A stretch of 64,000 bases of DNA, taken from positions 17,736-81,735 of IMG/VR virus record IMGVR_UViG_3300033146_003395. One strand, given 5' to 3'. Origin of the DNA: a virus. Both the position numbers and the translations under genes were made by a program. Shown here piece by piece: positions 1 to 64,000 of this stretch. The notes under the pieces are model-generated. The model had not been told where the DNA came from. It searched no databases and saw only the letters and a list, made by a program, of their open reading frames with translations. Every line of letters starts with the position of its first letter. The first letter of the stretch is position 1.

Positions 1-2
1 TT

Positions 3-71
3 AAAGACCTTAGTAGCTGTCTCGAAATATTAGAAAATAATAAACAGAATTGTCCAGAGTTTTTTGTATAA
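3..71 (+). CDS. 3' end of a small phage protein with PEYFV-type C-terminus (partial)
   Basis: An open frame enters from the left edge and stops at TAA 69-71. The visible 22 residues end in CPEFFV, a variant of the C-terminal hexapeptide seen on many small proteins in this window. Nothing about the function can be read from this fragment. The next gene starts 19 bp downstream with its own Shine-Dalgarno sequence, so the two look co-transcribed. Confidence 0.6.
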   Translation, partial: KDLSSCLEILENNKQNCPEFFV

Positions 72-90
72 TATTTAATAAAGGATAATA

Positions 91-372
91 ATGAGCAAAA
101 AAAGTAATATACGATTTATCATTAAAATTGCTAAATATAATACAAATAATTGGCAAATTAATAAAGTTATGACAAAATATTATATACGTAAAAGATATGT
201 TGATAAGTATTTTAGAGAAAACTGTTCATGTAAAATAAAATTAGTTGAGTTTTCTACAGGTATAGAAGACCGCGATTTTAATAATTTAATTGAGATTGCT
301 TTTGATGAATATAATAAAGGGTCAGATTTAAGTAAGTATATCGAGGAAAATTATCCTGAGTGGTTAATTTAA
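91..372 (+). CDS. Small basic hypothetical protein ending in YPEWLI
   Basis: A 93-residue protein, rich in Lys, Asn and Tyr in the first half, with an acidic tail and the terminal hexapeptide YPEWLI, a relaxed version of the PEYFV motif. The ATG is preceded by AAGGATAATA, a good ribosome-binding site. It is the last plus-strand gene before the minus-strand head genes and converges on gp23, with a terminator-like hairpin between them. I recognise no family. Confidence 0.75.
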   Translation: MSKKSNIRFIIKIAKYNTNNWQINKVMTKYYIRKRYVDKYFRENCSCKIKLVEFSTGIEDRDFNNLIEIAFDEYNKGSDLSKYIEENYPEWLI

Positions 373-398
373 CCACCCAGGAAAAAGGCATAAAAAAA

Positions 399-421
399 GC
401 CCTTCTAATAAAAGAAGAGCT
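399..421 (-). terminator. Rho-independent terminator of the capsid gene
   Basis: On the minus strand AAGCTCTTC and GAAGGGCTT form a 9-bp stem with a G-U pair and an AT-rich loop, followed by a run of T. It lies 30 bp after the gp23 stop. The plus strand has the same hairpin, so it may also end the short plus-strand operon at 372. Confidence 0.7.
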
Positions 422-451
422 TAAGATTTAAGTTAAAACTTAATCCGAAGA

Positions 452-1897
452 TTAAGCTAAAACAGTGTTACTAAAGTCTACACCAATCATTGAAGCATAA
501 GGAGATTTCTCACCCATTTGTGCAGCAGAATCCTGCCATGGGTTGGTAGTGATCCCATATCTCGTCATTGCGATTAACGCTGGTTGACCAGTAGAAACGT
601 GAGTTACTTTTTGAATTTGAACTGGAGTATATGGAGCATAAACACCAATTGAATCTTGATTAGAACCTTTGTAAACAACAGTCGCATATTCAGAAGTAGC
701 GAAGTTATCAACGATTACTGAAAATTTGTTATCAAATCTACCAACAACACCACCATTAGCGATTTGAGGGTTAACTGTAGAGTCTACATTAGATGCAGTA
801 AATCCACCAATTTGCTCTAACATTGTAACAACTTTTGGAGATACAAGTAATTTATTACCAGCACCACGACGGTTTAATCTACCAATTTCACGACTCATGT
901 CAGAAAGTTTAGCAGCAAACATACGATATTTTTCAATTTCCCATCTACCATCTTGAACACCAGAACCATCATTGATTTTGAATTCAGAAGCTTCAACAGA
1001 TGCGTTAGTGTTAACAAAGTCAACTACTTCACGGTCAGTTTGTGCTTTAATTTCGTAACCCATAAGACTCATAAGTTCTTGGTCTGCAAGAACACCATGC
1101 ATAGCTTTAAGATCTTGGTACATTTCAATTGTATATTCAGCACGTAATTTACGAGTTCTAGCTTCGATTTGTTTACGTTCAACAGCGATACCAACTTCAT
1201 TCATTTCATTTCCAACAGTACCACGGATTTCACCATTAGCAGTTGTATAAGAACCAGAATATTGAGGTAATAGACCTAACCATGTAGCTTCGCTTGAGAA
1301 AGTTCTAACAGCAACAACACCGTCACCTGAACCAGATTGAGTAATAGCTTCACCATTTTGAATGAAAGCATCAACACCAGCTAATTCAACAAGTACACGA
1401 CCTGCAAAAGTATCAGCACCAGCAATAGAAGCATTTGGAGATTGCGCTTTACCAGGTTTTTCACCTTGACGAGTAAACTCAGTAGGTTCAACATAAACAA
1501 CAGTACCAACAGCACCAGAAGTTCCACCAGTTAAAGTATCACCAATTACAGGTGCAACAGTACCGTCTAAATCAACGATTTGAGCTTTAACATTTGGATT
1601 AATAGGATTAGCTTGGTTACCAACAAAACGATTAGTTAAGTTATAGATAAAACCAGTTGGTCCAGACATTGGCTGTACACCTAGTAATTCATTAGCAATA
1701 AGTGCTGGATAAATTCTACGTAACATAGGCATTAAGAATGGAGTAAATTGAGCAACATCAGAAGCTATAGTTCCCTCTGCAATCATTTGTTCAGTTTCAC
1801 GTTTTGTATTAGCCATAACAGCTGCAAGAGTACCTTTATCTAGTTCAGATAATGGTGCATATTTAGTGCTTTCTAAAAGCGCTTTAAATTCAGACAT
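452..1897 (-). CDS. 23: Major capsid protein, T4 gp23 family
   Basis: A 481-residue major head protein; T4 gp23 has 521 residues. Residues 73-91 carry the family signature around GVQPMSGPTG. The N-terminal 41 residues look like the removable propeptide: MIAE|GTIA at 38-45 matches the gp21 cleavage rule (I/L-x-E before A/G), which would leave a mature protein starting at Gly42. It is last in the order portal, core proteins, protease, scaffold, capsid, as in T4. A TATAAATA late promoter lies about 140 bp upstream with a long structured leader, and an intrinsic terminator follows, so strong monocistronic late expression is likely. The start is supported by AAGGAGACTTAA just before the ATG. Confidence 0.97.
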   Translation of the reverse strand: MSEFKALLESTKYAPLSELDKGTLAAVMANTKRETEQMIAEGTIASDVAQFTPFLMPMLRRIYPALIANELLGVQPMSGPTGFIYNLTNRFVGNQANPINPNVKAQIVDLDGTVAPVIGDTLTGGTSGAVGTVVYVEPTEFTRQGEKPGKAQSPNASIAGADTFAGRVLVELAGVDAFIQNGEAITQSGSGDGVVAVRTFSSEATWLGLLPQYSGSYTTANGEIRGTVGNEMNEVGIAVERKQIEARTRKLRAEYTIEMYQDLKAMHGVLADQELMSLMGYEIKAQTDREVVDFVNTNASVEASEFKINDGSGVQDGRWEIEKYRMFAAKLSDMSREIGRLNRRGAGNKLLVSPKVVTMLEQIGGFTASNVDSTVNPQIANGGVVGRFDNKFSVIVDNFATSEYATVVYKGSNQDSIGVYAPYTPVQIQKVTHVSTGQPALIAMTRYGITTNPWQDSAAQMGEKSPYASMIGVDFSNTVLA

Positions 1898-2034
1898 TTA
1901 AGTCTCCTTATTTTTTAAAAATTTTTATATACTTACCTTTTACGGCAAGCGTTACCAATATAAGCTGTCCCAATGACATTTCAGCTATTTCATCTCTACT
2001 TATATTAGCTAGTAATGATATTTAATATCGTTAC
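1898..2034 (-). promoter_or_regulatory. Structured 5' leader of gp23 mRNA
   Basis: About 135 nt separate the late promoter from the gp23 start. On the minus strand the leader begins with a hairpin (GTAA-GATAT pairing with ATATC-TTAC), then CTAATATAAG pairs with CTTATATTGG around a loop. That loop holds TAGAGATGAAATAGCTGAAAT, a block also present in the gp22 leader. Role unknown; translation control or mRNA stability are the obvious options. Confidence 0.45.
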
Positions 2035-2039
2035 TGTTT

Positions 2040-2047
2040 TATTTATA
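2040..2047 (-). promoter_or_regulatory. Late promoter of gp23
   Basis: TATAAATA on the minus strand is the exact T4 late -10 consensus, read in T4 by sigma factor gp55 with gp33 and gp45. The surrounding AAACTATAAATAAAACAG is shared with the gp22 promoter. Confidence 0.8.
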
Positions 2048-2067
2048 GTTTGTGTAATCCTTAGGGA

Positions 2068-2805
2068 TTACACATACTGAGAAAAATCTGTTGCAGCTTT
2101 AACGTCTACAACTTCTGATTTATATGCACCTTTTGGAAGCTCAGTTTCTTTAGATTCAATTGATTCATTGAATGTTTCAGAACGAGAATCAACGATTGAT
2201 TCTTTAAGAGTTTCAAGAGCAGTAACATAACCTTCTGAACGTTCAAAAGTAATCATTTCAGATAGTTTTTCGAATTTATCAGCTTCAACGATTGAAAGGC
2301 CTTTAGCAGTTTCAGCAATGATACCAGCTTTAAGATATTTATCAGACTCTCTACGAGCTTCAGCTAAATCAGATTCTTTTTCAGCAAGACGGCTAGTTGC
2401 GCGGTCAAGTTGGTTTTCAATAGAATCAGCATCTTCTTTAATATCTCTTTCAGAACGAGCTTCTTGAATATCTGTAAGTGTAACACCACCGATAACCAGC
2501 ATAGCATCAAACATTTCTAAAAGTTTTTTAGCTTTTTCGTCTAAGATTTCTGCTTCATACATAGGTGCATTTTGAGCAACAAATTCTTCAACTACAGAAG
2601 TCATATAACCATCAAGAGTGTCTTCAAGGTTTTCTACTTTTTCAGCATATTCTTCTTCAAGAAGTTCAGCTTTTTCAGCAACTTTAGTTTCAACATGTTC
2701 GTCCATCATTTCAACTGATTTAGCCATTACAGCTTTATCGAAAGACTCAGATAGTTGAGCTTTCATTTCGTCATTAATTTCTAATGATTCAAATAATTCA
2801 TTCAT
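2068..2805 (-). CDS. 22: Prohead core scaffold, T4 gp22-like
   Basis: A 245-residue, highly charged, coiled-coil-rich protein in the gp22 position directly upstream of gp23 (T4 gp22 has 269 residues). It would form the inner prohead core and be degraded by the gp21 protease. Several sites fit the gp21 rule, for example I-Q-E|A, L-A-E|A and I-V-E|A in the middle third. It has its own late promoter and structured leader. Identity rests on position, composition and cleavage sites more than on a strong sequence signature. Confidence 0.85.
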   Translation of the reverse strand: MNELFESLEINDEMKAQLSESFDKAVMAKSVEMMDEHVETKVAEKAELLEEEYAEKVENLEDTLDGYMTSVVEEFVAQNAPMYEAEILDEKAKKLLEMFDAMLVIGGVTLTDIQEARSERDIKEDADSIENQLDRATSRLAEKESDLAEARRESDKYLKAGIIAETAKGLSIVEADKFEKLSEMITFERSEGYVTALETLKESIVDSRSETFNESIESKETELPKGAYKSEVVDVKAATDFSQYV

Positions 2806-2900
2806 TTTTTAGTTCCTTGTTTTTATCCACTTGGGATTTTATTAAGTCTTGCTCGTATACCAGCAATTTCAATCTATTTCAGCTCTAACTTAATCTTCTG
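2806..2900 (-). promoter_or_regulatory. Structured 5' leader of gp22 mRNA
   Basis: The minus-strand leader has an outer stem ATTAAGT/ACTTAAT enclosing a hairpin TTGCT/AGCAA. It carries TAGAGCTGAAATAGATTGAAAT, nearly the same block as in the gp23 leader. AAGGAACT before the ATG is the ribosome-binding site. Confidence 0.45.
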
Positions 2901-2903
2901 TTT

Positions 2904-2911
2904 TATTTATA
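2904..2911 (-). promoter_or_regulatory. Late promoter of gp22
   Basis: Minus-strand TATAAATA within AAACTATAAATAAAACAG, the same 18-bp context as the gp23 late promoter, lying just after the stop of the preceding gene. Confidence 0.8.
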
Positions 2912-2977
2912 GTTTAAGAAATTCTTAACTTGAAAACAAATTAAGAATCTATAAACTATATTTTAACTATATTTAAC

Positions 2978-3529
2978 TTATACTTCCGAGATAGTCTTAA
3001 CACTGAAAGATAGACCAACTTTTTTTTCAAGTTTGTCAGCAATTTCAGTAGTATTAGCACCATCGAATTTTTTAACTTCAGGCCAAATTTTATCACCAGA
3101 ATTATTGTAACGATTATATAAATCATCACCTTTAATCTTCATATTAGGGTTATCTCCCGGAATAGCGTATAATAAATCACCAGATTTAGATAAGAATAAC
3201 TTATCAGTTCCAGCAGGATTACCTATATATACTATATAAGAAGCTTTACCTTCGTGTAAATATGAACCTCTTTCAAAGTCAGAAAGTTTAATACCTTCAT
3301 TTACAGCAAGTGATTTAACTTCTGTAATAGCATCCATATCAATAAGATAATGAAATCTACTTTGATCTTCCATAATGTTATTATCAGTGTCATATATAAT
3401 GTTATTAAACGTATCTAATACACAAACCACTTCATTTGTTTGTGTATTAGCATAATGTTTTCTAACACCTTTAGTTTGTACTTCACTTACTGCTTTAGTA
3501 AATGAAGCTTCAAAATCAAATATACCCAT
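2978..3529 (-). CDS. Hypothetical head-cluster protein between gp21 and gp22
   Basis: A 183-residue protein translated from an ATG overlapping the stop of gp21 (TAATG), so it is coupled to the protease. The sequence is mixed alpha/beta with no membrane segment and no family I recognise. A site L-H-E|G near residue 93 would fit gp21 cleavage, hinting at a prohead core component. T4 has no gene between 21 and 22, so this is an insertion relative to the T4 order. A capsid accessory or core role is inferred only from position. Confidence 0.7.
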   Translation of the reverse strand: MGIFDFEASFTKAVSEVQTKGVRKHYANTQTNEVVCVLDTFNNIIYDTDNNIMEDQSRFHYLIDMDAITEVKSLAVNEGIKLSDFERGSYLHEGKASYIVYIGNPAGTDKLFLSKSGDLLYAIPGDNPNMKIKGDDLYNRYNNSGDKIWPEVKKFDGANTTEIADKLEKKVGLSFSVKTISEV

Positions 3530-5223
3530 TAGTAATCCTTACCGTTTTCAATTTCATCATATTTTTCATATGTATCAAACGCTTTTTTAGATTCTTTAGT
3601 AAATTTACCTAATAAAGAACTTCCATCACGTTTCATAGCTTTTTCGCAAGCCATCATAGCATCAGAAAGTTCACCTAGTAAGTCACCTGCTTGAGTAGCT
3701 TCTTTAAGTGATTCTGCATCCCATTTAGCAAGTGCTGCTAATTCTTTACCTCTAGCAACCCATTTACCATCAGTAAAATATACAGTGTTACCATTAGAAA
3801 GTTTAGCTGATACTGCAATATCGTCTTCTTTTTTCATACTAGTTACAGATACAGATTCATCTAATCTGTATCCTTTTAAAGTTTCAGTTTCAACATCATT
3901 ATCAAATTGGTCAATACCAACGAAATAACCATCGTCAAAATCAGTAAAAGATACTAAGATTTCATCTGGGTTAATTAACATAACCTCACCATCTTTCTTA
4001 AGACGTTTTTGAACTTCTTTAGAAATATCTTTGCCTTCAGTAACAGGTTTATTCATATATGAGTCAAATTTAGCTTTTAAATCAGCTTCTTCTTTTATAT
4101 GTGCATCTGTTTCAGCTTTATTTGCGAATTTTTCGAATGCTTCTGTTAATTCTTTAGCTTTACAACCACAAGATTTCTCGGATTTAGGTTCAGGTTCAAC
4201 TACAGCAGCCACTTCATCTAAGTCAGTGTCTTGCTTGATAACATCATCAATATCATTAGCAATTTTTTCTAAGTATTTTGCAGCTTTTTTAGAAGAATCT
4301 TTTTTTAGCTCAACATATGCAGCCCAAAATGCATCCACTACTTCTTCAGCAGCTTCATTAGTTTCTTTAGTTCCATTATCCATATGATCAGCATCAATAA
4401 CTTCTTTCTTTTTAACACATACAGGACATTCACAATTTTCTTCATGGTCTTCACCATCTGAATTTTCTATAATTTGTTTTTCTAGTTCATTAACTGCAGA
4501 ATATGTATCACATTCATTACACTTAAGTTTTAGGTCGCCATCTTCTACAATAAATGAAACAGCAGCAGCTTTACAACTAGGGCAAGTAACATTTTTAGCT
4601 TCTAACATTGCTGTTAGTTTTTCTTTTTCTTCTTTTTTACTTTCCGCAACCATTGTACAACCAGTAGGGGTACAAACCCATTTACCTTTAGCATCCACTT
4701 CATAATCTACACTTTCAAAAAGCATACTTTCATTGAATCCTGTTAAGTTAGCATTATAATCTGAAGGGGTACTAACAATATCATAAGTAGTTAAATGAAA
4801 TTCTTCAACTATTTCGCCAACCAGTTTACCAACACCACGAGAGCTAACACCAATTTTAACACCTTTGTCAATTAATGCTCTCATAACCATAGTTTCTGGG
4901 ATATTTAATAGTTCAGCTTCACCATATACCATACCTTCTCTCATTTCCAGTTTACGGATTTGAGCTACAGCTTTCCAAGGGTCAACTGTATTTCTTTGAG
5001 GGTGTTCTTTTTCCATTAGAGTGTTGCTAGTTTTACCAGAAATTTCTTTTTGATAAAGATCTACTGTATCTTCCCAAAGTTTTTTCGCATATATACGACC
5101 ATTTCTGTTCTTCTTATCGGGAGTTGAGAATGTACCTTTAATTACATACGTCTTCTGATTTGTTGATTCGTTAAGTTCAATAACGTTCTCTAAATCAAAA
5201 GTTTCTTCGAGAATTAACTTCAT
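3529..5223 (-). CDS. 21: Prohead core protease, T4 gp21 family, with long C-terminal extension
   Basis: Residues 1-170 match the gp21-type prohead protease: KKNRNGRIY near 37-45, a catalytic-type His at EH (H74), VSSRGVG with the nucleophile serine near 127-128, and the TYDIVSTPSDYNAN block at 146-159. T4 gp21 has 212 residues; this protein has 564. The extra part holds a CxxC-x17-CxxC zinc ribbon (C214, C217, C235, C238), a second Cys group near 264-269, then long acidic and Lys-rich stretches. Two late sites fit the cleavage rule (L-T-E|A, L-K-E|A), so the extension may be a fused core or scaffold segment removed during maturation. It overlaps the following gene. Confidence 0.9.
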   Translation of the reverse strand: MKLILEETFDLENVIELNESTNQKTYVIKGTFSTPDKKNRNGRIYAKKLWEDTVDLYQKEISGKTSNTLMEKEHPQRNTVDPWKAVAQIRKLEMREGMVYGEAELLNIPETMVMRALIDKGVKIGVSSRGVGKLVGEIVEEFHLTTYDIVSTPSDYNANLTGFNESMLFESVDYEVDAKGKWVCTPTGCTMVAESKKEEKEKLTAMLEAKNVTCPSCKAAAVSFIVEDGDLKLKCNECDTYSAVNELEKQIIENSDGEDHEENCECPVCVKKKEVIDADHMDNGTKETNEAAEEVVDAFWAAYVELKKDSSKKAAKYLEKIANDIDDVIKQDTDLDEVAAVVEPEPKSEKSCGCKAKELTEAFEKFANKAETDAHIKEEADLKAKFDSYMNKPVTEGKDISKEVQKRLKKDGEVMLINPDEILVSFTDFDDGYFVGIDQFDNDVETETLKGYRLDESVSVTSMKKEDDIAVSAKLSNGNTVYFTDGKWVARGKELAALAKWDAESLKEATQAGDLLGELSDAMMACEKAMKRDGSSLLGKFTKESKKAFDTYEKYDEIENGKDY

Positions 5224-5247
5224 TTTATACCTTTTATATTAAGTTGA

Positions 5248-5727
5248 TTACAGTTTTAATTTTTTTAAAGCTGATTTAATAGAACTTATTGCTAAATCAA
5301 CTGCTGGAGCTGGCTCAGTTCCATTTTTTTCATAATTTTTCTTTAAATCTGATTTTAAAGTGCTTTTAATCTCAGCACCACTATCGCCAACACTATTATC
5401 GATTGAATGAGAAACTATTGTATCTAGTCCTGAGTCATCAATAAGACCAAAAAATTCTTCATATTTTTCATCATTATCTAGTTTTTTATCTAAACTAGCT
5501 ATTAAATTTGCTAACTCTTTTATATCGCCAAAATCTGTACCTTCGGTAATTGATCCACCAGCATTCATTTCAGCTAAAAGTTGACGTGCAACTGTTTTAC
5601 CACCAATTTCTTTAACAATTTTTTTGAACTTAGCTCTTAGCTCAGCTCCAACGTGCGCTTTTGCATCAGCTGCACCAGTACGACCAACCATACCAACTGC
5701 AGATTCAAACAATACTCTTAAACTCAT
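5248..5727 (-). CDS. Prohead core protein in the gp68 position
   Basis: A 159-residue protein between the gp67-like gene and gp21, where T4 has gene 68 (141 residues). It is rich in Lys, Asp, Ala and Ser. The segment S-I-T-E|G-T near residue 61 fits gp21 cleavage, consistent with an internal core protein. The start overlaps the upstream stop (TAATG). The call rests on gene order, size and the cleavage site; sequence similarity to gp68 is not obvious by eye. Confidence 0.6.
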   Translation of the reverse strand: MSLRVLFESAVGMVGRTGAADAKAHVGAELRAKFKKIVKEIGGKTVARQLLAEMNAGGSITEGTDFGDIKELANLIASLDKKLDNDEKYEEFFGLIDDSGLDTIVSHSIDNSVGDSGAEIKSTLKSDLKKNYEKNGTEPAPAVDLAISSIKSALKKLKL

Positions 5728-5966
5728 TATTTCTCACCTTTTCCGTTTTCCCAGCCAGCAGAAATATCTTCAGATTCTGGATTATCTCCATCGGCTTCAA
5801 CAATTGGGTTTTTGCTAACATTTTGAGCTACATCTAACCTGTCTATATAACTTTTCATTACAGGGTTTTCTTGAACTTTTGTACGTAAAGCATCTAAAGC
5901 CATATCTTCAAATTTGATATAACTTCTATCTTGTGCAGCTTTTACTAAATCTACAGTATTTGACAT
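5727..5966 (-). CDS. Prohead core protein, gp67-like
   Basis: A 79-residue protein right after the portal gene, matching the position and size of T4 gp67 (80 residues). The first 50 residues are helical and close to those of the gene at 10116 (DLVKAAQ-RSYI-FED-AL-AL--KVQENP-M). The tail is acidic. N-P-I-V-E|A fits gp21 cleavage, as expected for a core protein. A late promoter sits about 27 bp upstream and AAAGGAAACACC precedes the ATG. Confidence 0.65.
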   Translation of the reverse strand: MSNTVDLVKAAQDRSYIKFEDMALDALRTKVQENPVMKSYIDRLDVAQNVSKNPIVEADGDNPESEDISAGWENGKGEK

Positions 5967-5992
5967 TGGTGTTTCCTTTTATTTTATTAATT

Positions 5993-6000
5993 TATTTATA
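5993..6000 (-). promoter_or_regulatory. Late promoter upstream of the gp67-like gene
   Basis: Minus-strand TATAAATA between the portal stop and the gp67-like start. It would give the core, protease and scaffold genes late transcription independent of the portal promoter. Confidence 0.7.
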
Positions 6001-6030
6001 AGATACGATATTATAAGTTAAAATTCTAAC

Positions 6031-7587
6031 CTAAAATCCATCATCTTGTTTCTCGTAAAAGCTTCTATATAATGGATTATTAGTTTCGGCTTTAATTCGT
6101 TCCATTTCTTCCTGAAGTTGTTCATTAGTCCAACCAAAAGTCATCTTAACAGCGGTTTCAAGTGATACCATAACACCAATTTCTTCTTTAATCTCTTGGA
6201 AGTTGCCAACAGATTTAATGAATAAATCTTTTTCCATATTCTCAAGGAATATAGAACGACATTGAAATTCAATTGTTATTTTTTCTTTGTATTTATCCCA
6301 CTCACCTTCACTCATAACACCAGTAGTGATTAATTCTCTTTTAAGAAGTTGTTTAATCATTTTTGTAACTGGAATACGAAGTCTGTCTACATGTAAATAA
6401 AATCCCATATCTTCATTTGAGATAGAGTCAGTTTCGTAACTGAAATCTCCACCATTTTCATCGGCATAAGGATTTCTATTAGTGGGTATTTTCATAGATG
6501 TGAATAATTTTTTAGATGTATGAATAATATCTTCCATATCCATAAGACCACCAGCTTCATCCATAGTTTCAACAGTTGTACCTCTTGAACCACTTCTGTT
6601 ACTCATCCAATAATCTTCAACTAAAGGTTGAGTACTTTGCATATTACGTATAGTACCTGATTCAGTATCATAAGTCTTTTTATATTTGAATTCTGAACGG
6701 ATTTTGTCCATTAATTCCTTGGCTTTCTTAGGTGGTAAATCAGCTACATCTATATTAAACATTCTACGAGAAACTGAACGAGAGTATCTCATAGGTACTA
6801 ACATATTCTCTAATGTATCTAATTGATTGGCTGATTTAAAAGCATTTTCTAGGTAACCTAGATTAACTTTACCTCTTTGATTTTCTGAAACACTAATCTT
6901 AGATGTTAAACCATAATCAACATGAATTAATTCATCTTTTGAATACTCTTCATTATATAATAATTCTTGTTGTAACTCATTTTCGTATAGGCAAGAACCA
7001 AGTTTTTGATCATCTGGTGCATATTTCCATACAGTATTTTCTTCATCAAAATATAAACCAAATGGCTCAAGTATTTGTACTTTTTTAATACCTGCTTTCA
7101 TGTTAGCTTCATCAAAAGTTAAAGCTACATTAAGTTGACCATCTACATACATTTGACGACAAATTGGGTGTATATTCTCAGTCATATTTAATAGATTTAA
7201 TACTTTGTCAAATACTTCGCCGATTCTTTCTTTAATTTGATTATTTTCTTCATCAATATTAATCTTGAATTCTTTTTTATCAACTGTAAAAGCCATTTCA
7301 TTAATAATTAAATCTATAGCATAATTTACATCAGAATCTTTAGCAAGTTGACGATACATCTCAATTACTTTAGACTGATATTTTAGTAATGAACTTTCGT
7401 TACCACCATATTGCCACTCGTAAGTGTCCAGGTCTCCAAAAACCATAGTTCCTTCAAAATCATCATCTGATAAAGTTTTAACTACATGCAAATCATCTGT
7501 TGTATTAGATGGCTCTTGAATATTATCGGCTGGATTACCTTTTAGAAACGGTTTCTTTAACGCTTCGGTAATGTTGTTTAAAGTCAT
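6031..7587 (-). CDS. 20: Portal vertex protein, T4 gp20 family
   Basis: A 518-residue portal protein (T4 gp20: 524) forming the dodecameric ring at the packaging vertex and starting head assembly. The family pattern is visible: the early YR-LAKDSDVNYAIDLIINE region (about 74-95), FDEENTVWKY in the wing, a long DTESGTIRNMQSTQP tunnel-loop region, and MKIPTNRNPYADENGGDF near 370. It is first in the minus-strand head operon. A late promoter lies about 35 bp upstream and AAAAGGAAAAAT precedes the ATG. Confidence 0.96.
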   Translation of the reverse strand: MTLNNITEALKKPFLKGNPADNIQEPSNTTDDLHVVKTLSDDDFEGTMVFGDLDTYEWQYGGNESSLLKYQSKVIEMYRQLAKDSDVNYAIDLIINEMAFTVDKKEFKINIDEENNQIKERIGEVFDKVLNLLNMTENIHPICRQMYVDGQLNVALTFDEANMKAGIKKVQILEPFGLYFDEENTVWKYAPDDQKLGSCLYENELQQELLYNEEYSKDELIHVDYGLTSKISVSENQRGKVNLGYLENAFKSANQLDTLENMLVPMRYSRSVSRRMFNIDVADLPPKKAKELMDKIRSEFKYKKTYDTESGTIRNMQSTQPLVEDYWMSNRSGSRGTTVETMDEAGGLMDMEDIIHTSKKLFTSMKIPTNRNPYADENGGDFSYETDSISNEDMGFYLHVDRLRIPVTKMIKQLLKRELITTGVMSEGEWDKYKEKITIEFQCRSIFLENMEKDLFIKSVGNFQEIKEEIGVMVSLETAVKMTFGWTNEQLQEEMERIKAETNNPLYRSFYEKQDDGF

Positions 7588-7618
7588 ATTTTTCCTTTTA
7601 CTCTTTTCCTATTTAAGT

Positions 7619-7632
7619 TATTTATATAAATA
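7619..7632. promoter_or_regulatory. Divergent pair of late promoters
   Basis: Minus-strand TATAAATA at 7619-7626 points to the portal gene, and plus-strand TATAAATA at 7625-7632 points to the endonuclease and neck gene. The two cores overlap by 2 bp, so polymerases could not use both at once. Confidence 0.7.
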
Positions 7633-7661
7633 TTGTAATTAGAAAAGATATAAGGGTTTAG

Positions 7662-8315
7662 ATGTTTGTTGTATATTTAACAATGTATAAAGGTAATTTA
7701 TTACCTCAATGGTATGTAGGTTCATCTAATGAGACAAGAATAAATAATGGATATAATGGTTCAGTTAAATCTAAAAAATATAAATCTATATATTTAATAG
7801 AGCAAAAAGAAAATAAAATATTATTTAAGACTCGCATTTTGAGCCAACACTCAACCAGAGAAGAGGCATTAATAGAAGAATTACGTCTTCAGAAACTTCA
7901 TAATGTAGTGAAAAATGATAAATATATTAATATGAGTTTTGCTTCTATAAATGGATTCTTTGGAAGAGATGTATCTGGTAAACTAAATCCTAGTTATGGC
8001 AGGAAAATGACAATAGAACAGAAAGAAAAAATTAGCAAATCTTTAATAGGTAAGTTTACTGGCGAAAAATCTGCTAATTATGATAGAGAATTTAGTAATG
8101 AATGGAAAGAAAACATTAGTAAAGCTAAAAAAGGCTGTAAAAGTCCTTTTAAAGGAAAGACTCACTCTAAAGAGTCTATAGAATTAAATAGAATTGCAGC
8201 AAAAAATAGAGAAAAGTTAGAATGCCCATATTGTCAGAAAGTATTAGATATTTCTAATGCTAAGAGGTGGCATTTTGATAATTGTAAATTTAAAGAGGAA
8301 GTAGAAAATGGATAG
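7662..8315 (+). CDS. GIY-YIG homing endonuclease
   Basis: A 217-residue intron-free homing endonuclease placed between divergent head genes. The N-terminus has the GIY-YIG core in variant form (VVYLT near 3-7, WYVGSS near 18-23) and a later Glu in an EALIEEL helix. The middle has NUMOD3-type repeats (GKLNPSYGRKMT, GEKSANYD). The C-terminus is a zinc-finger-like CPYC-x14-H-x3-C. It overlaps the start of gp13 by 8 bp and has a late promoter, so it rides with late genes. It is a close relative of the gene at 41020, and its tail matches the first 65 residues of the protein at 43388. Confidence 0.9.
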   Translation: MFVVYLTMYKGNLLPQWYVGSSNETRINNGYNGSVKSKKYKSIYLIEQKENKILFKTRILSQHSTREEALIEELRLQKLHNVVKNDKYINMSFASINGFFGRDVSGKLNPSYGRKMTIEQKEKISKSLIGKFTGEKSANYDREFSNEWKENISKAKKGCKSPFKGKTHSKESIELNRIAAKNREKLECPYCQKVLDISNAKRWHFDNCKFKEEVENG

Positions 8316-9189
8316 AAATCAACCACAAGTAGTTAATCAAAAACAACGTTCTCGTAAAGTTGATAGTGAAGAAAAGCTAGTTGATTACATAAGAACTATG
8401 TTAGGCGAACCAATGATACAAGTAGATGTTTCAGATAACCAAATTCTATTAAATATTGATGAGACAATCAGAAAGTTCAGTGACTTCGCTTTCGGTGGGG
8501 AAGAAACAATAGCATTTGTATATGAAGGGCAAGAAGATGTACAAGATTATAGATTAGACTCAAGAGTCCAAGCTATATTATCAGTATCATGGGCTAATAG
8601 TTTAGGTACTATTAATTATGGAAATGGTGCTGGCGGTGTAAACTTAGGTCCAGGTTGGGGAACAATCGGAATCGGATATGTGCCACATGTTGATTCAATG
8701 GGTAATGTTTCGTCTTTAGAAGGTGGAATGGCTTCAGGTTCTTGTTCAACAGAAGTTTCTGGTGCTGCTGGTGGTGTTGGTAGAGGCTCAAGAATGGATA
8801 GTATGAGTAATGCTTACGCTTCTTTGGCTCAAAGAGATACAATGCAAGCATTATTTGGTAGAGGTGTTAATTTTGAATTCAATAGTAATACAAAAATACT
8901 TCGTGTATTTGAACCAATTGCTGGACCATTTATGATAGAAGCATCTGTGGAATATCAACCAAACCCAGAATATGATGAGATATATACCCATGATTTTATT
9001 AAAAGATATTCTGTAGCATTAACAAGAAGATTATGGTCAACCATTACTGGTAAGTATGATTCTGCTCTTGTTGGAGGAGCAACTATAAATTATGATAAGA
9101 TGCAATCGGAAGCCGAAGCAGAACTTGATAAATTAGATGATGAATTATTAACTAAATGGGCACCAGCGTTAGGAATTTTCAGTGGTTGA
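8308..9189 (+). CDS. 13: Neck (head-completion) protein, T4 gp13-like
   Basis: A 293-residue protein (T4 gp13: 309). The N-terminal half has the neck-protein pattern LVDYIRTMLGEPMIQVDV-x8-NIDETIRKF. The centre is a Gly/Ser/Met-rich loop, about residues 110-175. The C-terminus contains the HDFIKRYSVALTRRLWSTITGKY helix typical of this family. It would complete the head after packaging and join it to the tail. The gp14 partner is not in this window. It converges on the endonuclease at 9169 with a 21-bp overlap. Confidence 0.85.
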   Translation: MDRNQPQVVNQKQRSRKVDSEEKLVDYIRTMLGEPMIQVDVSDNQILLNIDETIRKFSDFAFGGEETIAFVYEGQEDVQDYRLDSRVQAILSVSWANSLGTINYGNGAGGVNLGPGWGTIGIGYVPHVDSMGNVSSLEGGMASGSCSTEVSGAAGGVGRGSRMDSMSNAYASLAQRDTMQALFGRGVNFEFNSNTKILRVFEPIAGPFMIEASVEYQPNPEYDEIYTHDFIKRYSVALTRRLWSTITGKYDSALVGGATINYDKMQSEAEAELDKLDDELLTKWAPALGIFSG

Positions 9190-9975
9190 TTTTGTAAATA
9201 ATTCTTCTAAAGAAATTGATGAATTTGCTTTTTTATTATAATTTTCTTCCCAGGGTATCATTTCCAAATTATGAATATTACCAATATATATTGGTAATAT
9301 TCCATTATTATATCCCTGCAATATACTAAATTTATGATCTAGATGATATTTTCCGTTTACACCAGCCATACCTCTTTTATCTATATTATTTAAGCTTGAT
9401 ATATTCATAGAATTTGTTATTCTATATACTTCTCGCTTATATAATTTATATAACGATAAATTTTCTAAAGTAACCCAATGATTTAATTTTTCTCTTGTCT
9501 CTCTGGTCTTTATCATTGCTTTATTTCTAACTTCTGGTATTTTACTAATATTATTTACGCCATACTTTATTAAACAAGTATTTTTATATTTTTCGATATT
9601 ATTATAATTTTCATCCCCATACCTGTTTAATTTTGTCATTTTAATTTTGTCTACATTACAATAATTTTCATCACCATACCTGCTTAATTTTGTCATTTTA
9701 ATCTGTTCGTTTGATTTTTTTATTTTATCTTTATCATTTTCCCTACATCTAGCACAACAAAATATATTATATCCGTTTTTGAATGATTTGAATTTGACAA
9801 TATTATAATTACATTTCTTACATTTAGGAGGTGATACTAAATTATTATTGAAAGCAAAATAATATTCTTGTTTAGAATTACACCAAGAATACTTAATAGG
9901 TACGGTTATTCTTTTGGACCTATTACTATTTATTTTTCCAGAGGGGCCTATTAACCATTTTATTAGTTTTTTCAT
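9169..9975 (-). CDS. HNH-family homing endonuclease
   Basis: A 268-residue protein. Residues 55-85 hold a Cys-rich zinc element (CKKC and CCARC). Residues 90-150 hold repeats of the type KxxRYGDENYxN, a DNA-binding module common in phage endonucleases. The C-terminus carries an HNH core: YHLDHKFSI, then IGNIHNLEMIPWEENYNKKA. It sits between the gp13 gene and the second gp67-like gene, pointing against them, behind a late promoter and an interleaved-stem leader. A selfish gene with no expected phage function. Confidence 0.85.
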   Translation of the reverse strand: MKKLIKWLIGPSGKINSNRSKRITVPIKYSWCNSKQEYYFAFNNNLVSPPKCKKCNYNIVKFKSFKNGYNIFCCARCRENDKDKIKKSNEQIKMTKLSRYGDENYCNVDKIKMTKLNRYGDENYNNIEKYKNTCLIKYGVNNISKIPEVRNKAMIKTRETREKLNHWVTLENLSLYKLYKREVYRITNSMNISSLNNIDKRGMAGVNGKYHLDHKFSILQGYNNGILPIYIGNIHNLEMIPWEENYNKKANSSISLEELFTKSTTENS

Positions 9976-9994
9976 TTTTATAATCCTTTTAGAT

Positions 9995-10073
9995 TATAAG
10001 AGGACTTCGACGGTCAAATTATAAATGTAGAAGGACCGTCGAAAGAGCTTCTACATTTATAACATCTCTTATA
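9995..10073 (-). ncRNA. Interleaved-stem leader element E1
   Basis: Outer stem 9995-10002 with 10066-10073 (TATAAGAG/CTCTTATA). Inside are two perfect inverted repeats that interleave rather than nest: 10006-10015 with 10034-10043 (TTCGACGGTC) and 10019-10032 with 10049-10062 (TTATAAATGTAGAA). A TATAAATA late promoter on the minus strand ends about 7 bp before the outer stem, so an RNA from it would begin at the stem and continue into the HNH endonuclease. The same architecture with different stem sequences recurs at 41857, 44673, 46640 and 54645. Confidence 0.7.
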
Positions 10074-10079
10074 GTATTT

Positions 10080-10091
10080 TATTTATAAATA
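10080..10091. promoter_or_regulatory. Divergent late promoters
   Basis: Minus-strand TATAAATA at 10080-10087 precedes element E1 and the HNH gene. Plus-strand TATAAATA at 10084-10091 precedes the gp67-like gene at 10116. The two overlap by 4 bp, so they should be mutually exclusive. Confidence 0.7.
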
Positions 10092-10115
10092 TAATAATTA
10101 AAACAAAGGACAAAC

Positions 10116-10427
10116 ATGTCAAAAGTAGATTTAGTAAAAGCTGCTCAAAGTAGAAGCTATATAGAATTTGAAGATTTAGCTCTTCAAGCACTTAAAGAAA
10201 AAGTTCAAGAGAACCCAATTATGACTCAATATTTAGATAAATTAAATATTGCTTCAGGTATAGTTAATGAAGAAGGTGTTTCTAAAGAAGACTTAGCAAA
10301 AGAGTACGGAGTTTCTGTAAAAGAAGTTTCTGATGCTTGGAGTAAAGCTGCTGGTATGGCTAAAGCCGCTGGAAAAGGTTCTAACTTTGGTTATATTGTT
10401 TCTATCGTTAGAGGTATGCTTAAATAA
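10116..10427 (+). CDS. Second gp67-like prohead core protein
   Basis: A 103-residue protein whose first 50 residues are closely similar to the gp67-like protein at 5727 (same DLVKAAQSRSYIEFEDLALQAL--KVQENP pattern). The C-terminal half differs: a helix-turn-helix-like stretch (KEDLAKEYGVSVKEVSDAW) followed by an Ala/Gly-rich AAGMAKAAGKGSNFGYIVSIVRGMLK tail. A plus-strand late promoter and AAAGGACAAAC precede the ATG. A duplicated core protein that has gained a new tail is the simplest reading. Confidence 0.7.
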   Translation: MSKVDLVKAAQSRSYIEFEDLALQALKEKVQENPIMTQYLDKLNIASGIVNEEGVSKEDLAKEYGVSVKEVSDAWSKAAGMAKAAGKGSNFGYIVSIVRGMLK

Positions 10428-10768
10428 ATCTCTATACATACAAAATAAAAGAAATTACTAAAATCTATGATGGTGACACAGTTACTGCAATTATAGATTT
10501 AGGTATGAAAATGTATATTGAAAAATCTATTCGTTTATATGGAATAGACACACCAGAAATTCGCGGTGAAGAAATACCTGAAGGTTTAATTTCACGCGAC
10601 TGGCTTAGGGAAAAATTAAATAATGCTACTGAGATTTATGTTTCAACACATAAAGATAAGAGTGGTAAATATGGTAGATTATTAGGAACTTTATTTATTG
10701 ATAAAGAAATAATTTCTATTAATAATCAATTAGTTCAAGAAGGTTTAGCAGTTTTTAAAACTTACTAA
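10424..10768 (+). CDS. Staphylococcal-nuclease-like (SNase/TNase) protein
   Basis: The frame encodes the SNase core: KIYDGDTVTA, then RLYGIDTPEIRG and DKSGKYGRLLGTLF, with the Asp/Arg/Glu set expected for a calcium-dependent nuclease. The first in-frame ATG (10505) lies after the essential DGDT strand, so the true start must be upstream. The frame is open to 10424, where ATA overlaps the previous stop, with GAGG 9 bp before it. No ATG, GTG or TTG lies in that stretch. It may start at a non-standard codon, be made by frameshift from the gp67-like gene, or have lost its start. Confidence 0.65.
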   Translation: MNLYTYKIKEITKIYDGDTVTAIIDLGMKMYIEKSIRLYGIDTPEIRGEEIPEGLISRDWLREKLNNATEIYVSTHKDKSGKYGRLLGTLFIDKEIISINNQLVQEGLAVFKTY

Positions 10769-10772
10769 CTTA

Positions 10773-11084
10773 CTAATCTGTTGAATTATTTTCTAAACTC
10801 TTCAATAAACTGTAATTTTCTTCAGCCCAAGTTTTATATTGTAACCAATTATTCTTTAAAATAGTTCCATCTATTCTTGGAATAGCGTAATAATCTTCTC
10901 CATTAAAATTAACCATAATAGTTGTATAAGGAACAAACTTCGGTTTGTCTTGTATTGTAGGCAATATACGATTTATATAAACTGTATTTGTAATAATTTC
11001 TGGTTCTATCGGCTCTGGGCAATCTGTACAACCCGTAAAACTAATTACCAATATTGCTGATAATATTAAAAGTACTGTCTTCAT
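10773..11084 (-). CDS. Outer-membrane lipoprotein spanin (o-spanin, Rz1-like)
   Basis: A 103-residue protein with a lipoprotein signal peptide: MKTVLLILSAILVIS followed by FTGC, lipidation at Cys19. The mature part is short and Pro-rich at first (CPEPIEPEI). The start lies 44 bp inside the 3' end of the i-spanin gene in another frame, the usual Rz/Rz1 overlap. It would join outer to inner membrane at the last step of lysis, confirming a Gram-negative host. Confidence 0.75.
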   Translation of the reverse strand: MKTVLLILSAILVISFTGCTDCPEPIEPEIITNTVYINRILPTIQDKPKFVPYTTIMVNFNGEDYYAIPRIDGTILKNNWLQYKTWAEENYSLLKSLENNSTD

Positions 11085-11478
11085 CTTCTACCTTTGTTTT
11101 GATTTTTACTTTACACTCTTTATACACAATTGTTTCAGGATACTGTACAGGTTTTTTAAGCTCTTTAATATCATTTCTTAATGTTAGTATTAATTTATCT
11201 TTTAATACTAAACTCTTATTATAAAAACCTTTAAGCACTATTGAATCTCTCTTCATGTCTTTGATAACATAGTTATTACTATTATTAACATGTTTACATG
11301 CTCTAACATTTAAATTTAATGTATTATTATTATTTCTTAATAGTAATATAATTGAATCTTTTTTATTAATAGTAGACTCTAAACTCAAAATATTTGTAAA
11401 TTGGTATAATATATATCCAATTAAAAATATAATACCTAGAACCTTAGGGTCTTTTAATAAATTTAATATAACACTCAT
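11041..11478 (-). CDS. Inner-membrane spanin (i-spanin, Rz-like)
   Basis: A 145-residue protein with one N-terminal transmembrane segment (about 12-30), then a long charged periplasmic region with predicted helices (Lys/Asp/Asn-rich). Size, topology, position after the holin-like gene and overlap with a lipoprotein gene fit an i-spanin. The start overlaps the holin stop by 4 bp (ATGA). Confidence 0.7.
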   Translation of the reverse strand: MSVILNLLKDPKVLGIIFLIGYILYQFTNILSLESTINKKDSIILLLRNNNNTLNLNVRACKHVNNSNNYVIKDMKRDSIVLKGFYNKSLVLKDKLILTLRNDIKELKKPVQYPETIVYKECKVKIKTKVEDEDSTFNIISNIGN

Positions 11479-11690
11479 TTGTCATCTGCTCCTTGTGAAG
11501 GTTTGCTAAATAAATTAGCACCTATAATACCAGCCATAGATGTAAAAAATGTTCCAGCTATCATTGCTAAATCTATTACACTTTTATCTACAGCAACTAA
11601 ACCCATTAATCCAAACATTACTGCAATCATTGCAAATAATGCTAACCAAACGAGTTTTTTACGTTGCTCTTCTTTTTGAGATTTAGTCAT
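11475..11690 (-). CDS. Holin-like small membrane protein
   Basis: A 71-residue protein with a charged N-terminus (MTKSQKEEQRKK), two hydrophobic segments (about 13-33 and 40-60) and a polar tail. Two-segment topology and location between endolysin and spanin genes support a holin. No family-specific motif is visible, so it could instead be another lysis-accessory membrane protein. Confidence 0.6.
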   Translation of the reverse strand: MTKSQKEEQRKKLVWLALFAMIAVMFGLMGLVAVDKSVIDLAMIAGTFFTSMAGIIGANLFSKPSQGADDK

Positions 11691-11698
11691 CTTATTCC

Positions 11699-12106
11699 TT
11701 ATGAGTAAAAACTAAGTAAAGTATCTGAGTTCCTAACATCTATATGTAACCAGCTAATTCCTAGTTCAATTCCTTTGATATATGGAAATTCTTCCGGGTT
11801 ATCTAAAATATATTGTCTAACTTCTTCAACATTGTACTTACTAAAAATTGCATCTATGGCATTTCCTAATGAATGCTGAGATGTAGAAGAATAATATTGG
11901 CTAGTAGGTGTTCTTAAACCGGAATCTACTCGTGAGCCATTCCATTTCCAAGTATTAATACTCATTGAGCCATCTGGAAATTTTTCTTTAATTGTATCTA
12001 TTGTTTTAAGTAATAGTGGATTAATTAACTGCCATGCTCTCTGCCCGCGTTTATTAAAAATATCTTCGGGTACTAATTCTTCTATAATAAAATGTTTAGA
12101 TTTCAT
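11699..12106 (-). CDS. Endolysin, peptidase M15 (LAS) family
   Basis: A 135-residue zinc peptidase, probably cleaving peptide cross-links of peptidoglycan (L-Ala-D-Glu or DD-carboxypeptidase type). The zinc ligands are readable: H78 and D85 in SQHSLGNAIDAI, and H121 in SWLHIDVR. No signal peptide, so it needs the holin next to it. It is first in the minus-strand lysis cassette, with a TATAAATA late promoter at 12121-12128 and AAAGGAAAATT before the ATG. Confidence 0.88.
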   Translation of the reverse strand: MKSKHFIIEELVPEDIFNKRGQRAWQLINPLLLKTIDTIKEKFPDGSMSINTWKWNGSRVDSGLRTPTSQYYSSTSQHSLGNAIDAIFSKYNVEEVRQYILDNPEEFPYIKGIELGISWLHIDVRNSDTLLSFYS

Positions 12107-12120
12107 AATTTTCCTTTAAT

Positions 12121-12128
12121 TATTTATA
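12121..12128 (-). promoter_or_regulatory. Late promoter of the lysis cassette
   Basis: Minus-strand TATAAATA 15 bp upstream of the endolysin start, so endolysin, holin and spanins should be expressed late. Confidence 0.75.
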
Positions 12129-12140
12129 AATTTAAGCTCG

Positions 12141-12164
12141 GTTTAATATTAAACATGTTATAAT
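12141..12164 (+). promoter_or_regulatory. Early/middle promoter with upstream inverted repeat
   Basis: Inverted repeat GTTTAA-TA-TTAAAC at 12141-12154, spacer ATGT, then -10 TATAAT at 12159-12164. One of the promoter family found throughout the plus-strand early genes; it drives the genes from 12189. Confidence 0.8.
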
Positions 12165-12188
12165 ATAGTATATAAAGAAGGATATTAC

Positions 12189-12602
12189 ATGGATGATTAT
12201 AAAGATACTATGACTGAATTTGAATTGTTAACTGAAGTGCAAAAGAACTATAAAAGTTTTCTTGATATTGATAAAGCCTTAGCTATTTTTGAACTTGAGA
12301 ACGGCTATAGACCTGATATTATTATAGAAGACCCAAATGATTTTGAAAATGGTTTAGTTGTTCAAGAAACAATTGATAAAATTAATGAAATTAATGGTAA
12401 TGATTTTTGTACAGTAGAAGCAATGGTTTATATGAAAAAACTGGAAAAACTGCAAGAAAGTGGTGAATGTAATATGATCGCTGGTGATGTGAGAGCACGT
12501 ATACAAAGTTATTTATTAGTCGATTATATTGAGGCATCGGTTATTCACCATGCTTATATTGAACATTATTCTGAACTATATCGCCCAGAGACTACAATAT
12601 GA
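12189..12602 (+). CDS. Hypothetical early protein
   Basis: A 137-residue acidic, largely helical protein, first in an early operon. SD-like GAAGGATATT precedes the ATG. No motif or family recognised. It ends in PETTI, not in the PEYFV tag, and overlaps the next start by 4 bp (ATGA). Confidence 0.75.
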   Translation: MDDYKDTMTEFELLTEVQKNYKSFLDIDKALAIFELENGYRPDIIIEDPNDFENGLVVQETIDKINEINGNDFCTVEAMVYMKKLEKLQESGECNMIAGDVRARIQSYLLVDYIEASVIHHAYIEHYSELYRPETTI

Positions 12603-12847
12603 TTTTTGAATTTACAAATTTACAAACATACAGGGTAGAAAATAATTTATATGAATTATTAATTATTCCGCCAAATCATAATATCGTTGCTATGATGAGT
12701 AAAAATGAATTTACAATTACCGTAAGTGTTAATAATTTTAATTACTTGGGAGTTTTCCCTGATGCACAACGAGCACAAGAAAATTTTAAAAGATTATCTA
12801 TAGCTTTATGTTATAATGAAGAAGACCACCCAGAAAGATTTGTATGA
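12599..12847 (+). CDS. Small hypothetical protein ending in HPERFV
   Basis: An 82-residue protein, probably mostly beta strand in its first half. C-terminus HPERFV, a variant of the PEYFV tag. Both ends overlap neighbours by the ATGA junction, so translation is coupled along the operon. Confidence 0.75.
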   Translation: MIFEFTNLQTYRVENNLYELLIIPPNHNIVAMMSKNEFTITVSVNNFNYLGVFPDAQRAQENFKRLSIALCYNEEDHPERFV

Positions 12848-13014
12848 TAATTGATGAAATGAAATTCCTTACTTTTTTACAAGGATTAACTGAACAACAA
12901 TTAAAAACGGCAATTAATTTAGTTAAAAGAGATTTGTATGTATTTAATAATGTACAAAGTGACATAGAAAAAATGGAAATAATTGCAGAATTTTTTCCGG
13001 AGTATTTGGTTTAA
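12844..13014 (+). CDS. Small hypothetical protein ending in FPEYLV
   Basis: A 56-residue helical protein (MIIDEMKFLTFLQGL...) starting on the ATG of the ATGA overlap at 12844 and ending in FPEYLV. Supported by the overlap, the tag, and the lack of any other frame here. It ends just before the promoter of the topoisomerase gene. Confidence 0.65.
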   Translation: MIIDEMKFLTFLQGLTEQQLKTAINLVKRDLYVFNNVQSDIEKMEIIAEFFPEYLV

Positions 13015-13018
13015 TATA

Positions 13019-13042
13019 AATTTAATATTAAGATGATATAAT
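13019..13042 (+). promoter_or_regulatory. Promoter of topoisomerase large-subunit gene
   Basis: A -10 TATAAT at 13037-13042 preceded by a degenerate palindrome (TTAATATTAA) in the position of the inverted repeat seen at the other early promoters. Confidence 0.65.
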
Positions 13043-13058
13043 AAGTAAAAGGATAAGA

Positions 13059-14933
13059 ATGTCATTAAAGAAATTACAACCCGAAACAATTTATGAAGAA
13101 ACCCAACGTGAGGCTATTGTAAACAGACCGCACAATCTTGCTGGTTCAGTGAAGAGAATGAAAAAAGAGCGTTTTACTATTTCAAAAGACGAGATTAAAT
13201 TACAAGAAACAAATACAATCCCAGCATTACTTAAACTGTTTATGGAAGCATTAGATAATCCTATCGATGTTGCTATCAAAGGTGGTTGTAATCTTATTCA
13301 AGTTAATGTAGATGCTAAATCTATTAGAATTCGTGATAATGGTTATGGTATTTCATCAGCGATAGGAGCAAATGGTGAATATGTTTTATATAAAGCAATG
13401 TGTAAATATAACACATCTGCAAATTATGCTAAAGATGTAAAAGGTCAAGGGCAAAAAGGTGTAAATGGTATTGGTATTAAACTTTGTACGACACTAAGTT
13501 CTTACTTTAAAGTTATTTCAGATGATGGAGTAAAACAAGTAACTGTTATTGCAAAAGATAATAACTTCGTTCACGAAGTTGATGAAGCAAAAACAACAGG
13601 TCAAACTGGAGTTGAAATTAAATTCAAACCAGATTTTAACTTATTTGATACTAATGAAATTGATGAAGAGCATTTAGATAGAATGTATGAATATACATTA
13701 ATCCAAGCATTGACATATCCTGATATTACTTTTAAATTCAATAATAGAGTTATTAAATATACACCAAAGAAATTTCTAGATTTATTTAAAACTGATTATA
13801 TTTCTGATAATCAAGATGACTATTTTATTAGTATCATGCCAAATGCAATGGATGATTTTAGACAAGTATCATTTATTAATGGGCTAGAGACATACAAGGG
13901 TGGTTCTCATATCGATTTTGTTATGGATAAAATCGTTGCTGGAATTAGAACTAAACTTATTAGAAAGCACAAAGGTATTAAACCAGGTGATATTAGGAAT
14001 AAGTTACAGTTAGTTCTAATCGGGAAGGGTATGAAAAATATTGACTGGGAAGGTCAAACTAAATCTGAAATGTCAACACCTAATTCTATATTAGCCGATT
14101 ATTTTAAGAATACAGATTTTGATAAGTTCATTGCTCGTATTTTAAAGAACCCAGATATTATCGACCCAATTACTGAGATTTTTAAACTTAAAGAAGAAGC
14201 TAAGAAAAACTTAGAGCTTAAAAAGTTAGATAGAAAAGGTAAAAAGAAACCTAAATCAGAAAAATTTATGCCTCCAATTGGAGCATGGAAAAATTGTTTT
14301 GTTTGTGAGGGAGACTCTGCAGCAAACTCTGTTTCTAAAATTTTAGGTAGACAAGGTAATGGATTTTATGCAATGTTTGGTGTTCCACCAAACGCTTATG
14401 ATATGGCAATGAAAGATATTATTAAATCTAAAAAAATGTTAGACTTAAAAGACATTCTAGGTTTAAAATTTTCTGAAACTGTTCAAAATGAAATTAATTT
14501 TGATAATATTGTTATCACAACCGATTTCGATTTACCTGGACATTTTATTACTGGTCAACTTATTGGACTATTATATAAATTTGGTAAGAATTTATTTGAA
14601 GAAGGTAGAGTACGTAGATTTATTACTCCTCTTTTAATAGCTACAGATAAAAAGGAGAAGATTGTAGAATGGTTTTATAGTTTCGATGATTATAAAGAAT
14701 TTGAAAAGAAAAATAAATCTAAAAATTATAATTATGACTATAAAAAAGGGTTAGGTAGTTTTGACCCAGAAGAACTAGAGGTAGTTATTGCAAAAGATGG
14801 CCTAGAAAATATGATGGAAATATTCACATTGGATAATATAGCACCTAAGACAATAGATAATTGGCTAGGCGGGGATTCAACACCAAGAAAAGAATATTTG
14901 GCAGATTATAAGTTTGATATTATGAGTATGTAG
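13059..14933 (+). CDS. 39: DNA topoisomerase II large subunit, T4 gp39/gp60-like
   Basis: A 624-residue type IIA topoisomerase subunit. It has a GHKL ATPase domain (ALDNPIDVA near 62-73; IRDNGYGISS; GQKGVNGIGIKLC) and a Toprim domain (CEGDSAANS near residue 416; TTDFDLPGH near 487). In T4 this protein is split between genes 39 and 60; here one frame covers both. With gp52 it would form the ATP-dependent enzyme that relieves torsional stress at phage replication origins. A GIY-YIG endonuclease follows at once, then gp52. AAAGGATAAGA precedes the ATG. Confidence 0.95.
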   Translation: MSLKKLQPETIYEETQREAIVNRPHNLAGSVKRMKKERFTISKDEIKLQETNTIPALLKLFMEALDNPIDVAIKGGCNLIQVNVDAKSIRIRDNGYGISSAIGANGEYVLYKAMCKYNTSANYAKDVKGQGQKGVNGIGIKLCTTLSSYFKVISDDGVKQVTVIAKDNNFVHEVDEAKTTGQTGVEIKFKPDFNLFDTNEIDEEHLDRMYEYTLIQALTYPDITFKFNNRVIKYTPKKFLDLFKTDYISDNQDDYFISIMPNAMDDFRQVSFINGLETYKGGSHIDFVMDKIVAGIRTKLIRKHKGIKPGDIRNKLQLVLIGKGMKNIDWEGQTKSEMSTPNSILADYFKNTDFDKFIARILKNPDIIDPITEIFKLKEEAKKNLELKKLDRKGKKKPKSEKFMPPIGAWKNCFVCEGDSAANSVSKILGRQGNGFYAMFGVPPNAYDMAMKDIIKSKKMLDLKDILGLKFSETVQNEINFDNIVITTDFDLPGHFITGQLIGLLYKFGKNLFEEGRVRRFITPLLIATDKKEKIVEWFYSFDDYKEFEKKNKSKNYNYDYKKGLGSFDPEELEVVIAKDGLENMMEIFTLDNIAPKTIDNWLGGDSTPRKEYLADYKFDIMSM

Positions 14934-14976
14934 GTCTGGGTTGTTGGGAATTATAAATAATGAAAAGGATAAAATA

Positions 14977-15642
14977 ATGAAATCCAATATTTATAAAGTA
15001 ACATCTAAAACCTCTGGTAAATCTTATATAGGTAAAACTATCAAATCAATATTAAAAAGATTTGATGAACATGTATGGCATAGTTTAAATGAAAATTGCT
15101 TGAAGACACATTTTCATAATGCTATAAAAAAATATGGTAAAGGTGACTTTATTATTGAATTATTAGAATGTGCAGAGAATACTTTAGCAAGTGAGAGGGA
15201 AATATATTGGATAGATTACTTTGATACATTTAATGGCGAAGGCTATAATATGACTGTAGGTGGAGAAGGGTTTGGCATAGGAGAAAATCATCCAATGTAT
15301 AATTCAGCTAGATTCGGAGAATTAAATCCATTTTTTGGTAAAGAACATTCCGAAGAAGCTAAGAAAAAAATTTCAGATGAAGCTAAAGGTTTAGTAGTAG
15401 CAAGAAATAAGGTTACAGGGGAAGTTACTAAAATATTAAAAGAAGAATTTGATTTAAATAATAATTTGGTAGGTATTACTAATGGAATTAAATTACCAAA
15501 ATCTCACAGAGATAATATATCTAAAAGCACCATAGGTAAGAGTAAACCAAGAGTTATATGCGATTTATGTGGATTAAGTATAGATACTAGTAATTTAAAA
15601 AGACACAAAAACGGTAAAAATTGTAAAAAGGAAACACAATGA
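14977..15642 (+). CDS. GIY-YIG homing endonuclease between topoisomerase genes
   Basis: A 221-residue endonuclease with a textbook GIY-YIG start (NIYKVTSKTSGKSYIGKT near 3-20), R in KRFDEHV, a Glu in the SEREIYWIDYF helix, NUMOD3-like GENHPMYN and GELNPFFGKEHSEEAKKKIS repeats, and a C-terminal zinc-finger-like CDLCGLS-x12-C. The ATG at 14977 follows AAAAGGATAAAAT and is preferred to an upstream TTG in frame. It overlaps the gp52 start by 4 bp. T4 also has a mobile endonuclease in its large-subunit gene region (mobA near gene 60). Confidence 0.88.
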   Translation: MKSNIYKVTSKTSGKSYIGKTIKSILKRFDEHVWHSLNENCLKTHFHNAIKKYGKGDFIIELLECAENTLASEREIYWIDYFDTFNGEGYNMTVGGEGFGIGENHPMYNSARFGELNPFFGKEHSEEAKKKISDEAKGLVVARNKVTGEVTKILKEEFDLNNNLVGITNGIKLPKSHRDNISKSTIGKSKPRVICDLCGLSIDTSNLKRHKNGKNCKKETQ

Positions 15643-16973
15643 AAAAAAGAGACGTAACACATTTTTTTGATAAAGAGTTTACTGACCAAGCAGCTTATAT
15701 AAACTTTAGTAAAATCTCATCAATTATGGGATATAAAGTTACAGCTAATAAAGTATTAAATACAATACTATCTGAGAATATTACTAAGTGGCAAAAAGTA
15801 GAAGTTATTTCGAGCCTAACAGCTCTTAAAACTTTATATCTAGGTGGTTCATCTAATATTGATGGAGTTATTGTAAATAATTCTACTACTTATGTTGGAG
15901 CTAATAATATTTCTGTTATTGATACTAAGGGTGACTTTGGTGGTAGACTGGATAATTTAGCGGCCGCATCAAGATATATTTTCGCTCGTAAAGGTGAAGA
16001 TTTCGATAAATATTTTAATAAAGAAGATTTGAATGTTCTAGAACGTTACAATTTTGAAGGTCAAGACATTGAGTATCAATTCTTAACTTTTAATATTCCA
16101 ATTATTCTATGTAATGGTGGGAAAGGTTTAGGTTCTGGCCACTCATTTAATATTTTTCCTCGTAACCCAGACGAGATTACTAAGTATCTTAAATATAATT
16201 TAGAAGGTAAAAACAAATCCAATAAACCATTTAAGAATAAACCATACTATAAAGGTTGGACTGGTGATATTTCTGCAGGTGAAGAAGAAAACCAATGGGT
16301 GATTGCTGGAAAATTTACTAGAAAAACTAAAGCATTAATTGAAATTACTGAAGTGCCTATTGGTGAAAGTTATAAATCTTATATTAAGAAACTAGATAAA
16401 CTTGTAGAAGCTGGTACTATTAAAGACTACGAAGATTTATGTGATACTAAGGCTGATACATTTCTTTTTAAAGTTAGAACTGATATTGCATTTTCTAAGA
16501 GAACTGATGAAAATATTATGAAGACACTGAAGCTTATCACTACAGATAAAGAAAACTTTACACTGAATGATGAGAATAATGCTATCCGTGTTTATAAAGA
16601 TGCTAATGAGGTTTTCTGGCACTATTATGAAATTAAAATGAAATATTTACAGAAACGTAAAGATTATTTAATTAAGAAAATCACTCAAGATATTCATATT
16701 GATGCAAGTAAATATTTATTCATTAAAATGATTGTTGATGAGAAACTAGTTATTAATAAACGTAAAAAAGATGCAATTGTTAAAGACCTTGATAAAGTAG
16801 AAAAAATATTAAAGCAAGAAGACAGTTATAATTATCTTCTGAATATGAATATTTTATCTTTAACTAAAGAACGTTTAGAGAAATTAATGCAAGATATTAA
16901 AGCCAAAAAAGCTAAACTTGATTTAGTAAAATCTCAAACATTAGAAGCGATGTGGCTTGAGGATCTATCATGA
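15639..16973 (+). CDS. 52: DNA topoisomerase II medium subunit, T4 gp52-like
   Basis: A 444-residue DNA breakage-reunion subunit (T4 gp52: 442). The winged-helix region has the catalytic-Tyr neighbourhood AAASRYIFARKGEDF (about 107-121), followed by the tower and coiled-coil parts including GKGLGSGHSFNIFPRNP (about 162-178). Translation is coupled to the endonuclease in front (ATGA). It completes the phage topoisomerase with the protein at 13059. Confidence 0.94.
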   Translation: MKKRDVTHFFDKEFTDQAAYINFSKISSIMGYKVTANKVLNTILSENITKWQKVEVISSLTALKTLYLGGSSNIDGVIVNNSTTYVGANNISVIDTKGDFGGRLDNLAAASRYIFARKGEDFDKYFNKEDLNVLERYNFEGQDIEYQFLTFNIPIILCNGGKGLGSGHSFNIFPRNPDEITKYLKYNLEGKNKSNKPFKNKPYYKGWTGDISAGEEENQWVIAGKFTRKTKALIEITEVPIGESYKSYIKKLDKLVEAGTIKDYEDLCDTKADTFLFKVRTDIAFSKRTDENIMKTLKLITTDKENFTLNDENNAIRVYKDANEVFWHYYEIKMKYLQKRKDYLIKKITQDIHIDASKYLFIKMIVDEKLVINKRKKDAIVKDLDKVEKILKQEDSYNYLLNMNILSLTKERLEKLMQDIKAKKAKLDLVKSQTLEAMWLEDLS

Positions 16974-17173
16974 CATTAATTTTGAAAGATAAACCTATGA
17001 CACTCAATGAGTTTAATAAAGTTGAGCGAAATGTAAGCCGTAAGCTTACAAATTGGCCTGAAGTAATGTTTAATTCTTGGTATTATAAGGGCACAGTCCA
17101 TTTTAAAATATCAGAAAAACATATAGAGATTTTAAGTTTAGAACTTTATATGGTAGGAGATTTAAATGAGTAA
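16970..17173 (+). CDS. Small hypothetical protein
   Basis: A 67-residue protein starting in the 4-bp overlap with gp52 and overlapping the next gene by 8 bp. No family recognised; no PEYFV tag. Confidence 0.65.
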   Translation: MTLILKDKPMTLNEFNKVERNVSRKLTNWPEVMFNSWYYKGTVHFKISEKHIEILSLELYMVGDLNE

Positions 17174-17588
17174 ACTTTATGCAAACCCATTTAAGTTGCA
17201 AAACCCATTTGAACCCAATAATCCATATCCAGGTTATAATCAAAGAGATAATGCAGTTGGTACTAAAAAAGTACAAGTTGAAATGAGATTTAGTGACGTT
17301 GTTATGAGTGAGTTGCCGGAAGAAATCAAAGATGAAAAAATTAGAAGACAACTGATTGATAACTTAGTTCAAGAACTTTATAAAAGTGAATTTATAGAAT
17401 TTAAGAAACAGAAACGACCTCAAGATTTTGGATTAGAAACTGATTATGCAGTATCTGTAAATGTTGCTGATAAACAATTTACTAATACAATAGTATCTGA
17501 AAATTATTTTTTCTGGAAAGGCCGTGAATGGTCAGAAGCAGAAATTATTGAAGGACTTAAACAAGCCAACCCCCAATATATAGTTTAA
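17166..17588 (+). CDS. Hypothetical protein ending in NPQYIV
   Basis: A 140-residue soluble protein with an unusual N-terminus rich in Asn, Pro and Phe (YANPFKLQNPFEPNNPYPGY) and a C-terminus NPQYIV, a weak PEYFV variant. Last gene of the topoisomerase operon, 33 bp before the next early promoter. Function unknown. Confidence 0.7.
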   Translation: MSKLYANPFKLQNPFEPNNPYPGYNQRDNAVGTKKVQVEMRFSDVVMSELPEEIKDEKIRRQLIDNLVQELYKSEFIEFKKQKRPQDFGLETDYAVSVNVADKQFTNTIVSENYFFWKGREWSEAEIIEGLKQANPQYIV

Positions 17589-17620
17589 TATTAGTGTAAT
17601 TCTTTTCAAATTTAAGCTCC

Positions 17621-17644
17621 GTTTAATGTTAAACATGGTATAAT
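17621..17644 (+). promoter_or_regulatory. Early/middle promoter with upstream inverted repeat
   Basis: Perfect inverted repeat GTTTAA-TG-TTAAAC at 17621-17634, spacer ATGG, extended -10 TGGTATAAT ending at 17644. Starts the operon from 17668. Confidence 0.85.
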
Positions 17645-17667
17645 ATAGTATATAAGAAGGATTGAAA

Positions 17668-17865
17668 ATGACAAAAACTAAAATTGAAGAAAAAATCGTT
17701 AAATATACAACAATGTTGAAACATAATCAAGAAATTTTTGATGGTTATGCCCCTTTCGATGATACCAAATGTAATGAAAGAACAGCAGCATTAACAACTG
17801 TTCGCTTATGTGAAAATCTTTTAGAAGAACTAGAAGAATTACATTTAGAGCATGATTATGTTTAA
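17668..17865 (+). CDS. Small hypothetical coiled protein
   Basis: A 65-residue helical, charged protein. ATG 17668 is preferred over a TTG 6 bp earlier because it sits at the right distance from GAAGGA. First gene after the promoter; it overlaps the following gene. Confidence 0.65.
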   Translation: MTKTKIEEKIVKYTTMLKHNQEIFDGYAPFDDTKCNERTAALTTVRLCENLLEELEELHLEHDYV

Positions 17866-18478
17866 GAGTATTTGGAATAGACTTAAAGGAGATTTTAGCG
17901 AAGAGCATGATAACACTTTACCAGAAATAAAATCTAGACCTCCAATGCCTAAAAATGTAAAAGCACCTAAGATTAAAGTTAATATTATTCCGGTTTTTAA
18001 CCCAACCCAAGCTAATATTGACAAATATTCTAAGGGTGCTAGTTATTCATATACAGATGAGCATAAAGAGCAAGTAGATGGATTTATTAATATTCTGTTT
18101 GAAAATTTTGATACATTAGTTATCGACCATTATAATATTAAATTTAAAGGTACCGCTAAAAAAAGTGCCGCTCATAAATTTCAGATTGAAACTTGGATTG
18201 CAAATGGTGCTTACGCTGTTAAATTCGATTACATTATGAAAAGTGGAAAGACATTTACAACTCGTGTTAATAGAGAACAAGCTGCTAAAGTAATGTTCTT
18301 AAAAGAAAAATTGTTAGATCATAAAGCTAAGAAACTTAAAGATGAACTTAATGCTGAACTTAATATCGAGAGTAAATCATTCACAACTATGGTGACATCA
18401 TCAGGTAAAGAAATTAAAATTACCCAAAAAGATATTATTGATAGTTTAAGAATTACATCACCGGAATATTTTGTATAA
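17852..18478 (+). CDS. Hypothetical protein ending in SPEYFV
   Basis: A 208-residue, Lys-rich protein. The region around 65-160 looks like one alpha/beta domain (FINILFENFDTLVIDHYNI; MKSGKTFTTRVNREQA). No catalytic motif seen. Carries the SPEYFV tag although its stop only abuts the next start (TAATG). ATG 17858 is a possible alternative start. Confidence 0.7.
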   Translation: MIMFKSIWNRLKGDFSEEHDNTLPEIKSRPPMPKNVKAPKIKVNIIPVFNPTQANIDKYSKGASYSYTDEHKEQVDGFINILFENFDTLVIDHYNIKFKGTAKKSAAHKFQIETWIANGAYAVKFDYIMKSGKTFTTRVNREQAAKVMFLKEKLLDHKAKKLKDELNAELNIESKSFTTMVTSSGKEIKITQKDIIDSLRITSPEYFV

Positions 18479-18708
18479 TGGAATTACTAGAAAACTTAAA
18501 GGATTTAAAAGGATTTTTAGGACCTAGATTTAAAGAGTTCATTGATGGAAAATATTATGTTCATCGTAATAATTTTTGTAATATAATTGGAGCGGAAGGT
18601 TGTGATGGTTGTGCTTTTGAACCTGTTTGTGATAGTATAGATGAGCTGGAAGAAAATAAGAAACTGGTAAATATTTTAAATCAAGAATATCCAGAATATA
18701 TGGTATAG
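18478..18708 (+). CDS. Small Cys-containing hypothetical protein ending in YPEYMV
   Basis: A 76-residue protein with four Cys in CNIIGAEGCDGCAFEPVC, a spacing that could bind a metal. C-terminus YPEYMV belongs to the PEYFV family. Function unknown. Confidence 0.7.
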   Translation: MELLENLKDLKGFLGPRFKEFIDGKYYVHRNNFCNIIGAEGCDGCAFEPVCDSIDELEENKKLVNILNQEYPEYMV

Positions 18709-18716
18709 GAGAAAAA

Positions 18717-19049
18717 ATGAAAAGATTTGATACATTACAAAATAATATTGTTTATATTGAAGCCTATTGGTTTTCTCAAGGTGGAATTGTATTAGCATTT
18801 GATACACTAACAAAAGAGCATAAGTGCTATATTGAAGGTGGAAATAATGTAGGAGATTCTATGGATAAAGATGTTTTACATATTGCTGGATATGGGAGTT
18901 CATTTCCGTTAGAAGCTGCTAAAGGTATTTTTCCAAATTTGGATTTAGATGAGGACTACACAGAAACAAATGCAGAGTATTTTATAGTTTTTGCTTTTAT
19001 AAATATTATGTTATTCAGTTTAACTGGTGTAGCAATACCAATAATATAG
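18717..19049 (+). CDS. Hypothetical protein with run-on PEYFV motif and C-terminal membrane segment
   Basis: A 110-residue protein. Residues 1-86 are soluble and end in NAEYFI, where sister proteins stop. Here the frame continues for about 22 hydrophobic residues (FAFINIMLFSLTGVAIPII) that could span a membrane. The next gene is a homing endonuclease, so an insertion may have moved the stop. The extension could be either a neutral run-on or a real anchor. Confidence 0.65.
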   Translation: MKRFDTLQNNIVYIEAYWFSQGGIVLAFDTLTKEHKCYIEGGNNVGDSMDKDVLHIAGYGSSFPLEAAKGIFPNLDLDEDYTETNAEYFIVFAFINIMLFSLTGVAIPII

Positions 19050-19056
19050 GATTTAT

Positions 19057-19920
19057 ATGAGAATTAAAACACATGAAGATTATTTGATAAAATTAAAATA
19101 TAAAAATATAGAAGTTATACCATTAGAAATGTATACAGCTTCTAAGACTGCGATTTTACATAAATGTATATGTGGGAATGAGTGGGATGTAAAGCCAAAT
19201 ATAGTATTGAATAATCATAAATGTGGATGTATTACTGGGCGAAAAAACAATACTAATGAATGGTATCTAGAAAAGTTAAAAGAAAAAGATATAAAAGTTA
19301 TACCATTAGAAATATATGAAGGTAGCAGTAATAAAATTCTTCATAAATGTATATGTGGAAATGAGTGGAGAACATCACCAGATGTAATTTTTTCTGGAAG
19401 TCTTTGTGGATGTGTATTAGGCCCAAAAAATAATACAAACATATGGTATCTAGAAAAGTTAAAAGAAAAAGATATAAAAGTTATACCATTAGAACCTTAT
19501 ATAGATTCTAAGTCTAAAATTTTACATAAGTGTTACTGTAATAATGAATGGTTAGGTAGACCAATGGATGTACTAAAAGGAATGGGTTGTGGATGTAAAC
19601 GTAACTATTCTTTAAGAGGAGCAGAATTTTATAGAGATAAGAAAACAATCTTATATTATATAAAGATTAAAGGATTAAATAACGAAGATTTATATAAAAT
19701 CGGTGTTACTTTATATAAAGATTCAATAGAGAAAAGTCTAAAGAAAAGATTCTATAGACAAGAATATGAGGTTATAGAGACTGATATATTCGAAGATGGA
19801 AGTGAAGCTTTCACACTAGAACAGTCAATATTAAAATTTAATAGAGAATACAGATACCTAGGTGAAAAAGTTTTATCATCAGGTAATACTGAATTATTTA
19901 TTAAAGATATAAAGGATTAA
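19057..19920 (+). CDS. Homing-endonuclease-like protein with zinc repeats and GIY-YIG-type domain
   Basis: A 287-residue protein with three repeats of about 60 residues, each with ILHKCxCxNEW and a later CGC (treble-clef-like zinc modules, probably DNA-binding). The C-terminal 100 residues are a GIY-YIG-like (T5orf172-type) domain: ILYYIKIKGLNNEDLYKIGVT, then LKKRF with the Arg and EAFTLEQSIL with the Glu. The C-terminal domain is nearly identical, also in DNA, to the genes at 28761 and 37041. It interrupts a string of small early genes and is probably mobile. Confidence 0.8.
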   Translation: MRIKTHEDYLIKLKYKNIEVIPLEMYTASKTAILHKCICGNEWDVKPNIVLNNHKCGCITGRKNNTNEWYLEKLKEKDIKVIPLEIYEGSSNKILHKCICGNEWRTSPDVIFSGSLCGCVLGPKNNTNIWYLEKLKEKDIKVIPLEPYIDSKSKILHKCYCNNEWLGRPMDVLKGMGCGCKRNYSLRGAEFYRDKKTILYYIKIKGLNNEDLYKIGVTLYKDSIEKSLKKRFYRQEYEVIETDIFEDGSEAFTLEQSILKFNREYRYLGEKVLSSGNTELFIKDIKD

Positions 19921-19921
19921 A

Positions 19922-20287
19922 ATGGGTTATTTAGAAATTATTGGAATCGGATATGCAGTGAACATATTAGCTTATGTTTTTATTATATTAATATCGATAT
20001 TAAATGTGATAGTTAATATGTTATATGGTAATGCTATAGACTTAATGGCTGAGTCTACTGTATTAAAAACATTACATGCAGAATATTACGAACTTAAGAA
20101 ATTAGTCCCTAAGAATATTTCAGGAACACCAGAAGATAAAGCCTTATTCTTTCCGTTTATGTTATTAGTGCCTACATTTAAATTATTTTTCTTTTCTATG
20201 AAATATGGAATGAATAATTATCTAGCTTTAAGGATAATAAAGAAAAATACTGAAATGAAAGAGTGGATAAAAGCAAATGAGAAATAA
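19922..20287 (+). CDS. Membrane protein, unknown
   Basis: A 121-residue protein with a long N-terminal hydrophobic stretch (about 3-38) and a second near 85-105, so probably two or three transmembrane segments. No family recognised. It ends in the TAATG junction with the next gene. Confidence 0.65.
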   Translation: MGYLEIIGIGYAVNILAYVFIILISILNVIVNMLYGNAIDLMAESTVLKTLHAEYYELKKLVPKNISGTPEDKALFFPFMLLVPTFKLFFFSMKYGMNNYLALRIIKKNTEMKEWIKANEK

Positions 20288-20691
20288 TGGCTGATAGATT
20301 TGATAAATTAAGTAAACGTTATAAGATAGAAGAAGATGAAAAGTGGAGAGAACATTCACATGATATGCCAGCTCTTAAACTAAAACCTGGATATGGAATT
20401 AGTGTAGTCCCAGCTTTTGGTGGAGCTATGTTAAGAATGAATATCGAAAAAGGTCCAATTAATTTCTCAATATATTATGATACTCAAGATGCCTTAGGTA
20501 TTGTTGGCAAAGCTTATTGGGAAATATTTCCTTTTGTGAAATATGGAACTGAGCAAGATGGTACAATTAGAGCAGAGGAGGACACAGGTAGGTATTATAC
20601 AGATGAATTCAATGAAATGATTGAAGCGATGTATAAGAACACAGAGTATCAGGAAGAATTTCGCGAGAAATTCCCTGAGAATTTTATTTAA
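20287..20691 (+). CDS. Hypothetical protein ending in FPENFI
   Basis: A 134-residue soluble, acidic protein with a relaxed PEYFV ending. The middle (about 35-80) looks beta-rich. AAGGAGAAAGA after the stop serves the next gene. Confidence 0.7.
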   Translation: MADRFDKLSKRYKIEEDEKWREHSHDMPALKLKPGYGISVVPAFGGAMLRMNIEKGPINFSIYYDTQDALGIVGKAYWEIFPFVKYGTEQDGTIRAEEDTGRYYTDEFNEMIEAMYKNTEYQEEFREKFPENFI

Positions 20692-20700
20692 GGAGAAAGA

Positions 20701-21213
20701 ATGGAATTATTTACAGGAGTAGGTATTTTACTTGCAACAGTTTTAGGGTTAGCTTGGTATTGGTCAATTGGGATTGTGGTACTTATTTTAATAAGTATAG
20801 CATTTAGTAATGATGCAGATATTGGTAATGAAACTTGGTTATTTGTTGGAATCTTAGGATTAATTACATGGGCACTTTGGGGTCAGATTACAATTGGAGC
20901 ATCAATTTTATTTACGATTTATTACTTAGCAATTGGTTCAGTTTGGAGTGTATTAAATTATGCAAGAACTATCAAGGGTAAAATTACTCAAGCTAAGATT
21001 GACGGTTACACGACTACAGATTTACCTCTAAGTCACTTTCAAAAGATGATTAAGAAAAATAGAATCGCTCGTTGGATTGCTTACTGGCCTTTCAGTATTG
21101 TGAACTATATAATTGGAGATTTCCTTGGAAATGTTTTCAATAAAATTATTGGTATGCTTGGTAACACTTACTCAAGAATTACTAAACATTATTACGACAA
21201 GCTATTTGCGTAA
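20701..21213 (+). CDS. Integral membrane protein, unknown
   Basis: A 170-residue protein with at least three hydrophobic helices in the first 90 residues (LLATVLGLAWYW, IVVLILISIAF, LFVGILGLITWALW), a polar linker, and a further membrane stretch near 130-150. Good SD (GGAGAAAG). Possibly an early inner-membrane protein acting on host physiology; function not visible. Confidence 0.7.
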   Translation: MELFTGVGILLATVLGLAWYWSIGIVVLILISIAFSNDADIGNETWLFVGILGLITWALWGQITIGASILFTIYYLAIGSVWSVLNYARTIKGKITQAKIDGYTTTDLPLSHFQKMIKKNRIARWIAYWPFSIVNYIIGDFLGNVFNKIIGMLGNTYSRITKHYYDKLFA

Positions 21214-21773
21214 TGTCTAAAGTTGGAATTTTAGATTCAGGGGATTTTAACCCCTGTACACTGAGCAAATTAGAGTTACCAAAACGGGAACAAATCTCAG
21301 AAGAGGGCGAAAAAAAATTTAGATATGATGATAAAAAACTTTCAGTTGTTATTTACGATTACGATGAGATGGAAATTCTTTCTGATTATATCGGGATGGA
21401 TATTAAAACTTACCTAGAATATTCTTCTTGGAATACGGGGAGAATTAAAAAAGATATTAAAGGTAATTATATATATGTTAATAAAGATAATATAGTTAAA
21501 TATATTAATAAATTAGAACTTAATATATATTTAGAAGATGGTTGGATAAAAGGTAATCTATGTAAATCGACAAAAGGCAAAGTAAGGGTTTATAAAAATA
21601 ATAGGAATACAACAATAGATGAAAATTTATTAGATGAATATATTACAAATGGTTGGAAAAAAGGTGCATATAAAGTACGATGTGATGATTGTAATAAAGA
21701 ATTAAGTTCTTTAGGCAAACAAAACCATAAATGTTTAGGAAAAGAGCATAAATATATTTTTAATTTAAGCTAG
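21213..21773 (+). CDS. Hypothetical protein with homing-endonuclease-type DNA-binding repeats
   Basis: A 186-residue protein. Residues 80-160 hold two copies of the pattern iyvnk..i.kyi..lel..yledGWikGn, which resembles the DNA-binding tail repeats of the endonuclease at 41020 (LDYYLNNGWQQG). The end has a zinc-finger-like CDDCNKEL-x11-C. No nuclease domain is visible, so this looks like a decayed endonuclease or a tail captured by another gene (residues 1-75). Confidence 0.6.
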   Translation: MSKVGILDSGDFNPCTLSKLELPKREQISEEGEKKFRYDDKKLSVVIYDYDEMEILSDYIGMDIKTYLEYSSWNTGRIKKDIKGNYIYVNKDNIVKYINKLELNIYLEDGWIKGNLCKSTKGKVRVYKNNRNTTIDENLLDEYITNGWKKGAYKVRCDDCNKELSSLGKQNHKCLGKEHKYIFNLS

Positions 21774-21797
21774 AATTAATGTAAATTATGGTATAAT
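21774..21797 (+). promoter_or_regulatory. Early/middle promoter (variant inverted repeat) for DNA ligase
   Basis: Inverted repeat AATT-N6-AATT at 21774-21787, spacer ATGG, -10 TATAAT at 21792-21797. Same geometry as the other early promoters with different arm sequence. Confidence 0.75.
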
Positions 21798-21819
21798 ATA
21801 GTATATAAAGGATTAATAA

Positions 21820-23199
21820 ATGATAAAAAAGATACTAGATGAATTTAATAAAACAAATTCGACGAATGATAAAAAAATTGTATTAGAAAAACATAAAGAT
21901 AACTTACAATTAATTGAAGTGTTTCAAAAAGCATTAGATAAAGTTAAATGGACTTATGGGATAACTTTAAAAAATATTCCAGAGTATAAATGTTCTAACA
22001 AACAGGATTTGCAATGGGCTCTGACTTCTTTAGAACTATTAGCTGATAGAACATATAGTGGACATGCTGCCCTTGATTATATACATAATATTTTAAGTTC
22101 TATATCTGAAGATAACGCCTACATTATCGAAAGAATTTTGGATAGAGATCTAAAAATTAGATTTGGTAAAACTGAATTTAATAAGATAGTCGATAAAGGA
22201 TTACAATGTACTCGTCCTCCATACACTAGATGTGAAATTGGTACTAAAGCAAATATTCTTAAAAATATGCCAGTTGATAAAGATGGTAACTTCAAAAATA
22301 AAGTATACAGTGAAGTTAAAATGGATGGTACATTCCGTAGAGCAGTTGTTGATGGTACAGATGTTGAAATTACTTCAAGACCAGGTATTGCTGGTTCATT
22401 TCCATTAATCGAAGCACAATTAAAAACTATACCTTTTGAGGGTTATGTTTATATTGGTGAAATGACTTTAAGAGGCGAACAAGACCGTTCAAAAGGTAAT
22501 GGTCTTATTAATTCTGATGATATTCCACATGACGATGTTTTATTTACTGTTTGGGATATGATACCTATTCAAGAATATGCTATGACTAAAGATGAAATTA
22601 AGAAAGCAGAAAAAGCTGGAACATTAAGTCATTATGAAGATAGATTTAATTTATTAGAACATGCTATCAAAAATATCCCTGGTGGATTAGCAAATGTTGA
22701 ACTTATTGAATACAGAATTGTTAAAAACATGACTGAAGCTTATGAGCATTTCCAAGAAGTTACTCTAAGAGGTGACGAAGGTACAGTTATTAAAGCTCAC
22801 GATATGACTCACAAAGATGGTAACAGTAAAAAACAATTAAAAGTTAAACTTGTTATTGAATTAGATATGAGAATTACCGGATTTAATGCTGGTAATAAAG
22901 GTTCTAAAAATGAAGCATATTTCTCAGGAATTAATTTTGAGAATGATGAAGGTACTATCAAAGGTTCAGTTGGTGTTACATCATTAACAGAAAAAGATAG
23001 AGACTACTTTCATGAAAATAGAGAATTTGTTATTGGACAAGTTATGTCAATGGTTTGTAACGATATTACACAAGCATCTGGAAATGATTTTAAAGCGTTA
23101 TCACATCCAAGATATGATAAACTTAGAGGTAAAGAAAAAGAAACTGATACTCTTGAAAGAGCATTAGAACAAAAACAAATGGCAATGGAGTTAAAATAA
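21820..23199 (+). CDS. 30: ATP-dependent DNA ligase, T4 gp30-like
   Basis: A 459-residue ATP-dependent ligase (T4 gp30: 487). Motif I KMDG has the adenylated Lys at 167 (VKMDGTFRR). Later motifs include EITSRPG, YIGEMTLRG, DEGTVIKAHD (motif IV) and KQLKVKL (motif V). It would seal Okazaki fragments and nicks during phage replication and recombination. AAAGGATTAATA precedes the ATG, and the stop abuts the next ATG. Confidence 0.95.
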   Translation: MIKKILDEFNKTNSTNDKKIVLEKHKDNLQLIEVFQKALDKVKWTYGITLKNIPEYKCSNKQDLQWALTSLELLADRTYSGHAALDYIHNILSSISEDNAYIIERILDRDLKIRFGKTEFNKIVDKGLQCTRPPYTRCEIGTKANILKNMPVDKDGNFKNKVYSEVKMDGTFRRAVVDGTDVEITSRPGIAGSFPLIEAQLKTIPFEGYVYIGEMTLRGEQDRSKGNGLINSDDIPHDDVLFTVWDMIPIQEYAMTKDEIKKAEKAGTLSHYEDRFNLLEHAIKNIPGGLANVELIEYRIVKNMTEAYEHFQEVTLRGDEGTVIKAHDMTHKDGNSKKQLKVKLVIELDMRITGFNAGNKGSKNEAYFSGINFENDEGTIKGSVGVTSLTEKDRDYFHENREFVIGQVMSMVCNDITQASGNDFKALSHPRYDKLRGKEKETDTLERALEQKQMAMELK

Positions 23200-23399
23200 T
23201 GGCTAAGTGGTTAAAATATAAAAACTTTAATCAATATAATGAAAGAATATCTGAAACAATGTTACATAAAGCAATGAATGATAAACTTTATAAAAATATT
23301 GTTAAAGAAAATATTTTAAGAAATGTTAGAGAAGACTACAATAAAGATAGTGAACTTACTGAATATATGTTAGATCACTATGCTATGTATTTTATATAA
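23199..23399 (+). CDS. Small basic hypothetical protein
   Basis: A 66-residue, Lys/Asn/Tyr-rich protein coupled to the ligase stop (TAATG). It ends in YAMYFI, possibly a decayed form of the PEYFV tag. Function unknown. Confidence 0.65.
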   Translation: MAKWLKYKNFNQYNERISETMLHKAMNDKLYKNIVKENILRNVREDYNKDSELTEYMLDHYAMYFI

Positions 23400-23408
23400 G
23401 GATAAATA

Positions 23409-23660
23409 ATGGCTAAAGATTTTGACCATCTAGCGAAAGCTAGAGCCCGTGAAGAAAAAGAACACAATTATTATACTAGATGGAGTTATGATGATGCCTG
23501 GGGTTATTTATCAGCACAAATAAAGGGTAAAACTAAGTGGGAAAGGCAAGCTTCAAAGTTAAAACAAGAAATTGATAATACTACTTATCCTAAGAGACTT
23601 AAAAAGCTCCAGAAAAAACTCCAGATTATTGTTGATGAATATCCTGAATATTTTGTATAA
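23409..23660 (+). CDS. Small hypothetical protein ending in YPEYFV
   Basis: An 83-residue, strongly charged, helical protein with the tag YPEYFV. No gene is coupled after it (a promoter follows), yet the full tag is kept with the GAA codon, which argues that the tag matters as peptide. Confidence 0.7.
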   Translation: MAKDFDHLAKARAREEKEHNYYTRWSYDDAWGYLSAQIKGKTKWERQASKLKQEIDNTTYPKRLKKLQKKLQIIVDEYPEYFV

Positions 23661-23681
23661 TTTAATCCAAATTTAACCTAG

Positions 23682-23705
23682 AACTAATATAAGTTATGGT
23701 ATAAT
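23682..23705 (+). promoter_or_regulatory. Early/middle promoter (class with AACT-N6-AGTT repeat)
   Basis: Inverted repeat AACT-AATATA-AGTT at 23682-23695, spacer ATGG, extended -10 ending at 23705. Drives the eight-gene cluster of PEYFV-tailed proteins that follows. Confidence 0.8.
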
Positions 23706-23725
23706 ATAGTATATAAAGGATAATA

Positions 23726-24046
23726 ATGATGATACAATATTATGAAACTAAATTAGAGAATTTTGATTACGAAATTTCTAATCCCAAAAAAATACAAAAA
23801 CCTAAAAGTATTAGATGCAGATTTAAAGTTGGTGATACTATTATTAATATTAACAGATTGCAAGTCGAAAAGAAACCGCAAAATTGGGAAGTCATAAAAA
23901 TTAATAAGAATTCTATGACTGTTGCAGGATTAGTTGAAAGTCGTTGGTACAAAACACAACGTCAAACAGATATTAACCAAGATGGTTATAAATTTTATAA
24001 AACATTAGATGAATATAATGAAATGTTTCCAGAATATTTTGTATAG
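23726..24046 (+). CDS. Hypothetical protein ending in FPEYFV
   Basis: A 106-residue protein. The central part (about 30-80) reads like a small beta-barrel (KVGDTIININRLQVEKKPQNWEVIKI). First of a run of small tagged genes; unknown function. Confidence 0.7.
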   Translation: MMIQYYETKLENFDYEISNPKKIQKPKSIRCRFKVGDTIININRLQVEKKPQNWEVIKINKNSMTVAGLVESRWYKTQRQTDINQDGYKFYKTLDEYNEMFPEYFV

Positions 24047-24053
24047 GAAAAAG

Positions 24054-24311
24054 ATGAAAAAGAAAAGAAATCCAGAATTTTTAGTCTATCGTTTTGGTGA
24101 TGCACCTGAAGGGTCTATTCAAATCGTTATGAAATATACTGGAATATCAAATAATGAAGATTTTGATTATGTCGATACAGTTTATGGTAATTATGGTAAT
24201 TATAGTAATTATGGTAGCACCTATAGTTTTTGTGAAGATTATGTTTTACAAAAAACTGGTTGCAATACTATAGAAGCATTCCATGAAAAATATCCAGAGT
24301 ATTCAATATGA
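24054..24311 (+). CDS. Small hypothetical protein with GNY repeats, ending in YPEYSI
   Basis: An 85-residue protein containing a short GNYGNYSNYGS repeat near the middle. ATG 24054 is chosen because GGAAAAAG lies at the right distance, and upstream ATGs would sit inside the previous gene. The end YPEYSI is a tag variant whose GAG codon is the SD for the next, overlapping gene. Confidence 0.65.
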   Translation: MKKKRNPEFLVYRFGDAPEGSIQIVMKYTGISNNEDFDYVDTVYGNYGNYSNYGSTYSFCEDYVLQKTGCNTIEAFHEKYPEYSI

Positions 24312-24736
24312 TGGGTTCAAAAGGAGAAACTTTGTTAAAAGTAGAAACAACATCAACAGAAAAAAACTTAGCTATATTATTCTTAGAACGTCCACCAGAG
24401 GGATATTCATTTAATTCCTTAGATGAAGCTTTTGCATATGCTGAGCAGTATATGAGAGAATCTAAAGAGACAAAAGAATATTATGTTTGTACAATGTTTC
24501 CGTATGATTTACGTGATATTGTAAAAGCGAGAGTTAAAACACCCGCTAAATATTTTACTAGTTATAAACAAGCTAGAATTTTTCAACTACAGTTAGCTTT
24601 TAAAAATGATATTGAGCAAAAGAAACAAGATGATGAAGGTTATTTTACAGTAGATGGAAAATATAAATTATTATCTGAAGGTGATATGGGCGAGTATTAT
24701 GAGTACCATAAAACTGAACCAGAGTATTTCGTATGA
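24308..24736 (+). CDS. Hypothetical protein ending in EPEYFV
   Basis: A 142-residue soluble protein starting in an ATGA overlap and ending in a GAG-containing tag that overlaps the next start. No family recognised. Confidence 0.7.
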   Translation: MMGSKGETLLKVETTSTEKNLAILFLERPPEGYSFNSLDEAFAYAEQYMRESKETKEYYVCTMFPYDLRDIVKARVKTPAKYFTSYKQARIFQLQLAFKNDIEQKKQDDEGYFTVDGKYKLLSEGDMGEYYEYHKTEPEYFV

Positions 24737-24939
24737 AAAAATTATCAGATTTAATAATAGGTGATTTAGTTGAATTTAAACTTGAAGCATTTAATCAAAG
24801 AGTTTATAAAGTAACAGATTTTAGAGATAACTGGAATATTATTAAATTACTAGATTTAACATACGGTGGAGAAACTTGGTGGCAAAAAGATAAGCTTAAA
24901 GAAATAACACCTGAAGAATGGCCGGAGTATTTCGTATGA
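24733..24939 (+). CDS. Small SH3-like hypothetical protein ending in WPEYFV
   Basis: A 68-residue protein beginning MKKLSDLIIGDLVEFKL with alternating beta strands, resembling a small SH3-type barrel. The following gene starts with a related pattern (MKKLEDFPIGTEIVYI), suggesting tandem duplication. Confidence 0.65.
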   Translation: MKKLSDLIIGDLVEFKLEAFNQRVYKVTDFRDNWNIIKLLDLTYGGETWWQKDKLKEITPEEWPEYFV

Positions 24940-25166
24940 AAAAATTAGAAGATTTTCCAATAGGAACTGAAATAGTTTATATACCAAATCTGATTAAACA
25001 TAAAGCAATCCATAAGAGTTGGATTGTACAGAATATTTCAGTAAATAACAATTTAGTTTGTGGAGTAAAAGATTCAGAAGGTTGGACTGGTATTCAAGAA
25101 AAAGATTTAGATAATTATATGGTTATTGATGATGTAAAAATAAATTACCCGGAGTATTTCGTATGA
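24936..25166 (+). CDS. Small SH3-like hypothetical protein ending in YPEYFV
   Basis: A 76-residue protein. ATG 24936, inside the ATGA overlap and 8 bp after GGAG, is preferred to an in-frame ATG at 24918 that would lie within the preceding gene. Probably a paralog of the previous small protein. Confidence 0.65.
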   Translation: MKKLEDFPIGTEIVYIPNLIKHKAIHKSWIVQNISVNNNLVCGVKDSEGWTGIQEKDLDNYMVIDDVKINYPEYFV

Positions 25167-25402
25167 TAGAACAAGAATTAGAGATGTCATTTGATGCTGA
25201 TATGCACATGAAAGTATTAAATGATGCTAAAGATGCTTTACTCGAAAATGCTAATATTCATGATGTTAAAAGCTTAATTCAAATCCGCCAATATTGTAAT
25301 AATCCTGGAGAATTCCAGATAGTAGACTGTTACGATAAAGTCGCAATTGACTTAGACTTATATAATAAATTAAATAAAGATTTCCCGGAGTATTTCGTAT
25401 GA
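25163..25402 (+). CDS. Small hypothetical protein ending in FPEYFV
   Basis: A 79-residue, acidic, helical protein between two CCGGAGTATTTCGTATGA junctions. Unknown function. Confidence 0.7.
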   Translation: MIEQELEMSFDADMHMKVLNDAKDALLENANIHDVKSLIQIRQYCNNPGEFQIVDCYDKVAIDLDLYNKLNKDFPEYFV

Positions 25403-25617
25403 AAAATAAAGAATTAAAAGATAATTATGAAGAGCTTACAGAAGAGCTAAGATATTATAAAAACAGAGTTAATGAGCATAGTCAAATCAGACCGTCTGAA
25501 CCAGGTAAAAGACTTGACCAATGGAGATTAGGTTGGAATATATTTCATAATAATGTTGCTAGACTTGAAAAAATAGTGCAAACATTCAAAGATGAACACC
25601 CGGAGTTTTTTGTATGA
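25399..25617 (+). CDS. Small coiled hypothetical protein ending in HPEFFV
   Basis: A 72-residue helical, charged protein (KNKELKDNYEELTEELRYY start), probably a coiled coil. Tag variant HPEFFV; GGAG in the tag codes for the SD of the next gene. Confidence 0.7.
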   Translation: MKNKELKDNYEELTEELRYYKNRVNEHSQIRPSEPGKRLDQWRLGWNIFHNNVARLEKIVQTFKDEHPEFFV

Positions 25618-25868
25618 GACCAGAAATAAATAGTTTCAGTGTCGATGAAAAACAGTTTTGGTATGTTACAACTAACCTAGATGATAAAAACGTTAATATG
25701 TCTAACCTAGATTATCTTTGTAATGATTTTGTGATAAGAGGTTGGAAAGATACTGTTACTAATTATGGAGCTGATGAAGCTAACAATATGATTATTCACG
25801 AAGATTTATCAGCAATTAATAATTTTTTAGAACAATTTAGAGAAGATTGTCCTGAGTATTTTGTATAA
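25614..25868 (+). CDS. Small hypothetical protein ending in CPEYFV
   Basis: An 84-residue acidic protein coupled to the previous gene; the next gene starts 9 bp after its stop. Unknown function. Confidence 0.7.
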   Translation: MRPEINSFSVDEKQFWYVTTNLDDKNVNMSNLDYLCNDFVIRGWKDTVTNYGADEANNMIIHEDLSAINNFLEQFREDCPEYFV

Positions 25869-25876
25869 GAGATATT

Positions 25877-26170
25877 ATGGGAAATGAAATTTTAGAAATG
25901 ACATTTGGAGATATAATAAATGACCCCGTAAAAGTGCCTGAGTATGATTATAAGATTTACTTATACTATAACGAAACATTAGCGAAACTTAAATCATTAG
26001 ATTCAATAACAATATTAGTTAGACTTGAAAATGAAGAATCTGCTAATCACTCTGGTGTAGCACTTGGCATTATTTTAGATACCGAAAAAAGAAAAGCAAT
26101 AAACCCAAAGTACCTAAAATTTCTTTGTTTAAATTCTGAACGTGATGAGTTCCCGGAGTATTTCGTATGA
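25877..26170 (+). CDS. Small hypothetical protein ending in FPEYFV
   Basis: A 97-residue protein with an SH3/beta-barrel-like middle (SITILVRLENEE). SD is GAGATATT. The C-terminal tag overlaps the next start. Confidence 0.7.
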   Translation: MGNEILEMTFGDIINDPVKVPEYDYKIYLYYNETLAKLKSLDSITILVRLENEESANHSGVALGIILDTEKRKAINPKYLKFLCLNSERDEFPEYFV

Positions 26171-26493
26171 TTAAAAATGAACATGGATTTGGTAACACAC
26201 ATCTGAAACTTAATAATAAAAGAGATAAAGTAAAACTGCACCCTCATGAATATTTCAAAAAGAACTATGATTTCGATGGAGTAACTTATAATTTCTTTCC
26301 AGAGCCTTTTACAAATGCTTTAGAAGGTGTTACTCCAGCAATGACTGGTGAAATATATGAAGTAGTTGAAGAAGGCTCAAACGGTACTATAATAATAATT
26401 AAAACTGAACTTGGAAATATTACAAAACCTGTAGGCAAATGGGCTATTGAAGAATTATATACTTTAGAAGATAATCCTGAATATTATGTCTAA
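26167..26493 (+). CDS. Hypothetical protein ending in NPEYYV
   Basis: A 108-residue protein and the last of the tagged run; a new promoter follows. Its tag uses GAA, with no SD function needed. Beta-rich C-terminal half; unknown function. Confidence 0.7.
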   Translation: MIKNEHGFGNTHLKLNNKRDKVKLHPHEYFKKNYDFDGVTYNFFPEPFTNALEGVTPAMTGEIYEVVEEGSNGTIIIIKTELGNITKPVGKWAIEELYTLEDNPEYYV

Positions 26494-26514
26494 TTCTTTT
26501 GGAATTTAAGCTCC

Positions 26515-26538
26515 GTTTAATGTTAAACATGGTATAAT
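26515..26538 (+). promoter_or_regulatory. Early/middle promoter with upstream inverted repeat
   Basis: GTTTAA-TG-TTAAAC at 26515-26528, spacer ATGG, extended -10 TGGTATAAT to 26538. Confidence 0.85.
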
Positions 26539-26566
26539 ATAGTATATAAGAAAAGAAGGATATTAA

Positions 26567-26827
26567 ATGACAATTAAAGAAATAACTAAAATTGAGATAA
26601 CAGAATTAAATATAGCAATCATTGATAATTGTAATAGTAGTGAAGATACTGCTAAAACTATTGAAGCAGTTGCAGAAGTAATTATTAAAAATTCTAAACT
26701 TATGTTAGAAAGAGAAACTCAATTACAAATGAGAATTGAAGCACTTGAAGAAAAACTTCGTAAAAATCGAGAAGAAGAAGTTTATACACAAGCTGAAATT
26801 GATTCATATAATGGGATGGGTAAATAG
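26567..26827 (+). CDS. Small coiled-coil hypothetical protein
   Basis: An 86-residue protein; residues 40-75 form a clear Glu/Leu/Lys coiled coil. It has no PEYFV tag. First gene after the promoter, with GAAGGATATTAA as SD. Confidence 0.7.
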   Translation: MTIKEITKIEITELNIAIIDNCNSSEDTAKTIEAVAEVIIKNSKLMLERETQLQMRIEALEEKLRKNREEEVYTQAEIDSYNGMGK

Positions 26828-27253
26828 ATGGAAAGATTATTTGCGGATAACACACCTACTTTGTTAGGATTTGAAATTACTTTAGAAATAGCAAGAGAAT
26901 ATGATTGGTCAATGGAGCGTACGATGGCCGAACTAAGACTTACTTTGTATAACAGTTTAGATTTAGCTTCTGAAGATAAAACAATGGCTTTAGATGAACT
27001 TCAAGAGATTAAAGATACTGAAGAAAATGAATCAGTATTAGCAACTATTCACGAATTAAGCAAAAAAGAAGCTAAAATTTCTTTAGAAATGTCAGATACT
27101 TGGTATGAAATTGATACATTAAAAAGAGAATATCCGGAAATATATCAAGCACTTGAAGATGATATTCCAGAAGGAATTAGAGGTAATGATTTTTATAAAG
27201 AAATGCACGTTCGCTTAAAAAGAGAGTTCAGAGAAATTTGGAAGGAACTATAA
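26828..27253 (+). CDS. Hypothetical helical protein
   Basis: A 141-residue acidic helical protein directly following the previous stop. It contains EYPEIYQAL, a sequence like the PEYFV tag but internal. The end overlaps the next ATG (TAATG). Unknown function. Confidence 0.7.
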   Translation: MERLFADNTPTLLGFEITLEIAREYDWSMERTMAELRLTLYNSLDLASEDKTMALDELQEIKDTEENESVLATIHELSKKEAKISLEMSDTWYEIDTLKREYPEIYQALEDDIPEGIRGNDFYKEMHVRLKREFREIWKEL

Positions 27254-27600
27254 TGTTAGAATTTAATGCTGAACAAAATAAATTTGTAGCAACTCAACTA
27301 ATGAATAAATACCCAGAGATTTATGAAGAATTAACTGAAGATTTTGATAGACTTCCTGCTGGAGATTTGCAAGCGATATTAGCTGTTATTAAAGAAATTA
27401 AATTGGGGAAGAAAATCCAGGCTATTAAAGAAGTTATAAGTATCTTAGGGCTAGGCTTAAAAGAAGCTAAAGACTATGTGGAAGCACTAGAAGGTCCAAT
27501 GCAAGAAACTTCAGATGGTACAAGAATTCGTACAATTAAACCTGAGATATTAACTCGATTAGCATATTATCAGGAGAAATACCCAGAGTATTTCGTATAG
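27253..27600 (+). CDS. Protein with ribosomal L7/L12 C-terminal-like segment, ending in YPEYFV
   Basis: A 115-residue protein. Residues 52-80 (LGKKIQAIKEVISILGLGLKEAKDYVEAL, abbreviated here) show the K-I-x-x-I-K-x-V-x5-GLGLKEAKxxVE pattern of the L7/L12 C-terminal domain, the part that recruits translation factors. ATG 27253 follows GAAGGAACT and overlaps the previous stop. It could touch the ribosome or simply reuse the fold; no experiment is implied. Confidence 0.7.
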   Translation: MLEFNAEQNKFVATQLMNKYPEIYEELTEDFDRLPAGDLQAILAVIKEIKLGKKIQAIKEVISILGLGLKEAKDYVEALEGPMQETSDGTRIRTIKPEILTRLAYYQEKYPEYFV

Positions 27601-27608
27601 GAGATAAT

Positions 27609-27941
27609 ATGAAAAATAAATTAAGTGATTTAGAAGTAGATGATGTATTTCTTGTAAATTACAAATATGAAGACCAAGATTTTGATATTATTTGTGCAGT
27701 TATGGAAACAGATAATATAGAAGTTGATGGAATGCCAGGTATTAAAATTTCAGATTTGAAAACATTCAATGGTGAAGATTTAGATTATGAATATAATATT
27801 TCTTTAGAAGGATATGATAGTGGTTTTATGGGAGATAAGAAGCCAGAAATTACAAATCAATTTACATTCAAAGAGTTCTTATTCAGTCACCAAAGTGTTT
27901 TAGGGAGATTAGAAGAAGAAAGACCAGAATATTTTGTTTAA
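27609..27941 (+). CDS. Hypothetical protein ending in RPEYFV
   Basis: A 110-residue acidic protein, SD GGAGATAAT. Probably a small beta domain followed by a helical tail; no motif recognised. Confidence 0.7.
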   Translation: MKNKLSDLEVDDVFLVNYKYEDQDFDIICAVMETDNIEVDGMPGIKISDLKTFNGEDLDYEYNISLEGYDSGFMGDKKPEITNQFTFKEFLFSHQSVLGRLEEERPEYFV

Positions 27942-27949
27942 GGAGAATA

Positions 27950-28144
27950 ATGAAAACAATACTTTTAAGTATTCCTGAACATGTAAAAAGAGTAAATTCT
28001 TTTTACCTAAGAAAAAATCATTATTTAATAAATGATGAAAAAATACCTCACAATTATGAAATAGATGATTATGAAATGTATGATTTTCATGTAATTATAA
28101 AAGCGGTGTTAGTTACTTTGTATAAAGAAGAAAATATATTATAG
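27950..28144 (+). CDS. Small hypothetical protein
   Basis: A 64-residue protein with SD AAGGAGAATA and no C-terminal tag (ends EENIL). Unknown function. Confidence 0.65.
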   Translation: MKTILLSIPEHVKRVNSFYLRKNHYLINDEKIPHNYEIDDYEMYDFHVIIKAVLVTLYKEENIL

Positions 28145-28152
28145 GAGATTTA

Positions 28153-28449
28153 ATGTCACTTTGTATGATAGAGCCTGAATAGTTCGGAGAGAAATTTGAA
28201 GACGTAGGAAATACAGAAATTATTTCAATGAATTATGATAAGAGTTTTTTCAAAAATTGGAATGGGCATTATTTAGTTGGTATCGATTATTTGGATAATA
28301 CTGATTGTACTTATTATGTATTTTCACCTAAGAGAGCAATCTCAAATTCACGATTAACTATTAAAGTTAAGCATGATACAAAATATGAATTTACACCTGA
28401 AATCGCCGAGAGAATAATCCCAGAATTATTCCCAGAGCATTTAATTTAA
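28153..28449 (+). pseudogene. Small tagged gene interrupted by an in-frame amber codon
   Basis: From ATG 28153 (SD AGGAGATTTA) the frame reads MSLCMIEPE, hits TAG at 28180-28182, and continues open as FGEKFEDVGNTEIISMNYDK to the end FPEHLI at 28449. Without the TAG it would be a 98-residue protein of the usual tagged type. A shorter product from ATG 28228 (73 residues) is possible but has a weak SD. It may be a nonsense mutation (CAG to TAG), readthrough, or a sequencing error. Confidence 0.6.
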
Positions 28450-28464
28450 TCTTAAGGAGATGAA

Positions 28465-28761
28465 ATGAAAAACGAAATAGTAGAAAACGGAGTTGAAGTA
28501 GAAGTATTAGAGACTGATGAAGACTTTAATAACTTTCAAAAACTAGCCGAAGGTATCAATGATGGATTAGCACAAGTTGCTATGGAAAACCAAATGACTC
28601 AAGACAATAAAGAACAACCTATTTTTTATGGTGAGTATGATGGTGAAACTATCGGTGAAATGATGGGTGAATTTTATGAAGCAACTCAATTTTTACCTGA
28701 AAATAAAGATGGATTTGTTGATGGAACATTCGTAGTTAATGTAACATTTATTAAAAGCTAA
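28465..28761 (+). CDS. Acidic hypothetical protein
   Basis: A 98-residue, strongly acidic protein with SD AAGGAGATGAA. No tag and no family recognised. The stop overlaps the next ATG. Confidence 0.7.
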   Translation: MKNEIVENGVEVEVLETDEDFNNFQKLAEGINDGLAQVAMENQMTQDNKEQPIFYGEYDGETIGEMMGEFYEATQFLPENKDGFVDGTFVVNVTFIKS

Positions 28762-29231
28762 TGAGACGGCTACAAACTCTCAAGGGTGTCAAATACCTAA
28801 ATGATAGAGTGGGCGAAACCTTCTATCATGTAAAATTACAGGGGATTACGAAATATACTTTAAAAAGTTTCTCTCTGGATTTTGCAATATTTGATGGCGG
28901 CAGGTGTAAAAGAAAAGCACCAAGAGGGAATGAATTTTATAGAGATAAGAAAACAATCCTTTATTATATAAAGATTAAAGGATTAAATAACGAAGATTTA
29001 TATAAAATCGGTGTTACTTTATATAAAGGATCTATAGAAAAAAGTCTAAAGAAAAGATTCCATAGGCAAGAATATGAATTAATTCAATCGGAGATATTTA
29101 AAGACGGAAGTGAAGCTTTTGTTTTAGAACAACAAATATTAAAATTTAATAGAGAATATAGATACTTGGGTGAGAAAGTACTTAAAGCCGGTAACACTGA
29201 ATTGTTTATTAAAAATTTAATATTAGATTAA
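28761..29231 (+). CDS. Truncated homing-endonuclease-like protein (GIY-YIG-type domain)
   Basis: A 156-residue protein. The C-terminal 100 residues are nearly identical to the GIY-YIG-like domain at 19057 and 37041 (NEFYRDKKTILYYIKIKG, LYKIGVTLYK). The zinc repeats are missing; instead the first 53 residues (MRRLQTLKGVKYLNDRVGE...) are unrelated. This looks like a recombinant in which the nuclease domain joined the start of another small gene. Confidence 0.65.
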   Translation: MRRLQTLKGVKYLNDRVGETFYHVKLQGITKYTLKSFSLDFAIFDGGRCKRKAPRGNEFYRDKKTILYYIKIKGLNNEDLYKIGVTLYKGSIEKSLKKRFHRQEYELIQSEIFKDGSEAFVLEQQILKFNREYRYLGEKVLKAGNTELFIKNLILD

Positions 29232-29242
29232 AGTTATTATAG

Positions 29243-29248
29243 TATAAT
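29243..29248 (+). promoter_or_regulatory. Possible promoter
   Basis: TATAAT within TTATTATAGTATAATAG. It lacks the inverted-repeat box and TG extension of the main family but closely matches the sequence at 30346-30357. Confidence 0.45.
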
Positions 29249-29264
29249 AGTACAAGGAGTTAAT

Positions 29265-29426
29265 ATGCACTGTATAGATAAAATCGCCGATAAAATTAAT
29301 GATTTAAAAATAGAGCTTGATATTAACCGGAGCGACCTCGGCGGAGATGAAGATAAGTTATATACTAAATCTATTCTCTTAGAATTAAAAAAATTAAAAG
29401 AGGAATACCCAGAGTATTTCGTATAA
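29265..29426 (+). CDS. Small hypothetical protein ending in YPEYFV
   Basis: A 53-residue helical, charged protein (MHCIDKIADKIND...) with SD AAGGAGTTAAT and the full tag. Tag and SD together support it as a real gene despite its size. Confidence 0.65.
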   Translation: MHCIDKIADKINDLKIELDINRSDLGGDEDKLYTKSILLELKKLKEEYPEYFV

Positions 29427-29435
29427 GGAAAAAGA

Positions 29436-29693
29436 ATGAATGAATGGATTAAATTAATATTTGGTGGAATGTTAGTATTATTAGGGGCTTTCTTAACTTG
29501 GGTTTCTGCAGTTTCAATAAGTTTAGCAGCATACACTTTCGTGATATTATTAATATTGAATATTACAGGTTTAATTGCGATTGGTTGGTGGGTCTTATGG
29601 GCACCATTATTAATGTTTTTCGGTGGATTTCTTGCAATAGGAATTAATTTATTTTTAACTTTCCTTGGTGTTGCAATTGCATCGGACGTATAA
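29436..29693 (+). CDS. Small membrane protein
   Basis: An 85-residue protein, almost entirely hydrophobic, with two or three transmembrane segments (about 5-30, 33-50, 55-80). Coupled to the next gene (TAATG). Unknown role. Confidence 0.65.
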   Translation: MNEWIKLIFGGMLVLLGAFLTWVSAVSISLAAYTFVILLILNITGLIAIGWWVLWAPLLMFFGGFLAIGINLFLTFLGVAIASDV

Positions 29694-29887
29694 TGATAGT
29701 TAAAATATATGATTACACGGATGCAAGTGGAGAATTAATCTTAGAAGATTACGAATATAATAAGAATGATGCAATGTTATTATGTAATGTAGACTTGATT
29801 ACAGTTGAAGACCAAGATTATGAAGTATTTGAAACAAAAATAAGAGCGTATGCAACAGTGCTCGAAATAGCAGTAAGGAAACATTAA
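29693..29887 (+). CDS. Small hypothetical protein
   Basis: A 64-residue acidic protein between two TAATG junctions. No recognisable motif. Confidence 0.6.
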   Translation: MIVKIYDYTDASGELILEDYEYNKNDAMLLCNVDLITVEDQDYEVFETKIRAYATVLEIAVRKH

Positions 29888-30087
29888 TGGAATTAAATAT
29901 TGTTTATATTGAAGACCACGATGAAGAAGACCAAGAGGCGAAATTTGTTTGTCCTCAATGTCACGGCATCGTAGAGTATCAAACATTTGAGAGAAAATCA
30001 AGTAATCCAATTTATGATTGGAATTGCGGAAGTTGTTTCAGTGCTGTACCAGTAGAAGAATTACACCTAAAATTGAAGGAGAAATAG
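29887..30087 (+). CDS. Small zinc-ribbon protein
   Basis: A 66-residue protein with a zinc-ribbon pattern, CPQC near residue 22 and CGSC about 30 residues later. Probably a small metal-binding adaptor or DNA/RNA-binding protein. The stop TAG overlaps a GTG start. Confidence 0.7.
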   Translation: MELNIVYIEDHDEEDQEAKFVCPQCHGIVEYQTFERKSSNPIYDWNCGSCFSAVPVEELHLKLKEK

Positions 30088-30329
30088 TGAAAGAACAATA
30101 TCAAGAAACGTGGCAAAGAAAATGGGGATTTAGTAAACTAGAATTTCACCCACTATTACTAGCAGCAGTATTCGGATTTACTGGATTATTTCTTGGTAAA
30201 GTATATTTTGATATGGCTTTATTATTTTTATTCTACACTGTAGTGTATTTCATTATAGATGTTGTATTAATTGGTGCCAGAATATTCTGGGCAGGTTATA
30301 AAGAAATGAAAAAAGATACTGAGATTTAA
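30087..30329 (+). CDS. Small membrane protein (GTG start)
   Basis: An 80-residue protein with two hydrophobic segments (about 24-40 and 44-66). GTG 30087 is chosen because AAGGAGAAA lies just upstream and the previous stop overlaps it; an in-frame ATG at 30018 would lie deep inside the zinc-ribbon gene. Confidence 0.6.
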   Translation: MKEQYQETWQRKWGFSKLEFHPLLLAAVFGFTGLFLGKVYFDMALLFLFYTVVYFIIDVVLIGARIFWAGYKEMKKDTEI

Positions 30330-30333
30330 TCTC

Positions 30334-30357
30334 GGTCTAATAATATTATAGTATAAT
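30334..30357 (+). promoter_or_regulatory. Probable promoter of the helicase gene
   Basis: TATAAT at 30352-30357 in TATTATAGTATAATA, 22 bp before the helicase start. The usual inverted-repeat box is not recognisable. Confidence 0.5.
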
Positions 30358-30379
30358 AATATAAACAGGCAGGAATGAA

Positions 30380-31783
30380 ATGGACGAAATAATCTACCTA
30401 TGTATGGGATATTTTGAAGCAAAAGGTGCAAATTTTATTACAAACACTGGAAAAGCTGTTCAAGTAGAATATCAAAATGATAACTCATGGTTTTGGTACA
30501 GTGATTACCCATATAAATTGCATCACCATGATAAGTGGAAATCAATTGATGCTTTCTCTGAAATCACGAAACTTAAAGAACATAAAAAATTATGGCAAAT
30601 TAAGTGTGACCAAGATATGACAGATTTACTACAATCTGACGAGCAGGAGTTCTATCAGATTCAGGTCGATACACAAGACTTAACTGCTCATTCAAAAGAT
30701 GTAAGTTGTTTCCTAGAAAATTATAATATACTAAAAGTTAAGTCTCCAATGGCTACAAGAAAATCTAACATTATTGAAGAGACAATTAAACAGTGTAACA
30801 CACAAAATAAAAGTGTACTGTTTATTACAAATAGGGTTTCACTTTCTCACGATATAGCTGACAAATATGCTCAATATGGACTTAAGCATTATCAGAAAAG
30901 AGAGTACAATAAAGGTGATAATCTTGTTGTACAATTTGACTCGTTATTTTATTATAATCCAGATGATTTTGATGTTGTTATTTTAGATGAGGTCTCATCA
31001 CTAATTTTATATATGACTGATACTTATCAAGGTAAAGAAGAAAGATTTAACGATAACCTGAATACTTTTTCAGCCTTAAAAACTAAGCAGTTCTTAATAT
31101 TAGATGCTTTCATTATTAACTTTCCTTTTCATGGGAAAACTCTAGGAATTTATAACAAGTTTAGAGAAGAGCTGCAAGTAATTGAGTACTCAGATAAACC
31201 AAATTTTGAGGCTAAGATTGTTCGTGAAACTGGTAAAGGTTTAATCTCAGTGTCAAGCAATGAGAAAAGATTCTTAACTAATTTAGAAGCTAAACTCAGA
31301 AAACGCGGTTATAAAGTTTTAATGTTAACAGGTGACACAAAAGATAAGCCCAGGGTTTATAAAACGCTAGAAATGCGAACCATTCCTTATGATGCAATTC
31401 TGTATAGTCCAACATTAACAGTTGGTGTAAGTATTTTCGCTGAGATTAAACATCATTTTCACTATGATAACTCAGGAACTATATCAGTGATTGACTCTAT
31501 GCAAATGACCAGAAGAGTTAGGAATGCTAAAGAACTTCACTATTTTATCAGAGGTAGAGCATCATATAAAGCAACAGATATTAACAATATTGAACGTAAT
31601 TTAAAAGAGTTCAGAATTATGAATGAGTATGGTGTAACTTTCGGGATTACTAATACTGGTAAAATGCTAGCCGAATTTAGAAGGACTAAAAATATCCTAG
31701 CAAATTCTCACAAGTATGCTTTCCGTTCATTATTGTTATATCAATTTAAAGCAGTAACTTATAATAATCAGAGGGTTTATTAA
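30380..31783 (+). CDS. SF2 helicase-like protein, origin-binding (UL9-type) family
   Basis: A 467-residue protein with the motifs of the phage/herpesvirus origin-binding helicase group: SPMATRKSN (motif I region, about 121), LFITNRVSLSHDIADKY (Ia), LDEVSS (motif II, about 203), GDTKDKPRVYK, LYSPTLTVGVSI and MQMTRRVRNAKELHYF (motif VI). The Walker A loop is unusual: ATRKS replaces GTGKS/T, losing the glycines while keeping the Lys. It may open replication origins or act as a helicase with altered ATP binding. It is alone between two promoters. Confidence 0.75.
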   Translation: MDEIIYLCMGYFEAKGANFITNTGKAVQVEYQNDNSWFWYSDYPYKLHHHDKWKSIDAFSEITKLKEHKKLWQIKCDQDMTDLLQSDEQEFYQIQVDTQDLTAHSKDVSCFLENYNILKVKSPMATRKSNIIEETIKQCNTQNKSVLFITNRVSLSHDIADKYAQYGLKHYQKREYNKGDNLVVQFDSLFYYNPDDFDVVILDEVSSLILYMTDTYQGKEERFNDNLNTFSALKTKQFLILDAFIINFPFHGKTLGIYNKFREELQVIEYSDKPNFEAKIVRETGKGLISVSSNEKRFLTNLEAKLRKRGYKVLMLTGDTKDKPRVYKTLEMRTIPYDAILYSPTLTVGVSIFAEIKHHFHYDNSGTISVIDSMQMTRRVRNAKELHYFIRGRASYKATDINNIERNLKEFRIMNEYGVTFGITNTGKMLAEFRRTKNILANSHKYAFRSLLLYQFKAVTYNNQRVY

Positions 31784-31831
31784 TCCTCTGAATCCTCTAA
31801 TTCTTTTTAAAACTTAAGGTATTTAAGCTCC

Positions 31832-31855
31832 GTTTAATGTAAAACATGGTATAAT
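31832..31855 (+). promoter_or_regulatory. Early/middle promoter with upstream inverted repeat
   Basis: GTTTAATGTAAAAC (one mismatch in the repeat) at 31832-31845, spacer ATGG, extended -10 to 31855. Confidence 0.8.
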
Positions 31856-31884
31856 ATAGTATATAAAGAAAAGAAGGATAAATT

Positions 31885-32220
31885 ATGGAAGCTAAAATAT
31901 TACATTTTAACGATACAATCCGTAGAGATATAAACGGAGCTGGAAGTAGATTAGAACTTAAATCATTAGCCTTTGAGGGTTATTTAAACTTAGGTTATAA
32001 TACAGTTGCTAGAGTCCTGGTATCTGGTAATACTGATGAGATCTTAAGAAATTCATTTAAACTTACAAATTCATTCGATACTTTCTGGGGAGATAATGCA
32101 GATGTAACTTGTTATAATCCTAAATGTCGTTCAACTTCAGTTGGTGATTTAATCCAGGTAGGAAATGAAATTCATATTGTTGCATCAGCAGGATTTGAAT
32201 ATCTTTGTGAGGTAAAATAA
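31885..32220 (+). CDS. Hypothetical protein
   Basis: A 111-residue soluble protein with two Cys in CYNPKC near residue 76. SD GAAGGATAAATT. No tag. Coupled to the next gene (TAATG). Function unknown. Confidence 0.7.
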   Translation: MEAKILHFNDTIRRDINGAGSRLELKSLAFEGYLNLGYNTVARVLVSGNTDEILRNSFKLTNSFDTFWGDNADVTCYNPKCRSTSVGDLIQVGNEIHIVASAGFEYLCEVK

Positions 32221-32927
32221 TGCAAGAATTAGACACTTATAATAAATACGTTAAAGAGTACGCTCATTTATTTGATAGAGATTTTGAAGGTGGTTTAAGT
32301 AACCCTGAGATTATTGAGCTTGCTAATGCTGTTAAACAAGTAAATTATATGATTAATAATAAGGCAAAAAATCTTAGAAATATTTACGATTACCAAAAGA
32401 AATGTTTAACATTTCCAGAGTATGATGAAAGACATAGCAAAACATTTAAGGGATATGGTAGAATATATTTTGATAGATTTGTTGAAAATATTAATTCAGT
32501 AAATTTCTTTGAATTGCTTACATCAAAACGTAAGAAAAATTCTAATATCATTTTTAAAACAGATAATCATAGAGATGAATTTAATGCTAAAACATTTAGT
32601 GATATGTTTAATCAATTCAAATTAATTTGTGATGAGTATGATGATTATTTTAATAACCAAGAATTTTATATTAAGAGATTCTTAGATACTGGTGATTCTA
32701 CTAAAGATAAAGTAGTATCTTATGATAGACAATCACTTTATATTGGATATTTTGACGAGAGTGCAGCAGATATTTCTGGACTAGTTTATAATATTAACCA
32801 TGATAAGGATAGTGTTTTCGATTTTCATACAGTAGAATTTTCAGTTCCTTTAGAAAAAATAGATAACAAATATTATCAAGGTCTAAATGATTACATGAAA
32901 AACTTTTTTCCAGAGTATATAGTATGA
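32220..32927 (+). CDS. Hypothetical protein ending in FPEYIV
   Basis: A 235-residue, mainly helical protein, the largest of the tagged set. Rich in Asp, Asn and Lys; no catalytic motif seen. Its tag GAG codon lies 8 bp before the next overlapping ATG. Confidence 0.7.
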   Translation: MQELDTYNKYVKEYAHLFDRDFEGGLSNPEIIELANAVKQVNYMINNKAKNLRNIYDYQKKCLTFPEYDERHSKTFKGYGRIYFDRFVENINSVNFFELLTSKRKKNSNIIFKTDNHRDEFNAKTFSDMFNQFKLICDEYDDYFNNQEFYIKRFLDTGDSTKDKVVSYDRQSLYIGYFDESAADISGLVYNINHDKDSVFDFHTVEFSVPLEKIDNKYYQGLNDYMKNFFPEYIV

Positions 32928-33187
32928 TTAAAAACCCAACAGAACAACAATTGCAAGCTTTAGATTTTAATGTTATTGTATATATTACAGTCCGTAAAGA
33001 AAAGATTAAGTGTTTCTCTGGAAATTCATTACCAGATAATCTAAGAGGTACAACTTTTAAAGCATCTCGCACTGGCTCACATACAATACAACCTAATAAA
33101 CCATTAGGTGGATATTGGCATGACATTGTAGCTGAGCAGATAGAAGAGATTTATACTAAGGATGAAGATACTGAGTATTTTGTATGA
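32924..33187 (+). CDS. Small hypothetical protein ending in DTEYFV
   Basis: An 87-residue protein, probably a small beta domain. The tag lacks the Pro (TEYFV) but keeps the GAG/ATGA coupling. Confidence 0.7.
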   Translation: MIKNPTEQQLQALDFNVIVYITVRKEKIKCFSGNSLPDNLRGTTFKASRTGSHTIQPNKPLGGYWHDIVAEQIEEIYTKDEDTEYFV

Positions 33188-33540
33188 TTAAAGAATGGGA
33201 CCAATATCACCAGTATTTTTATACCCCTACAGATATTAATAATATCAAACCTGGTGATGTAATTTACAGAATCAAAATAAAAATGATGGACTATATTGAA
33301 GAGACTTATAGAGTCCTAGAAATTGATGAAAATGGTTTACATTCAAGAGCTATAATCTGTAATATGTTTGATGGTCCAGTGGAGAAAGTGGCCTTAGGCA
33401 TACTTCCAAGGTTTTATATAACGTACGAACAGATAGTTGAACATAATGTAAATCTAGCAAGGGATGGGTTTCCGTGGGATAGACCATACAATTTAATAGT
33501 AAAAGGGGACCAGTTAGAATTCCCTGAATATTATATATAA
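33184..33540 (+). CDS. Hypothetical protein ending in FPEYYI
   Basis: A 118-residue beta-rich protein with a KPGDVIYRIKIKMMD strand pattern near 20-35. The tag uses GAA and the next gene has its own SD (AAGGATTAAA). Confidence 0.7.
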   Translation: MIKEWDQYHQYFYTPTDINNIKPGDVIYRIKIKMMDYIEETYRVLEIDENGLHSRAIICNMFDGPVEKVALGILPRFYITYEQIVEHNVNLARDGFPWDRPYNLIVKGDQLEFPEYYI

Positions 33541-33548
33541 GGATTAAA

Positions 33549-33797
33549 ATGAAAACAGTAGATGTATTACTAGAAGACCAAGATTTTATGGATAAGTATT
33601 GTACAGCATCAATTAGTGCACATTTTTGGAAATCAGACCATAGAATAGTAATAAACAAACACCTAGTGGGAAAAGGTTTATTAAACTGTAGAATGATAAG
33701 TGTAAGACTTTTAGAAACACTAGATGGATATCAATTTGATTGGAAATTCGTTAAGCAAGAAATTAACCAGTTAGAATTCCCTGAATATTACGTATAA
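33549..33797 (+). CDS. Small hypothetical protein ending in FPEYYV
   Basis: An 82-residue protein. The last 12 residues (QLEFPEYYV region) and their DNA repeat the end of the preceding gene, suggesting a local duplication or gene conversion of the 3' end. Confidence 0.7.
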   Translation: MKTVDVLLEDQDFMDKYCTASISAHFWKSDHRIVINKHLVGKGLLNCRMISVRLLETLDGYQFDWKFVKQEINQLEFPEYYV

Positions 33798-33814
33798 ATA
33801 ACAAAAGGATTAAA

Positions 33815-33988
33815 ATGCAAGGATTAAGTATAGATGTTAAAGACATCGAAAAGTTAAGTGATGAGGAGATGGAGAAGTTATTTGAAGTCTTAGATATAGT
33901 AGAAGAAATTACAGTTACTAATGGTGCTACACCTGTTTCTAAATTATTGAGTGTAGAGTATTACAATATATTAATGGAGGGAATGTAA
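33815..33988 (+). CDS. Small acidic hypothetical protein
   Basis: A 57-residue helical acidic protein (MQGLSIDVKDIEKLSDEE...). SD AAAAGGATTAAA; the stop overlaps the next ATG (TAATG) and GGAGGGAAT at its end serves that gene. Confidence 0.6.
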   Translation: MQGLSIDVKDIEKLSDEEMEKLFEVLDIVEEITVTNGATPVSKLLSVEYYNILMEGM

Positions 33989-34257
33989 TGAAACAATTAC
34001 AACTAGATTTAAACATTGATTTAATCACAATGCAATGTAAACCAGATGATAACTTTGAGATTTATAGTTATATAGATTTTAATCGTAAAAAATTAGAAGT
34101 CTATGTTAATGATGAGCAACCAATTAAAATTAATATTGAGAAGCTTGCAAAAAAGCGTTTAAATATTAAGAATTTCTGGGATAAAGTTCAAGACGTAAAA
34201 TTCCAAGTGGATTTTACTAAAGAGGAATTCGCAGCAATTTATTATATAAAGGATTAA
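33988..34257 (+). CDS. Small hypothetical protein
   Basis: An 89-residue protein with strong SD (GGAGGGAATGTA). Alternating beta strands then a charged helix; no tag, no family recognised. Confidence 0.65.
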   Translation: MKQLQLDLNIDLITMQCKPDDNFEIYSYIDFNRKKLEVYVNDEQPIKINIEKLAKKRLNIKNFWDKVQDVKFQVDFTKEEFAAIYYIKD

Positions 34258-34259
34258 TA

Positions 34260-34571
34260 ATGGAAATAAGAATACAATATAGAACAAGTACGCATGAGGG
34301 TGATGACTTTTTTGATAGCACAGCCGAAGCGATTGAGTATCTAATGGGATTAGAGGCAGAAATAGAAGAAGAAATTGCAGCAGATGAAGAAGAATATATG
34401 ACAGAATCTGAAGAAGAAGAATTTGCGTGCTTACCAGATAGAGTAAGTGTTTCTAAAGTACAAAGAAGTTATAACAAAACTACTATAGAAGTTGAACTAG
34501 CAGAATATAAAGAAAACGGTTTTGAAATTACGTATGAAGGTAAAACGGGTTATACACTGGAGAGAAAATGA
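34260..34571 (+). CDS. Acidic hypothetical protein
   Basis: A 103-residue protein with a very acidic middle (runs of Glu around 40-63). Could be DNA-mimic-like in charge, but nothing specific supports that. Overlaps the next start by 4 bp. Confidence 0.7.
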   Translation: MEIRIQYRTSTHEGDDFFDSTAEAIEYLMGLEAEIEEEIAADEEEYMTESEEEEFACLPDRVSVSKVQRSYNKTTIEVELAEYKENGFEITYEGKTGYTLERK

Positions 34572-34939
34572 TTGTTAAAATCAGTACATACAAAAACCGA
34601 AAAGGCTTAGCGGAGCTTTTAATACCTGAACTTCCGTTTTATGTGCTGGATAAAGAGGAAGATGAGCCTAGTCATTATTTTAAAGCCGTTTCAATGTCTA
34701 AGAAATATTACTGGGATACACCTTATAAATTAGATAAGAATGGCCAGAATTTTCATAGCGGAAACTCTAAAAAACTTGCAGTCATGGCTGGACAAGAAAT
34801 TTACAAGACTGTAGAAGAAGTCCAGAATGCTTTAATTAAAAGAAAAGTAGAAACAGTAAAAGAATTGTTTCCAGAAATTTTATATCTTTATAATGATTAT
34901 ACAAAATTCATGGAAGAATACCCAGAGCATTTTCTATAA
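34568..34939 (+). CDS. Hypothetical protein ending in YPEHFL
   Basis: A 123-residue protein with a beta-rich first half and helical second half, ending in YPEHFL, a tag variant. Unknown function. Confidence 0.7.
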   Translation: MIVKISTYKNRKGLAELLIPELPFYVLDKEEDEPSHYFKAVSMSKKYYWDTPYKLDKNGQNFHSGNSKKLAVMAGQEIYKTVEEVQNALIKRKVETVKELFPEILYLYNDYTKFMEEYPEHFL

Positions 34940-34958
34940 ATAAACTAAAAGGAACACT

Positions 34959-35174
34959 ATGACATTTAAATCAATTTTTGAGAACAAGAAATCTGATGTA
35001 GATACTATATACGATTTTATAGAAAAAAGCGAAGATAACGAACAAAAGGTTTGGGATTATGTATCATACGAATTTGATATTTATTATAATGATGGAAATG
35101 ATATAGAAACACTAGATGATTTAATAGAGTTTTTATCTAAGAAACAACTAAAAGAATTAGCTGCTTCTATATAA
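34959..35174 (+). CDS. Small acidic hypothetical protein
   Basis: A 71-residue, Asp/Glu-rich helical protein, SD AAAAGGAACACT. It converges on and overlaps by 18 bp the minus-strand dehydrogenase gene. Confidence 0.65.
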   Translation: MTFKSIFENKKSDVDTIYDFIEKSEDNEQKVWDYVSYEFDIYYNDGNDIETLDDLIEFLSKKQLKELAASI

Positions 35175-35924
35175 GCTATCGTTATAGTCTATCATGAATT
35201 TCGTTAATTCATGACTTTTGATACTTTCAAAAGATGCTAAATCTTTTGGGAGACAAGCTCCATCAAATCCTCTAACTCCATCCATACCAACTTGAGTATT
35301 TTCACCTAGTGGAATATTCTCTAACATCTGAGCAAGCTTACGAGCATTACCCGTACGGTCTTGTACAAATTCCCAGAATAAAACTTTATAAGCCGAGTAG
35401 ATATTTCTGATGTATTTAAAATCTGATGCTAGCTCTTTAGTAGTACACTCAAATTCAATTTCTGCTGTATTTAATATAGTATCACTTTTATAAAACATTT
35501 TAGCTTTTCTGATAAAATCTATATCTCCACCTAACACAATATAATCCTGTAAAGCGAAATCATTAACTGCTGTATTCGCATTCAAGAATTCTGGATTATA
35601 TACGAAATTAAAATTTGGGGGAATTGCCTCTTTTGGTAAAGTACTTTTAATTAATACTAATCCATTAAAATCTTTTATATCTTTATATACAGATAAGAAT
35701 TGCGATATATTACAACTACCGTCTGAATTTTCTGGTGTTCCCACACAAACTATTATAGTTTTTATTCTACTTCCACCGAATCCTTCTTTTTCTGCAATTA
35801 AATCTTGGAATCTTTCATCTTTAGTTGTAGTACCTCTTTTAGGGTCGACTATTATTACTTCATCATGTTTAATTACACTGTGAACAGCTTGACCCACAAA
35901 CCCATATCCAATTATAGCTATCAT
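35157..35924 (-). CDS. UDP-glucose/GDP-mannose dehydrogenase family protein (short)
   Basis: A 255-residue NAD-dependent sugar-nucleotide dehydrogenase. Visible: GYGFVG dinucleotide motif (6-11), VCVGTPENSDGS (59-70), KSTLP (93-97), NPEFL (110-114), the ELASDFKYIRN helix (K170, N174) and the catalytic Cys224 in GFDGACLPKD. Usual family members have about 390-450 residues; the C-terminal UDP-binding domain is absent, so activity is uncertain. It overlaps the deacetylase-like gene in front by 4 bp. With the epimerase/decarboxylase-like gene at 40002 it could supply UDP-glucuronate or UDP-xylose for phage or host glycans. Confidence 0.85.
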   Translation of the reverse strand: MIAIIGYGFVGQAVHSVIKHDEVIIVDPKRGTTTKDERFQDLIAEKEGFGGSRIKTIIVCVGTPENSDGSCNISQFLSVYKDIKDFNGLVLIKSTLPKEAIPPNFNFVYNPEFLNANTAVNDFALQDYIVLGGDIDFIRKAKMFYKSDTILNTAEIEFECTTKELASDFKYIRNIYSAYKVLFWEFVQDRTGNARKLAQMLENIPLGENTQVGMDGVRGFDGACLPKDLASFESIKSHELTKFMIDYNDSLYRSS

Positions 35925-36472
35925 ATTAAATCCTCTATTGCTTTTCTAGAGCCATCATAAATTTTAGTGACTCCATTTTTCTTAACTATCCCTCTTTGAA
36001 TCTCACACATATAATTGTATGGCTCACAAAAATCTTTAATCTTTATATTATGCTTTTTGAATTCGCTGAACATTTTTTTACAGTCTTGATTAATTAGAGT
36101 AAATCTTTCTCTGAGTCCTTTAGTTTCCCAAAGTTTCAGATGATTATGACCGTGCCCACCAATGAAGCAGAAAGGAGAATTTTGTATTTCTTTAATTTCA
36201 GTCCAACTCATATAATCACTATAGTCGCCTGTAAAAGCATTGATATGAGCATCAGAGCATTTAATAAATTCTTCAGAAGCTTGTACTGTTTCTGGTCTGA
36301 TAATTGCAGTAGAAATAAAAAATATTTTTATTGTACTGAGAGTTTTCAAGAATTCTAGGGCTCTATACTGGCTCACTAGCCCATCATCGAAGCTGAGGAT
36401 AAAATTTTCTAAGGTATCTTTCATATCGTAGAATTTATCGTCCCACTCATGTATCATTAAAACTTGTTTCAT
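35921..36472 (-). CDS. Polysaccharide-deacetylase-like protein (NodB fold)
   Basis: A 183-residue protein with LSFDDGLVSQY (about 27-37), the two Asp expected in deacetylases, and GGHGHNHLKL (about 114-123), the zinc-binding H-x3-H motif. A later EPYNY replaces the usual RPPYG. It may remove acyl groups from surface glycans, or hydrolyse another C-N bond. First gene of a two-gene minus operon. The -10 TATAAT lies only 5 bp before the ATG, with no SD. Confidence 0.65.
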   Translation of the reverse strand: MKQVLMIHEWDDKFYDMKDTLENFILSFDDGLVSQYRALEFLKTLSTIKIFFISTAIIRPETVQASEEFIKCSDAHINAFTGDYSDYMSWTEIKEIQNSPFCFIGGHGHNHLKLWETKGLRERFTLINQDCKKMFSEFKKHNIKIKDFCEPYNYMCEIQRGIVKKNGVTKIYDGSRKAIEDLI

Positions 36473-36477
36473 ATACT

Positions 36478-36483
36478 ATTATA
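36478..36483 (-). promoter_or_regulatory. -10 element implying a leaderless transcript
   Basis: Minus strand TTATAATAGTATATG: TATAAT ends 5 bp before the deacetylase start codon, so transcription would begin at or next to the AUG. No SD is visible. The epimerase gene at 40904 has the same layout. Confidence 0.5.
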
Positions 36484-36541
36484 ACTAATTAAGATTAAAC
36501 TAGTATTAAAATATATTAAATTCTTTTCAAATTTAAGCTCG

Positions 36542-36565
36542 GTTTAATGTTAAACATGGTATAAT
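36542..36565 (+). promoter_or_regulatory. Early/middle promoter with upstream inverted repeat
   Basis: GTTTAA-TG-TTAAAC at 36542-36555, spacer ATGG, extended -10 to 36565. Drives the peptide genes and small genes from 36587. Confidence 0.85.
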
Positions 36566-36586
36566 ATAGTATATAAAGGATAAAAC

Positions 36587-36670
36587 ATGAAATTAACAGC
36601 ATTACAAATAGCAATGCAAATGCCTCGCCGTAGAGGTGATGTATCAGAATCAGGTCGTGATGGTAACTAA
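36587..36670 (+). CDS. 27-residue basic peptide
   Basis: ATG 36587 has a good SD (AAAGGATAAAAC) right after a strong promoter. The product has 27 residues, with a hydrophobic/Met-rich first half (LTALQIAMQMP) and a basic RRRGDVSESGRDG end. Too short for any family; may be a functional peptide or a leader peptide. Confidence 0.45.
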   Translation: MKLTALQIAMQMPRRRGDVSESGRDGN

Positions 36671-36713
36671 GTTTATCATCTTAATAAAAACTAAAATAAA
36701 AGAAGGAGTTCTT

Positions 36714-36788
36714 ATGAACTACATTTACAACAAAGCATTAACACTAGCACTATTTTTAAGTTACTTAGGTTATACTTACTTTCAGTAA
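36714..36788 (+). CDS. 24-residue membrane peptide
   Basis: ATG 36714 follows AGAAGGAGTTCTT, an excellent SD. The product has a single hydrophobic segment (LTLALFLSYLGYTYF), so it is probably a one-span membrane peptide. The next gene starts 8 bp later. Confidence 0.45.
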   Translation: MNYIYNKALTLALFLSYLGYTYFQ

Positions 36789-36796
36789 GAGATAAA

Positions 36797-37021
36797 ATGG
36801 ATATTAAAAACAACCGAGTTTATCGCTTAGAAATAGGTGATAATGAAACATTGGTATATACAGTTAAACAAGTAGCAGAAACCTTATGGGATTGTCAGAT
36901 ACTTGAAACTGGCAATAATATGTATCTGAATAAAGGTGAAATAGGTCGATTTGATATTGGGTGGTTCGCTGAAGAATTAGGTACTAAAGCAGAATATGAG
37001 GAGTATTTCGTATTTTTATAA
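36797..37021 (+). CDS. Small hypothetical protein with run-on tag EEYFVFL
   Basis: A 74-residue protein, beta-rich. It ends EEYFVFL: the PEYFV-type end followed by two further residues, just before a homing endonuclease gene. This suggests that insertion of the endonuclease displaced the original stop. Confidence 0.65.
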   Translation: MDIKNNRVYRLEIGDNETLVYTVKQVAETLWDCQILETGNNMYLNKGEIGRFDIGWFAEELGTKAEYEEYFVFL

Positions 37022-37040
37022 ATATATTATAAGGATAAAA

Positions 37041-37931
37041 ATGCCTAAGAAGAAAACGCAAGAAGATTATTTATTAGAATTAATTAATAAGTCAATATAT
37101 ATAATTCCATTAGAGACATATATTAACTTTAATACAAAGATTTTACATAAATGTATATGCGGAAATGAATGGGAAGTTATGCCTAAGTTAATATTAAGAG
37201 GTGTTTTATGTGGGTGTAAAGGTACGGCTAAACCAAATACTAATAATTGGTATTTAAATAAGCTTATAAAAAACAAAATAACTGTTATTCCATTAGAGGC
37301 GTATATTAACTCTAATACAAAGATTTTACATAAATGTATATGTGGAAATAAGTGGTTTATTACCCCAAACGATATAATAAAAGGGGTAAAGTGTGGGTGT
37401 ATTAATGGTTTATCCCAAATTAAATCAAACAAATGGTATCTAGAAAAATTAGAAGAAAAAGATATAAAAGTAATACCATTAGAACCTTATATTAAATCAA
37501 GGACTAAAATTTTACATAAGTGTTACTGTAATAATGAATGGTTAGGTAGACCAATGGATGTGCTAAAAGGAATGGGCTGTGGATGTAAACGTAACTATTC
37601 TTTAAGAGGTGTAGAATTTTATAGAGGTAAGAAAACAATCTTATATTATATAAAAATTAAAGGATTGAATAACGAAGATTTATATAAAATCGGTGTTACT
37701 TTATATAAAGAATCAATAGAAAAAAGTTTAAAGAAAAGATTCTATAGACAAGAATATGAGATTATACAGACTGATATTTTCAAAGATGGTAGCGAAGCGT
37801 TCACATTAGAACAACAGATATTAGAATTTAACAGAGAATACAGATATTTAGGCGAGAAAGTTCTTAAATCTGGAAATACTGAATTATTTATTAAGGATAT
37901 AACGTATGAAAAAAGTACCCAAAAAAACTGA
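37041..37931 (+). CDS. Homing-endonuclease-like protein with zinc repeats and GIY-YIG-type domain
   Basis: A 296-residue protein with three ILHKCxCxNEW...CGC zinc repeats (about 35-70, 95-130, 160-190) and the same C-terminal GIY-YIG-like domain as the genes at 19057 and 28761. ATG 37041 is chosen because AAGGATAAAA lies in front; an upstream in-frame ATG is inside the previous gene. It overlaps the next gene start by 26 bp. Long DNA identity with 19057 points to recent copying or gene conversion. Confidence 0.8.
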   Translation: MPKKKTQEDYLLELINKSIYIIPLETYINFNTKILHKCICGNEWEVMPKLILRGVLCGCKGTAKPNTNNWYLNKLIKNKITVIPLEAYINSNTKILHKCICGNKWFITPNDIIKGVKCGCINGLSQIKSNKWYLEKLEEKDIKVIPLEPYIKSRTKILHKCYCNNEWLGRPMDVLKGMGCGCKRNYSLRGVEFYRGKKTILYYIKIKGLNNEDLYKIGVTLYKESIEKSLKKRFYRQEYEIIQTDIFKDGSEAFTLEQQILEFNREYRYLGEKVLKSGNTELFIKDITYEKSTQKN

Positions 37932-38142
37932 TTTTGTTCTAGCTGCCAATAAAGAAGTATATCTTTATTGGGGTGGTGTAGCAGGCGGAGAAGCAATTAT
38001 CGTAAAAGATAGAAATCAGTTCACTACACAAATGGCTAATAAATATATTGTAGCTACTTGCACTGTTCAAGATGTACAAAACCACGGCTATGATTCAGCT
38101 AATGAATATTTCTCAGAACAATATCCCGAGATGTTTGTATGA
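37906..38142 (+). CDS. Small hypothetical protein ending in YPEMFV
   Basis: A 78-residue protein starting inside the 3' end of the endonuclease gene and ending in a tag variant that overlaps the next ATG. Unknown function. Confidence 0.65.
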   Translation: MKKVPKKTDFVLAANKEVYLYWGGVAGGEAIIVKDRNQFTTQMANKYIVATCTVQDVQNHGYDSANEYFSEQYPEMFV

Positions 38143-38474
38143 AAATAAATTCAGAAATTAACACAGGTAAATTATTTGTCTTAAAATCTAAAGAATATTG
38201 CACCAATAATAATTATCTTTTTGATGAAGACAATGATTGTTTCCTTAACAAAGAAGAACATCTATTTTGGTTTAATAGTACAATAGATGAAATTTGTCAA
38301 GTAGGATTTATTGATGTTAATTGTTATGGGAAAATCGTTGAGGTTTTTAACGTAGTTACCGGAGACCAAATAAATTTGTGTTACCGTGTAAATAATGCAG
38401 CTGATTATTCAATAATTGATGATTGGATGGGAAAATATGTTGACCCAGAAAAAGAACCGGAGTATTTTGTATGA
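38139..38474 (+). CDS. Hypothetical protein ending in EPEYFV
   Basis: A 111-residue acidic protein between two ATGA junctions, with the SD supplied by the preceding tag. No family recognised. Confidence 0.7.
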   Translation: MKINSEINTGKLFVLKSKEYCTNNNYLFDEDNDCFLNKEEHLFWFNSTIDEICQVGFIDVNCYGKIVEVFNVVTGDQINLCYRVNNAADYSIIDDWMGKYVDPEKEPEYFV

Positions 38475-38686
38475 CAAATTTTCAAAAGAAAATAATTGGT
38501 GCAATTTTTTATAAAAGACCTGCAAAAAGAGGAAACTTATTAGTAAGTTATATGGCTGAGCATGAGAAATATTATGAATGTCTCTATGCTACAGGTGCGA
38601 CTTATCTTATAGAAAAAGATGACGTGATATGGGTTGGAGAATCTGAAGAACAATTTAAAGATGAGCACCCGGAGTATTTTGTATGA
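38471..38686 (+). CDS. Small hypothetical protein ending in HPEYFV (paralog of next gene)
   Basis: A 71-residue protein. It aligns end to end with the next gene (shared IGAIFYKR, HYEC/YYEC, IEKD-V-WVG-S-EQF), so the two arose by tandem duplication. Confidence 0.7.
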   Translation: MTNFQKKIIGAIFYKRPAKRGNLLVSYMAEHEKYYECLYATGATYLIEKDDVIWVGESEEQFKDEHPEYFV

Positions 38687-38895
38687 AAACAGATTTTATG
38701 ACAATAGGGTATATCTTTTATAAGAGGACAAATGATAGAGGCACAAGGTTATCAAAATATATTAATGAATTTGAAAAACATTATGAATGTGCTTTTATAA
38801 CTGGTGGAAGTTATATGATTGAAAAAGATACTGTTCTATGGGTTGGAAAATCTGTAGAACAATTCGAAGAAGAAAATGCAGAGTACCTAATATGA
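38683..38895 (+). CDS. Small hypothetical protein ending in NAEYLI (paralog of previous gene)
   Basis: A 70-residue duplicate of the previous gene with a diverged tag (AEYLI) that still keeps the GAG codon and ATGA overlap. Confidence 0.7.
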   Translation: MKTDFMTIGYIFYKRTNDRGTRLSKYINEFEKHYECAFITGGSYMIEKDTVLWVGKSVEQFEEENAEYLI

Positions 38896-39128
38896 AATTA
38901 ACTAGAATGAAAAAAGTTGAAGATATTTACGAAAAAGATTATTGTCTTGTTAACGATGAGTTATTTTGTGTTACTAGTGTTTATTCAGGATTTAATAACA
39001 CTATAATTATGGCTTATAATGAAGAATCTCATAAATATCAGCCATCGCTTTCTGAGGTTCAATATAACTTTGGACCAGGAACTAGTTTTGAAGATATTAA
39101 AAGAGTATTTGCGGAGTATTTTGTATGA
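38892..39128 (+). CDS. Small hypothetical protein ending in FAEYFV
   Basis: A 78-residue protein. ATG 38892, in the ATGA overlap and 8 bp after AGAG, is preferred to an in-frame ATG 54 bp earlier inside the previous gene. Unknown function. Confidence 0.65.
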   Translation: MKLTRMKKVEDIYEKDYCLVNDELFCVTSVYSGFNNTIIMAYNEESHKYQPSLSEVQYNFGPGTSFEDIKRVFAEYFV

Positions 39129-39370
39129 AAACAGATAAAGGTCAAAATTTCTATGCCTTAGAGTACAATGATACTGAGTGGATGACACAAAACGGTTTGG
39201 TATTAGAAATTAAAGATATGGACAAAATGCATGTGTTTAATAGTGTAAGGTTACTGCAAAGACGTAACAAAATTTTAGAACAAAGTGGGGAAGAACTCTA
39301 CAAAATTCCTAGGTTATTAATAGCTTCTTACGAAAAATTTGAAGATGAGATGCCGGAGTATTTTGTATGA
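39125..39370 (+). CDS. Small hypothetical protein ending in MPEYFV
   Basis: An 81-residue protein with mixed beta strands and a basic helix (SVRLLQRRNKILEQ). Coupled on both sides. Unknown function. Confidence 0.7.
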   Translation: MKTDKGQNFYALEYNDTEWMTQNGLVLEIKDMDKMHVFNSVRLLQRRNKILEQSGEELYKIPRLLIASYEKFEDEMPEYFV

Positions 39371-39630
39371 TTAAATTTGGGGTAGGTGATACTGTAATCT
39401 ACAAATATAGGGATACATTAATCCTTGCGAAGATCAAAGAAGAAAAAGAATGGCAAGATTCTTTATGTGCATACGATACAGAAGTTATTTGTGGTAATCA
39501 AGATATTTATGGGGAACATTGGGAAATAGCTAAAGTTATTGAGAGGGGTAATGTCGAAGTATTAGCTGTTGTAAACACTGAATTTGATTATCATACTTGG
39601 ATTCAAGACAACCCAGAGTATTTTATATAA
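39367..39630 (+). CDS. Small hypothetical protein ending in NPEYFI
   Basis: An 87-residue protein starting KFGVGDTVIYKYRDTLILAKI, an SH3/KOW-like beta pattern. Last of this tagged run; the next gene starts 31 bp after the stop. Confidence 0.7.
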   Translation: MIKFGVGDTVIYKYRDTLILAKIKEEKEWQDSLCAYDTEVICGNQDIYGEHWEIAKVIERGNVEVLAVVNTEFDYHTWIQDNPEYFI

Positions 39631-39661
39631 ATATACCAAATATATAATACAAAGGTATAAT

Positions 39662-40021
39662 GTGATAAAATATAGTGATTTAAATCAAAAACAAAAAGAC
39701 AGAATTACCAATGGATGTGGCACTAAAGGCGGATGGATTAAACCACCAAATTTTATTTTCAAAGCATCTTGTAATCAACACGATTTTTATTACTGGAGAG
39801 GTGTAACCGAGCACCAAAGAGAAATAGCGGATACTTCATTTTACAAATACATGAAACTTGATATTAAAAATGCTAATTATGGGTTCTTAAAAAGAAGTTG
39901 GTACAGTACTTGGGCTTTTAGTTATTATAAAGCAGTAAGAATATTTGGTAAGAAAGCTTTCAATTTTGAAAGAGAAATGACTCAGGCAGATTTACAAATT
40001 ATTACTCAAACATACTCATAA
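39662..40021 (+). CDS. Phospholipase-A2-like phage protein (GTG start)
   Basis: A 119-residue protein with NGCGTKGGWIKPPNFIF (about 17-33) and ASCNQHDFYYWRG (about 35-47), which resembles the C-x-x-H-D active-site and calcium region of small phospholipase A2-like proteins of phages. GTG 39662 follows AAAGGTATAAT; no upstream ATG is free of the previous gene. Its 3' end overlaps the epimerase gene by 20 bp. The family call is tentative; membrane-lipid hydrolysis is inferred. Confidence 0.5.
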   Translation: MIKYSDLNQKQKDRITNGCGTKGGWIKPPNFIFKASCNQHDFYYWRGVTEHQREIADTSFYKYMKLDIKNANYGFLKRSWYSTWAFSYYKAVRIFGKKAFNFEREMTQADLQIITQTYS

Positions 40022-40904
40022 TTAGTTTCTCAAGTCCATATTTAGGCTCGTAGATTGTTCGCATCTTAGAGATATCTGGAATCCTAGAAGTAATCTCAGC
40101 ATTAGTTCTAGCATCTGGAATACTTACAATCCTATGAAAATCCCCTGATACTTTTCCAACTAATGAAGCCAATTCATTCATAGTAATTGTATTATTATCA
40201 TTACCTATATTAAGTATTTCGCCATTCATTTCTGTTATAAGTAATTCTAATACATTTACAGCATCTCTAATATCACAGAAACTTCTTACTTGTTCCCCTG
40301 ACCCATATACTTCTATATCTTCTTGTGTTTTTGCAGCCATAACAAATCTAGGTAAAACCATACCATAATTTGGAAGTTGCCCAGGCCCAGTAACATTAAA
40401 AAATCTTACAACTGTAAAAGGGAATGTATAAGTTTTAATTAAGAATTCACTCATAAGTTTCTGACAAGCATACCCCCATCTCATTTGGTCCGGTGCACCT
40501 ATTGTAAGCATATCTGTTTCTTTCATGGGAGTATCACTTGAGCCATATACCTCACTTGTTGAAGCATAAATTACTTTAGGCTGGTGCTTCTCAAATAATG
40601 GAAACAAGTTGTTATTAATATTGAAAGAATTTTGCAGTGTTTCATTAGGGTTTTCACCAATTAAATCTACACCTATACTTGAAGCAAAGTGATAAACTAT
40701 ATCAGCTTTTGCTACTATGGTTTCAATCATAACATTATCTGTTAAGTCTCCTAAATCTATATTATACACATCTTTTGTATTTTCTTCGTTTGAAGTTTTA
40801 AAATTATCTATGCGATAAACGTTATGTGTTTCTTTAAGTTGATTGTACAAGTGTGTGCCAATAAAACCCGCACCACCCGTGATAATTATATTAAGTTTTT
40901 TCAT
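40002..40904 (-). CDS. NAD-dependent sugar epimerase/dehydratase (UDP-glucuronate decarboxylase-like)
   Basis: A 300-residue short-chain dehydrogenase. It has GGAGFIG (10-16), ASTSEVYG (114-121), the Y145-x3-K149 catalytic pair, VVRFFNVTGPGQ and a VLPRFV...EVYGSGEQVRSFCDIRDAV region typical of UDP-sugar decarboxylases and 4,6-dehydratases. With the dehydrogenase at 35157 it could make a UDP-xylose-type sugar. Substrate cannot be fixed from sequence. It has two possible promoters: a late promoter at 41009 and a -10 box 5 bp before its ATG. Confidence 0.8.
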   Translation of the reverse strand: MKKLNIIITGGAGFIGTHLYNQLKETHNVYRIDNFKTSNEENTKDVYNIDLGDLTDNVMIETIVAKADIVYHFASSIGVDLIGENPNETLQNSFNINNNLFPLFEKHQPKVIYASTSEVYGSSDTPMKETDMLTIGAPDQMRWGYACQKLMSEFLIKTYTFPFTVVRFFNVTGPGQLPNYGMVLPRFVMAAKTQEDIEVYGSGEQVRSFCDIRDAVNVLELLITEMNGEILNIGNDNNTITMNELASLVGKVSGDFHRIVSIPDARTNAEITSRIPDISKMRTIYEPKYGLEKLIMSMFE

Positions 40905-40909
40905 ATTTT

Positions 40910-40915
40910 ATTATA
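40910..40915 (-). promoter_or_regulatory. -10 element implying a leaderless transcript
   Basis: Minus strand GTTATAATAAAATATG: TATAAT ends 5 bp before the epimerase ATG, with no SD. Same arrangement as at 36478. Confidence 0.5.
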
Positions 40916-40945
40916 ACGTATTATTATTAAATGAAGATTAAAGAA

Positions 40946-41016
40946 GTGAGCAGCCTGTCTATATAGACTTTAGGAAAAAGTAGGAGATAACGTATAAACT
41001 GCTCATGATATTTATA
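40946..41016 (-). promoter_or_regulatory. Late promoter and structured leader E6
   Basis: Minus-strand TATAAATA at 41009-41016, overlapping the end of the endonuclease gene region, is followed directly by a leader with outer stem TGAGCAG/CTGCTCA. It encloses GTCTATATAGAC, a self-complementary hairpin, and CCT/AGG. It differs in sequence from the E1-E5 elements but shares the plan of a late promoter followed at once by a closing stem. It leads to the epimerase gene. Confidence 0.5.
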
Positions 41017-41019
41017 AAA

Positions 41020-41835
41020 TTATGATTTTCTTAATCTTCCTTTAGAAAATCCATCATATAGGTAAAATTCTGTAGGGTTGATAAGTTTAGATATAATTTT
41101 GTTATTTATCCAAATTCTATCCTTTACATTTGAAGAAAGTTTTTCTCTAGTTTCTTGTGAAATTTTATATATTACACCTTGCTGCCACCCATTATTTAGA
41201 TAATAATCTAATTCATATATTTTAACCTTCTTTTGTTTTTTATCTATTTTATTAAATATAAAAACTCTTCCTTTCTGCTCATTAGATATAGCCAATTTTC
41301 TTTCTTGTGTAAGTTCCTCTCTACCAATAGTATAATTTACTAAATCTATATCATTTATATTATCTCTAATATATTCACCTGTTATATTATTTCTCGCCCA
41401 AACTGTATTATAAACAGCCGATTTATCTTTAAGTTGTGAACTAGAATTCATAATATTACTTTTTATATTATGTAATTTACCATACATAGGATTATTTTTA
41501 CCTGAAACATCTCTTCCAAAAAAGCCATTCTTTTGCGCATAACTCATATTGATATAGTTATTATTTTTGACAACTTGATGTAATTTCTGAACTTTAAGTT
41601 CATGAATTAAAGCTATTTTTCTTCTATAAAATTTCTTTAATATACGAGTCTTAAATAAATGTGGGTTATTCTTTCTCTCGTGAATCCATATAGACTTATA
41701 TCTTTTTGATGTAACTGTTCCATTATATCCATTTAATATTTTTTCTATTGATGTAGATCCTATATACCATTCAGGAAGTTTATCACCTGTATAATGAGTT
41801 AAATATGTGCAGTATTGTTTATTTGATGTAGACAT
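41020..41835 (-). CDS. GIY-YIG homing endonuclease
   Basis: A 271-residue endonuclease related to that at 7662 (shared LPEWYIGST, GYNGTVTSKRYKSI, LHQVVKNNNYINMSYAQKNGFFGRDVSGKNNPMYG). GIY-YIG core in residues 8-60, then NUMOD-like region and tail repeats KIYELDYYLNNGWQQG and WINNKIISKLINPTEFYLYDGFSKG that probably wrap DNA. It lies between the glycosyltransferase and epimerase genes, behind a late promoter and leader E2. Confidence 0.88.
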   Translation of the reverse strand: MSTSNKQYCTYLTHYTGDKLPEWYIGSTSIEKILNGYNGTVTSKRYKSIWIHERKNNPHLFKTRILKKFYRRKIALIHELKVQKLHQVVKNNNYINMSYAQKNGFFGRDVSGKNNPMYGKLHNIKSNIMNSSSQLKDKSAVYNTVWARNNITGEYIRDNINDIDLVNYTIGREELTQERKLAISNEQKGRVFIFNKIDKKQKKVKIYELDYYLNNGWQQGVIYKISQETREKLSSNVKDRIWINNKIISKLINPTEFYLYDGFSKGRLRKS

Positions 41836-41856
41836 TGAAGTCTCCTATAATTAAAT

Positions 41857-41938
41857 TATAAGAGTGAATTACTAGGTTCAAATTAAATGTATATAGAGGA
41901 ACCTAGTAGAGCTCTATACACATTTAATATCTCTTATA
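41857..41938 (-). ncRNA. Interleaved-stem leader element E2
   Basis: Outer stem 41857-41864 with 41931-41938 (TATAAGAG/CTCTTATA). Interleaved arms: 41870-41879 with 41899-41908 (TACTAGGTTC) and 41882-41898 with 41912-41928 (17 bp). The single imperfect pair in the 17-bp stem is A-C when read as plus-strand RNA but G-U as minus-strand RNA, favouring the minus strand as the RNA. The stop codon of the glycosyltransferase gene lies inside the outer stem. Confidence 0.7.
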
Positions 41939-42773
41939 CTTTATTTATACTTTGTGCCCTTTTAAAATATTCTATTTTTTGATTTATCTTATCATAATTT
42001 TTATCATATAAAATATGTTCATGCCAAAAATATACATTTTCTAATTCATCATTAGTTAGTGTAGATATATGTGCATAACCTTCGCCAATTTGATACTTCT
42101 CAATATATTCCATCTCAATTAAATTATTGGCATAGATATAATCCATTGCAAATTCTTCTATATCTTGTTGTGGCCTATCATGACAATATTCTGCCCATAT
42201 AGGCCCAGGATTTTCAGTGAGTCTCTCAAGTTCATTATGAAATAGTGTATAGAAACCAGAATCTTTCTTTGAAATGGTGAAACCAGTATCGAATGTTTTC
42301 CAACCTTCAGGTAAAGGTCTCTGATCCTTAACTGAAACAGTATCATAAACACCACAAATAGGTTTATTATAATTAACAATTGGGCTTGGTAAAGGTTTTA
42401 TCAAACTCATATCACAATCTATATGAATCATAGTTTTAAAATTTAGATTTTCTTCACACCATTTACCAACTAATGGAACTGACCAATAGCCACAAAAGAA
42501 ATTCTCTGTTTCCTTCATATATTCTTCCATATATATTACATCCATCTCTTTAAGTTTCTGGGCATCTTCAGTTTTAAGTGTATTGTTAGTAGGACAAATA
42601 GCATAGATTGGAATATCTTTATATATTCCTCCATTTTCTCGCCAGGCTTTAACAGATAAAATAATTTCATCAGCATATAATCTTTGGTTACTATATACTC
42701 CTTGTTGATTATTTAAATTGTCTTCATTATTTTCAACAACATACATTAATATTGTTTCTTCTATATTATTCAT
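41934..42773 (-). CDS. Glycosyltransferase (GT-A-like)
   Basis: A 279-residue protein with a DxD-type nucleotide-sugar site, HIDCDMSL (D119, D121), in a Rossmann-like context, and an aromatic-rich C-terminal half (GYAHIS, YFWHEHILYDK). Position after an aminotransferase and an amidinotransferase suggests it transfers a modified sugar. Substrate unknown; might act on phage DNA, virion protein or host surface glycan. Confidence 0.7.
   Translation of the reverse strand: MNNIEETILMYVVENNEDNLNNQQGVYSNQRLYADEIILSVKAWRENGGIYKDIPIYAICPTNNTLKTEDAQKLKEMDVIYMEEYMKETENFFCGYWSVPLVGKWCEENLNFKTMIHIDCDMSLIKPLPSPIVNYNKPICGVYDTVSVKDQRPLPEGWKTFDTGFTISKKDSGFYTLFHNELERLTENPGPIWAEYCHDRPQQDIEEFAMDYIYANNLIEMEYIEKYQIGEGYAHISTLTNDELENVYFWHEHILYDKNYDKINQKIEYFKRAQSINKV
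41942..41949 (-). promoter_or_regulatory. Late promoter inside the glycosyltransferase 3' end
   Basis: Minus-strand TATAAATA encoding the last residues of the upstream gene, positioned so that the transcript starts at the E2 outer stem and runs into the endonuclease. Confidence 0.7.
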
Positions 42774-43386
42774 TATTTTCCTTAAAATATTTTATTACCG
42801 ATAAGTCTTTATAGTCTCTGTATGATCCTGCATTGTCAGGTCTTAAATCTATTTGATTCAGAATTAGTAATCCTTGCGCTGCCATCTCTGGTGACATATT
42901 CATATGAAAACCTTGTACCCAATCTTCCATTTCTATAATAGGACTACGCCCATCAAATGCCATCATTTTAAGTCTTTCATAAGTATCTGCATCATCTGTT
43001 AAAATTGCCCCACCTTTTCCGATATTAAGTCTCTTCTTCTGATGAAAGCTTAAGCACTGAATAAATCCAGGTCTATACATACCTCTATGAAAATCTACTG
43101 CTGAGTCTATAATATTAGTCCCTTCAATTTCATAAGAGCCTTTCCATTTCTGGTCTGTGAACTCTACATTAAATCCAGCATTTACAATACTGTGTGGAAC
43201 ACCGACATAAGTACTCTTAGGTACATATAATGTGTTAGCCTCAACAGGTATATATGCTGTTTTATTTAATAAACTTAAGCTTAAAAATATTGCATTAGTA
43301 CAACTATCAGTTAAGACACAATACTTAGCTCCTGTATATCTACAAATTTCTTCTTCAAATTTGTCTATAAAAAATTGATTATTCAT
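42766..43386 (-). CDS. DegT/DnrJ/EryC1-type aminotransferase, short
   Basis: A 206-residue PLP protein. It has the cofactor-binding start VLTDSCTNAIFLSL (24-37), YVPKSTYVGVPHSIVNAG (54-71), Asp95 in NIIDSAV and the lysine of SFHQKKRLNIGKGGAI (K118 expected to bind PLP). Full family members have about 370 residues; the C-terminal domain is missing, so it may be a minimal form or a truncated relic. It overlaps the glycosyltransferase start and follows the amidinotransferase by 1 bp. Confidence 0.75.
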   Translation of the reverse strand: MNNQFFIDKFEEEICRYTGAKYCVLTDSCTNAIFLSLSLLNKTAYIPVEANTLYVPKSTYVGVPHSIVNAGFNVEFTDQKWKGSYEIEGTNIIDSAVDFHRGMYRPGFIQCLSFHQKKRLNIGKGGAILTDDADTYERLKMMAFDGRSPIIEMEDWVQGFHMNMSPEMAAQGLLILNQIDLRPDNAGSYRDYKDLSVIKYFKENNE

Positions 43387-43387
43387 T

Positions 43388-44653
43388 TTACTTTTCCTTT
43401 ATTCTTTGAATATCTAGACTCGAACAATGTAGTGACCCAGCAAATATATGCGAATGTCTTAATTGCACTGGAATAACTTCAAATCCATTTTCTTCTAAAA
43501 CTTCAATTGTTCCTAAAGCATCTTCCTGAACTATTACAGTTTTTTTATCAATGCTTAATATATTAACTGACATTCCTTCATCACTAGCTAGTCTTAAATT
43601 TTTATTAGTTAAATATTTAATTTCTCTTTCTGGTGTATTCTTTGGATATAAGTAAATATATCCATTATTAGGATGGAACTTACTTGGTAATTTCTTCCAT
43701 ACTTCTGGATAATTAGGATTAACCAAAAAAGTATTCTCATTTAAACTGACCAATACACCATCAATGTGAGAATCACATAATTTTACTATATGAAATTCTT
43801 TATTAGGAAAGAAACTTTTTAACCATAAAAATCCAAGATATTGATTATAATTACTTATGTTAACTATAATATCATCATTAAGCCTTAAAAAATTAGCCCC
43901 GTCAATTGCAGCTTCATAACTACTAGGAATATTATTAAAATCTCTATTCTTTTCCCAATCTTCAATATCAACACTACTCTCGGTTAATATCGTTAAGGGG
44001 GCTTTTATCCATTGGGTTTTAAAATTATTAGTAACCTCTTTAAATATATTATACATAGCTAAATTTTCAAAAGCTCTATTTCTGACAATTACCGGGGTTT
44101 CTATTAATTTATCATCAATGACAATTGTTATATCTCTTACATTATTTGCTGGTGATAATTCAGATTTAAAAGTGGTTGTTTTAAAAGGTATAACTTGTTT
44201 TAGAATATCAGGTCTATAAACAGTTATTCCCAATTCTTGTAATATAGTAGCTAAGTTATTTAAATCTTCAATGCGTTCTTTTAATATTATATCATTAATT
44301 ATATACTCATCACCTAAATCATTATATTCATATACAGATTGACCAAGATTTGACTTATAAAAATTTTTAAATGTAAAATCTATTACACGTTTAGATAATT
44401 CTAGTTCATTGCCAATTATAACTGCTTTTAATGTATCATAACTATTAGAACTATTAACTTCTATTTTTTTCTTTTTACAATTATCAAAATGCCATCTTTT
44501 AATTGCTCTAGGGTCTCCTTCTAAAAAACAATGTGGGCATTTAACTTTTTCTGTAAATCCTCGAGGTTTACCAATTTTACTATCTGATATTTTTTTTCTA
44601 GTTTCTTTGGTTAAGGTCTTTCCTTTATTGCCATTTGAAATCTTTTGTTTCAT
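43388..44653 (-). CDS. Amidinotransferase-like enzyme fused to a homing-endonuclease tail
   Basis: A 421-residue fusion. Residues 1-62 are the tail of a GIY-YIG endonuclease: NUMOD3-like KGKTLTKETRKKISDSKIGKP and a zinc finger CPHC-x14-H-x3-C very like the end of the gene at 7662. From about 70 on it is a glycine/inosamine amidinotransferase-type protein. AAIDGANFLR (D251), SHIDGVL (H296) and FAGSLHCSSLD (C410) match the Asp-His-Cys triad of L-arginine:glycine amidinotransferase in type and spacing. It may move an amidino group onto an amino sugar or amine made by the neighbouring aminotransferase. A late promoter and leader E3 lie upstream. Confidence 0.75.
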   Translation of the reverse strand: MKQKISNGNKGKTLTKETRKKISDSKIGKPRGFTEKVKCPHCFLEGDPRAIKRWHFDNCKKKKIEVNSSNSYDTLKAVIIGNELELSKRVIDFTFKNFYKSNLGQSVYEYNDLGDEYIINDIILKERIEDLNNLATILQELGITVYRPDILKQVIPFKTTTFKSELSPANNVRDITIVIDDKLIETPVIVRNRAFENLAMYNIFKEVTNNFKTQWIKAPLTILTESSVDIEDWEKNRDFNNIPSSYEAAIDGANFLRLNDDIIVNISNYNQYLGFLWLKSFFPNKEFHIVKLCDSHIDGVLVSLNENTFLVNPNYPEVWKKLPSKFHPNNGYIYLYPKNTPEREIKYLTNKNLRLASDEGMSVNILSIDKKTVIVQEDALGTIEVLEENGFEVIPVQLRHSHIFAGSLHCSSLDIQRIKEK

Positions 44654-44672
44654 TATAATTCCTAATTTTGAA

Positions 44673-44753
44673 TTATAAGAGGACTTTCCACGGTCAGATT
44701 AAAAGTGTAGATGGACCGTGGAAGAGCATCTACACTTTTAATATCTCTTATAA
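44673..44753 (-). ncRNA. Interleaved-stem leader element E3
   Basis: Outer stem 44673-44681 with 44745-44753 (TTATAAGAG/CTCTTATAA). Interleaved perfect repeats: 44686-44695 with 44714-44723 (TTCCACGGTC) and 44698-44713 with 44727-44742 (16 bp). It precedes the endonuclease-tail/amidinotransferase fusion, consistent with it having been the leader of an endonuclease gene. Confidence 0.7.
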
Positions 44754-44755
44754 CT

Positions 44756-44763
44756 TATTTATA
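44756..44763 (-). promoter_or_regulatory. Late promoter before element E3
   Basis: Minus-strand TATAAATA, with a TATAAT overlapping just upstream (GTTATAATATAAATAAG), so early and late polymerases could both use this site. Confidence 0.7.
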
Positions 44764-44826
44764 TTATAACGGATTAATATTAAAATAATCTTAAATTGCC
44801 TGAAATTTAGTCCAAATTTAAGCTTG

Positions 44827-44850
44827 TTTTAATGTTAAACATGGTATAAT
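44827..44850 (+). promoter_or_regulatory. Early/middle promoter with upstream inverted repeat
   Basis: TTTTAATGTTAAAC (one mismatch) at 44827-44840, spacer ATGG, extended -10 to 44850. Drives the four small genes from 44872. Confidence 0.82.
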
Positions 44851-44871
44851 ATAGTATATAAAGGATTTAAT

Positions 44872-45270
44872 ATGAATATTTTAGATAAAATCAGAGAATA
44901 CGTAGATACAGATGTTATTATTGTTTTAGACAATGAGCAAATTACAGAAATTGATGAAGATAGCAAAGAGATTCTTTGTGTAGAAGGTGGAGTATATTCA
45001 TTTGAAAGTATTGAAGACCGTTATGCTGAAGATATAATGTTTTATAAATCTTATGAATTAGAAATGACTTATGATATTCGTGATTTTATCAAAGACCTTA
45101 AAAGATCTGAAAAAGACTTAGATAAATCTAAAGCTAAAAAAATGTTAGTATTAGAAATTAATGAAAGATATTTATTAAATCCTACTGAATTAGAAGAGTG
45201 TTATAACTTTGAATTTTTTGAAAATTTAAATGCAATTACAACACATAAATTTACACGAATGAAAGACTAA
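44872..45270 (+). CDS. Hypothetical acidic protein
   Basis: A 132-residue acidic protein, SD AAAGGATTTAAT. N-terminal beta strands then helices; no family recognised. The stop overlaps the next ATG (TAATG). Confidence 0.7.
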   Translation: MNILDKIREYVDTDVIIVLDNEQITEIDEDSKEILCVEGGVYSFESIEDRYAEDIMFYKSYELEMTYDIRDFIKDLKRSEKDLDKSKAKKMLVLEINERYLLNPTELEECYNFEFFENLNAITTHKFTRMKD

Positions 45271-45584
45271 TGAAATTATTTACATACGGTACACTTACTG
45301 GAGACCATTATACAATGGGTAATGCTACTTTTCTCGGTAAGTCAACAACAGTAAAAGAATATCATAAAGGTCAAAATAATTGGTATCCATATCTGCTAGA
45401 AAAATCACAGTTGAGCACTGCAATTATTAGTGGTAACTTGTGGGAAATACCTGAAGAAGATTTCGGTGAAATTGATAGATATGAAGGTGCACCGGATTTA
45501 TTTGATAAGAAACTTATTGAAGTCAAAAATGGAGATATTGTAGTACAGGCTTATTGCTATTTTATAGACCCAAAGGAAATTTAA
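45270..45584 (+). CDS. Gamma-glutamylcyclotransferase-like (GGCT fold) protein
   Basis: A 104-residue protein with the GGCT-fold hallmarks: LFTYGTLTG at the N-terminus, GNLWEI in the middle and IDRYEGAP with the catalytic-type Glu72, then VQAYCYF at the end. Such enzymes cyclise gamma-glutamyl amines; in T4-like phages homologs are sometimes present without known role. Start coupled to the previous gene. Confidence 0.75.
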   Translation: MKLFTYGTLTGDHYTMGNATFLGKSTTVKEYHKGQNNWYPYLLEKSQLSTAIISGNLWEIPEEDFGEIDRYEGAPDLFDKKLIEVKNGDIVVQAYCYFIDPKEI

Positions 45585-46058
45585 ATGAATAATATGATAG
45601 AGTATACCGGAAGATATTTTGTATTGTATAATAATACTGGAGATATGTTCAGAAAAGAAAATCCTGTAGATTTCGGACCGGCTTTCAGTAACAATAGTAA
45701 TAATCGGGAATATTCATGTTATAAACCTCACAGAGTACAGGGAGATTTTTATCACAATGATAAAGAAATTCGCTTATATGACTCAAGAAGGTTACATCGT
45801 TATATGAAAAAAGAGGAAGTACAGGAACTTTATCCTGAGATGTTTACACCTTATGATGATGACAAGATAGATGATAAGTATTATCGATTACGATTAAATG
45901 GTCATGGCATGATAGAGTATATTGTAACTGAAGTTTTTAATAAAAAGATATGTATTAAGAGACCATTAAGAGCACAGACTATAACACTTAGCGAAAAAAG
46001 CGAAGCTTGGATGAAAGAATCTGTAGCACGTGAAAAATATCCGGAGATGTTTATATGA
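45585..46058 (+). CDS. Hypothetical protein ending in YPEMFI
   Basis: A 157-residue protein. Two halves each end in a similar sequence (VQELYPEMFTPYDD near 85 and REKYPEMFI at the end), suggesting that two tagged small genes fused in frame. The final tag overlaps the next, broken gene. Confidence 0.7.
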   Translation: MNNMIEYTGRYFVLYNNTGDMFRKENPVDFGPAFSNNSNNREYSCYKPHRVQGDFYHNDKEIRLYDSRRLHRYMKKEEVQELYPEMFTPYDDDKIDDKYYRLRLNGHGMIEYIVTEVFNKKICIKRPLRAQTITLSEKSEAWMKESVAREKYPEMFI

Positions 46059-46293
46059 GTTTAAAAATTAAAAAAAAAGTGGACCTCTTTATAATAAGTT
46101 AAGAGCATCTAAAAAACAAATTCAGAATTATCAAATAGATATAGTATATCTGAAAAAAGATTTTGACCCTTTTTCTGGTCTGTTAGATAGGATAAAACAC
46201 GAGGAACAAATTGCTGAAATTGAAGAGAAAATAGATGAAGAAAAGAAGTATTATGACAAATTAATATTTGACCACCCAGAGTATTTTATATGA
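46055..46293 (+). pseudogene. Small tagged gene frameshifted at an A9 tract
   Basis: ATG 46055 overlaps the previous stop with GGAG 8 bp upstream. The frame reads MSLKIKKK through nine A residues (46070-46078) and soon stops. With one more A it would read on in a helical, charged sequence (PLYNKLRASKKQIQNY...) to the perfect end DHPEYFI at 46293, which itself overlaps the next ATG. So the gene is one base out of frame at a homopolymer: mutation, slippage-based expression, or sequencing error. Confidence 0.65.
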
Positions 46294-46604
46294 TGTTAGC
46301 ACCTATAATAGTATTATGTGAAACTTATGAAGATTTATATGAATGTGAACAACAGACTGGTAAAATATATTTTACCAAAGATATTTATGCTGGTAATTTT
46401 ACATTTCCTGTTGTGTATTTTCGTTATATAGATAAAGATAGTCCAGCTTTAAGTGATTACGATATATATGAATTTAGTGTTATGCGGTATGCCAATAGAG
46501 AACAGTTCTTAGAAGAATATTATTATAACACAATGAAAAGATCCAACTTAACCCCAGTAAAACCTACAGAAATCAGAGAAGAATTTCCAGAGTATTTCGT
46601 ATAA
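46290..46604 (+). CDS. Hypothetical protein ending in FPEYFV
   Basis: A 104-residue acidic, Tyr-rich protein. Last plus-strand gene before the long minus-strand half. The tag uses GAG although no gene follows. Confidence 0.7.
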   Translation: MMLAPIIVLCETYEDLYECEQQTGKIYFTKDIYAGNFTFPVVYFRYIDKDSPALSDYDIYEFSVMRYANREQFLEEYYYNTMKRSNLTPVKPTEIREEFPEYFV

Positions 46605-46639
46605 TTATATAATAAAATCCAAATAATCCTTATCCAGAT

Positions 46640-46714
46640 ACGGCTAAATTATAAGTGTAGATGAGCCGTGGAAGAGCATCTACACTTATAAAATCTCTTA
46701 TTATATTATTTATA
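46640..46714 (-). ncRNA. Interleaved-stem element E4 (degenerate) with late promoter
   Basis: TATAAATA at 46707-46714 on the minus strand overlaps the end of the first radical SAM gene. After it come 46649-46663 pairing with 46677-46691 (15 bp) and a shortened second stem, 46640-46645 with 46664-46669. The outer stem is mostly lost (AATAAGAG has no full partner). No minus-strand gene follows for 2 kb, so this copy seems orphaned. Confidence 0.55.
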
Positions 46715-47606
46715 TAATATAATCTAAATCTTTATCCTTACACATTTGTACAATGGATTTTTCACATAGACGGCAGGCTTCGTACTTCATACTTAATACT
46801 TCTTCCCAAGTCCAATCAGGGTCTATTTGTGCTTCTAACGTTAAGTAACAAGGCCATTCTTTTCCGTTGACATCAATTTGTAAACTGCCAGCATTATAAG
46901 ATTTACACTTTGCAATTTTACTTAAACCTTTACTGAACTTCAGTGTAGCTATTTTTTCTATGTTCAAGTACTGTTCAATTTTGTCTTGATAAGGCTTTAG
47001 TTTATTTAAGTTATTTTTATTTTTATAATTACTTGAGTCTTTTAATAAGAATGTTTCAGTCCAATAAACATTTGTAAAATCTTCTAACATTTTAGCCATT
47101 TCGGGGCTATCAAAATCTTTATCGTTGTAATCAAAACGAATCATCTGTACATAATCTATGGGGTTAGCAATTCTGAAAAATTTAGCATTATCTAATATCT
47201 TCTCTAATGATGTACCACTTCTATACGTTTCATGTAATTCTTGAGTACTTCCCGTAATTGTGAAATATACCCTGTCATTTTTATCTAAAAGATTACCTAA
47301 GGTGCTCCACCATAAATGAGAATGAGTACTACCATTTGTACAAATTTCTATATTAATTTTACGTGTTTTAATAAATTCAACTAACTCTAAAAAGTAATTA
47401 TATAATGTAGGTTCACTAATACTACCAACAAGTCTTATCCATTCTAAATCAGGATATGATTTTATTTGCTCTTTTAACTCATCAAAATCTCTATGAAAAT
47501 TATCTGGGTAGTGTTCATCAAATGTGTTATAATTTCTATAACATAATTGGCAGGCAGCATTACAAAAAGTACTTAACTCAAATTCTATATCTTTTACTTT
47601 GTACAT
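46710..47606 (-). CDS. Radical SAM enzyme 1 (last of seven-gene set)
   Basis: A 298-residue radical SAM protein; the CxxxCxxC cluster site is C15-C19-C22 (FCNAACQLC). GSISEPTLY replaces the usual GGEP motif. The motif FTITGSTQELHETYRSG is shared with three neighbours. C-terminal Cys (KCKSYNAG, WPCYL, CRLCEKS, MCKD) look like an auxiliary-cluster (SPASM/twitch) domain, typical of peptide- or protein-modifying enzymes. Nine bp after the previous gene; last of the operon. Confidence 0.85.
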   Translation of the reverse strand: MYKVKDIEFELSTFCNAACQLCYRNYNTFDEHYPDNFHRDFDELKEQIKSYPDLEWIRLVGSISEPTLYNYFLELVEFIKTRKINIEICTNGSTHSHLWWSTLGNLLDKNDRVYFTITGSTQELHETYRSGTSLEKILDNAKFFRIANPIDYVQMIRFDYNDKDFDSPEMAKMLEDFTNVYWTETFLLKDSSNYKNKNNLNKLKPYQDKIEQYLNIEKIATLKFSKGLSKIAKCKSYNAGSLQIDVNGKEWPCYLTLEAQIDPDWTWEEVLSMKYEACRLCEKSIVQMCKDKDLDYII

Positions 47607-47614
47607 ATTAAACC

Positions 47615-48424
47615 TTAATCATTATATCTATAAGCATTACAGGTAGCACAAATCCCACTAAAGATTTTATTATCTTGTAATGTCTTATAAAAATTCATTT
47701 TTTTACGTAGCTTATCTACACCATCAGTATAATGTCCCAGCGAAGTATCACCATTAATATCTTGCCAAGAACAAAATACCACTTCACCATCATAATTTAT
47801 TCCAACATCATCGTCCATCCATTTACAGTGGCCAGCTCTTTCAACTTTTGTAATAATATCTGAATTGCCTAAATCCCATTCAAAATCAACAACTTCAGGT
47901 ATATCAAAATTACCTGTTAGCTCGTTATCTATATATTTATTTGATGCATTTGTCCTATTATTTATTTCTAAATTTATATTGTTACACTTTTTTAAATAAT
48001 TAATAGTTTTCATAACATTATTATATTTATCTTTACCAGTTCTGGTTTGAAAATGTGTTTTATCATACCCATAAAAACTGATAGTAACAAGTGGGTTATT
48101 AATACTATTTACTAAGTCAAATATTCTTTCATTATAAAACTCACCAGATGTAAAAAATTGAATTTCTAAATTATCAAAAGTATTACAGTAGTCAACTATT
48201 TCTACAAAACCATTATATGGATATAAAAAACTGTCGCCTATTAATGAGCCTAATTCTATACTTTCTGCGCCCCACTCTACAGCAAAATCAATATATTTTT
48301 TAACAGTTTCTACTGGAACAATTATTTTATTTTTTTGATATTCATCACTATTTTGACAAAATGTGCATCTTAAATTACATATATTTATCATTGGTACTTG
48401 AAATTCGCTCTTATCTACATCCAT
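47615..48424 (-). CDS. Radical SAM enzyme 2
   Basis: A 269-residue protein with C16-C20-C23 (ICNLRCTFC). The GGE position reads LGSLIGDSF. The C-terminus has CKWMDDDVGINYDGEVVFCSW and a final CATCNAYR, consistent with an auxiliary cluster. Of a different subtype from the SEPT-motif neighbours. Overlaps the upstream gene by 10 bp. Confidence 0.85.
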   Translation of the reverse strand: MDVDKSEFQVPMINICNLRCTFCQNSDEYQKNKIIVPVETVKKYIDFAVEWGAESIELGSLIGDSFLYPYNGFVEIVDYCNTFDNLEIQFFTSGEFYNERIFDLVNSINNPLVTISFYGYDKTHFQTRTGKDKYNNVMKTINYLKKCNNINLEINNRTNASNKYIDNELTGNFDIPEVVDFEWDLGNSDIITKVERAGHCKWMDDDVGINYDGEVVFCSWQDINGDTSLGHYTDGVDKLRKKMNFYKTLQDNKIFSGICATCNAYRYND

Positions 48425-49272
48425 ACATTATCTCCATTTATTATATTTAATAGTTTCTGAGTATTAATATCACACTCTCTACAAAAATCATAATTACCAT
48501 TCTCTATATTTGTAAAATCTAAATTAAAAGTATCTTTTGTTTGCATTTTAAATAAATCACATGGACTCAAACTCCCATCACAATTTATTATTAAAAAATT
48601 ATCTAATTTTGCAGGGCATACTATATTTTTATCTTTATTTATTTTCAATATATTCAAATATTTCTTTCTTAAATTATCAACCATATTAAATTCATTATCT
48701 TTATTATAAACATACTCATTAAATTGCGCTGTATCATTAATAATAAACTCATTAAATTTATTATTATAAACAGATAAATCATCAAATTCATTATATTTAA
48801 ATCGTAAATAACTAACACAATTAATAGGGTTAATTTTTTCAAAAGCTAATATATTTCTAATAACAGTATCTAAGTTACTATTAACTCTATATTTTTCATG
48901 TAGCTCTTGGGTACTTCCACAAACTGTGAATGTAATACTATCATTTGAACTCATAATATTTGCTAATTTTTCCCACCATTTCTCATCATGTAAATCACCA
49001 TTGGTAAATATTTCTACAATAATATTAAGACTTTTAATAAATTCAATTAGTGGTAATATATCTTTAAAAGTTGTAGGTTCACTTATAGCACTTGATAAAG
49101 TAATTTTTTTAACGTTCTTAAATTTTAATATATCACTTTTAATCTCTGTTAATGAGCGAGAACTAATATTTTCAAATTCTATATTTTCTCGCAAGCATAA
49201 CGGGCATTTTAGATTACATGCTGTTGTTGTTTCTAATTCGATATGCTCGATATTTTCATACTTTGTTTGCAA
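48415..49272 (-). CDS. Radical SAM enzyme 3
   Basis: A 285-residue protein with C19-C23-C26 (ACNLKCPLC), AISEPTTF, and FTVCGSTQELHEKYRVNSNL near 117-136, almost identical to enzymes at 50179 and 51102. C-terminal Cys: CPAKL, LSPCDLF, CRECDINT, an auxiliary cluster. Overlaps the glycosyltransferase-like gene upstream by 17 bp. Confidence 0.85.
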   Translation of the reverse strand: MQTKYENIEHIELETTTACNLKCPLCLRENIEFENISSRSLTEIKSDILKFKNVKKITLSSAISEPTTFKDILPLIEFIKSLNIIVEIFTNGDLHDEKWWEKLANIMSSNDSITFTVCGSTQELHEKYRVNSNLDTVIRNILAFEKINPINCVSYLRFKYNEFDDLSVYNNKFNEFIINDTAQFNEYVYNKDNEFNMVDNLRKKYLNILKINKDKNIVCPAKLDNFLIINCDGSLSPCDLFKMQTKDTFNLDFTNIENGNYDFCRECDINTQKLLNIINGDNVWM

Positions 49273-50185
49273 TATTTTCCTTTATTTGTGAGTATTTTAA
49301 GTTTAGACCAGCCAGTGTCGCTTCGAGCCCAATATGTTTAATTAGTTTTTTCGCCACAATATCTAAATTTCTTAATGGGTATTTAACACTCTGGTGAAAA
49401 TCTTCATAATCATCGTAATGATAGATAGCTGTATTTTTATTACAATTATACTTTTCATTTAATTCATGATCATCTCCCTCATGAAAAGAAATTGAAGATT
49501 TAAAATCGGTAATATCAATAAATTGTTCGGGATAAGCGTGATATATTATACTTGCTGCTATTTCTTCGCACATTATTTCTAACTCTAGCTCTGGTTTGTT
49601 TACTTTCTCTGAAACTTCTAATAGTTTAAAAGTTACTTCTTTATATAATTTCCAAAACATATGATCTGTTTTTGCATATATAAACCAAGTATTAACAAAT
49701 TTAGTTAAGTGCTTTACTTCAATATCAAAACAATCCAGTATATCTTTTTTAAAATATTTATTGTAATATTCATCCCATAAAAAGACATTCTCGAATTGGT
49801 CAGTTTCTTTACTATCTAATATTGTTATAACACATCTATCTGTTTTACCCAATATTAGCTCGTCAAAATATATAACATCTAAATCTGTAAATAATGTATA
49901 TTCTGTATCTACCTTATCTATTATATAATCTAAAACTATGGGTACATTTGTATAATTAACAACCTTATTTGGTTGTGGGTTGTAAATATCCTTTATTATA
50001 TATTGTATCGCATTAATCTTAAAGTAATCTTGACATTCAGCATTAATATCATTTTTATTTGGTTGGACCATAATAATATTTTCAATCTTATTAAAACTTG
50101 AAAAAGAATCAATATATATTCTAGCATCTCTTTCAAATCTTCCATTTTTCCCTTCTATACAATGAACCATAGTAGTATTTAGCAT
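49256..50185 (-). CDS. Glycosyltransferase-like protein in the radical SAM operon
   Basis: A 309-residue protein with LFTDLDVIYF (D101, D103), a DxD sugar-nucleotide motif after strands, and a helical C-terminal part. It overlaps genes on both sides, so it belongs to the same transcript as the radical SAM enzymes. It may add sugar to the same target they modify. The GT call is by motif only. Confidence 0.55.
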   Translation of the reverse strand: MLNTTMVHCIEGKNGRFERDARIYIDSFSSFNKIENIIMVQPNKNDINAECQDYFKINAIQYIIKDIYNPQPNKVVNYTNVPIVLDYIIDKVDTEYTLFTDLDVIYFDELILGKTDRCVITILDSKETDQFENVFLWDEYYNKYFKKDILDCFDIEVKHLTKFVNTWFIYAKTDHMFWKLYKEVTFKLLEVSEKVNKPELELEIMCEEIAASIIYHAYPEQFIDITDFKSSISFHEGDDHELNEKYNCNKNTAIYHYDDYEDFHQSVKYPLRNLDIVAKKLIKHIGLEATLAGLNLKYSQIKENIANKV

Positions 50186-51069
50186 ATAAACTCCAAACCA
50201 AATTTTTCTATTTTATTTATTGTTTGTTTCTCACATGCAAAACAATCAGGGTAATTAAAGTCTATTATTTTTGTATAATCAAAAATATTGCCAGTAAAAG
50301 CTTCACCTGGATTATATTCAAAATGTGTATAACAAGCACTGATATTTCCATCTTGTGATATATAAATTTTTTTATACTCTAAACTTTTACATAGAAGAGT
50401 ACCAGTTTTTCTTCTATTTTTAATTAGCCATTTAATTGTTTTATCTCTAATTTCTTCCGGTTTAATATTTGAATCTGGTGTTTTAACTTTTGAATTTATA
50501 ATACGGTCGCCTTCACTATTAACAGTATAATGGTTACTAAAGTTTAATTTATTTACATTGTCTTCGTCATTTTTATTATATTCAAATTTAATAAACTGAC
50601 AATAATCATTATTTTTGTTGCTTTTTTTATAACTCATTGCGTTTTGTAAGACTGTTTCTAAGTTACTATTAACTCTATATTTTTCATGTAACTCTTGGGT
50701 ACTTCCACAAATAGTGAAATGAACAGCATCATCATTATCTAGTACTGACCCAAGCTCTTCCCAAAAAGCTGCATCTCTAGTGCTTCCATTTGTGAATATT
50801 TCCACCATCATACCTCTGGCCTTTAAATATTGTATATATTTGATAAAGTCAGGATGAAGTGTAGGTTCAGATACTTGTCCGGCAACATAAGCCCTTTTAA
50901 GATTTGGAAATGTATCAAGTTGCTTTATAATATTTTCCAACGGTCTAACATTCTTATGTACCATGTGCTGTGCATGAATATAATTACGGCTGCATAAAGG
51001 GCAACTAAGATTACAAGTCCCCGTTAAATCTAATTCAAACTCTTCATAAAAATCTTTACTTACTTGCAT
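50179..51069 (-). CDS. Radical SAM enzyme 4
   Basis: A 296-residue protein with C19-C23-C26 (TCNLSCPLC), GQVSEPTLHPDF and FTICGSTQELHEKYRVNSNL. C-terminal Cys: LLCKSLE, SACYTHF, CFACEKQT. Closest to enzymes 3 and 5. Overlaps the gene after it by 7 bp. Confidence 0.85.
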   Translation of the reverse strand: MQVSKDFYEEFELDLTGTCNLSCPLCSRNYIHAQHMVHKNVRPLENIIKQLDTFPNLKRAYVAGQVSEPTLHPDFIKYIQYLKARGMMVEIFTNGSTRDAAFWEELGSVLDNDDAVHFTICGSTQELHEKYRVNSNLETVLQNAMSYKKSNKNNDYCQFIKFEYNKNDEDNVNKLNFSNHYTVNSEGDRIINSKVKTPDSNIKPEEIRDKTIKWLIKNRRKTGTLLCKSLEYKKIYISQDGNISACYTHFEYNPGEAFTGNIFDYTKIIDFNYPDCFACEKQTINKIEKFGLEFIC

Positions 51070-51101
51070 TACAAATCTCTATTACTAAAAATAGTACAGG
51101 A

Positions 51102-51992
51102 TTATCTATCACTTTCAAACCTTAACTGCTCACCAGAATATTCATCTTCTGGCTCTGCAACTTTATATATTTTATTAGATCTTAATGTTTTGGCATTTAA
51201 CGAACTACATTCGTAACAATGAGCATCTCCATATAAATTAAATAGAATGCACGGTGATGTTTTCCCAGTAAAATCAACCAGTTGAAACTTATAATTTATT
51301 GCTGGACACGATATATTTTCAAAATCAGTCTTTATTATCTCGGATTTGTAAATATTATGAAGTTCATTTACTAAATGTATACCTTCTGGAACATCTGTTA
51401 AATTAAAGTGCTCTACCATAGGAAGGGTATTAAAAGATTCAAGATCATATTTTGTGAACTTATGATAGTTTTTTTCGTAATCTTCTTTATTATACTCAAA
51501 TAATATCCAAGTTAATTTAGCGCTAGATGAATATTTTTGTACTATTTCTAGTCTTCTAATAACAGTATCTAAGTTACTATTAACTCTATATTTTTCATGT
51601 AACTCTTGGGTACTTCCACAAATAGTAAAATAAATAGACCCTATGGCACCATTAAAAACACTACCTAATTTTTTATAATATAAATCATCGTGCGTACCAC
51701 CATTAATGAATAAAGATATATCTATTTTTCTACGTTTTAAATATATTATTAATTTAAAAAGATCGGGGTGAAGCGTTGGCTCGCTTATTGCACCAGCAAT
51801 AGATATAAATTTTAAATTTGGGTATGAATCAATTTGTTCTATTATGTCTTCTATATCTCTAAATATTGTATCAGTTTTAGTATAGTCTGGATTAATTTGT
51901 CTTATGCATAATGGGCACTTTAGGTTACAAGTACTAGTCAACCCAATCTCCAGTCTATCAATATCTGCATTATTTAAATCATTATATACCAT
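51102..51992 (-). CDS. Radical SAM enzyme 5
   Basis: A 296-residue protein with C22-C26-C29 (TCNLKCPLC), GAISEPTLHPDL and FTICGSTQELHEKYRVNSNL. C-terminal Cys: SCPAINY, TSPCILF, HCYECSS. A 32-bp gap separates it from enzyme 4, the largest gap in the operon. Overlaps enzyme 6 by 11 bp. Confidence 0.85.
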   Translation of the reverse strand: MVYNDLNNADIDRLEIGLTSTCNLKCPLCIRQINPDYTKTDTIFRDIEDIIEQIDSYPNLKFISIAGAISEPTLHPDLFKLIIYLKRRKIDISLFINGGTHDDLYYKKLGSVFNGAIGSIYFTICGSTQELHEKYRVNSNLDTVIRRLEIVQKYSSSAKLTWILFEYNKEDYEKNYHKFTKYDLESFNTLPMVEHFNLTDVPEGIHLVNELHNIYKSEIIKTDFENISCPAINYKFQLVDFTGKTSPCILFNLYGDAHCYECSSLNAKTLRSNKIYKVAEPEDEYSGEQLRFESDR

Positions 51993-52818
51993 GTCTATCC
52001 TTTATTTCTTTATATACTTTATAATTTTTAATTGTCCCAGTTTTATTTTCAAATATATCACAATTAGAGCAAGACTCATTATAAATATTTTTAGTTTGGT
52101 TTGTAAAAATCTCTAATCTTTTTTTACTAAAATATACATCCTCTAAAGAAGTCTTATAAATGTTACCTAATAGTAACTCTGTATCTACTGTTAATTCGCT
52201 TTCTCCGCACAGACAGTAAACCATATTTCCATTCATATTTAATCTTGGGATAAATTGTAAACTACAGACACCAGTGCGTGTCTTATTTTTTTCTCTAATA
52301 TTTTTTGTAAACTCTTCTTTATCAATTATGTCTACACCATTATAAAAGTCATAATTAATACCGCGATATGATATTTCAATTGGTAAGTTTATTTTCTTAG
52401 CGTATTCTAAATTATTTCTATATATATTCCAATCATTTTCCGTTTTTCGTGTTAATGTTATAAAATCCTCTAAACACCCATCACCATAATCGCTTATTCT
52501 TATATCCAACTTACCTTGATACTTTTCAGTTAGTTTTTTTAACTTGTCTTGCACAGCTTCATTACACTTACTAAAATTGGTATAAAAACTAACCGAAAAA
52601 TCAGGCAAGACATAATTTAATTTTTCAATAAATTCAGGATCGATAAAAACTTCACCATCTATAGGAGTTAAATCTAATTCATCAATACCTATTTTCTTAG
52701 CGTCATCAATAATTTTAAAAAATACATCATTAGAAAGAATCTTGTGCTTATTAACATATTGAGATCCGCAGAAGTAACAGTTATAATTACAAATATTTAT
52801 TATTTCTATTCCTAACAT
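51982..52818 (-). CDS. Radical SAM enzyme 6
   Basis: A 278-residue protein with C10-C14-C17 (ICNYNCYFC). The glycine-rich motif reads TPIDGEVFIDPEF. C-terminal Cys: VYCLCGES and SCSNCDIFEN. It has a different loop set from enzymes 3-5. Overlaps the kinase-like gene by 7 bp. Confidence 0.85.
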   Translation of the reverse strand: MLGIEIINICNYNCYFCGSQYVNKHKILSNDVFFKIIDDAKKIGIDELDLTPIDGEVFIDPEFIEKLNYVLPDFSVSFYTNFSKCNEAVQDKLKKLTEKYQGKLDIRISDYGDGCLEDFITLTRKTENDWNIYRNNLEYAKKINLPIEISYRGINYDFYNGVDIIDKEEFTKNIREKNKTRTGVCSLQFIPRLNMNGNMVYCLCGESELTVDTELLLGNIYKTSLEDVYFSKKRLEIFTNQTKNIYNESCSNCDIFENKTGTIKNYKVYKEIKDRHGI

Positions 52819-53438
52819 AACATCTCTAATGTGATTTCTTTTATTACTGCATTATCATTTTCCATTATAAAGATTTCTTGTTCCATAATTGACTCTGAAA
52901 AATCAGAATCAACAACATTTACTATTCTTAATAATGGCAAGTCAACTTCCTCATCATACTCATCAAAATAAATAAATTTACTTGGTTTACTAATTCGTAA
53001 AGAATCAATATCAAAAAAATAAATGATATTATTTTTAACTATTAAATTTTCATTATGTAAGTCTTGGAAAGAAATATCACTTTCCCAATCAGATATAATT
53101 TTTTTATAATCTAATAAATTTAACTCAGGGATATCCCGAGGTATATTACCATCTATAAATTCAAAAGTAAACCATTTTTCATCTTCTTCTAATAAATTTA
53201 TTGTATTGCTAATATTATTAATATTTTTAATAAATTTAAAAATCCGCATAGTATCTTCATGTGAATAGCATATTTTCTGTGTATAAAAATTATACAAGTA
53301 TTCCTTAAAAATATACTTTTTATTTTCAAATAGTATACTTCTTGGTGTTGTATCACCTAAAAATGTGACCTCGGTGGTTCCAAACTTTGTTTGAAGTTCT
53401 TTGCGATATTTATGATCTATTTCACTATTTAACAACAC
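52812..53438 (-). CDS. Kinase-fold protein (APH/lipopolysaccharide-kinase-like)
   Basis: A 208-residue protein with protein-kinase-like active-site residues: Lys45 in YIFKEY, the catalytic loop SFQDLHNENLIV (D126, N131) and the metal site FFDIDSL (D143). Such small kinases phosphorylate sugars, antibiotics, lipids or peptides. It is translated inside the radical SAM operon (14-bp and 7-bp overlaps), so it probably acts on the same substrate. Confidence 0.65.
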   Translation of the reverse strand: MLLNSEIDHKYRKELQTKFGTTEVTFLGDTTPRSILFENKKYIFKEYLYNFYTQKICYSHEDTMRIFKFIKNINNISNTINLLEEDEKWFTFEFIDGNIPRDIPELNLLDYKKIISDWESDISFQDLHNENLIVKNNIIYFFDIDSLRISKPSKFIYFDEYDEEVDLPLLRIVNVVDSDFSESIMEQEIFIMENDNAVIKEITLEMLC

Positions 53439-54444
53439 TTGTTTCCTTTCTGAACTCTATTATATTTTTAATGTGCTCGCCTTCTATTATTTTAATACCT
53501 GAATTATTATATTGTTTTTCAATACCATCACAGATAAGAAAAAATTTACATTTAGAGCATTCTCTTGGTTTACTATAAGTATTAACTCTATTGGTTTGTG
53601 CTTGCTCATAAGCATTCTCAATTGTATTTTTAATTGGAGCTTCAGCATCATAAGTTAACAAATTCCAATCACCTAAATCATAGATGTGTTGGAATGTTCC
53701 TACAACATACTTCTCATATCCTTTCATAAAACAATAAGGGATATAACGAACATTAACTTCTATATCGGTTTCTACTAAATAATCAATACAAACTTTTATA
53801 CCTTCACTTAATATGTCGTAACTAGATACTTTCATATCTTTAGCGTCACTCCAGTAATTTAGTGGCAACAAATTTAACTGTTTGGGGCTAAAACTTCTTA
53901 CTAAATTTGCGTATTGTAACATATCATTAACGTTATTTTCCGTTACTGTGCAATTAATTCTAACCTTAATCCCTAGTATATTACAATTCTCAATAGCTTG
54001 TATAATATGTTGAAAAGCTTTATTGTGCCCTACAATTTTGTCATGTGAATCTGCATCCCACCCGTGTAAGCTAAATAATACTTCATTTAAACCGTGCATT
54101 TGTGACATCTCGGCAAAAGCGAAATCTTTTAATTTACTTCCATTGCTTAAACAAGAAACACTCATAAATTTATCTCTACAATACTCAAGTATATCAAACC
54201 AATCGGGGTGAATTGTACTCTCACCACCACTTAAGTCAACTTCCTTCATACCAGATTTAAAAAGTATATTTGCCCTTGCTTTAATTTCTTCTAGGGATAA
54301 ACTGGGGTCATTTAAATTATTTTGATAATAGCAAAATCCACATTTGTAGTTACATTTTAATCCGGTATCTAGTTTACCTCTGGAATTAATTGGTAGCTGC
54401 ACGTGGGTTTGTATCTGTGGTTTACTTATTGTATTATAATTCAT
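53425..54444 (-). CDS. Radical SAM/SPASM enzyme 7 (first of operon)
   Basis: A 339-residue protein with C31-C35-C38 (KCNYKCGFC), a canonical GGES motif (VDLSGGESTIHPDW), SLHGWDADSHDKIVG, and a SPASM-like end CSKCKFFLICDGI. It leads the operon, with AGGATATTAAA before the ATG. Promoter: the late promoter at 54740, about 300 bp upstream, is the only clear candidate. Confidence 0.87.
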   Translation of the reverse strand: MNYNTISKPQIQTHVQLPINSRGKLDTGLKCNYKCGFCYYQNNLNDPSLSLEEIKARANILFKSGMKEVDLSGGESTIHPDWFDILEYCRDKFMSVSCLSNGSKLKDFAFAEMSQMHGLNEVLFSLHGWDADSHDKIVGHNKAFQHIIQAIENCNILGIKVRINCTVTENNVNDMLQYANLVRSFSPKQLNLLPLNYWSDAKDMKVSSYDILSEGIKVCIDYLVETDIEVNVRYIPYCFMKGYEKYVVGTFQHIYDLGDWNLLTYDAEAPIKNTIENAYEQAQTNRVNTYSKPRECSKCKFFLICDGIEKQYNNSGIKIIEGEHIKNIIEFRKETSVVK

Positions 54445-54570
54445 TTTAATATCCTATATTGTTACAATTTTCTTGTAGATTTTCTGATATACTTCTTTTG
54501 GCCCATTTATACGTGAATGGGTTTCACATTGTTTTTCCAAAATATTTAAGACTTGTAATGAGTTTTAATA
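54445..54570. other. Non-coding stretch before the radical SAM operon
   Basis: About 125 bp with no open frame and no clear promoter hexamers; AT-rich, one short G-rich patch (CTTTTGGCCC). Probably the end of the long leader of the radical SAM operon transcript. Confidence 0.4.
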
Positions 54571-54654
54571 TACAAATATATCATTTGTATCCTTATAAGT
54601 AAATTATAAGAGTACAAATATATCATTTGTATCCTTATAAGTAAATTATAAGAG
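54571..54654. repeat. Exact 42-bp tandem duplication
   Basis: Two identical 42-bp units (54571-54612 and 54613-54654). Each holds a hairpin TACAAAT/ATTTGTA, the palindrome CTTATAAG and ATTATAAGAG, the outer-stem arm of element E5. The duplication therefore copies half of the E5 outer stem. Confidence 0.8.
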
Positions 54655-54738
54655 TGTAAGAATTCGAAGGCTTACATTAAATGTATATAGATGAAGCCTT
54701 CGAGAGCAACTATATACACATTTAATATCTCTTATAAT
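54645..54738 (-). ncRNA. Interleaved-stem leader element E5
   Basis: Outer stem 54645-54654 with 54729-54738 (ATTATAAGAG/CTCTTATAAT). Interleaved arms: 54664-54673 with 54694-54703 (TCGAAGGCTT) and 54676-54690 with 54710-54726 (about 15 bp with a bulge or wobble). It lies between the gene at 54751 and the radical SAM operon on the minus strand. Confidence 0.7.
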
Positions 54739-54739
54739 T

Positions 54740-54747
54740 TATTTATA
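54740..54747 (-). promoter_or_regulatory. Late promoter before E5 and the radical SAM operon
   Basis: Minus-strand TATAAATA 3 bp after the stop of the gene at 54751. The transcript would start at the E5 outer stem and read into the seven radical SAM genes. Confidence 0.7.
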
Positions 54748-54750
54748 ATC

Positions 54751-55647
54751 TCAAATTATTTCCTTTAATATATTAACTATTTCGTCATTTTGGGTGAGTT
54801 GAATACTTTGAAAATTATTTTCAATATCGTAACGTCTCCAAAATAACCCTTTATCTTCTAACCAATAATCAACATCATATACTACTTGTTTATTGAAGTA
54901 GTGACACTCTGCGATAAATCTTGGAGAGCAGTCAAATTTTCTTGGTACTGGTGTATAAATATAAGTGTTGAACTCTTCCATTAAGTTATTATACGGTAAT
55001 AACTTAAAAGTAATATTAGAGTAAGTCTCTAATGGAATTTCATTGACTAAACATAAAATATTATCACATGGTAAATTTTTGCTAAGCATTTTGAAGTAAT
55101 TGTCATCAATAGCTCTGCAATTTTTTGTAGCATATAATAATATGTTATCCTTAGGGTTTTTAGGTTTAGTCATTCTGCTGAATAACATTTTCTTTTTATA
55201 GTTAATACCATTTTTCAGTACTGAATCATATACTCTATCATCCTGTAAAATATAAACGTTATCTTTGTTATTATCTTGAATCTCTTTATTACCGCAAGCG
55301 AAATAAAATATATTATCAAATATTAGCGTAGTGTTACGAGTGTTAACTATTCCACCATCAGTAAAAATAATATTCTTACCCTTAAGCAGCTTAGGTCTAT
55401 TCTCAAATCTCGTATTAATTTTAATATCTTGTATCTCGACTTCATCAAAATCGTATTTAGACCGGATAGCTTTTTCAAATGTACTCCAGCTAATATCTTC
55501 ACATAATAAAATCTCAGTGTCATATTTGTTTTTCAAAATCATATAGTAATCGATAACTTCAAAAGTATGACCACAAATTCCATGATTATTTGTTGACCAA
55601 GAATATGTTAAAGTTAATTGTCTATTAGTTTGCACTATTTTACTCAA
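54751..55647 (-). CDS. Hypothetical protein, possible GT-B-type glycosyltransferase
   Basis: A 298-residue protein. The C-terminal stretch CSPRFIAECHYFNKQVVYD-x10-WRRYDI corresponds to NNRLIVECFHYDKSIVVID-x7-LRFSDI in the next protein, so the two are distant paralogs. A Pro/Arg-Ile-x-Glu-Cys helix near the C-terminus resembles the donor-binding end of GT-B enzymes, but this is weak. Overlaps the upstream gene by 8 bp. Confidence 0.6.
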   Translation of the reverse strand: MSKIVQTNRQLTLTYSWSTNNHGICGHTFEVIDYYMILKNKYDTEILLCEDISWSTFEKAIRSKYDFDEVEIQDIKINTRFENRPKLLKGKNIIFTDGGIVNTRNTTLIFDNIFYFACGNKEIQDNNKDNVYILQDDRVYDSVLKNGINYKKKMLFSRMTKPKNPKDNILLYATKNCRAIDDNYFKMLSKNLPCDNILCLVNEIPLETYSNITFKLLPYNNLMEEFNTYIYTPVPRKFDCSPRFIAECHYFNKQVVYDVDYWLEDKGLFWRRYDIENNFQSIQLTQNDEIVNILKEII

Positions 55648-56434
55648 GCATATCCTTAATTATTGGTGTATCTATTTGTAGTTGATACTGACTAATACCA
55701 TTTTTCATTATGTCACTGAATCTTAGATAAACTGAATCTTCTTCATCTGAATTATCAATAACTACTATACTCTTATCATAATGGAAACACTCCACTATAA
55801 GTCTATTATTAGTATCTCTAAATCCATTGTGATAATAATATAATGTATCGAATTGCTCAAATAAATTATCTAAAGGTTTATCAACATTTTTAGTTAATAT
55901 ATTGCTTTCTTGAATATCTATTTTATCGATTATTTTATTATAGTTAATACTAGGAGAAGTTATATAAGCAGTATCTGTATAAACCTCATCAATCTCTTTG
56001 TAAATATTAAAATTGAATCTTAATTTATCTTCAATATCATATTCTTGATAATCGTAAGTGCCATAATATGTTATCTTCTTATTATTGCTGTATACTTTTT
56101 CATAATACGTATTTGCATATACCAAAACATCAGATTTTAAGAATCTAAACATCTTCTCGAAGCTATTAGTATCTAAGAATAAAGATTTTGTACTTTCTAT
56201 CTCATAGAGTTCACTGATAGTATCAACAATTTTAATATTATCTAAAATCTGGTGGTCGAAATTATACTTATTTTTGAAAGTATCTTTAACCATAACCAGG
56301 TCTTCTGGACTGATATTTTTAATATAGAACGTGGTATTCTTATGTCTATTTAAATATTCAAAATACTCAAAGCAATAGAATAACGTCCCATTAATTTTTC
56401 TACCAGGTAGAAAATAATAAAAAATATTAATCAC
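55640..56434 (-). CDS. Hypothetical protein, paralog of the previous gene
   Basis: A 264-residue protein with the same overall plan: N-terminal Rossmann-like strands (INIFYYFLPGRKINGT) and C-terminal RLIVECFHYDKSIVVID. The start adjoins the upstream stop. A role in glycan synthesis is a guess from the neighbourhood. Confidence 0.6.
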   Translation of the reverse strand: MINIFYYFLPGRKINGTLFYCFEYFEYLNRHKNTTFYIKNISPEDLVMVKDTFKNKYNFDHQILDNIKIVDTISELYEIESTKSLFLDTNSFEKMFRFLKSDVLVYANTYYEKVYSNNKKITYYGTYDYQEYDIEDKLRFNFNIYKEIDEVYTDTAYITSPSINYNKIIDKIDIQESNILTKNVDKPLDNLFEQFDTLYYYHNGFRDTNNRLIVECFHYDKSIVVIDNSDEEDSVYLRFSDIMKNGISQYQLQIDTPIIKDMLE

Positions 56435-56976
56435 TAGATGCTGCTTGAAATCTTATCTAATTCTTCAACATCATCTTCTGTTAGTTTATAAACAGACTGT
56501 AATACTCTATTAAAATCTTTCTTAGCACTTTTAACTACTTGCAATTCATCTTTAGCTTCAAGAAAAGCTTCAAGTAGATCAATTAAATTTTCATCACCAA
56601 TCTCTAATATTTCGAGATATTTTTCTTCTCTATTATTATTGGTTATGAATATTCCATGAGAACTTAATTCATTATTAATATCAATATAATTAATATATGT
56701 TATCATATCAACTTTCTGTACTAGACTTTCTACCTTAAGCTTGGCTTCTTTAATAATTGAAACTCTTTTGATGTCTTTAACTGGTATATTATAATACTTT
56801 TCATCTTTGAATAAGATGTTTCCTTCGCTATCTATTATAATTGTCTTATCTGAAATATTTGCAGCGATAAAATTATTTATTTCAACCTCATCTATAACTA
56901 TAGTATTTTCAGACTCCATATCTACAATTTTATCTATGATTATATGTGCATCTTCGTTTATTATTTGATATATCAT
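56434..56976 (-). CDS. Hypothetical acidic protein
   Basis: A 180-residue protein rich in Ile, Glu, Asp and Lys, with beta strands first and a helical C-terminus (LLEAFLEAKDELQVVKSAKKDF). First gene of the three-gene operon; AAAGGAAATTA before the ATG. A -10-like TGTTATTAT lies about 20 bp upstream. Function unknown. Confidence 0.65.
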   Translation of the reverse strand: MIYQIINEDAHIIIDKIVDMESENTIVIDEVEINNFIAANISDKTIIIDSEGNILFKDEKYYNIPVKDIKRVSIIKEAKLKVESLVQKVDMITYINYIDINNELSSHGIFITNNNREEKYLEILEIGDENLIDLLEAFLEAKDELQVVKSAKKDFNRVLQSVYKLTEDDVEELDKISSSI

Positions 56977-57024
56977 TAATTTCCTTTATCTTATATAATA
57001 ACATAATAAACTTAAAGTAATATT

Positions 57025-57054
57025 AGAGGGTATTAGAGGAGTATTAGAGGAAGT
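57025..57054. repeat. Triple TATTAGAGG repeat
   Basis: TATTAGAGG occurs three times within about 30 bp of non-coding DNA between two operons. No function is evident. Confidence 0.5.
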
Positions 57055-57077
57055 TAAATAACACCAAAGTGTTATTT
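57055..57077 (-). terminator. Hairpin after the Gly/Cys-rich gene
   Basis: AAATAACAC and GTGTTATTT form a 9-bp stem with a 4-nt loop. On the minus strand it lies about 50 bp after the stop of the Gly/Cys-rich gene and may end the operon, though the following T-run is better on the plus strand. Confidence 0.45.
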
Positions 57078-57084
57078 AAATTTT

Positions 57085-57119
<35 letters not shown>

Positions 57120-57127
57120 AATTACAG

Positions 57128-58408
57128 TTACAAGTAATTACAGTTACAAGTACAAGAATAATTACAGTTACAAGTACAGTTATTACAATTACAAGCACAA
57201 AAGTTACAATTACAAAAACACGACCCTGCAGATGAATTTATTTCAGCAATTAATGCATTTATTTGTGCTGCTGTTATAATAGTTCCAATTGGAAGTTCAC
57301 TAAAATTACCACCTGGTTGTCCAGCATTTGTTTCTGTCCAAGTTACTATAGCTTTACCTGAACCACCATGGCCGCCTCTTGCCATAGATACATTTCCACC
57401 AGTAGCGCCTCCACCGCCGCCACCACCAATATTACCAGGTAATCCATTGACATGAACAGCATCTCCAGCACCAGCACCACCGCTACCGAGGCCGCCACCG
57501 CCTCCACCGCCGCCACCCCAAACAAAGGCCACAGTATGTCCCCTTACACCCCCAGGATTCACGCCGCCACATCCAGCATTTGAAGGAACACCATCAGAGT
57601 ATATTATAACATTATCCCAAGAGCCATTTCCACCGTTACCACCACCGTTTGCACCAATTCCAGGCTGACTTGGCCATAACCCATTACCATTAATCGCGCC
57701 AGCACCACCACTAACAGAAAAGCTACCTCCAAATGATGATGTACCACCTGAGCCGGCTTGTGCACCACTTATATTAGTTCCAATTCCGCCTTTGCCAATA
57801 ATGACAGTGATCCTTTGATCTGGTTGTACGTCAATAGTTCTGGTTGAAGCACCAGCACCACCACCCCCGGCACCACTTTGCCAGTTTCCACCAGTATTAT
57901 ACCATTGAGAACCACCGGCACCACCACCACCACTTAGACAAACAGTTACTGAATTGGTATTTGGTGGAACAGTAAAAGTCGATGTCGCTGTAAAAATCTG
58001 AGAACCTGGTGATGTACTAGGTGGAACAGAAGCAGCACCATTTAAAGCTACAACTAAAGAATTATAATGAGCAGCAGTTATTAAAGTTCCAGTTGCTGGC
58101 CTTATACTTGGCAATATTGGGCCCGTGGATAATCCCACTCGTTGTCTCTCCGCAATAATATCATTTTCTATAGAAATCCATAAAGGGTCGTCTATAAGAA
58201 TTCCAGTTGTTACTTCGTTAGAACTCACATTACCACTGTCATCTCCAGCAGTTCCATAAGGGTCTTTATCCCATTTACAACCAGTTTCTAAATATGAATC
58301 ACATATTAGTATTGAAGATGTTGATGGCGTCTGTGGTAAATTTGTAGCACTACATTTGCCATTTAAATTTGCATGGCCTTGACAATAGTTTATGCAGTAT
58401 CCTGACAT
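57128..58408 (-). CDS. Gly-rich fibre/adhesin-like protein with CxCNCN tail; candidate radical SAM substrate
   Basis: A 426-residue protein in five parts. (1) Cys-rich start (C5, C9, C19, C36, C44). (2) TGTLITAAHYNSLVVALN near 106-123. (3) A long glycine-rich region, about 160-360, with many GGGG blocks, like the polyglycine domains of phage tail-fibre adhesins. (4) IGTIITAAQINALIAEIN near 375-393, a repeat of part 2. (5) A 30-residue tail, 397-426, made of four CxCNCN repeats with 12 Cys. No transmembrane segment. It is the last gene of a compact operon with three radical SAM enzymes, so it is the best candidate for their substrate. It might be a virion adhesin or a secreted modified protein. 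Confidence 0.75.
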   Translation of the reverse strand: MSGYCINYCQGHANLNGKCSATNLPQTPSTSSILICDSYLETGCKWDKDPYGTAGDDSGNVSSNEVTTGILIDDPLWISIENDIIAERQRVGLSTGPILPSIRPATGTLITAAHYNSLVVALNGAASVPPSTSPGSQIFTATSTFTVPPNTNSVTVCLSGGGGAGGSQWYNTGGNWQSGAGGGGAGASTRTIDVQPDQRITVIIGKGGIGTNISGAQAGSGGTSSFGGSFSVSGGAGAINGNGLWPSQPGIGANGGGNGGNGSWDNVIIYSDGVPSNAGCGGVNPGGVRGHTVAFVWGGGGGGGGGLGSGGAGAGDAVHVNGLPGNIGGGGGGGATGGNVSMARGGHGGSGKAIVTWTETNAGQPGGNFSELPIGTIITAAQINALIAEINSSAGSCFCNCNFCACNCNNCTCNCNYSCTCNCNYL

Positions 58409-58409
58409 A

Positions 58410-58817
58410 TTAGTCCTTTAGGTATTTATTAATATTTTTTTTAATATTATCTAATAAATCTGTATTTATCTTATTTATATTATTATCTTTTATGTTTTCG
58501 GTGTTCTGCTCATTAATTATATTAGTTATAATATCTTTTGCCATTTTTTCTACTTCTTCAGATATATTAATATCAAACATTTGTTCAAAAATAATTATTT
58601 TTGATTCGGCATCGGGTTCGCTAACATTTGAATGATTATATACTAATTTTTGGGCTTTTATAAAACCTAATAATGCATCCATATAAAAATCTTTAATATC
58701 TGGAGAAATCTCTTCATACTGAGTACCAACTTTAATTAATTCTTTAGTTATTTCCTGAAATCTTTGTCCTCTTTCTTCTGGTGTTGCCTCTATCTCTAAG
58801 TCTTGCTCTTTTTTCAT
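58410..58817 (-). CDS. Small helical protein upstream of the Gly/Cys-rich protein
   Basis: A 135-residue, highly charged helical protein (EERGQRFQEITKELIKVG; long Asn/Lys/Ile-rich end). One bp separates it from the next gene, and it overlaps the radical SAM gene in front by 4 bp. It might be a chaperone or substrate-presenting partner, but no known recognition domain is visible. Confidence 0.65.
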   Translation of the reverse strand: MKKEQDLEIEATPEERGQRFQEITKELIKVGTQYEEISPDIKDFYMDALLGFIKAQKLVYNHSNVSEPDAESKIIIFEQMFDINISEEVEKMAKDIITNIINEQNTENIKDNNINKINTDLLDNIKKNINKYLKD

Positions 58818-59629
58818 ACTTTTTCCTTTTTTTTAAAATCACTAAATTCACCTGATGAAACTAATGTTCTACTTATTTGTTTAGTTGAAGTATACAAAGA
58901 CAAATTATCTCTATGTATTTCACACCCATTACAAGTATCACATACCAGTTCACAAATTGGCACTTTAATTTTTTGACTGTTCCACATATCAATTATTTTT
59001 GCTTTTCCGTGTTCAAAAATATTAATATCTATTTGCTCAGTAACAGCTCCTAATATTATTCTTGATGGGTTAAAAGAGTCTATTAAATTAGTAATATCAT
59101 CTACAAATACTCCAATATTATGTGTATGAACCGTATATCTAATTCTATACGGCATATTTATCGCTTTAAATAATGATAATACATACAAAATATCTGTTGT
59201 AGATTCTTTATTGCTATGAAATATTCTTTCTTGGTTACCTTTTCCATCGAAACTAATATCTAACGTTATTTTCCCTGCTTTATAATGTACATTATTTATA
59301 TAATCCGACACAAATTTATCATCTTTAAATTTTAACCCATTAGATATTATATTAAATTGTACATTCTCTTTTTTTGACACGGCATAATCCATAAAGTATT
59401 TTAGTTTATCCCATTCCAATAATGGTTCTCCACCAAATAAGATGAAAAACGTTTGTTCATTTATAACCTCTCTTCCTATTACTTCGTCTGCTGCCTCCCT
59501 TAATTTTTCTAATGAGATAGTTGACTTCTCAACATCTTTTAAGTTCTCATAACAATAAGTGCAGTTTAATTGACAATCACTAGTAAAATACACTATATTA
59601 GTTTTGTTATCGCTTATATTTTTAAACAT
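58814..59629 (-). CDS. Radical SAM enzyme C
   Basis: A 271-residue protein with C19-C23-C26 (DCQLNCTYC), GGEPLLEWDK (about 66-75) and the internal strand pattern of sulfatase-maturase-like enzymes (NIISNGLKF, LDISFDGKGNQERIFH). The end has CELVCDTCNGCEIH, a Cys group that may hold another cluster, but no full SPASM domain. Starts 1 bp before the 65-residue gene ends. Confidence 0.87.
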   Translation of the reverse strand: MFKNISDNKTNIVYFTSDCQLNCTYCYENLKDVEKSTISLEKLREAADEVIGREVINEQTFFILFGGEPLLEWDKLKYFMDYAVSKKENVQFNIISNGLKFKDDKFVSDYINNVHYKAGKITLDISFDGKGNQERIFHSNKESTTDILYVLSLFKAINMPYRIRYTVHTHNIGVFVDDITNLIDSFNPSRIILGAVTEQIDINIFEHGKAKIIDMWNSQKIKVPICELVCDTCNGCEIHRDNLSLYTSTKQISRTLVSSGEFSDFKKKEKV

Positions 59630-59827
59630 TTATTGGCTATCAGTATCAGCTGCTAATATTACCGATATGTCTTCTAAAAATACTTCAAAGTCTATCTTAT
59701 AATCAAACAAGTGCCCAGGATTATTATACATTACATATTTCTTATCTACTAATGATTTCTTGGCATCATCTAGTTTTTCCTCTATTTCTTTAATACTTAA
59801 TTTATTTTCTTTTGTATCACAACTCAT
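59630..59827 (-). CDS. Small accessory protein between radical SAM genes
   Basis: A 65-residue helical acidic protein (CDTKENKLSIKEIEEKLDDAKKSL...). Overlaps the upstream gene by 11 bp and abuts the next. Its size would suit a peptide-binding accessory protein or an extra small substrate; neither is proven. Confidence 0.6.
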   Translation of the reverse strand: MSCDTKENKLSIKEIEEKLDDAKKSLVDKKYVMYNNPGHLFDYKIDFEVFLEDISVILAADTDSQ

Positions 59828-60557
59828 TAGAATCCTTTTCTATTTCTTGAATAATTTTATTTATTTTTTCAGGGTCATATTTAAAAAATTTCTGTACAAT
59901 ATTAATTAAAATTAATATCTGTTTTTTATCTTTAATCGTATTTCTTTGTTCACATAATCTTTTCTTTATAAGAGTCTCTAATTTTTCTTTTTCAATATCA
60001 CTTACAGTATCTAATACATAAGCGATTAATTTATCGAAGAGATCAAAATCGAATTGTTCCTGTTCTAATAAAAATATTATAGTAAATCTATTTTTCATTT
60101 TAATTAAAAATTCAGATATATCATTTTTTAAAGTTATATTATCAGGATCAATACTATCAGAATTAGTATAATAATTATATAATATAGCAGATTTAGATGT
60201 TTTTGCACAATCATTATTTAACAATAATCTTATTGACTCTTTGGTCTTGTCTAGTTCTATATCATTTAATAAATGTAGAAATTTAGTATTAATATTTAGA
60301 TGAAGATCATCCCAAGCACCTTTATAAATATATCTATCAAATCTTCTCTTACCAAATTTATTCATATATATTCGAGAACATTCGAATGTATAACAATTTA
60401 GATCAAGAATTTTCTCTATACTAGGCTTCTTCTCAAAAATTTTTAAATATCTTATATTCTCATATAATGAATGGGGTTTAGAATATTTTCTTTTATACTT
60501 CTTTCTAGAACATTTTATATTTTTCTTTTCAAACTTCCCTTGAATTTCCCAAATCAT
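59817..60557 (-). CDS. Hypothetical protein in the radical SAM operon
   Basis: A 246-residue, Lys/Ile-rich helical protein with a basic N-terminus (KKNIKCSRKKYKRKYSK). No motif recognised. Translation overlaps both neighbours, so it belongs to the operon; it may be a scaffold or regulator of the enzymes. Confidence 0.65.
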   Translation of the reverse strand: MIWEIQGKFEKKNIKCSRKKYKRKYSKPHSLYENIRYLKIFEKKPSIEKILDLNCYTFECSRIYMNKFGKRRFDRYIYKGAWDDLHLNINTKFLHLLNDIELDKTKESIRLLLNNDCAKTSKSAILYNYYTNSDSIDPDNITLKNDISEFLIKMKNRFTIIFLLEQEQFDFDLFDKLIAYVLDTVSDIEKEKLETLIKKRLCEQRNTIKDKKQILILINIVQKFFKYDPEKINKIIQEIEKDSNEL

Positions 60558-61657
60558 CCCATATTCCTTAATAAATCATGCACTAAATTTTGAAAAATAG
60601 GATTATCTTTTAACTCATGTACAACTCTTTGAGTCTCTTCTTGTATCATATGAAATAATTCACAAACACTATCAACAGGTTTATTATCATTTCTAATTTG
60701 AGAATAAGTACAACCCGCATTACAAACAGAATATAAATCACAGCTCTGACATTTGTCAAAATTTGCCGGTTTAAACTTCTCTTGCCAATACGCAAAATTA
60801 TGATTTTCATCCATCTCCATAACTTTCTTATCGCTAAATCTAGCGCAAGGATAAAACTTACCATCAGTTGTCATAACAGCACCATTAACACCTGCGAAAC
60901 AACCAAAATCTCTCTTCTGATATGTTAGTCCAAAGATATTATCTAAAATACATAAGCTAAAGAAACCAACATTTAGTTTTATGCCTTCTTTTATATAATG
61001 AATATATCTATCTCCGAGACTTTTAATATCTGTTCTGAAATTTCTTAAGTCTTGTGCACTCCAAATATCATCTCTAACAATACTATAATCTGGTGACATT
61101 ATTCCATTATTTACGAAAAAATCCAGGTTAGCTGTCATCTCTGAACTATTTCCTGGCCATACCATAACTTTACAGCCAGATGTAAGTTGTTTAATTAGTG
61201 GCATTTTATCTTGAAATAATTCCATTGTATTGGTGTAACTTGTACCATCTTCTTTAGGATTAATAAATTGAGTTGCTAAAGGTCTTGACTCGTTGCTTCC
61301 CATACCATCGAAACTCCAAGATACACCAACCTCATTATCTTTAATCCACTGAAGTTTTTCTTCATCTATTAATGTCATATTAGAAATAATAACTAAGTTT
61401 AATTTCAATGGTAATTTTTTAAGGATACCTGTAGCATACTTTATTAAATCAAAATTCATCATTGGTTCACCGCCGAAGAATGATAAGTTAAGATTTTTAG
61501 TGCCCGATGCTTTCATCATATCAATTAGTTTAGGTAACATTTCATTAAATACTTCTTTGGTCATATAAGTATCTGTAAATGTTTCATAACAATAAGTACA
61601 TCTCATAGAGCATTGATCCGCGACTTTTAATTCTAGTGTAAATGTATCAAAACCCAT
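60554..61657 (-). CDS. Radical SAM/SPASM enzyme B (sulfatase-maturase-like)
   Basis: A 367-residue enzyme with C16-C20-C23 (QCSMRCTYC), FFGGEPMMNFD, LVIISNMTLID, VSWSFDGMGSNESRP, and a SPASM domain CFAGVNGAVMTTDGKFYPCARF ... CQSCDLYSVCNAGC ... C. This order and length match anaerobic sulfatase-maturating enzymes and peptide maturases that carry two auxiliary [4Fe-4S] clusters. It would modify Cys/Ser or other residues of a protein or peptide. Confidence 0.92.
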   Translation of the reverse strand: MGFDTFTLELKVADQCSMRCTYCYETFTDTYMTKEVFNEMLPKLIDMMKASGTKNLNLSFFGGEPMMNFDLIKYATGILKKLPLKLNLVIISNMTLIDEEKLQWIKDNEVGVSWSFDGMGSNESRPLATQFINPKEDGTSYTNTMELFQDKMPLIKQLTSGCKVMVWPGNSSEMTANLDFFVNNGIMSPDYSIVRDDIWSAQDLRNFRTDIKSLGDRYIHYIKEGIKLNVGFFSLCILDNIFGLTYQKRDFGCFAGVNGAVMTTDGKFYPCARFSDKKVMEMDENHNFAYWQEKFKPANFDKCQSCDLYSVCNAGCTYSQIRNDNKPVDSVCELFHMIQEETQRVVHELKDNPIFQNLVHDLLRNMG

Positions 61658-61875
61658 TAATAAACTCTCAATAGTTGAATATTTTCTACACCTGTACAGA
61701 TGGTGTCCTCAATATTATTCTGGTGAACTATAAATGTAACAGTTCCATAAGGTTCTGCAAAATTGTTATTTAAATTACTATTAATAAATGTACCAAAATA
61801 GTGCTTCTCATTATAAGTGAAACCAACCTCTTTACTATCTTTAATTAAGTTTTCTATTAAAGTTCTAGTTATCAT
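61657..61875 (-). CDS. Small accessory protein between radical SAM genes
   Basis: A 72-residue protein with alternating beta strands (FTYNEKHYFGTFI, GTVTFIVH). It shares its first and last base with its neighbours. Beta-rich and small, so a peptide-recognition role is conceivable, but it lacks the known wHTH recognition-element pattern. Confidence 0.6.
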   Translation of the reverse strand: MITRTLIENLIKDSKEVGFTYNEKHYFGTFINSNLNNNFAEPYGTVTFIVHQNNIEDTICTGVENIQLLRVY

Positions 61876-62984
61876 TATTTTCCTTTGCTTTGCATTGCAT
61901 ATCTAATTGTCTTATTATATTTATCCATAAATTTAAATAAACTACAAGTCTGATTACTTTGATAATCAGTCCATTTTTCTTCGTATGTTTCTTTTGTTGA
62001 ACTGAAAAAATTAGATGCCTCACACTTCATACAAAAATTTACATCACAAGTTTGGCATTCAGTTGGTTTATATTCATATAATGGTTTGAATTTTTCTACA
62101 CCTGCTAAAAAATCTTCAGTAAAATTATCAATAGTACCAATATTATGCTCTTTACTTTCACGATATAAAAATCCGTGGCAAGGCTTCATTGAGCCATCTA
62201 AATCAATTGCGGTCATATTTACACCTACTGAGCACATCGCTTTATGGTGTGAAAACCAAGTAAATATATCTGGATTTAAATCGTTAGCATAAATGTAACT
62301 CGCTATTTTTTCCAGTTGTTCTCCAAGAATTTCAGAATCTTTTTGAAGTTCTTCTGTAGTTCTATTACTCCACATATCTGGCGTAGGTCCATAAAATCCT
62401 TGTTTTTTAAATAAGTCTAAAAAGCTATCAAATAAATGCGGAAACCCATCATTAGATATGACAGATTTTAATGATGTTTTAATTCCAATTTCTTTTAACG
62501 TATTGAAACCTTCTATTGTTTGTTTAGATGTTCCAGCACCGGATTTATCAACTCTAATATTATTACTTAAATATTCTCCATCATAAGATACTTGAATTTC
62601 TAAACGATTTCCTAATATTTTATGTAGCTCAATTAATTCAGATTTATATTTTGTGATAAATCCACCATGAGTATAAAAGAAAAATGAAAATGCTTCATCA
62701 TCTTTATATGCTTGTAAAACCGCATTACAGAAATTCCAGTTTAAGAAAGGTTCGCCGCCCCAGAAATTAATTTTTTTAGTCTTTGAACTATCAGTATTAA
62801 GTTTTTCTATCAGTGTTTCTACAGATACTTCTGTATTTTTCATATAAAATGTACTTAAATTACACCCTTGTTTTTCAAGAGCTGCATCATTTTCTAAACA
62901 ATATGTACATGCCAGGTTACAAGAACTTGTAACGTTTAAATCTATATTAATATTATCTTGTATATTCATTTCGCATAATGCCAT
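61875..62984 (-). CDS. Radical SAM/SPASM enzyme A (first gene of operon)
   Basis: A 369-residue enzyme with C22-C26-C29 (SCNLACTYC), NFWGGEPFLNWNF, a conserved IQVSYDGEYLSNNIRVD, and a SPASM-type C-terminus with CSVGVNMTAIDLDGSMKPCHGF, CQTCDVNFCMKC and a final C. Similar in plan to enzyme B at 60554. Translation start supported by AAAAGGAAAAGT. It leads the operon behind the promoter at 63001. Confidence 0.92.
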   Translation of the reverse strand: MALCEMNIQDNINIDLNVTSSCNLACTYCLENDAALEKQGCNLSTFYMKNTEVSVETLIEKLNTDSSKTKKINFWGGEPFLNWNFCNAVLQAYKDDEAFSFFFYTHGGFITKYKSELIELHKILGNRLEIQVSYDGEYLSNNIRVDKSGAGTSKQTIEGFNTLKEIGIKTSLKSVISNDGFPHLFDSFLDLFKKQGFYGPTPDMWSNRTTEELQKDSEILGEQLEKIASYIYANDLNPDIFTWFSHHKAMCSVGVNMTAIDLDGSMKPCHGFLYRESKEHNIGTIDNFTEDFLAGVEKFKPLYEYKPTECQTCDVNFCMKCEASNFFSSTKETYEEKWTDYQSNQTCSLFKFMDKYNKTIRYAMQSKGK

Positions 62985-63000
62985 ACTTTTCCTTTTACTT

Positions 63001-63024
63001 ATTATACAGAGTTTACATTAAAAT
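63001..63024 (-). promoter_or_regulatory. Promoter of the radical SAM / Gly-Cys operon
   Basis: Minus strand: -10 TATAAT at 63001-63006, spacer TCTG, and the box ATTTTAATGTAAAC at 63011-63024, a diverged form of the inverted repeat of plus-strand early promoters. No late promoter is visible in front of the operon, so it should be expressed earlier than the head genes. Confidence 0.65.
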
Positions 63025-63073
63025 AATATTAAAATTTGCAAATTCTTTTAAAACTTAAGGTGTTTTAAACTCT

Positions 63074-63097
63074 ATTTAATGTTAAACATGGTATAAT
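63074..63097 (+). promoter_or_regulatory. Early/middle promoter with upstream inverted repeat
   Basis: ATTTAATGTTAAAC at 63074-63087, spacer ATGG, extended -10 to 63097. Divergent from the radical SAM operon promoter. Confidence 0.82.
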
Positions 63098-63118
63098 ATA
63101 GTATATAGAGGATGAGAG

Positions 63119-63361
63119 ATGACAAAAGCAAAAGCAAATAGAATTTATGAGATTATTACAGAAGTGTTTGATGCTAATAACGAAGTATCATGGGAATTAC
63201 TTGTTAAATCAATTAAGTCACATACTAAGATTACAAATTGGTTAGAAGTACGTAATGTATTACAATATGCTATTGAAAATGATGGCGTTCGTAGAACAAG
63301 AAAATTAAAAGATGAGACTTATATTAGATTAGTTCAAATAGTTAACCTAGAACTAATCTAA
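63119..63361 (+). CDS. Small hypothetical protein, possibly winged-helix-like
   Basis: An 80-residue basic, helical protein; the alternation of helices with a final RRTRKLKDETYIRLV could be a winged helix, but no clear match. AGAGGATGAGAG before the ATG. Its 3' end overlaps the next promoter. Confidence 0.65.
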   Translation: MTKAKANRIYEIITEVFDANNEVSWELLVKSIKSHTKITNWLEVRNVLQYAIENDGVRRTRKLKDETYIRLVQIVNLELI

Positions 63362-63374
63362 GTTATGGTATAAT
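63351..63374 (+). promoter_or_regulatory. Early/middle promoter (AACT-N6-AGTT class)
   Basis: AACTAATCTAAGTT at 63351-63364, spacer ATGG, extended -10 to 63374. Nearly the same sequence as the promoter at 23682; the repeat lies over the stop codon of the preceding gene. Confidence 0.8.
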
Positions 63375-63423
63375 ATAGTATATAAAGAGTGAAGGCTCTA
63401 AAAAGAAGGATGAAGGATAAAAG

Positions 63424-63696
63424 ATGAAAAGATATTTAGTAAATTGTAAAGAGTATAACGGTTATAAAAATGTGTTGTTTATGATGGATAAGAAAGATTC
63501 AAGATTAAGTTATGAAGCTGCATATAATATGTATAAACATAAAGGTGATGCATTTGCTTCAAAAGCTGCAAAAGAAACTGTAGCTAATTATGAAATTATT
63601 GCTGAATGTGATTATAAAAAGAAAGTATTAACTACACCAGAAGGTATTCAATATGATGTATTTTCTGATCGGTCGGTAAGACTTATTAATGAATAA
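63424..63696 (+). CDS. Small basic hypothetical protein
   Basis: A 90-residue Lys/Tyr-rich protein. SD GAAGGATAAAAG. Unknown function; overlaps the next gene by 8 bp. Confidence 0.7.
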   Translation: MKRYLVNCKEYNGYKNVLFMMDKKDSRLSYEAAYNMYKHKGDAFASKAAKETVANYEIIAECDYKKKVLTTPEGIQYDVFSDRSVRLINE

Positions 63697-63979
63697 GATA
63701 AAAGCTAAAGTTGTTATGTATTCTCCTACCGAATACTCTACAAAATATGCTATTGAAATTAAAATATCAGGTTTCTGGAAAGAAAGTATTCCATTTTTTG
63801 GGAAGAAATTTAAAGACCAAGACTATGAAGTTTTAACATATAAAGACGAAATTGGTTATCCCACAATATATCTATATGATGAGCACGGTGAAGCGATAAG
63901 AGCTATTAATAAAATTGTACGTAGTTATGAGCAAAGAGGAGACTTTAAAGTTCCTCTTCCTATTGATGGTTTAGATTAA
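63689..63979 (+). CDS. Small hypothetical protein
   Basis: A 96-residue protein with beta-rich N-terminus (IKAKVVMYSPTEYSTKYAIEIKI) and mixed charge. Unknown function. It ends just before a short AAACCTT repeat at the window edge. Confidence 0.65.
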   Translation: MNKIKAKVVMYSPTEYSTKYAIEIKISGFWKESIPFFGKKFKDQDYEVLTYKDEIGYPTIYLYDEHGEAIRAINKIVRSYEQRGDFKVPLPIDGLD

Positions 63980-64000
63980 ACCTTAAACCTTAAACCTTAA
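63977..64000. repeat. Short AAACCTT tandem repeat at window edge
   Basis: Three units of AAACCTT follow the last stop codon and run to the end of the window. It may continue beyond; could be part of a terminator or a longer repeat. Confidence 0.5.

Follow-up and report, generated by a model that had tools for sequence, protein, structure and literature searches.

In the maturation of quinohemoprotein amine dehydrogenase, the SPASM enzyme QhpD links Cys to Asp/Glu in a structural subunit, and the SCIFF maturase CteB (PDB 5wgg/5why, TIGR03974) forms thioethers on a Cys-rich peptide. In the freyrasin-type ranthipeptide system PapB/PapA (NF047865), the SPASM maturase PapB acts on loosely spaced repeats of Cys-plus-Asp/Glu motifs; it joins Cys to Asp and accepts CX0-6D spacings in nested as well as in-line arrangements (PMC9413430). 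Radical SAM (rSAM) genes also occur in T4-like phages of Campylobacter, as a preliminary description of the present DNA had correctly stated (Timms 2010). Campylobacter phages CP220 and CPt10 carry 11-12 rSAM genes, an amidinotransferase gene and a gene for a 534-aa protein (CPT_0180/gp140) that contains a 21-bp repeat, and the authors read the enzymes as metabolic, not tying them to the repeat protein (PMC2853527). No paper linking phage rSAM enzymes to Cys-repeat fibre tips was found in the literature.

The locus reported here lies in a 64,000-nucleotide stretch (the window) of IMG/VR record IMGVR_UViG_3300033146_003395, a T4-like phage as judged by its gp23, gp22, gp21 and gp20 homologues (phrog_138, phrog_237, phrog_207 and phrog_213, respectively). 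As in the PapB/PapA system, SPASM enzymes accompany repeated, loosely spaced Cys motifs, but there are three different enzymes (A, B and C) in place of one, scoring far under the PapB cut-off, and the motifs, with mostly Asn, form the C-terminus of a fibre protein (125-534 aa among relatives), whereas PapA is a small leader peptide. CteB is the best solved sequence relative of A and B, although A-C lack an N-terminal recognition domain and the target here is not a SCIFF peptide. QhpD is comparable to our locus in that its target is not a secreted peptide but a structural protein subunit; it differs in that the substrate proposed here is a tandem repeat, and A and B score far below the QhpD cut-off. 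CP220 and CPt10 (Firehammervirus) possess orthologues of A-C and of a further enzyme, D; their genes are scattered, whereas those of the window stand in one operon. We favour, with reasonable confidence, the reading that the genes form a cassette for maturing a phage fibre tip, Cys-Asx thioethers being the most likely product. This reading draws directly on the genes, their synteny and co-occurrence, the conservation of the repeat, the enzyme family and the position of the repeat before an S74 domain in relatives.

The operon, its Cys module and the neighbouring rSAM genes

Eight overlapping or abutting ORFs had been reported at 57128-62984, the last encoding a 426-aa protein with four CxCNCN units and 12 Cys at its C-terminus; all were present as described, on the minus strand (Table 1). 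The C-terminus reads SCFCNCNFCACNCNNCTCNCNYSCTCNCNYL (residues 397-424), consisting of units CFCNCN, CACNCN, CTCNCN and CTCNCN separated by F, N and YS.

Table 1. Features of the operon and its surroundings in the window, in order along the minus strand
Feature	Size	Coordinates	Strand	Remarks
Radical SAM/SPASM enzyme A	369 aa	61875..62984	-	PF04055 50.6 bits, CxxxCxxC
72-aa ORF	72 aa	61657..61875	-	Lineage-specific; homologue absent from related loci
Radical SAM/SPASM enzyme B	367 aa	60554..61657	-	PF04055 46.0 bits; best conserved of the set
246-aa ORF	246 aa	59817..60557	-	Lineage-specific insertion; homologue absent from related loci
s1, small conserved helper between B and C	65 aa	59630..59827	-	Same-place homologues
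Radical SAM enzyme C	271 aa	58814..59629	-	PF04055 35.9 bits; single four-Cys auxiliary motif
p130, helical, directly before the fibre gene	135 aa	58410..58817	-	Same-place homologues
Gly-rich fibre-type protein, putative substrate	426 aa	57128..58408	-	Gly_rich_2 46.3 bits
Cys module of the 426-aa protein	12 Cys	57137..57220	-	Four CxCNCN units
Genes downstream of fibre	180, 264, 298 aa	54751..56976	-	Order kept in related loci
Radical SAM enzyme D	339 aa	53425..54444	-	PF04055 70.2 bits; phrog_27238 3.5e-81
Six accessory rSAM genes E-J and an interspersed 309-aa gene		46710..52818	-	
rSAM gene E		51982..52818	-	Weak TIGR04317 (W_rSAM_matur) resemblance
rSAM gene F		51102..51992	-	Best model TIGR04317
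rSAM gene G		50179..51069	-	Best model TIGR04317
rSAM gene H		48415..49272	-	Best model TIGR04317
rSAM gene I		47615..48424	-	Best model spiroSPASM
rSAM gene J		46710..47606	-	Best model TIGR04317

In the window, the CxCNCN DNA pattern occurred four times, always at the end of the 426-aa gene, and it was absent from 100 dinucleotide-preserving shuffles (0 occurrences). Elsewhere, 342 units were spread over 51 distinct proteins, with N, D or Q at position 4 in 98%, N or D at position 6 in 95% and mostly Thr at position 2. Between neighbouring units, 162 synonymous codon changes were counted at Cys positions, and spacings of 7 and 8 residues were mixed. The N/D preference could alternatively serve metal binding or folding. 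Since each unit holds three Cys and two Asx, a one-to-one Cys-Asx scheme leaves some Cys unused.

The fibre nature of the 426-aa protein, previously put forward, gained support from its Gly_rich_2 domain, from a match to phrog_863, tail fiber assembly (4e-17), and from its relatives; residues 370-425 matched phrog_26958, and tail genes adjoin both CP220 gp140 and the enzyme-repeat pair of L125, a Clostridium siphoprophage locus. In relatives, the Cys module is often followed directly by the autocleavage domain Peptidase_S74 (endosialidase chaperone), with which several of these fibres end, so that the module would come to lie at the mature fibre tip; the domain is missing from the window's own protein. 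To our knowledge, no S74 fibre with an rSAM-linked Cys array has been described. Unlike a RiPP cluster, with its short leader-core precursor cut by a protease, the locus yielded neither a RiPP leader nor a RiPP protease, nor, in Pfam scans of s1 and p130, a recognition element; part of the relatives have the self-cleaving S74 instead.

Enzymes A, B, C and D all carry CxxxCxxC, with Cys conserved in alignments, and exceed the PF04055 gathering score of 29.5 bits, which places them in the radical SAM superfamily. The SPASM subclass is defined by the seven-Cys pattern CX9-15GX4C-CX2CX5CX3C-C. It is matched exactly by B, whose C253...G266x4C271, C303xxC306x5C312x3C316 and C332 were invariant in the alignment rows covering those positions (Pfam SPASM model 15.2 bits, under its 21.5 cut-off), and with a CX2CX4CX2C variant by A, where C251-G264-C269, C310xxC313, C318xxC321 and C347 were conserved across 14 homologues. 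The earlier SPASM assignment of these two enzymes holds; the third, C, lacks the full pattern and has a four-Cys auxiliary motif only (C226x3C230xxC233xxC236, invariant in 10 homologues). PapB was the best NCBIfam model for A, B and C (86.7, 130.4 and 66.1 bits), all far below its curated cut-off of 340 bits, and none of them is a PapB-type maturase by that measure. QhpD (TIGR03906) was among the top models of A and B (59 and 87 bits against a cut-off of 453), and their best PDB match by profile was the CteB-type 5wgg (5e-31 and 2e-31). By sequence, the three enzymes are similar to peptide maturases that form thioethers (PapB, CteB, QhpD), at scores below curated cut-offs.

Homologues of both small genes were found in the same position in related loci, for s1 as 90 ORF hits (23 distinct, iterated HMM; many loci) and for p130 as 76 (18 distinct). 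Pfam scans of the two revealed no RRE (PqqD-like winged helix). Their AF2 models were all-helical and gave no hint of function: s1 consists of two helices, again without a winged helix and at low confidence, and p130 is entirely helical (pLDDT 78.5). The latter is a candidate chaperone or adaptor. Neither the 72-aa nor the 246-aa ORF is conserved among homologous loci, and we discarded a role for either. Scanning for promoters and terminators gave no useful information.

The three rSAM genes of the preliminary description are all genuine, but its count falls short of the record's total of ten, as seven more occupy the next operon (46710-54444). Enzyme D, MoaA/NirJ-like by model match, is a usual member of that operon, with orthologues at 42-59% identity in many related records and at 45% in CP220. 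Of the ten, A, B and C alone show a clear association with the Cys tail. Downstream of the fibre gene, the 264- and 298-aa products look glycosyltransferase-like by eye only, and together with the 180-aa product they matched PHROG families of unknown function only.

Co-occurrence of enzymes and Cys-repeat proteins

The motif CxCNCNxCxCNCN was carried in frame at 45 of the 46 IMG/VR loci in which it occurs. rSAM genes were present in 42 of the 46 records with this double repeat (median 8), compared with 8 of 42 control records with S74 fibres (Fisher p about 2e-12, uncorrected for relatedness). Many of these records are related T4-like phages, eight of them nearly identical, and the counts are not independent. 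In the reverse direction, a Cys-dense gene was found at 64/76 B loci and 64/80 A loci, as opposed to 1/80 control loci, while a search based on A placed 62 of 67 non-redundant enzymes near a Cys-dense protein. One control record with 10 rSAM genes had neither a full-length A homologue nor the strict repeat unit. Loci with the three enzymes and no Cys-repeat protein, the counter-example named beforehand, were thus sought in both directions, and co-occurrence was nearly always observed, unlinked genes included. This two-way association supports the earlier proposal that the Cys-repeat tail is the likely substrate of the adjoining rSAM enzymes.

The cassette order A, B, s1, C, p130 (~130 aa, helical) and Cys fibre was kept across distant phages. 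Repeat type clustered on the tree of A, requiring 16 changes compared with 30.4 after shuffling (0/200 shuffles as low). The CP220 genome has A at 164.8 kb, B at 16.4 kb and C at 84.0 kb, with a (CTC[DN]CNY)n protein encoded at 160.9 kb; all three enzymes and a Cys-repeat tail-region protein occur together in the same 15 Firehammervirus records, with the genes unlinked, and the one Fletchervirus tested, NCTC12673, has neither A nor such a repeat. One Clostridium rectalis prophage has, within its tail module, a minimal pair of one rSAM gene next to a gene for a 142-aa protein with three repeats. L258 is the one clear exception whose neighbours are intact; it has lost the module through an out-of-frame deletion, and its contig is almost identical to two contigs that keep it. 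At a few other A-family loci (L364, L408 and L409) no Cys-dense gene was found in reach.

A tblastn search with the fibre protein and a blastn search with the operon against public phages gave no matches, partly because simple repeats are masked, and DNA patterns were therefore used in their place. Single-sequence searches for loci with fibre and B queries likewise returned nothing, whereas profile searches succeeded. Most pattern matches in bacterial genomes fell in CDCDCDD proteins with zinc-ribbon-like ends, from gut Clostridia, or in proteins of Actinobacteria; almost all had no rSAM gene close by, and these matches were set aside. Matches to A from human-faecal 'Bacteriophage sp.' entries, which resemble ordinary bacterial SCIFF maturases, were left out of the count.

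Proposed maturation of the fibre tip and competing explanations

We consider it very likely that A, B and C and the Cys-repeat tail are enzymes and substrate. In the proposed scheme, a fibre-type protein bears a C-terminal array of CxC[N/D]C[N/D] units, on which the SPASM enzymes A and B and enzyme C (one auxiliary cluster), aided by s1 and p130, would act within the infected cell, either ahead of tail assembly or in its course. The most plausible reaction would be that of the nearest characterised relatives, in which hydrogen is abstracted from Asn/Asp (or Thr) and the neighbouring Cys sulphur attacks, giving a thioether bridge with two hydrogens lost per bridge; by this analogy, thioether chemistry seems to us about evenly balanced between right and wrong. 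Receptor contact would then be made by a tip that is stapled covalently and is redox-proof, and in relatives, cleavage by S74, the autocleavage/trimerisation domain that the array precedes, would leave the modified array at the distal end. Display on the virion with a role in adsorption is probable.

Taken more broadly, the data suggest that chemical stapling or some other modification of host-binding fibre tips is common to many unrelated phages. It is moderately likely that receptor-contact proteins with Cys-repeat tips, covalently matured by phage-encoded radical SAM enzymes, form a widespread and hitherto unrecognised class. This would range over T4-like phages, jumbo phages and siphoprophages, with repeats of the CxCNCN, CxCx3, (CT)n and CSG types, each matched by a separate enzyme branch; self-cleavage of the S74 type, and sometimes apparently of the Hint type, would expose the modified tip at the fibre end. 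If true, this would be the first case of radical SAM chemistry maturing a virion protein, extending oxygen-sensitive peptide crosslinking beyond small secreted peptides to virus structural proteins, and it would give a function to phage radical SAM clusters, listed since 2010 as puzzling or metabolic, as well as a large natural library of enzyme/repeat-substrate pairs for peptide stapling. The reading makes concrete predictions that are testable in phages already cultured.

Other radical chemistry on the same tip is rather unlikely; it might consist of Cys oxidation, of C-C or C-O crosslinks, or of epimerisation at alternate residues to give a D/L helix. The alternating Cys-x-Cys, including the pure (CT)n repeats that occur next to distant rSAM homologues, fits residue-alternating chemistry, as does the predominance of Thr at position 2, and weaker profile matches of the enzymes include the epimerase YydG and cyclophane maturases. 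However, PapB heads the NCBIfam matches of all three enzymes, and for A and B 5wgg leads YydG by many orders of magnitude.

It is distinctly improbable that the Cys tip is metal-binding or disulphide-locked, akin to the HxH needle with which the T4 long tail fibre binds iron, with the rSAM enzymes acting on a glycan, nucleotide or host molecule and sharing with it only a host-recognition island. CxC motifs do bind metals, genes of glycan type (an epimerase, a DegT aminotransferase) are found close by, one tail cannot require all ten rSAM genes, and pelagimyophage host-recognition regions also carry both glycosyltransferases and rSAM genes (PMC7029224). Against this, A, B and C go with the Cys protein even when unlinked, repeat type follows the A tree, and L125 has A beside the Cys protein although B, C and glycan genes are missing from the locus. 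A simple continuous needle with all Cys facing inward is itself unlikely, because the mixed 7- and 8-residue spacings break its register.

Very little probability attaches to the published interpretation, proposed for CP220 and CPt10, that the rSAM genes are auxiliary metabolic genes boosting host metabolism at low oxygen (PMC2853527). Several accessory rSAM genes of the window, which adjoin a homologue (41% identical) of CP220's amidinotransferase, may have such a role, but the fibre gene lies in the operon in a conserved order, A, B and C are tightly paired with the Cys module, and the closest relatives of the enzymes are peptide maturases. Mere shared ancestry, in which one phage lineage happens to hold both features, is still less probable and already disfavoured: many loci do belong to related T4-like phages, eight nearly identical, but the pairing recurs in contexts deemed unrelated, namely L125, the unlinked genes of Firehammervirus, the L313, L316 and L407 types, and the cultured jumbo Erwinia phage pEa_SNUABM_29, in which two Cys-repeat ORFs, at 233784-234176 and 234186-234587 of its record, lie near two rSAM genes.

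Operon architecture and the Cys module

The window spans positions 17736-81735 of an 81,735-base, T4-like IMG/VR record. All eight ORFs of the preliminary description were recovered on the minus strand, and its three radical SAM enzymes (A, B and C) scored above the Pfam radical SAM cut-off; the record total, however, was ten (A-J). The 426-aa Cys fibre carries a Gly_rich_2 domain (Pfam) and matched a tail-fiber PHROG, and its final 56 residues matched phrog_26958, the profile of which has 534 positions, the same length as gp140 of Campylobacter phage CP220. Its four previously noted CxCNCN units were borne out, above chance expectation. Across loci, the gene order was A (~370 aa), B (~370 aa), the small protein s1 (65-105 aa), C (~290 aa), the helical protein p130 (~130 aa) and the Cys fibre, followed by a second operon of two uncharacterised genes, D and more radical SAM genes. 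Both s1 and p130 are recognisable protein families; the window's 72- and 246-aa ORFs showed no conservation in related loci.

Among 342 units from 51 distinct proteins, position 2 was Thr in 66%, position 4 was N, D or Q in 98% and position 6 was N or D in 95%, with spacers between units chiefly Y, F, YA or YS. Between neighbouring units, Cys codons differed synonymously 162 times, and just 6/286 expected units were broken; the Cys pattern is therefore maintained at the protein level. Several of the proteins have an S74 autocleavage/trimerisation domain, which is removed by cleavage once trimerisation is done, beginning immediately after the module; in two loci (L368 and L393) a putative Hint-like domain, weakly matched below cut-off, occupies this place after the Cys array. 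As S74 is absent from the window's own fibre, a tip position of its module is argued by analogy.

Association of Cys repeats with A-family enzymes

Forty-six IMG/VR loci, eight of them from nearly identical records, matched a DNA pattern for CxCNCNxCxCNCN, which was in frame in 45, usually close to the C-terminal end of a protein of 140-380 aa. Radical SAM genes above cut-off were present in 42/46 of these records, which are fragments (median 8, maximum 16), and in 8/42 control records of at least 20 kb picked by S74 tail-fibre motif (median 0); the 42 controls together contained one single repeat unit. The corresponding Fisher test (p ~2e-12) gives too small a value because the 46 records are partly related, and the case therefore rests on independent contexts.

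Conversely, profile searches returned 76 viral loci for B and 80 for A, of which 64 in each case contained a Cys-dense gene (at least 8 Cys within 40 residues), compared to one of 80 control loci (1/870 control genes); contig ends account for several of the exceptions. In another of the exceptions (L258), a contig nearly identical to two with an intact fibre gene has an out-of-frame deletion removing the module, either a natural deletion or an assembly artefact. The proposed co-occurrence of A-C with the tail held for Cys-dense genes in most A and B loci. In those distant A relatives that lack CxCNCN, the next gene usually had a different array, e.g. DCICNSDCACNNVCACHNDCGCNYSDERLK. After de-replication, 62/67 A-family enzymes had a Cys-rich protein in the locus. 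Repeat types, in classes bounded by regular expressions made for this analysis, clustered on the A tree (16 changes versus a shuffled mean of 30.4; 0/200 shuffles as low).

In CP220, a Firehammervirus, orthologues of A, B and C are encoded at three different sites. Identity is 28% for A; the values for B (36.6%) and C (29%) refer in each case to a relative of the window's enzyme. A fourth site encodes gp140, a protein of 534 aa from the tail region that carries CTCDCNY repeats. All four were present in an identical set of 15 Firehammervirus records, and both A and the repeat were absent from Fletchervirus NCTC12673. A Clostridium rectalis prophage has consecutive genes for a tail-endopeptidase protein, a radical SAM enzyme and a 142-aa Cys-repeat protein, and proteins with terminal CECECTCTCTCTCTC adjoin distant radical SAM enzymes. 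In the cultured Erwinia jumbo phage pEa_SNUABM_29, two 130-133 aa ORFs consisting mostly of CSGx repeats lie a few genes away from two radical SAM genes. A control record with ten other radical SAM genes, matched weakly and partially by the A profile, contained no strict repeat unit. On this evidence, all of it from sequence, the association is therefore with the A family, not radical SAM genes generally.

Enzyme relationships and putative product

SPASM-type Cys patterns were seen in A and B, and a shorter one in C. PapB was the best model match for all three, followed by matches including SCIFF maturase, QhpD and CXXX-repeat maturases; since scores were all below curated cut-offs, A, B and C are filed outside these families. 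Among solved structures, A and B both matched 5wgg best, the SCIFF maturase CteB. PapB forms a bond between Cys and the Asp beta carbon, tolerates zero to six intervening residues and makes nested links (PMC9413430). The conserved Asn/Asp beside Cys in the module would fit such chemistry, provided that Asn is accepted too. Given that chemistry and these residues, Cys-Asx thioethers are the favoured candidate product; several enzymes may target different Cys within each unit.

Timms 2010 reported 11 radical SAM genes in CP220 and 12 in CPt10, recorded a 21-bp in-gene repeat and put forward metabolic roles (PMC2853527), while the IBB_35 paper suggested DNA protection or enzyme activation (PMC3322345). 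Among open-access papers, none was found that connects the maturation of fibres with radical SAM genes of phages.

Further genes

The best model for F, G, H and J was a tungsten-oxidoreductase maturase, far below cut-off; motif CGSTQELHEKYRVNSNL is common to F, G and H, with a variant in J. E-J may serve a substrate other than the Cys fibre. By eye, the first ~65 residues of a 421-aa ORF resemble a NUMOD/homing-endonuclease remnant, fused to the amidinotransferase-like part.

Coordinates of features in the window and, where prefixed, in loci found by searches
Feature	Position	Remarks
Homologues of gp23, gp22, gp21, gp20	455-7587	
GIY-YIG-type homing endonuclease-like ORFs	7662-8315, 14941-15642, 41020-41835	By eye; scattered across record
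DegT-type aminotransferase, 206 aa	42766-43386	Apparently truncated
421-aa ORF	43388-44653	Amidinotransferase-like, 41% identical to CP220's
Seven radical SAM genes, D-J	46710-54444	Operon downstream of fibre
(CTAA)n tetranucleotide run, then hairpin AAATAACACTTTGGTGTTATTT	57086-57125	Immediately 3' of fibre stop codon; stops in every frame
Fibre gene with deletion	L258:12674-12889	
Cys-array proteins with Hint/intein-like domain ending SHN	L368:11800-12474, L393:11826-12488	Weak Pfam match, below cut-off
364-aa ORF with 81 cysteines	L404:11201-12295	Adjoins distant A-family radical SAM gene
Two Cys-Gly-Ser repeat ORFs, pEa_SNUABM_29	L423:5076-5879 (MW812339.1)	Unannotated; only opposite-strand ORFs annotated there
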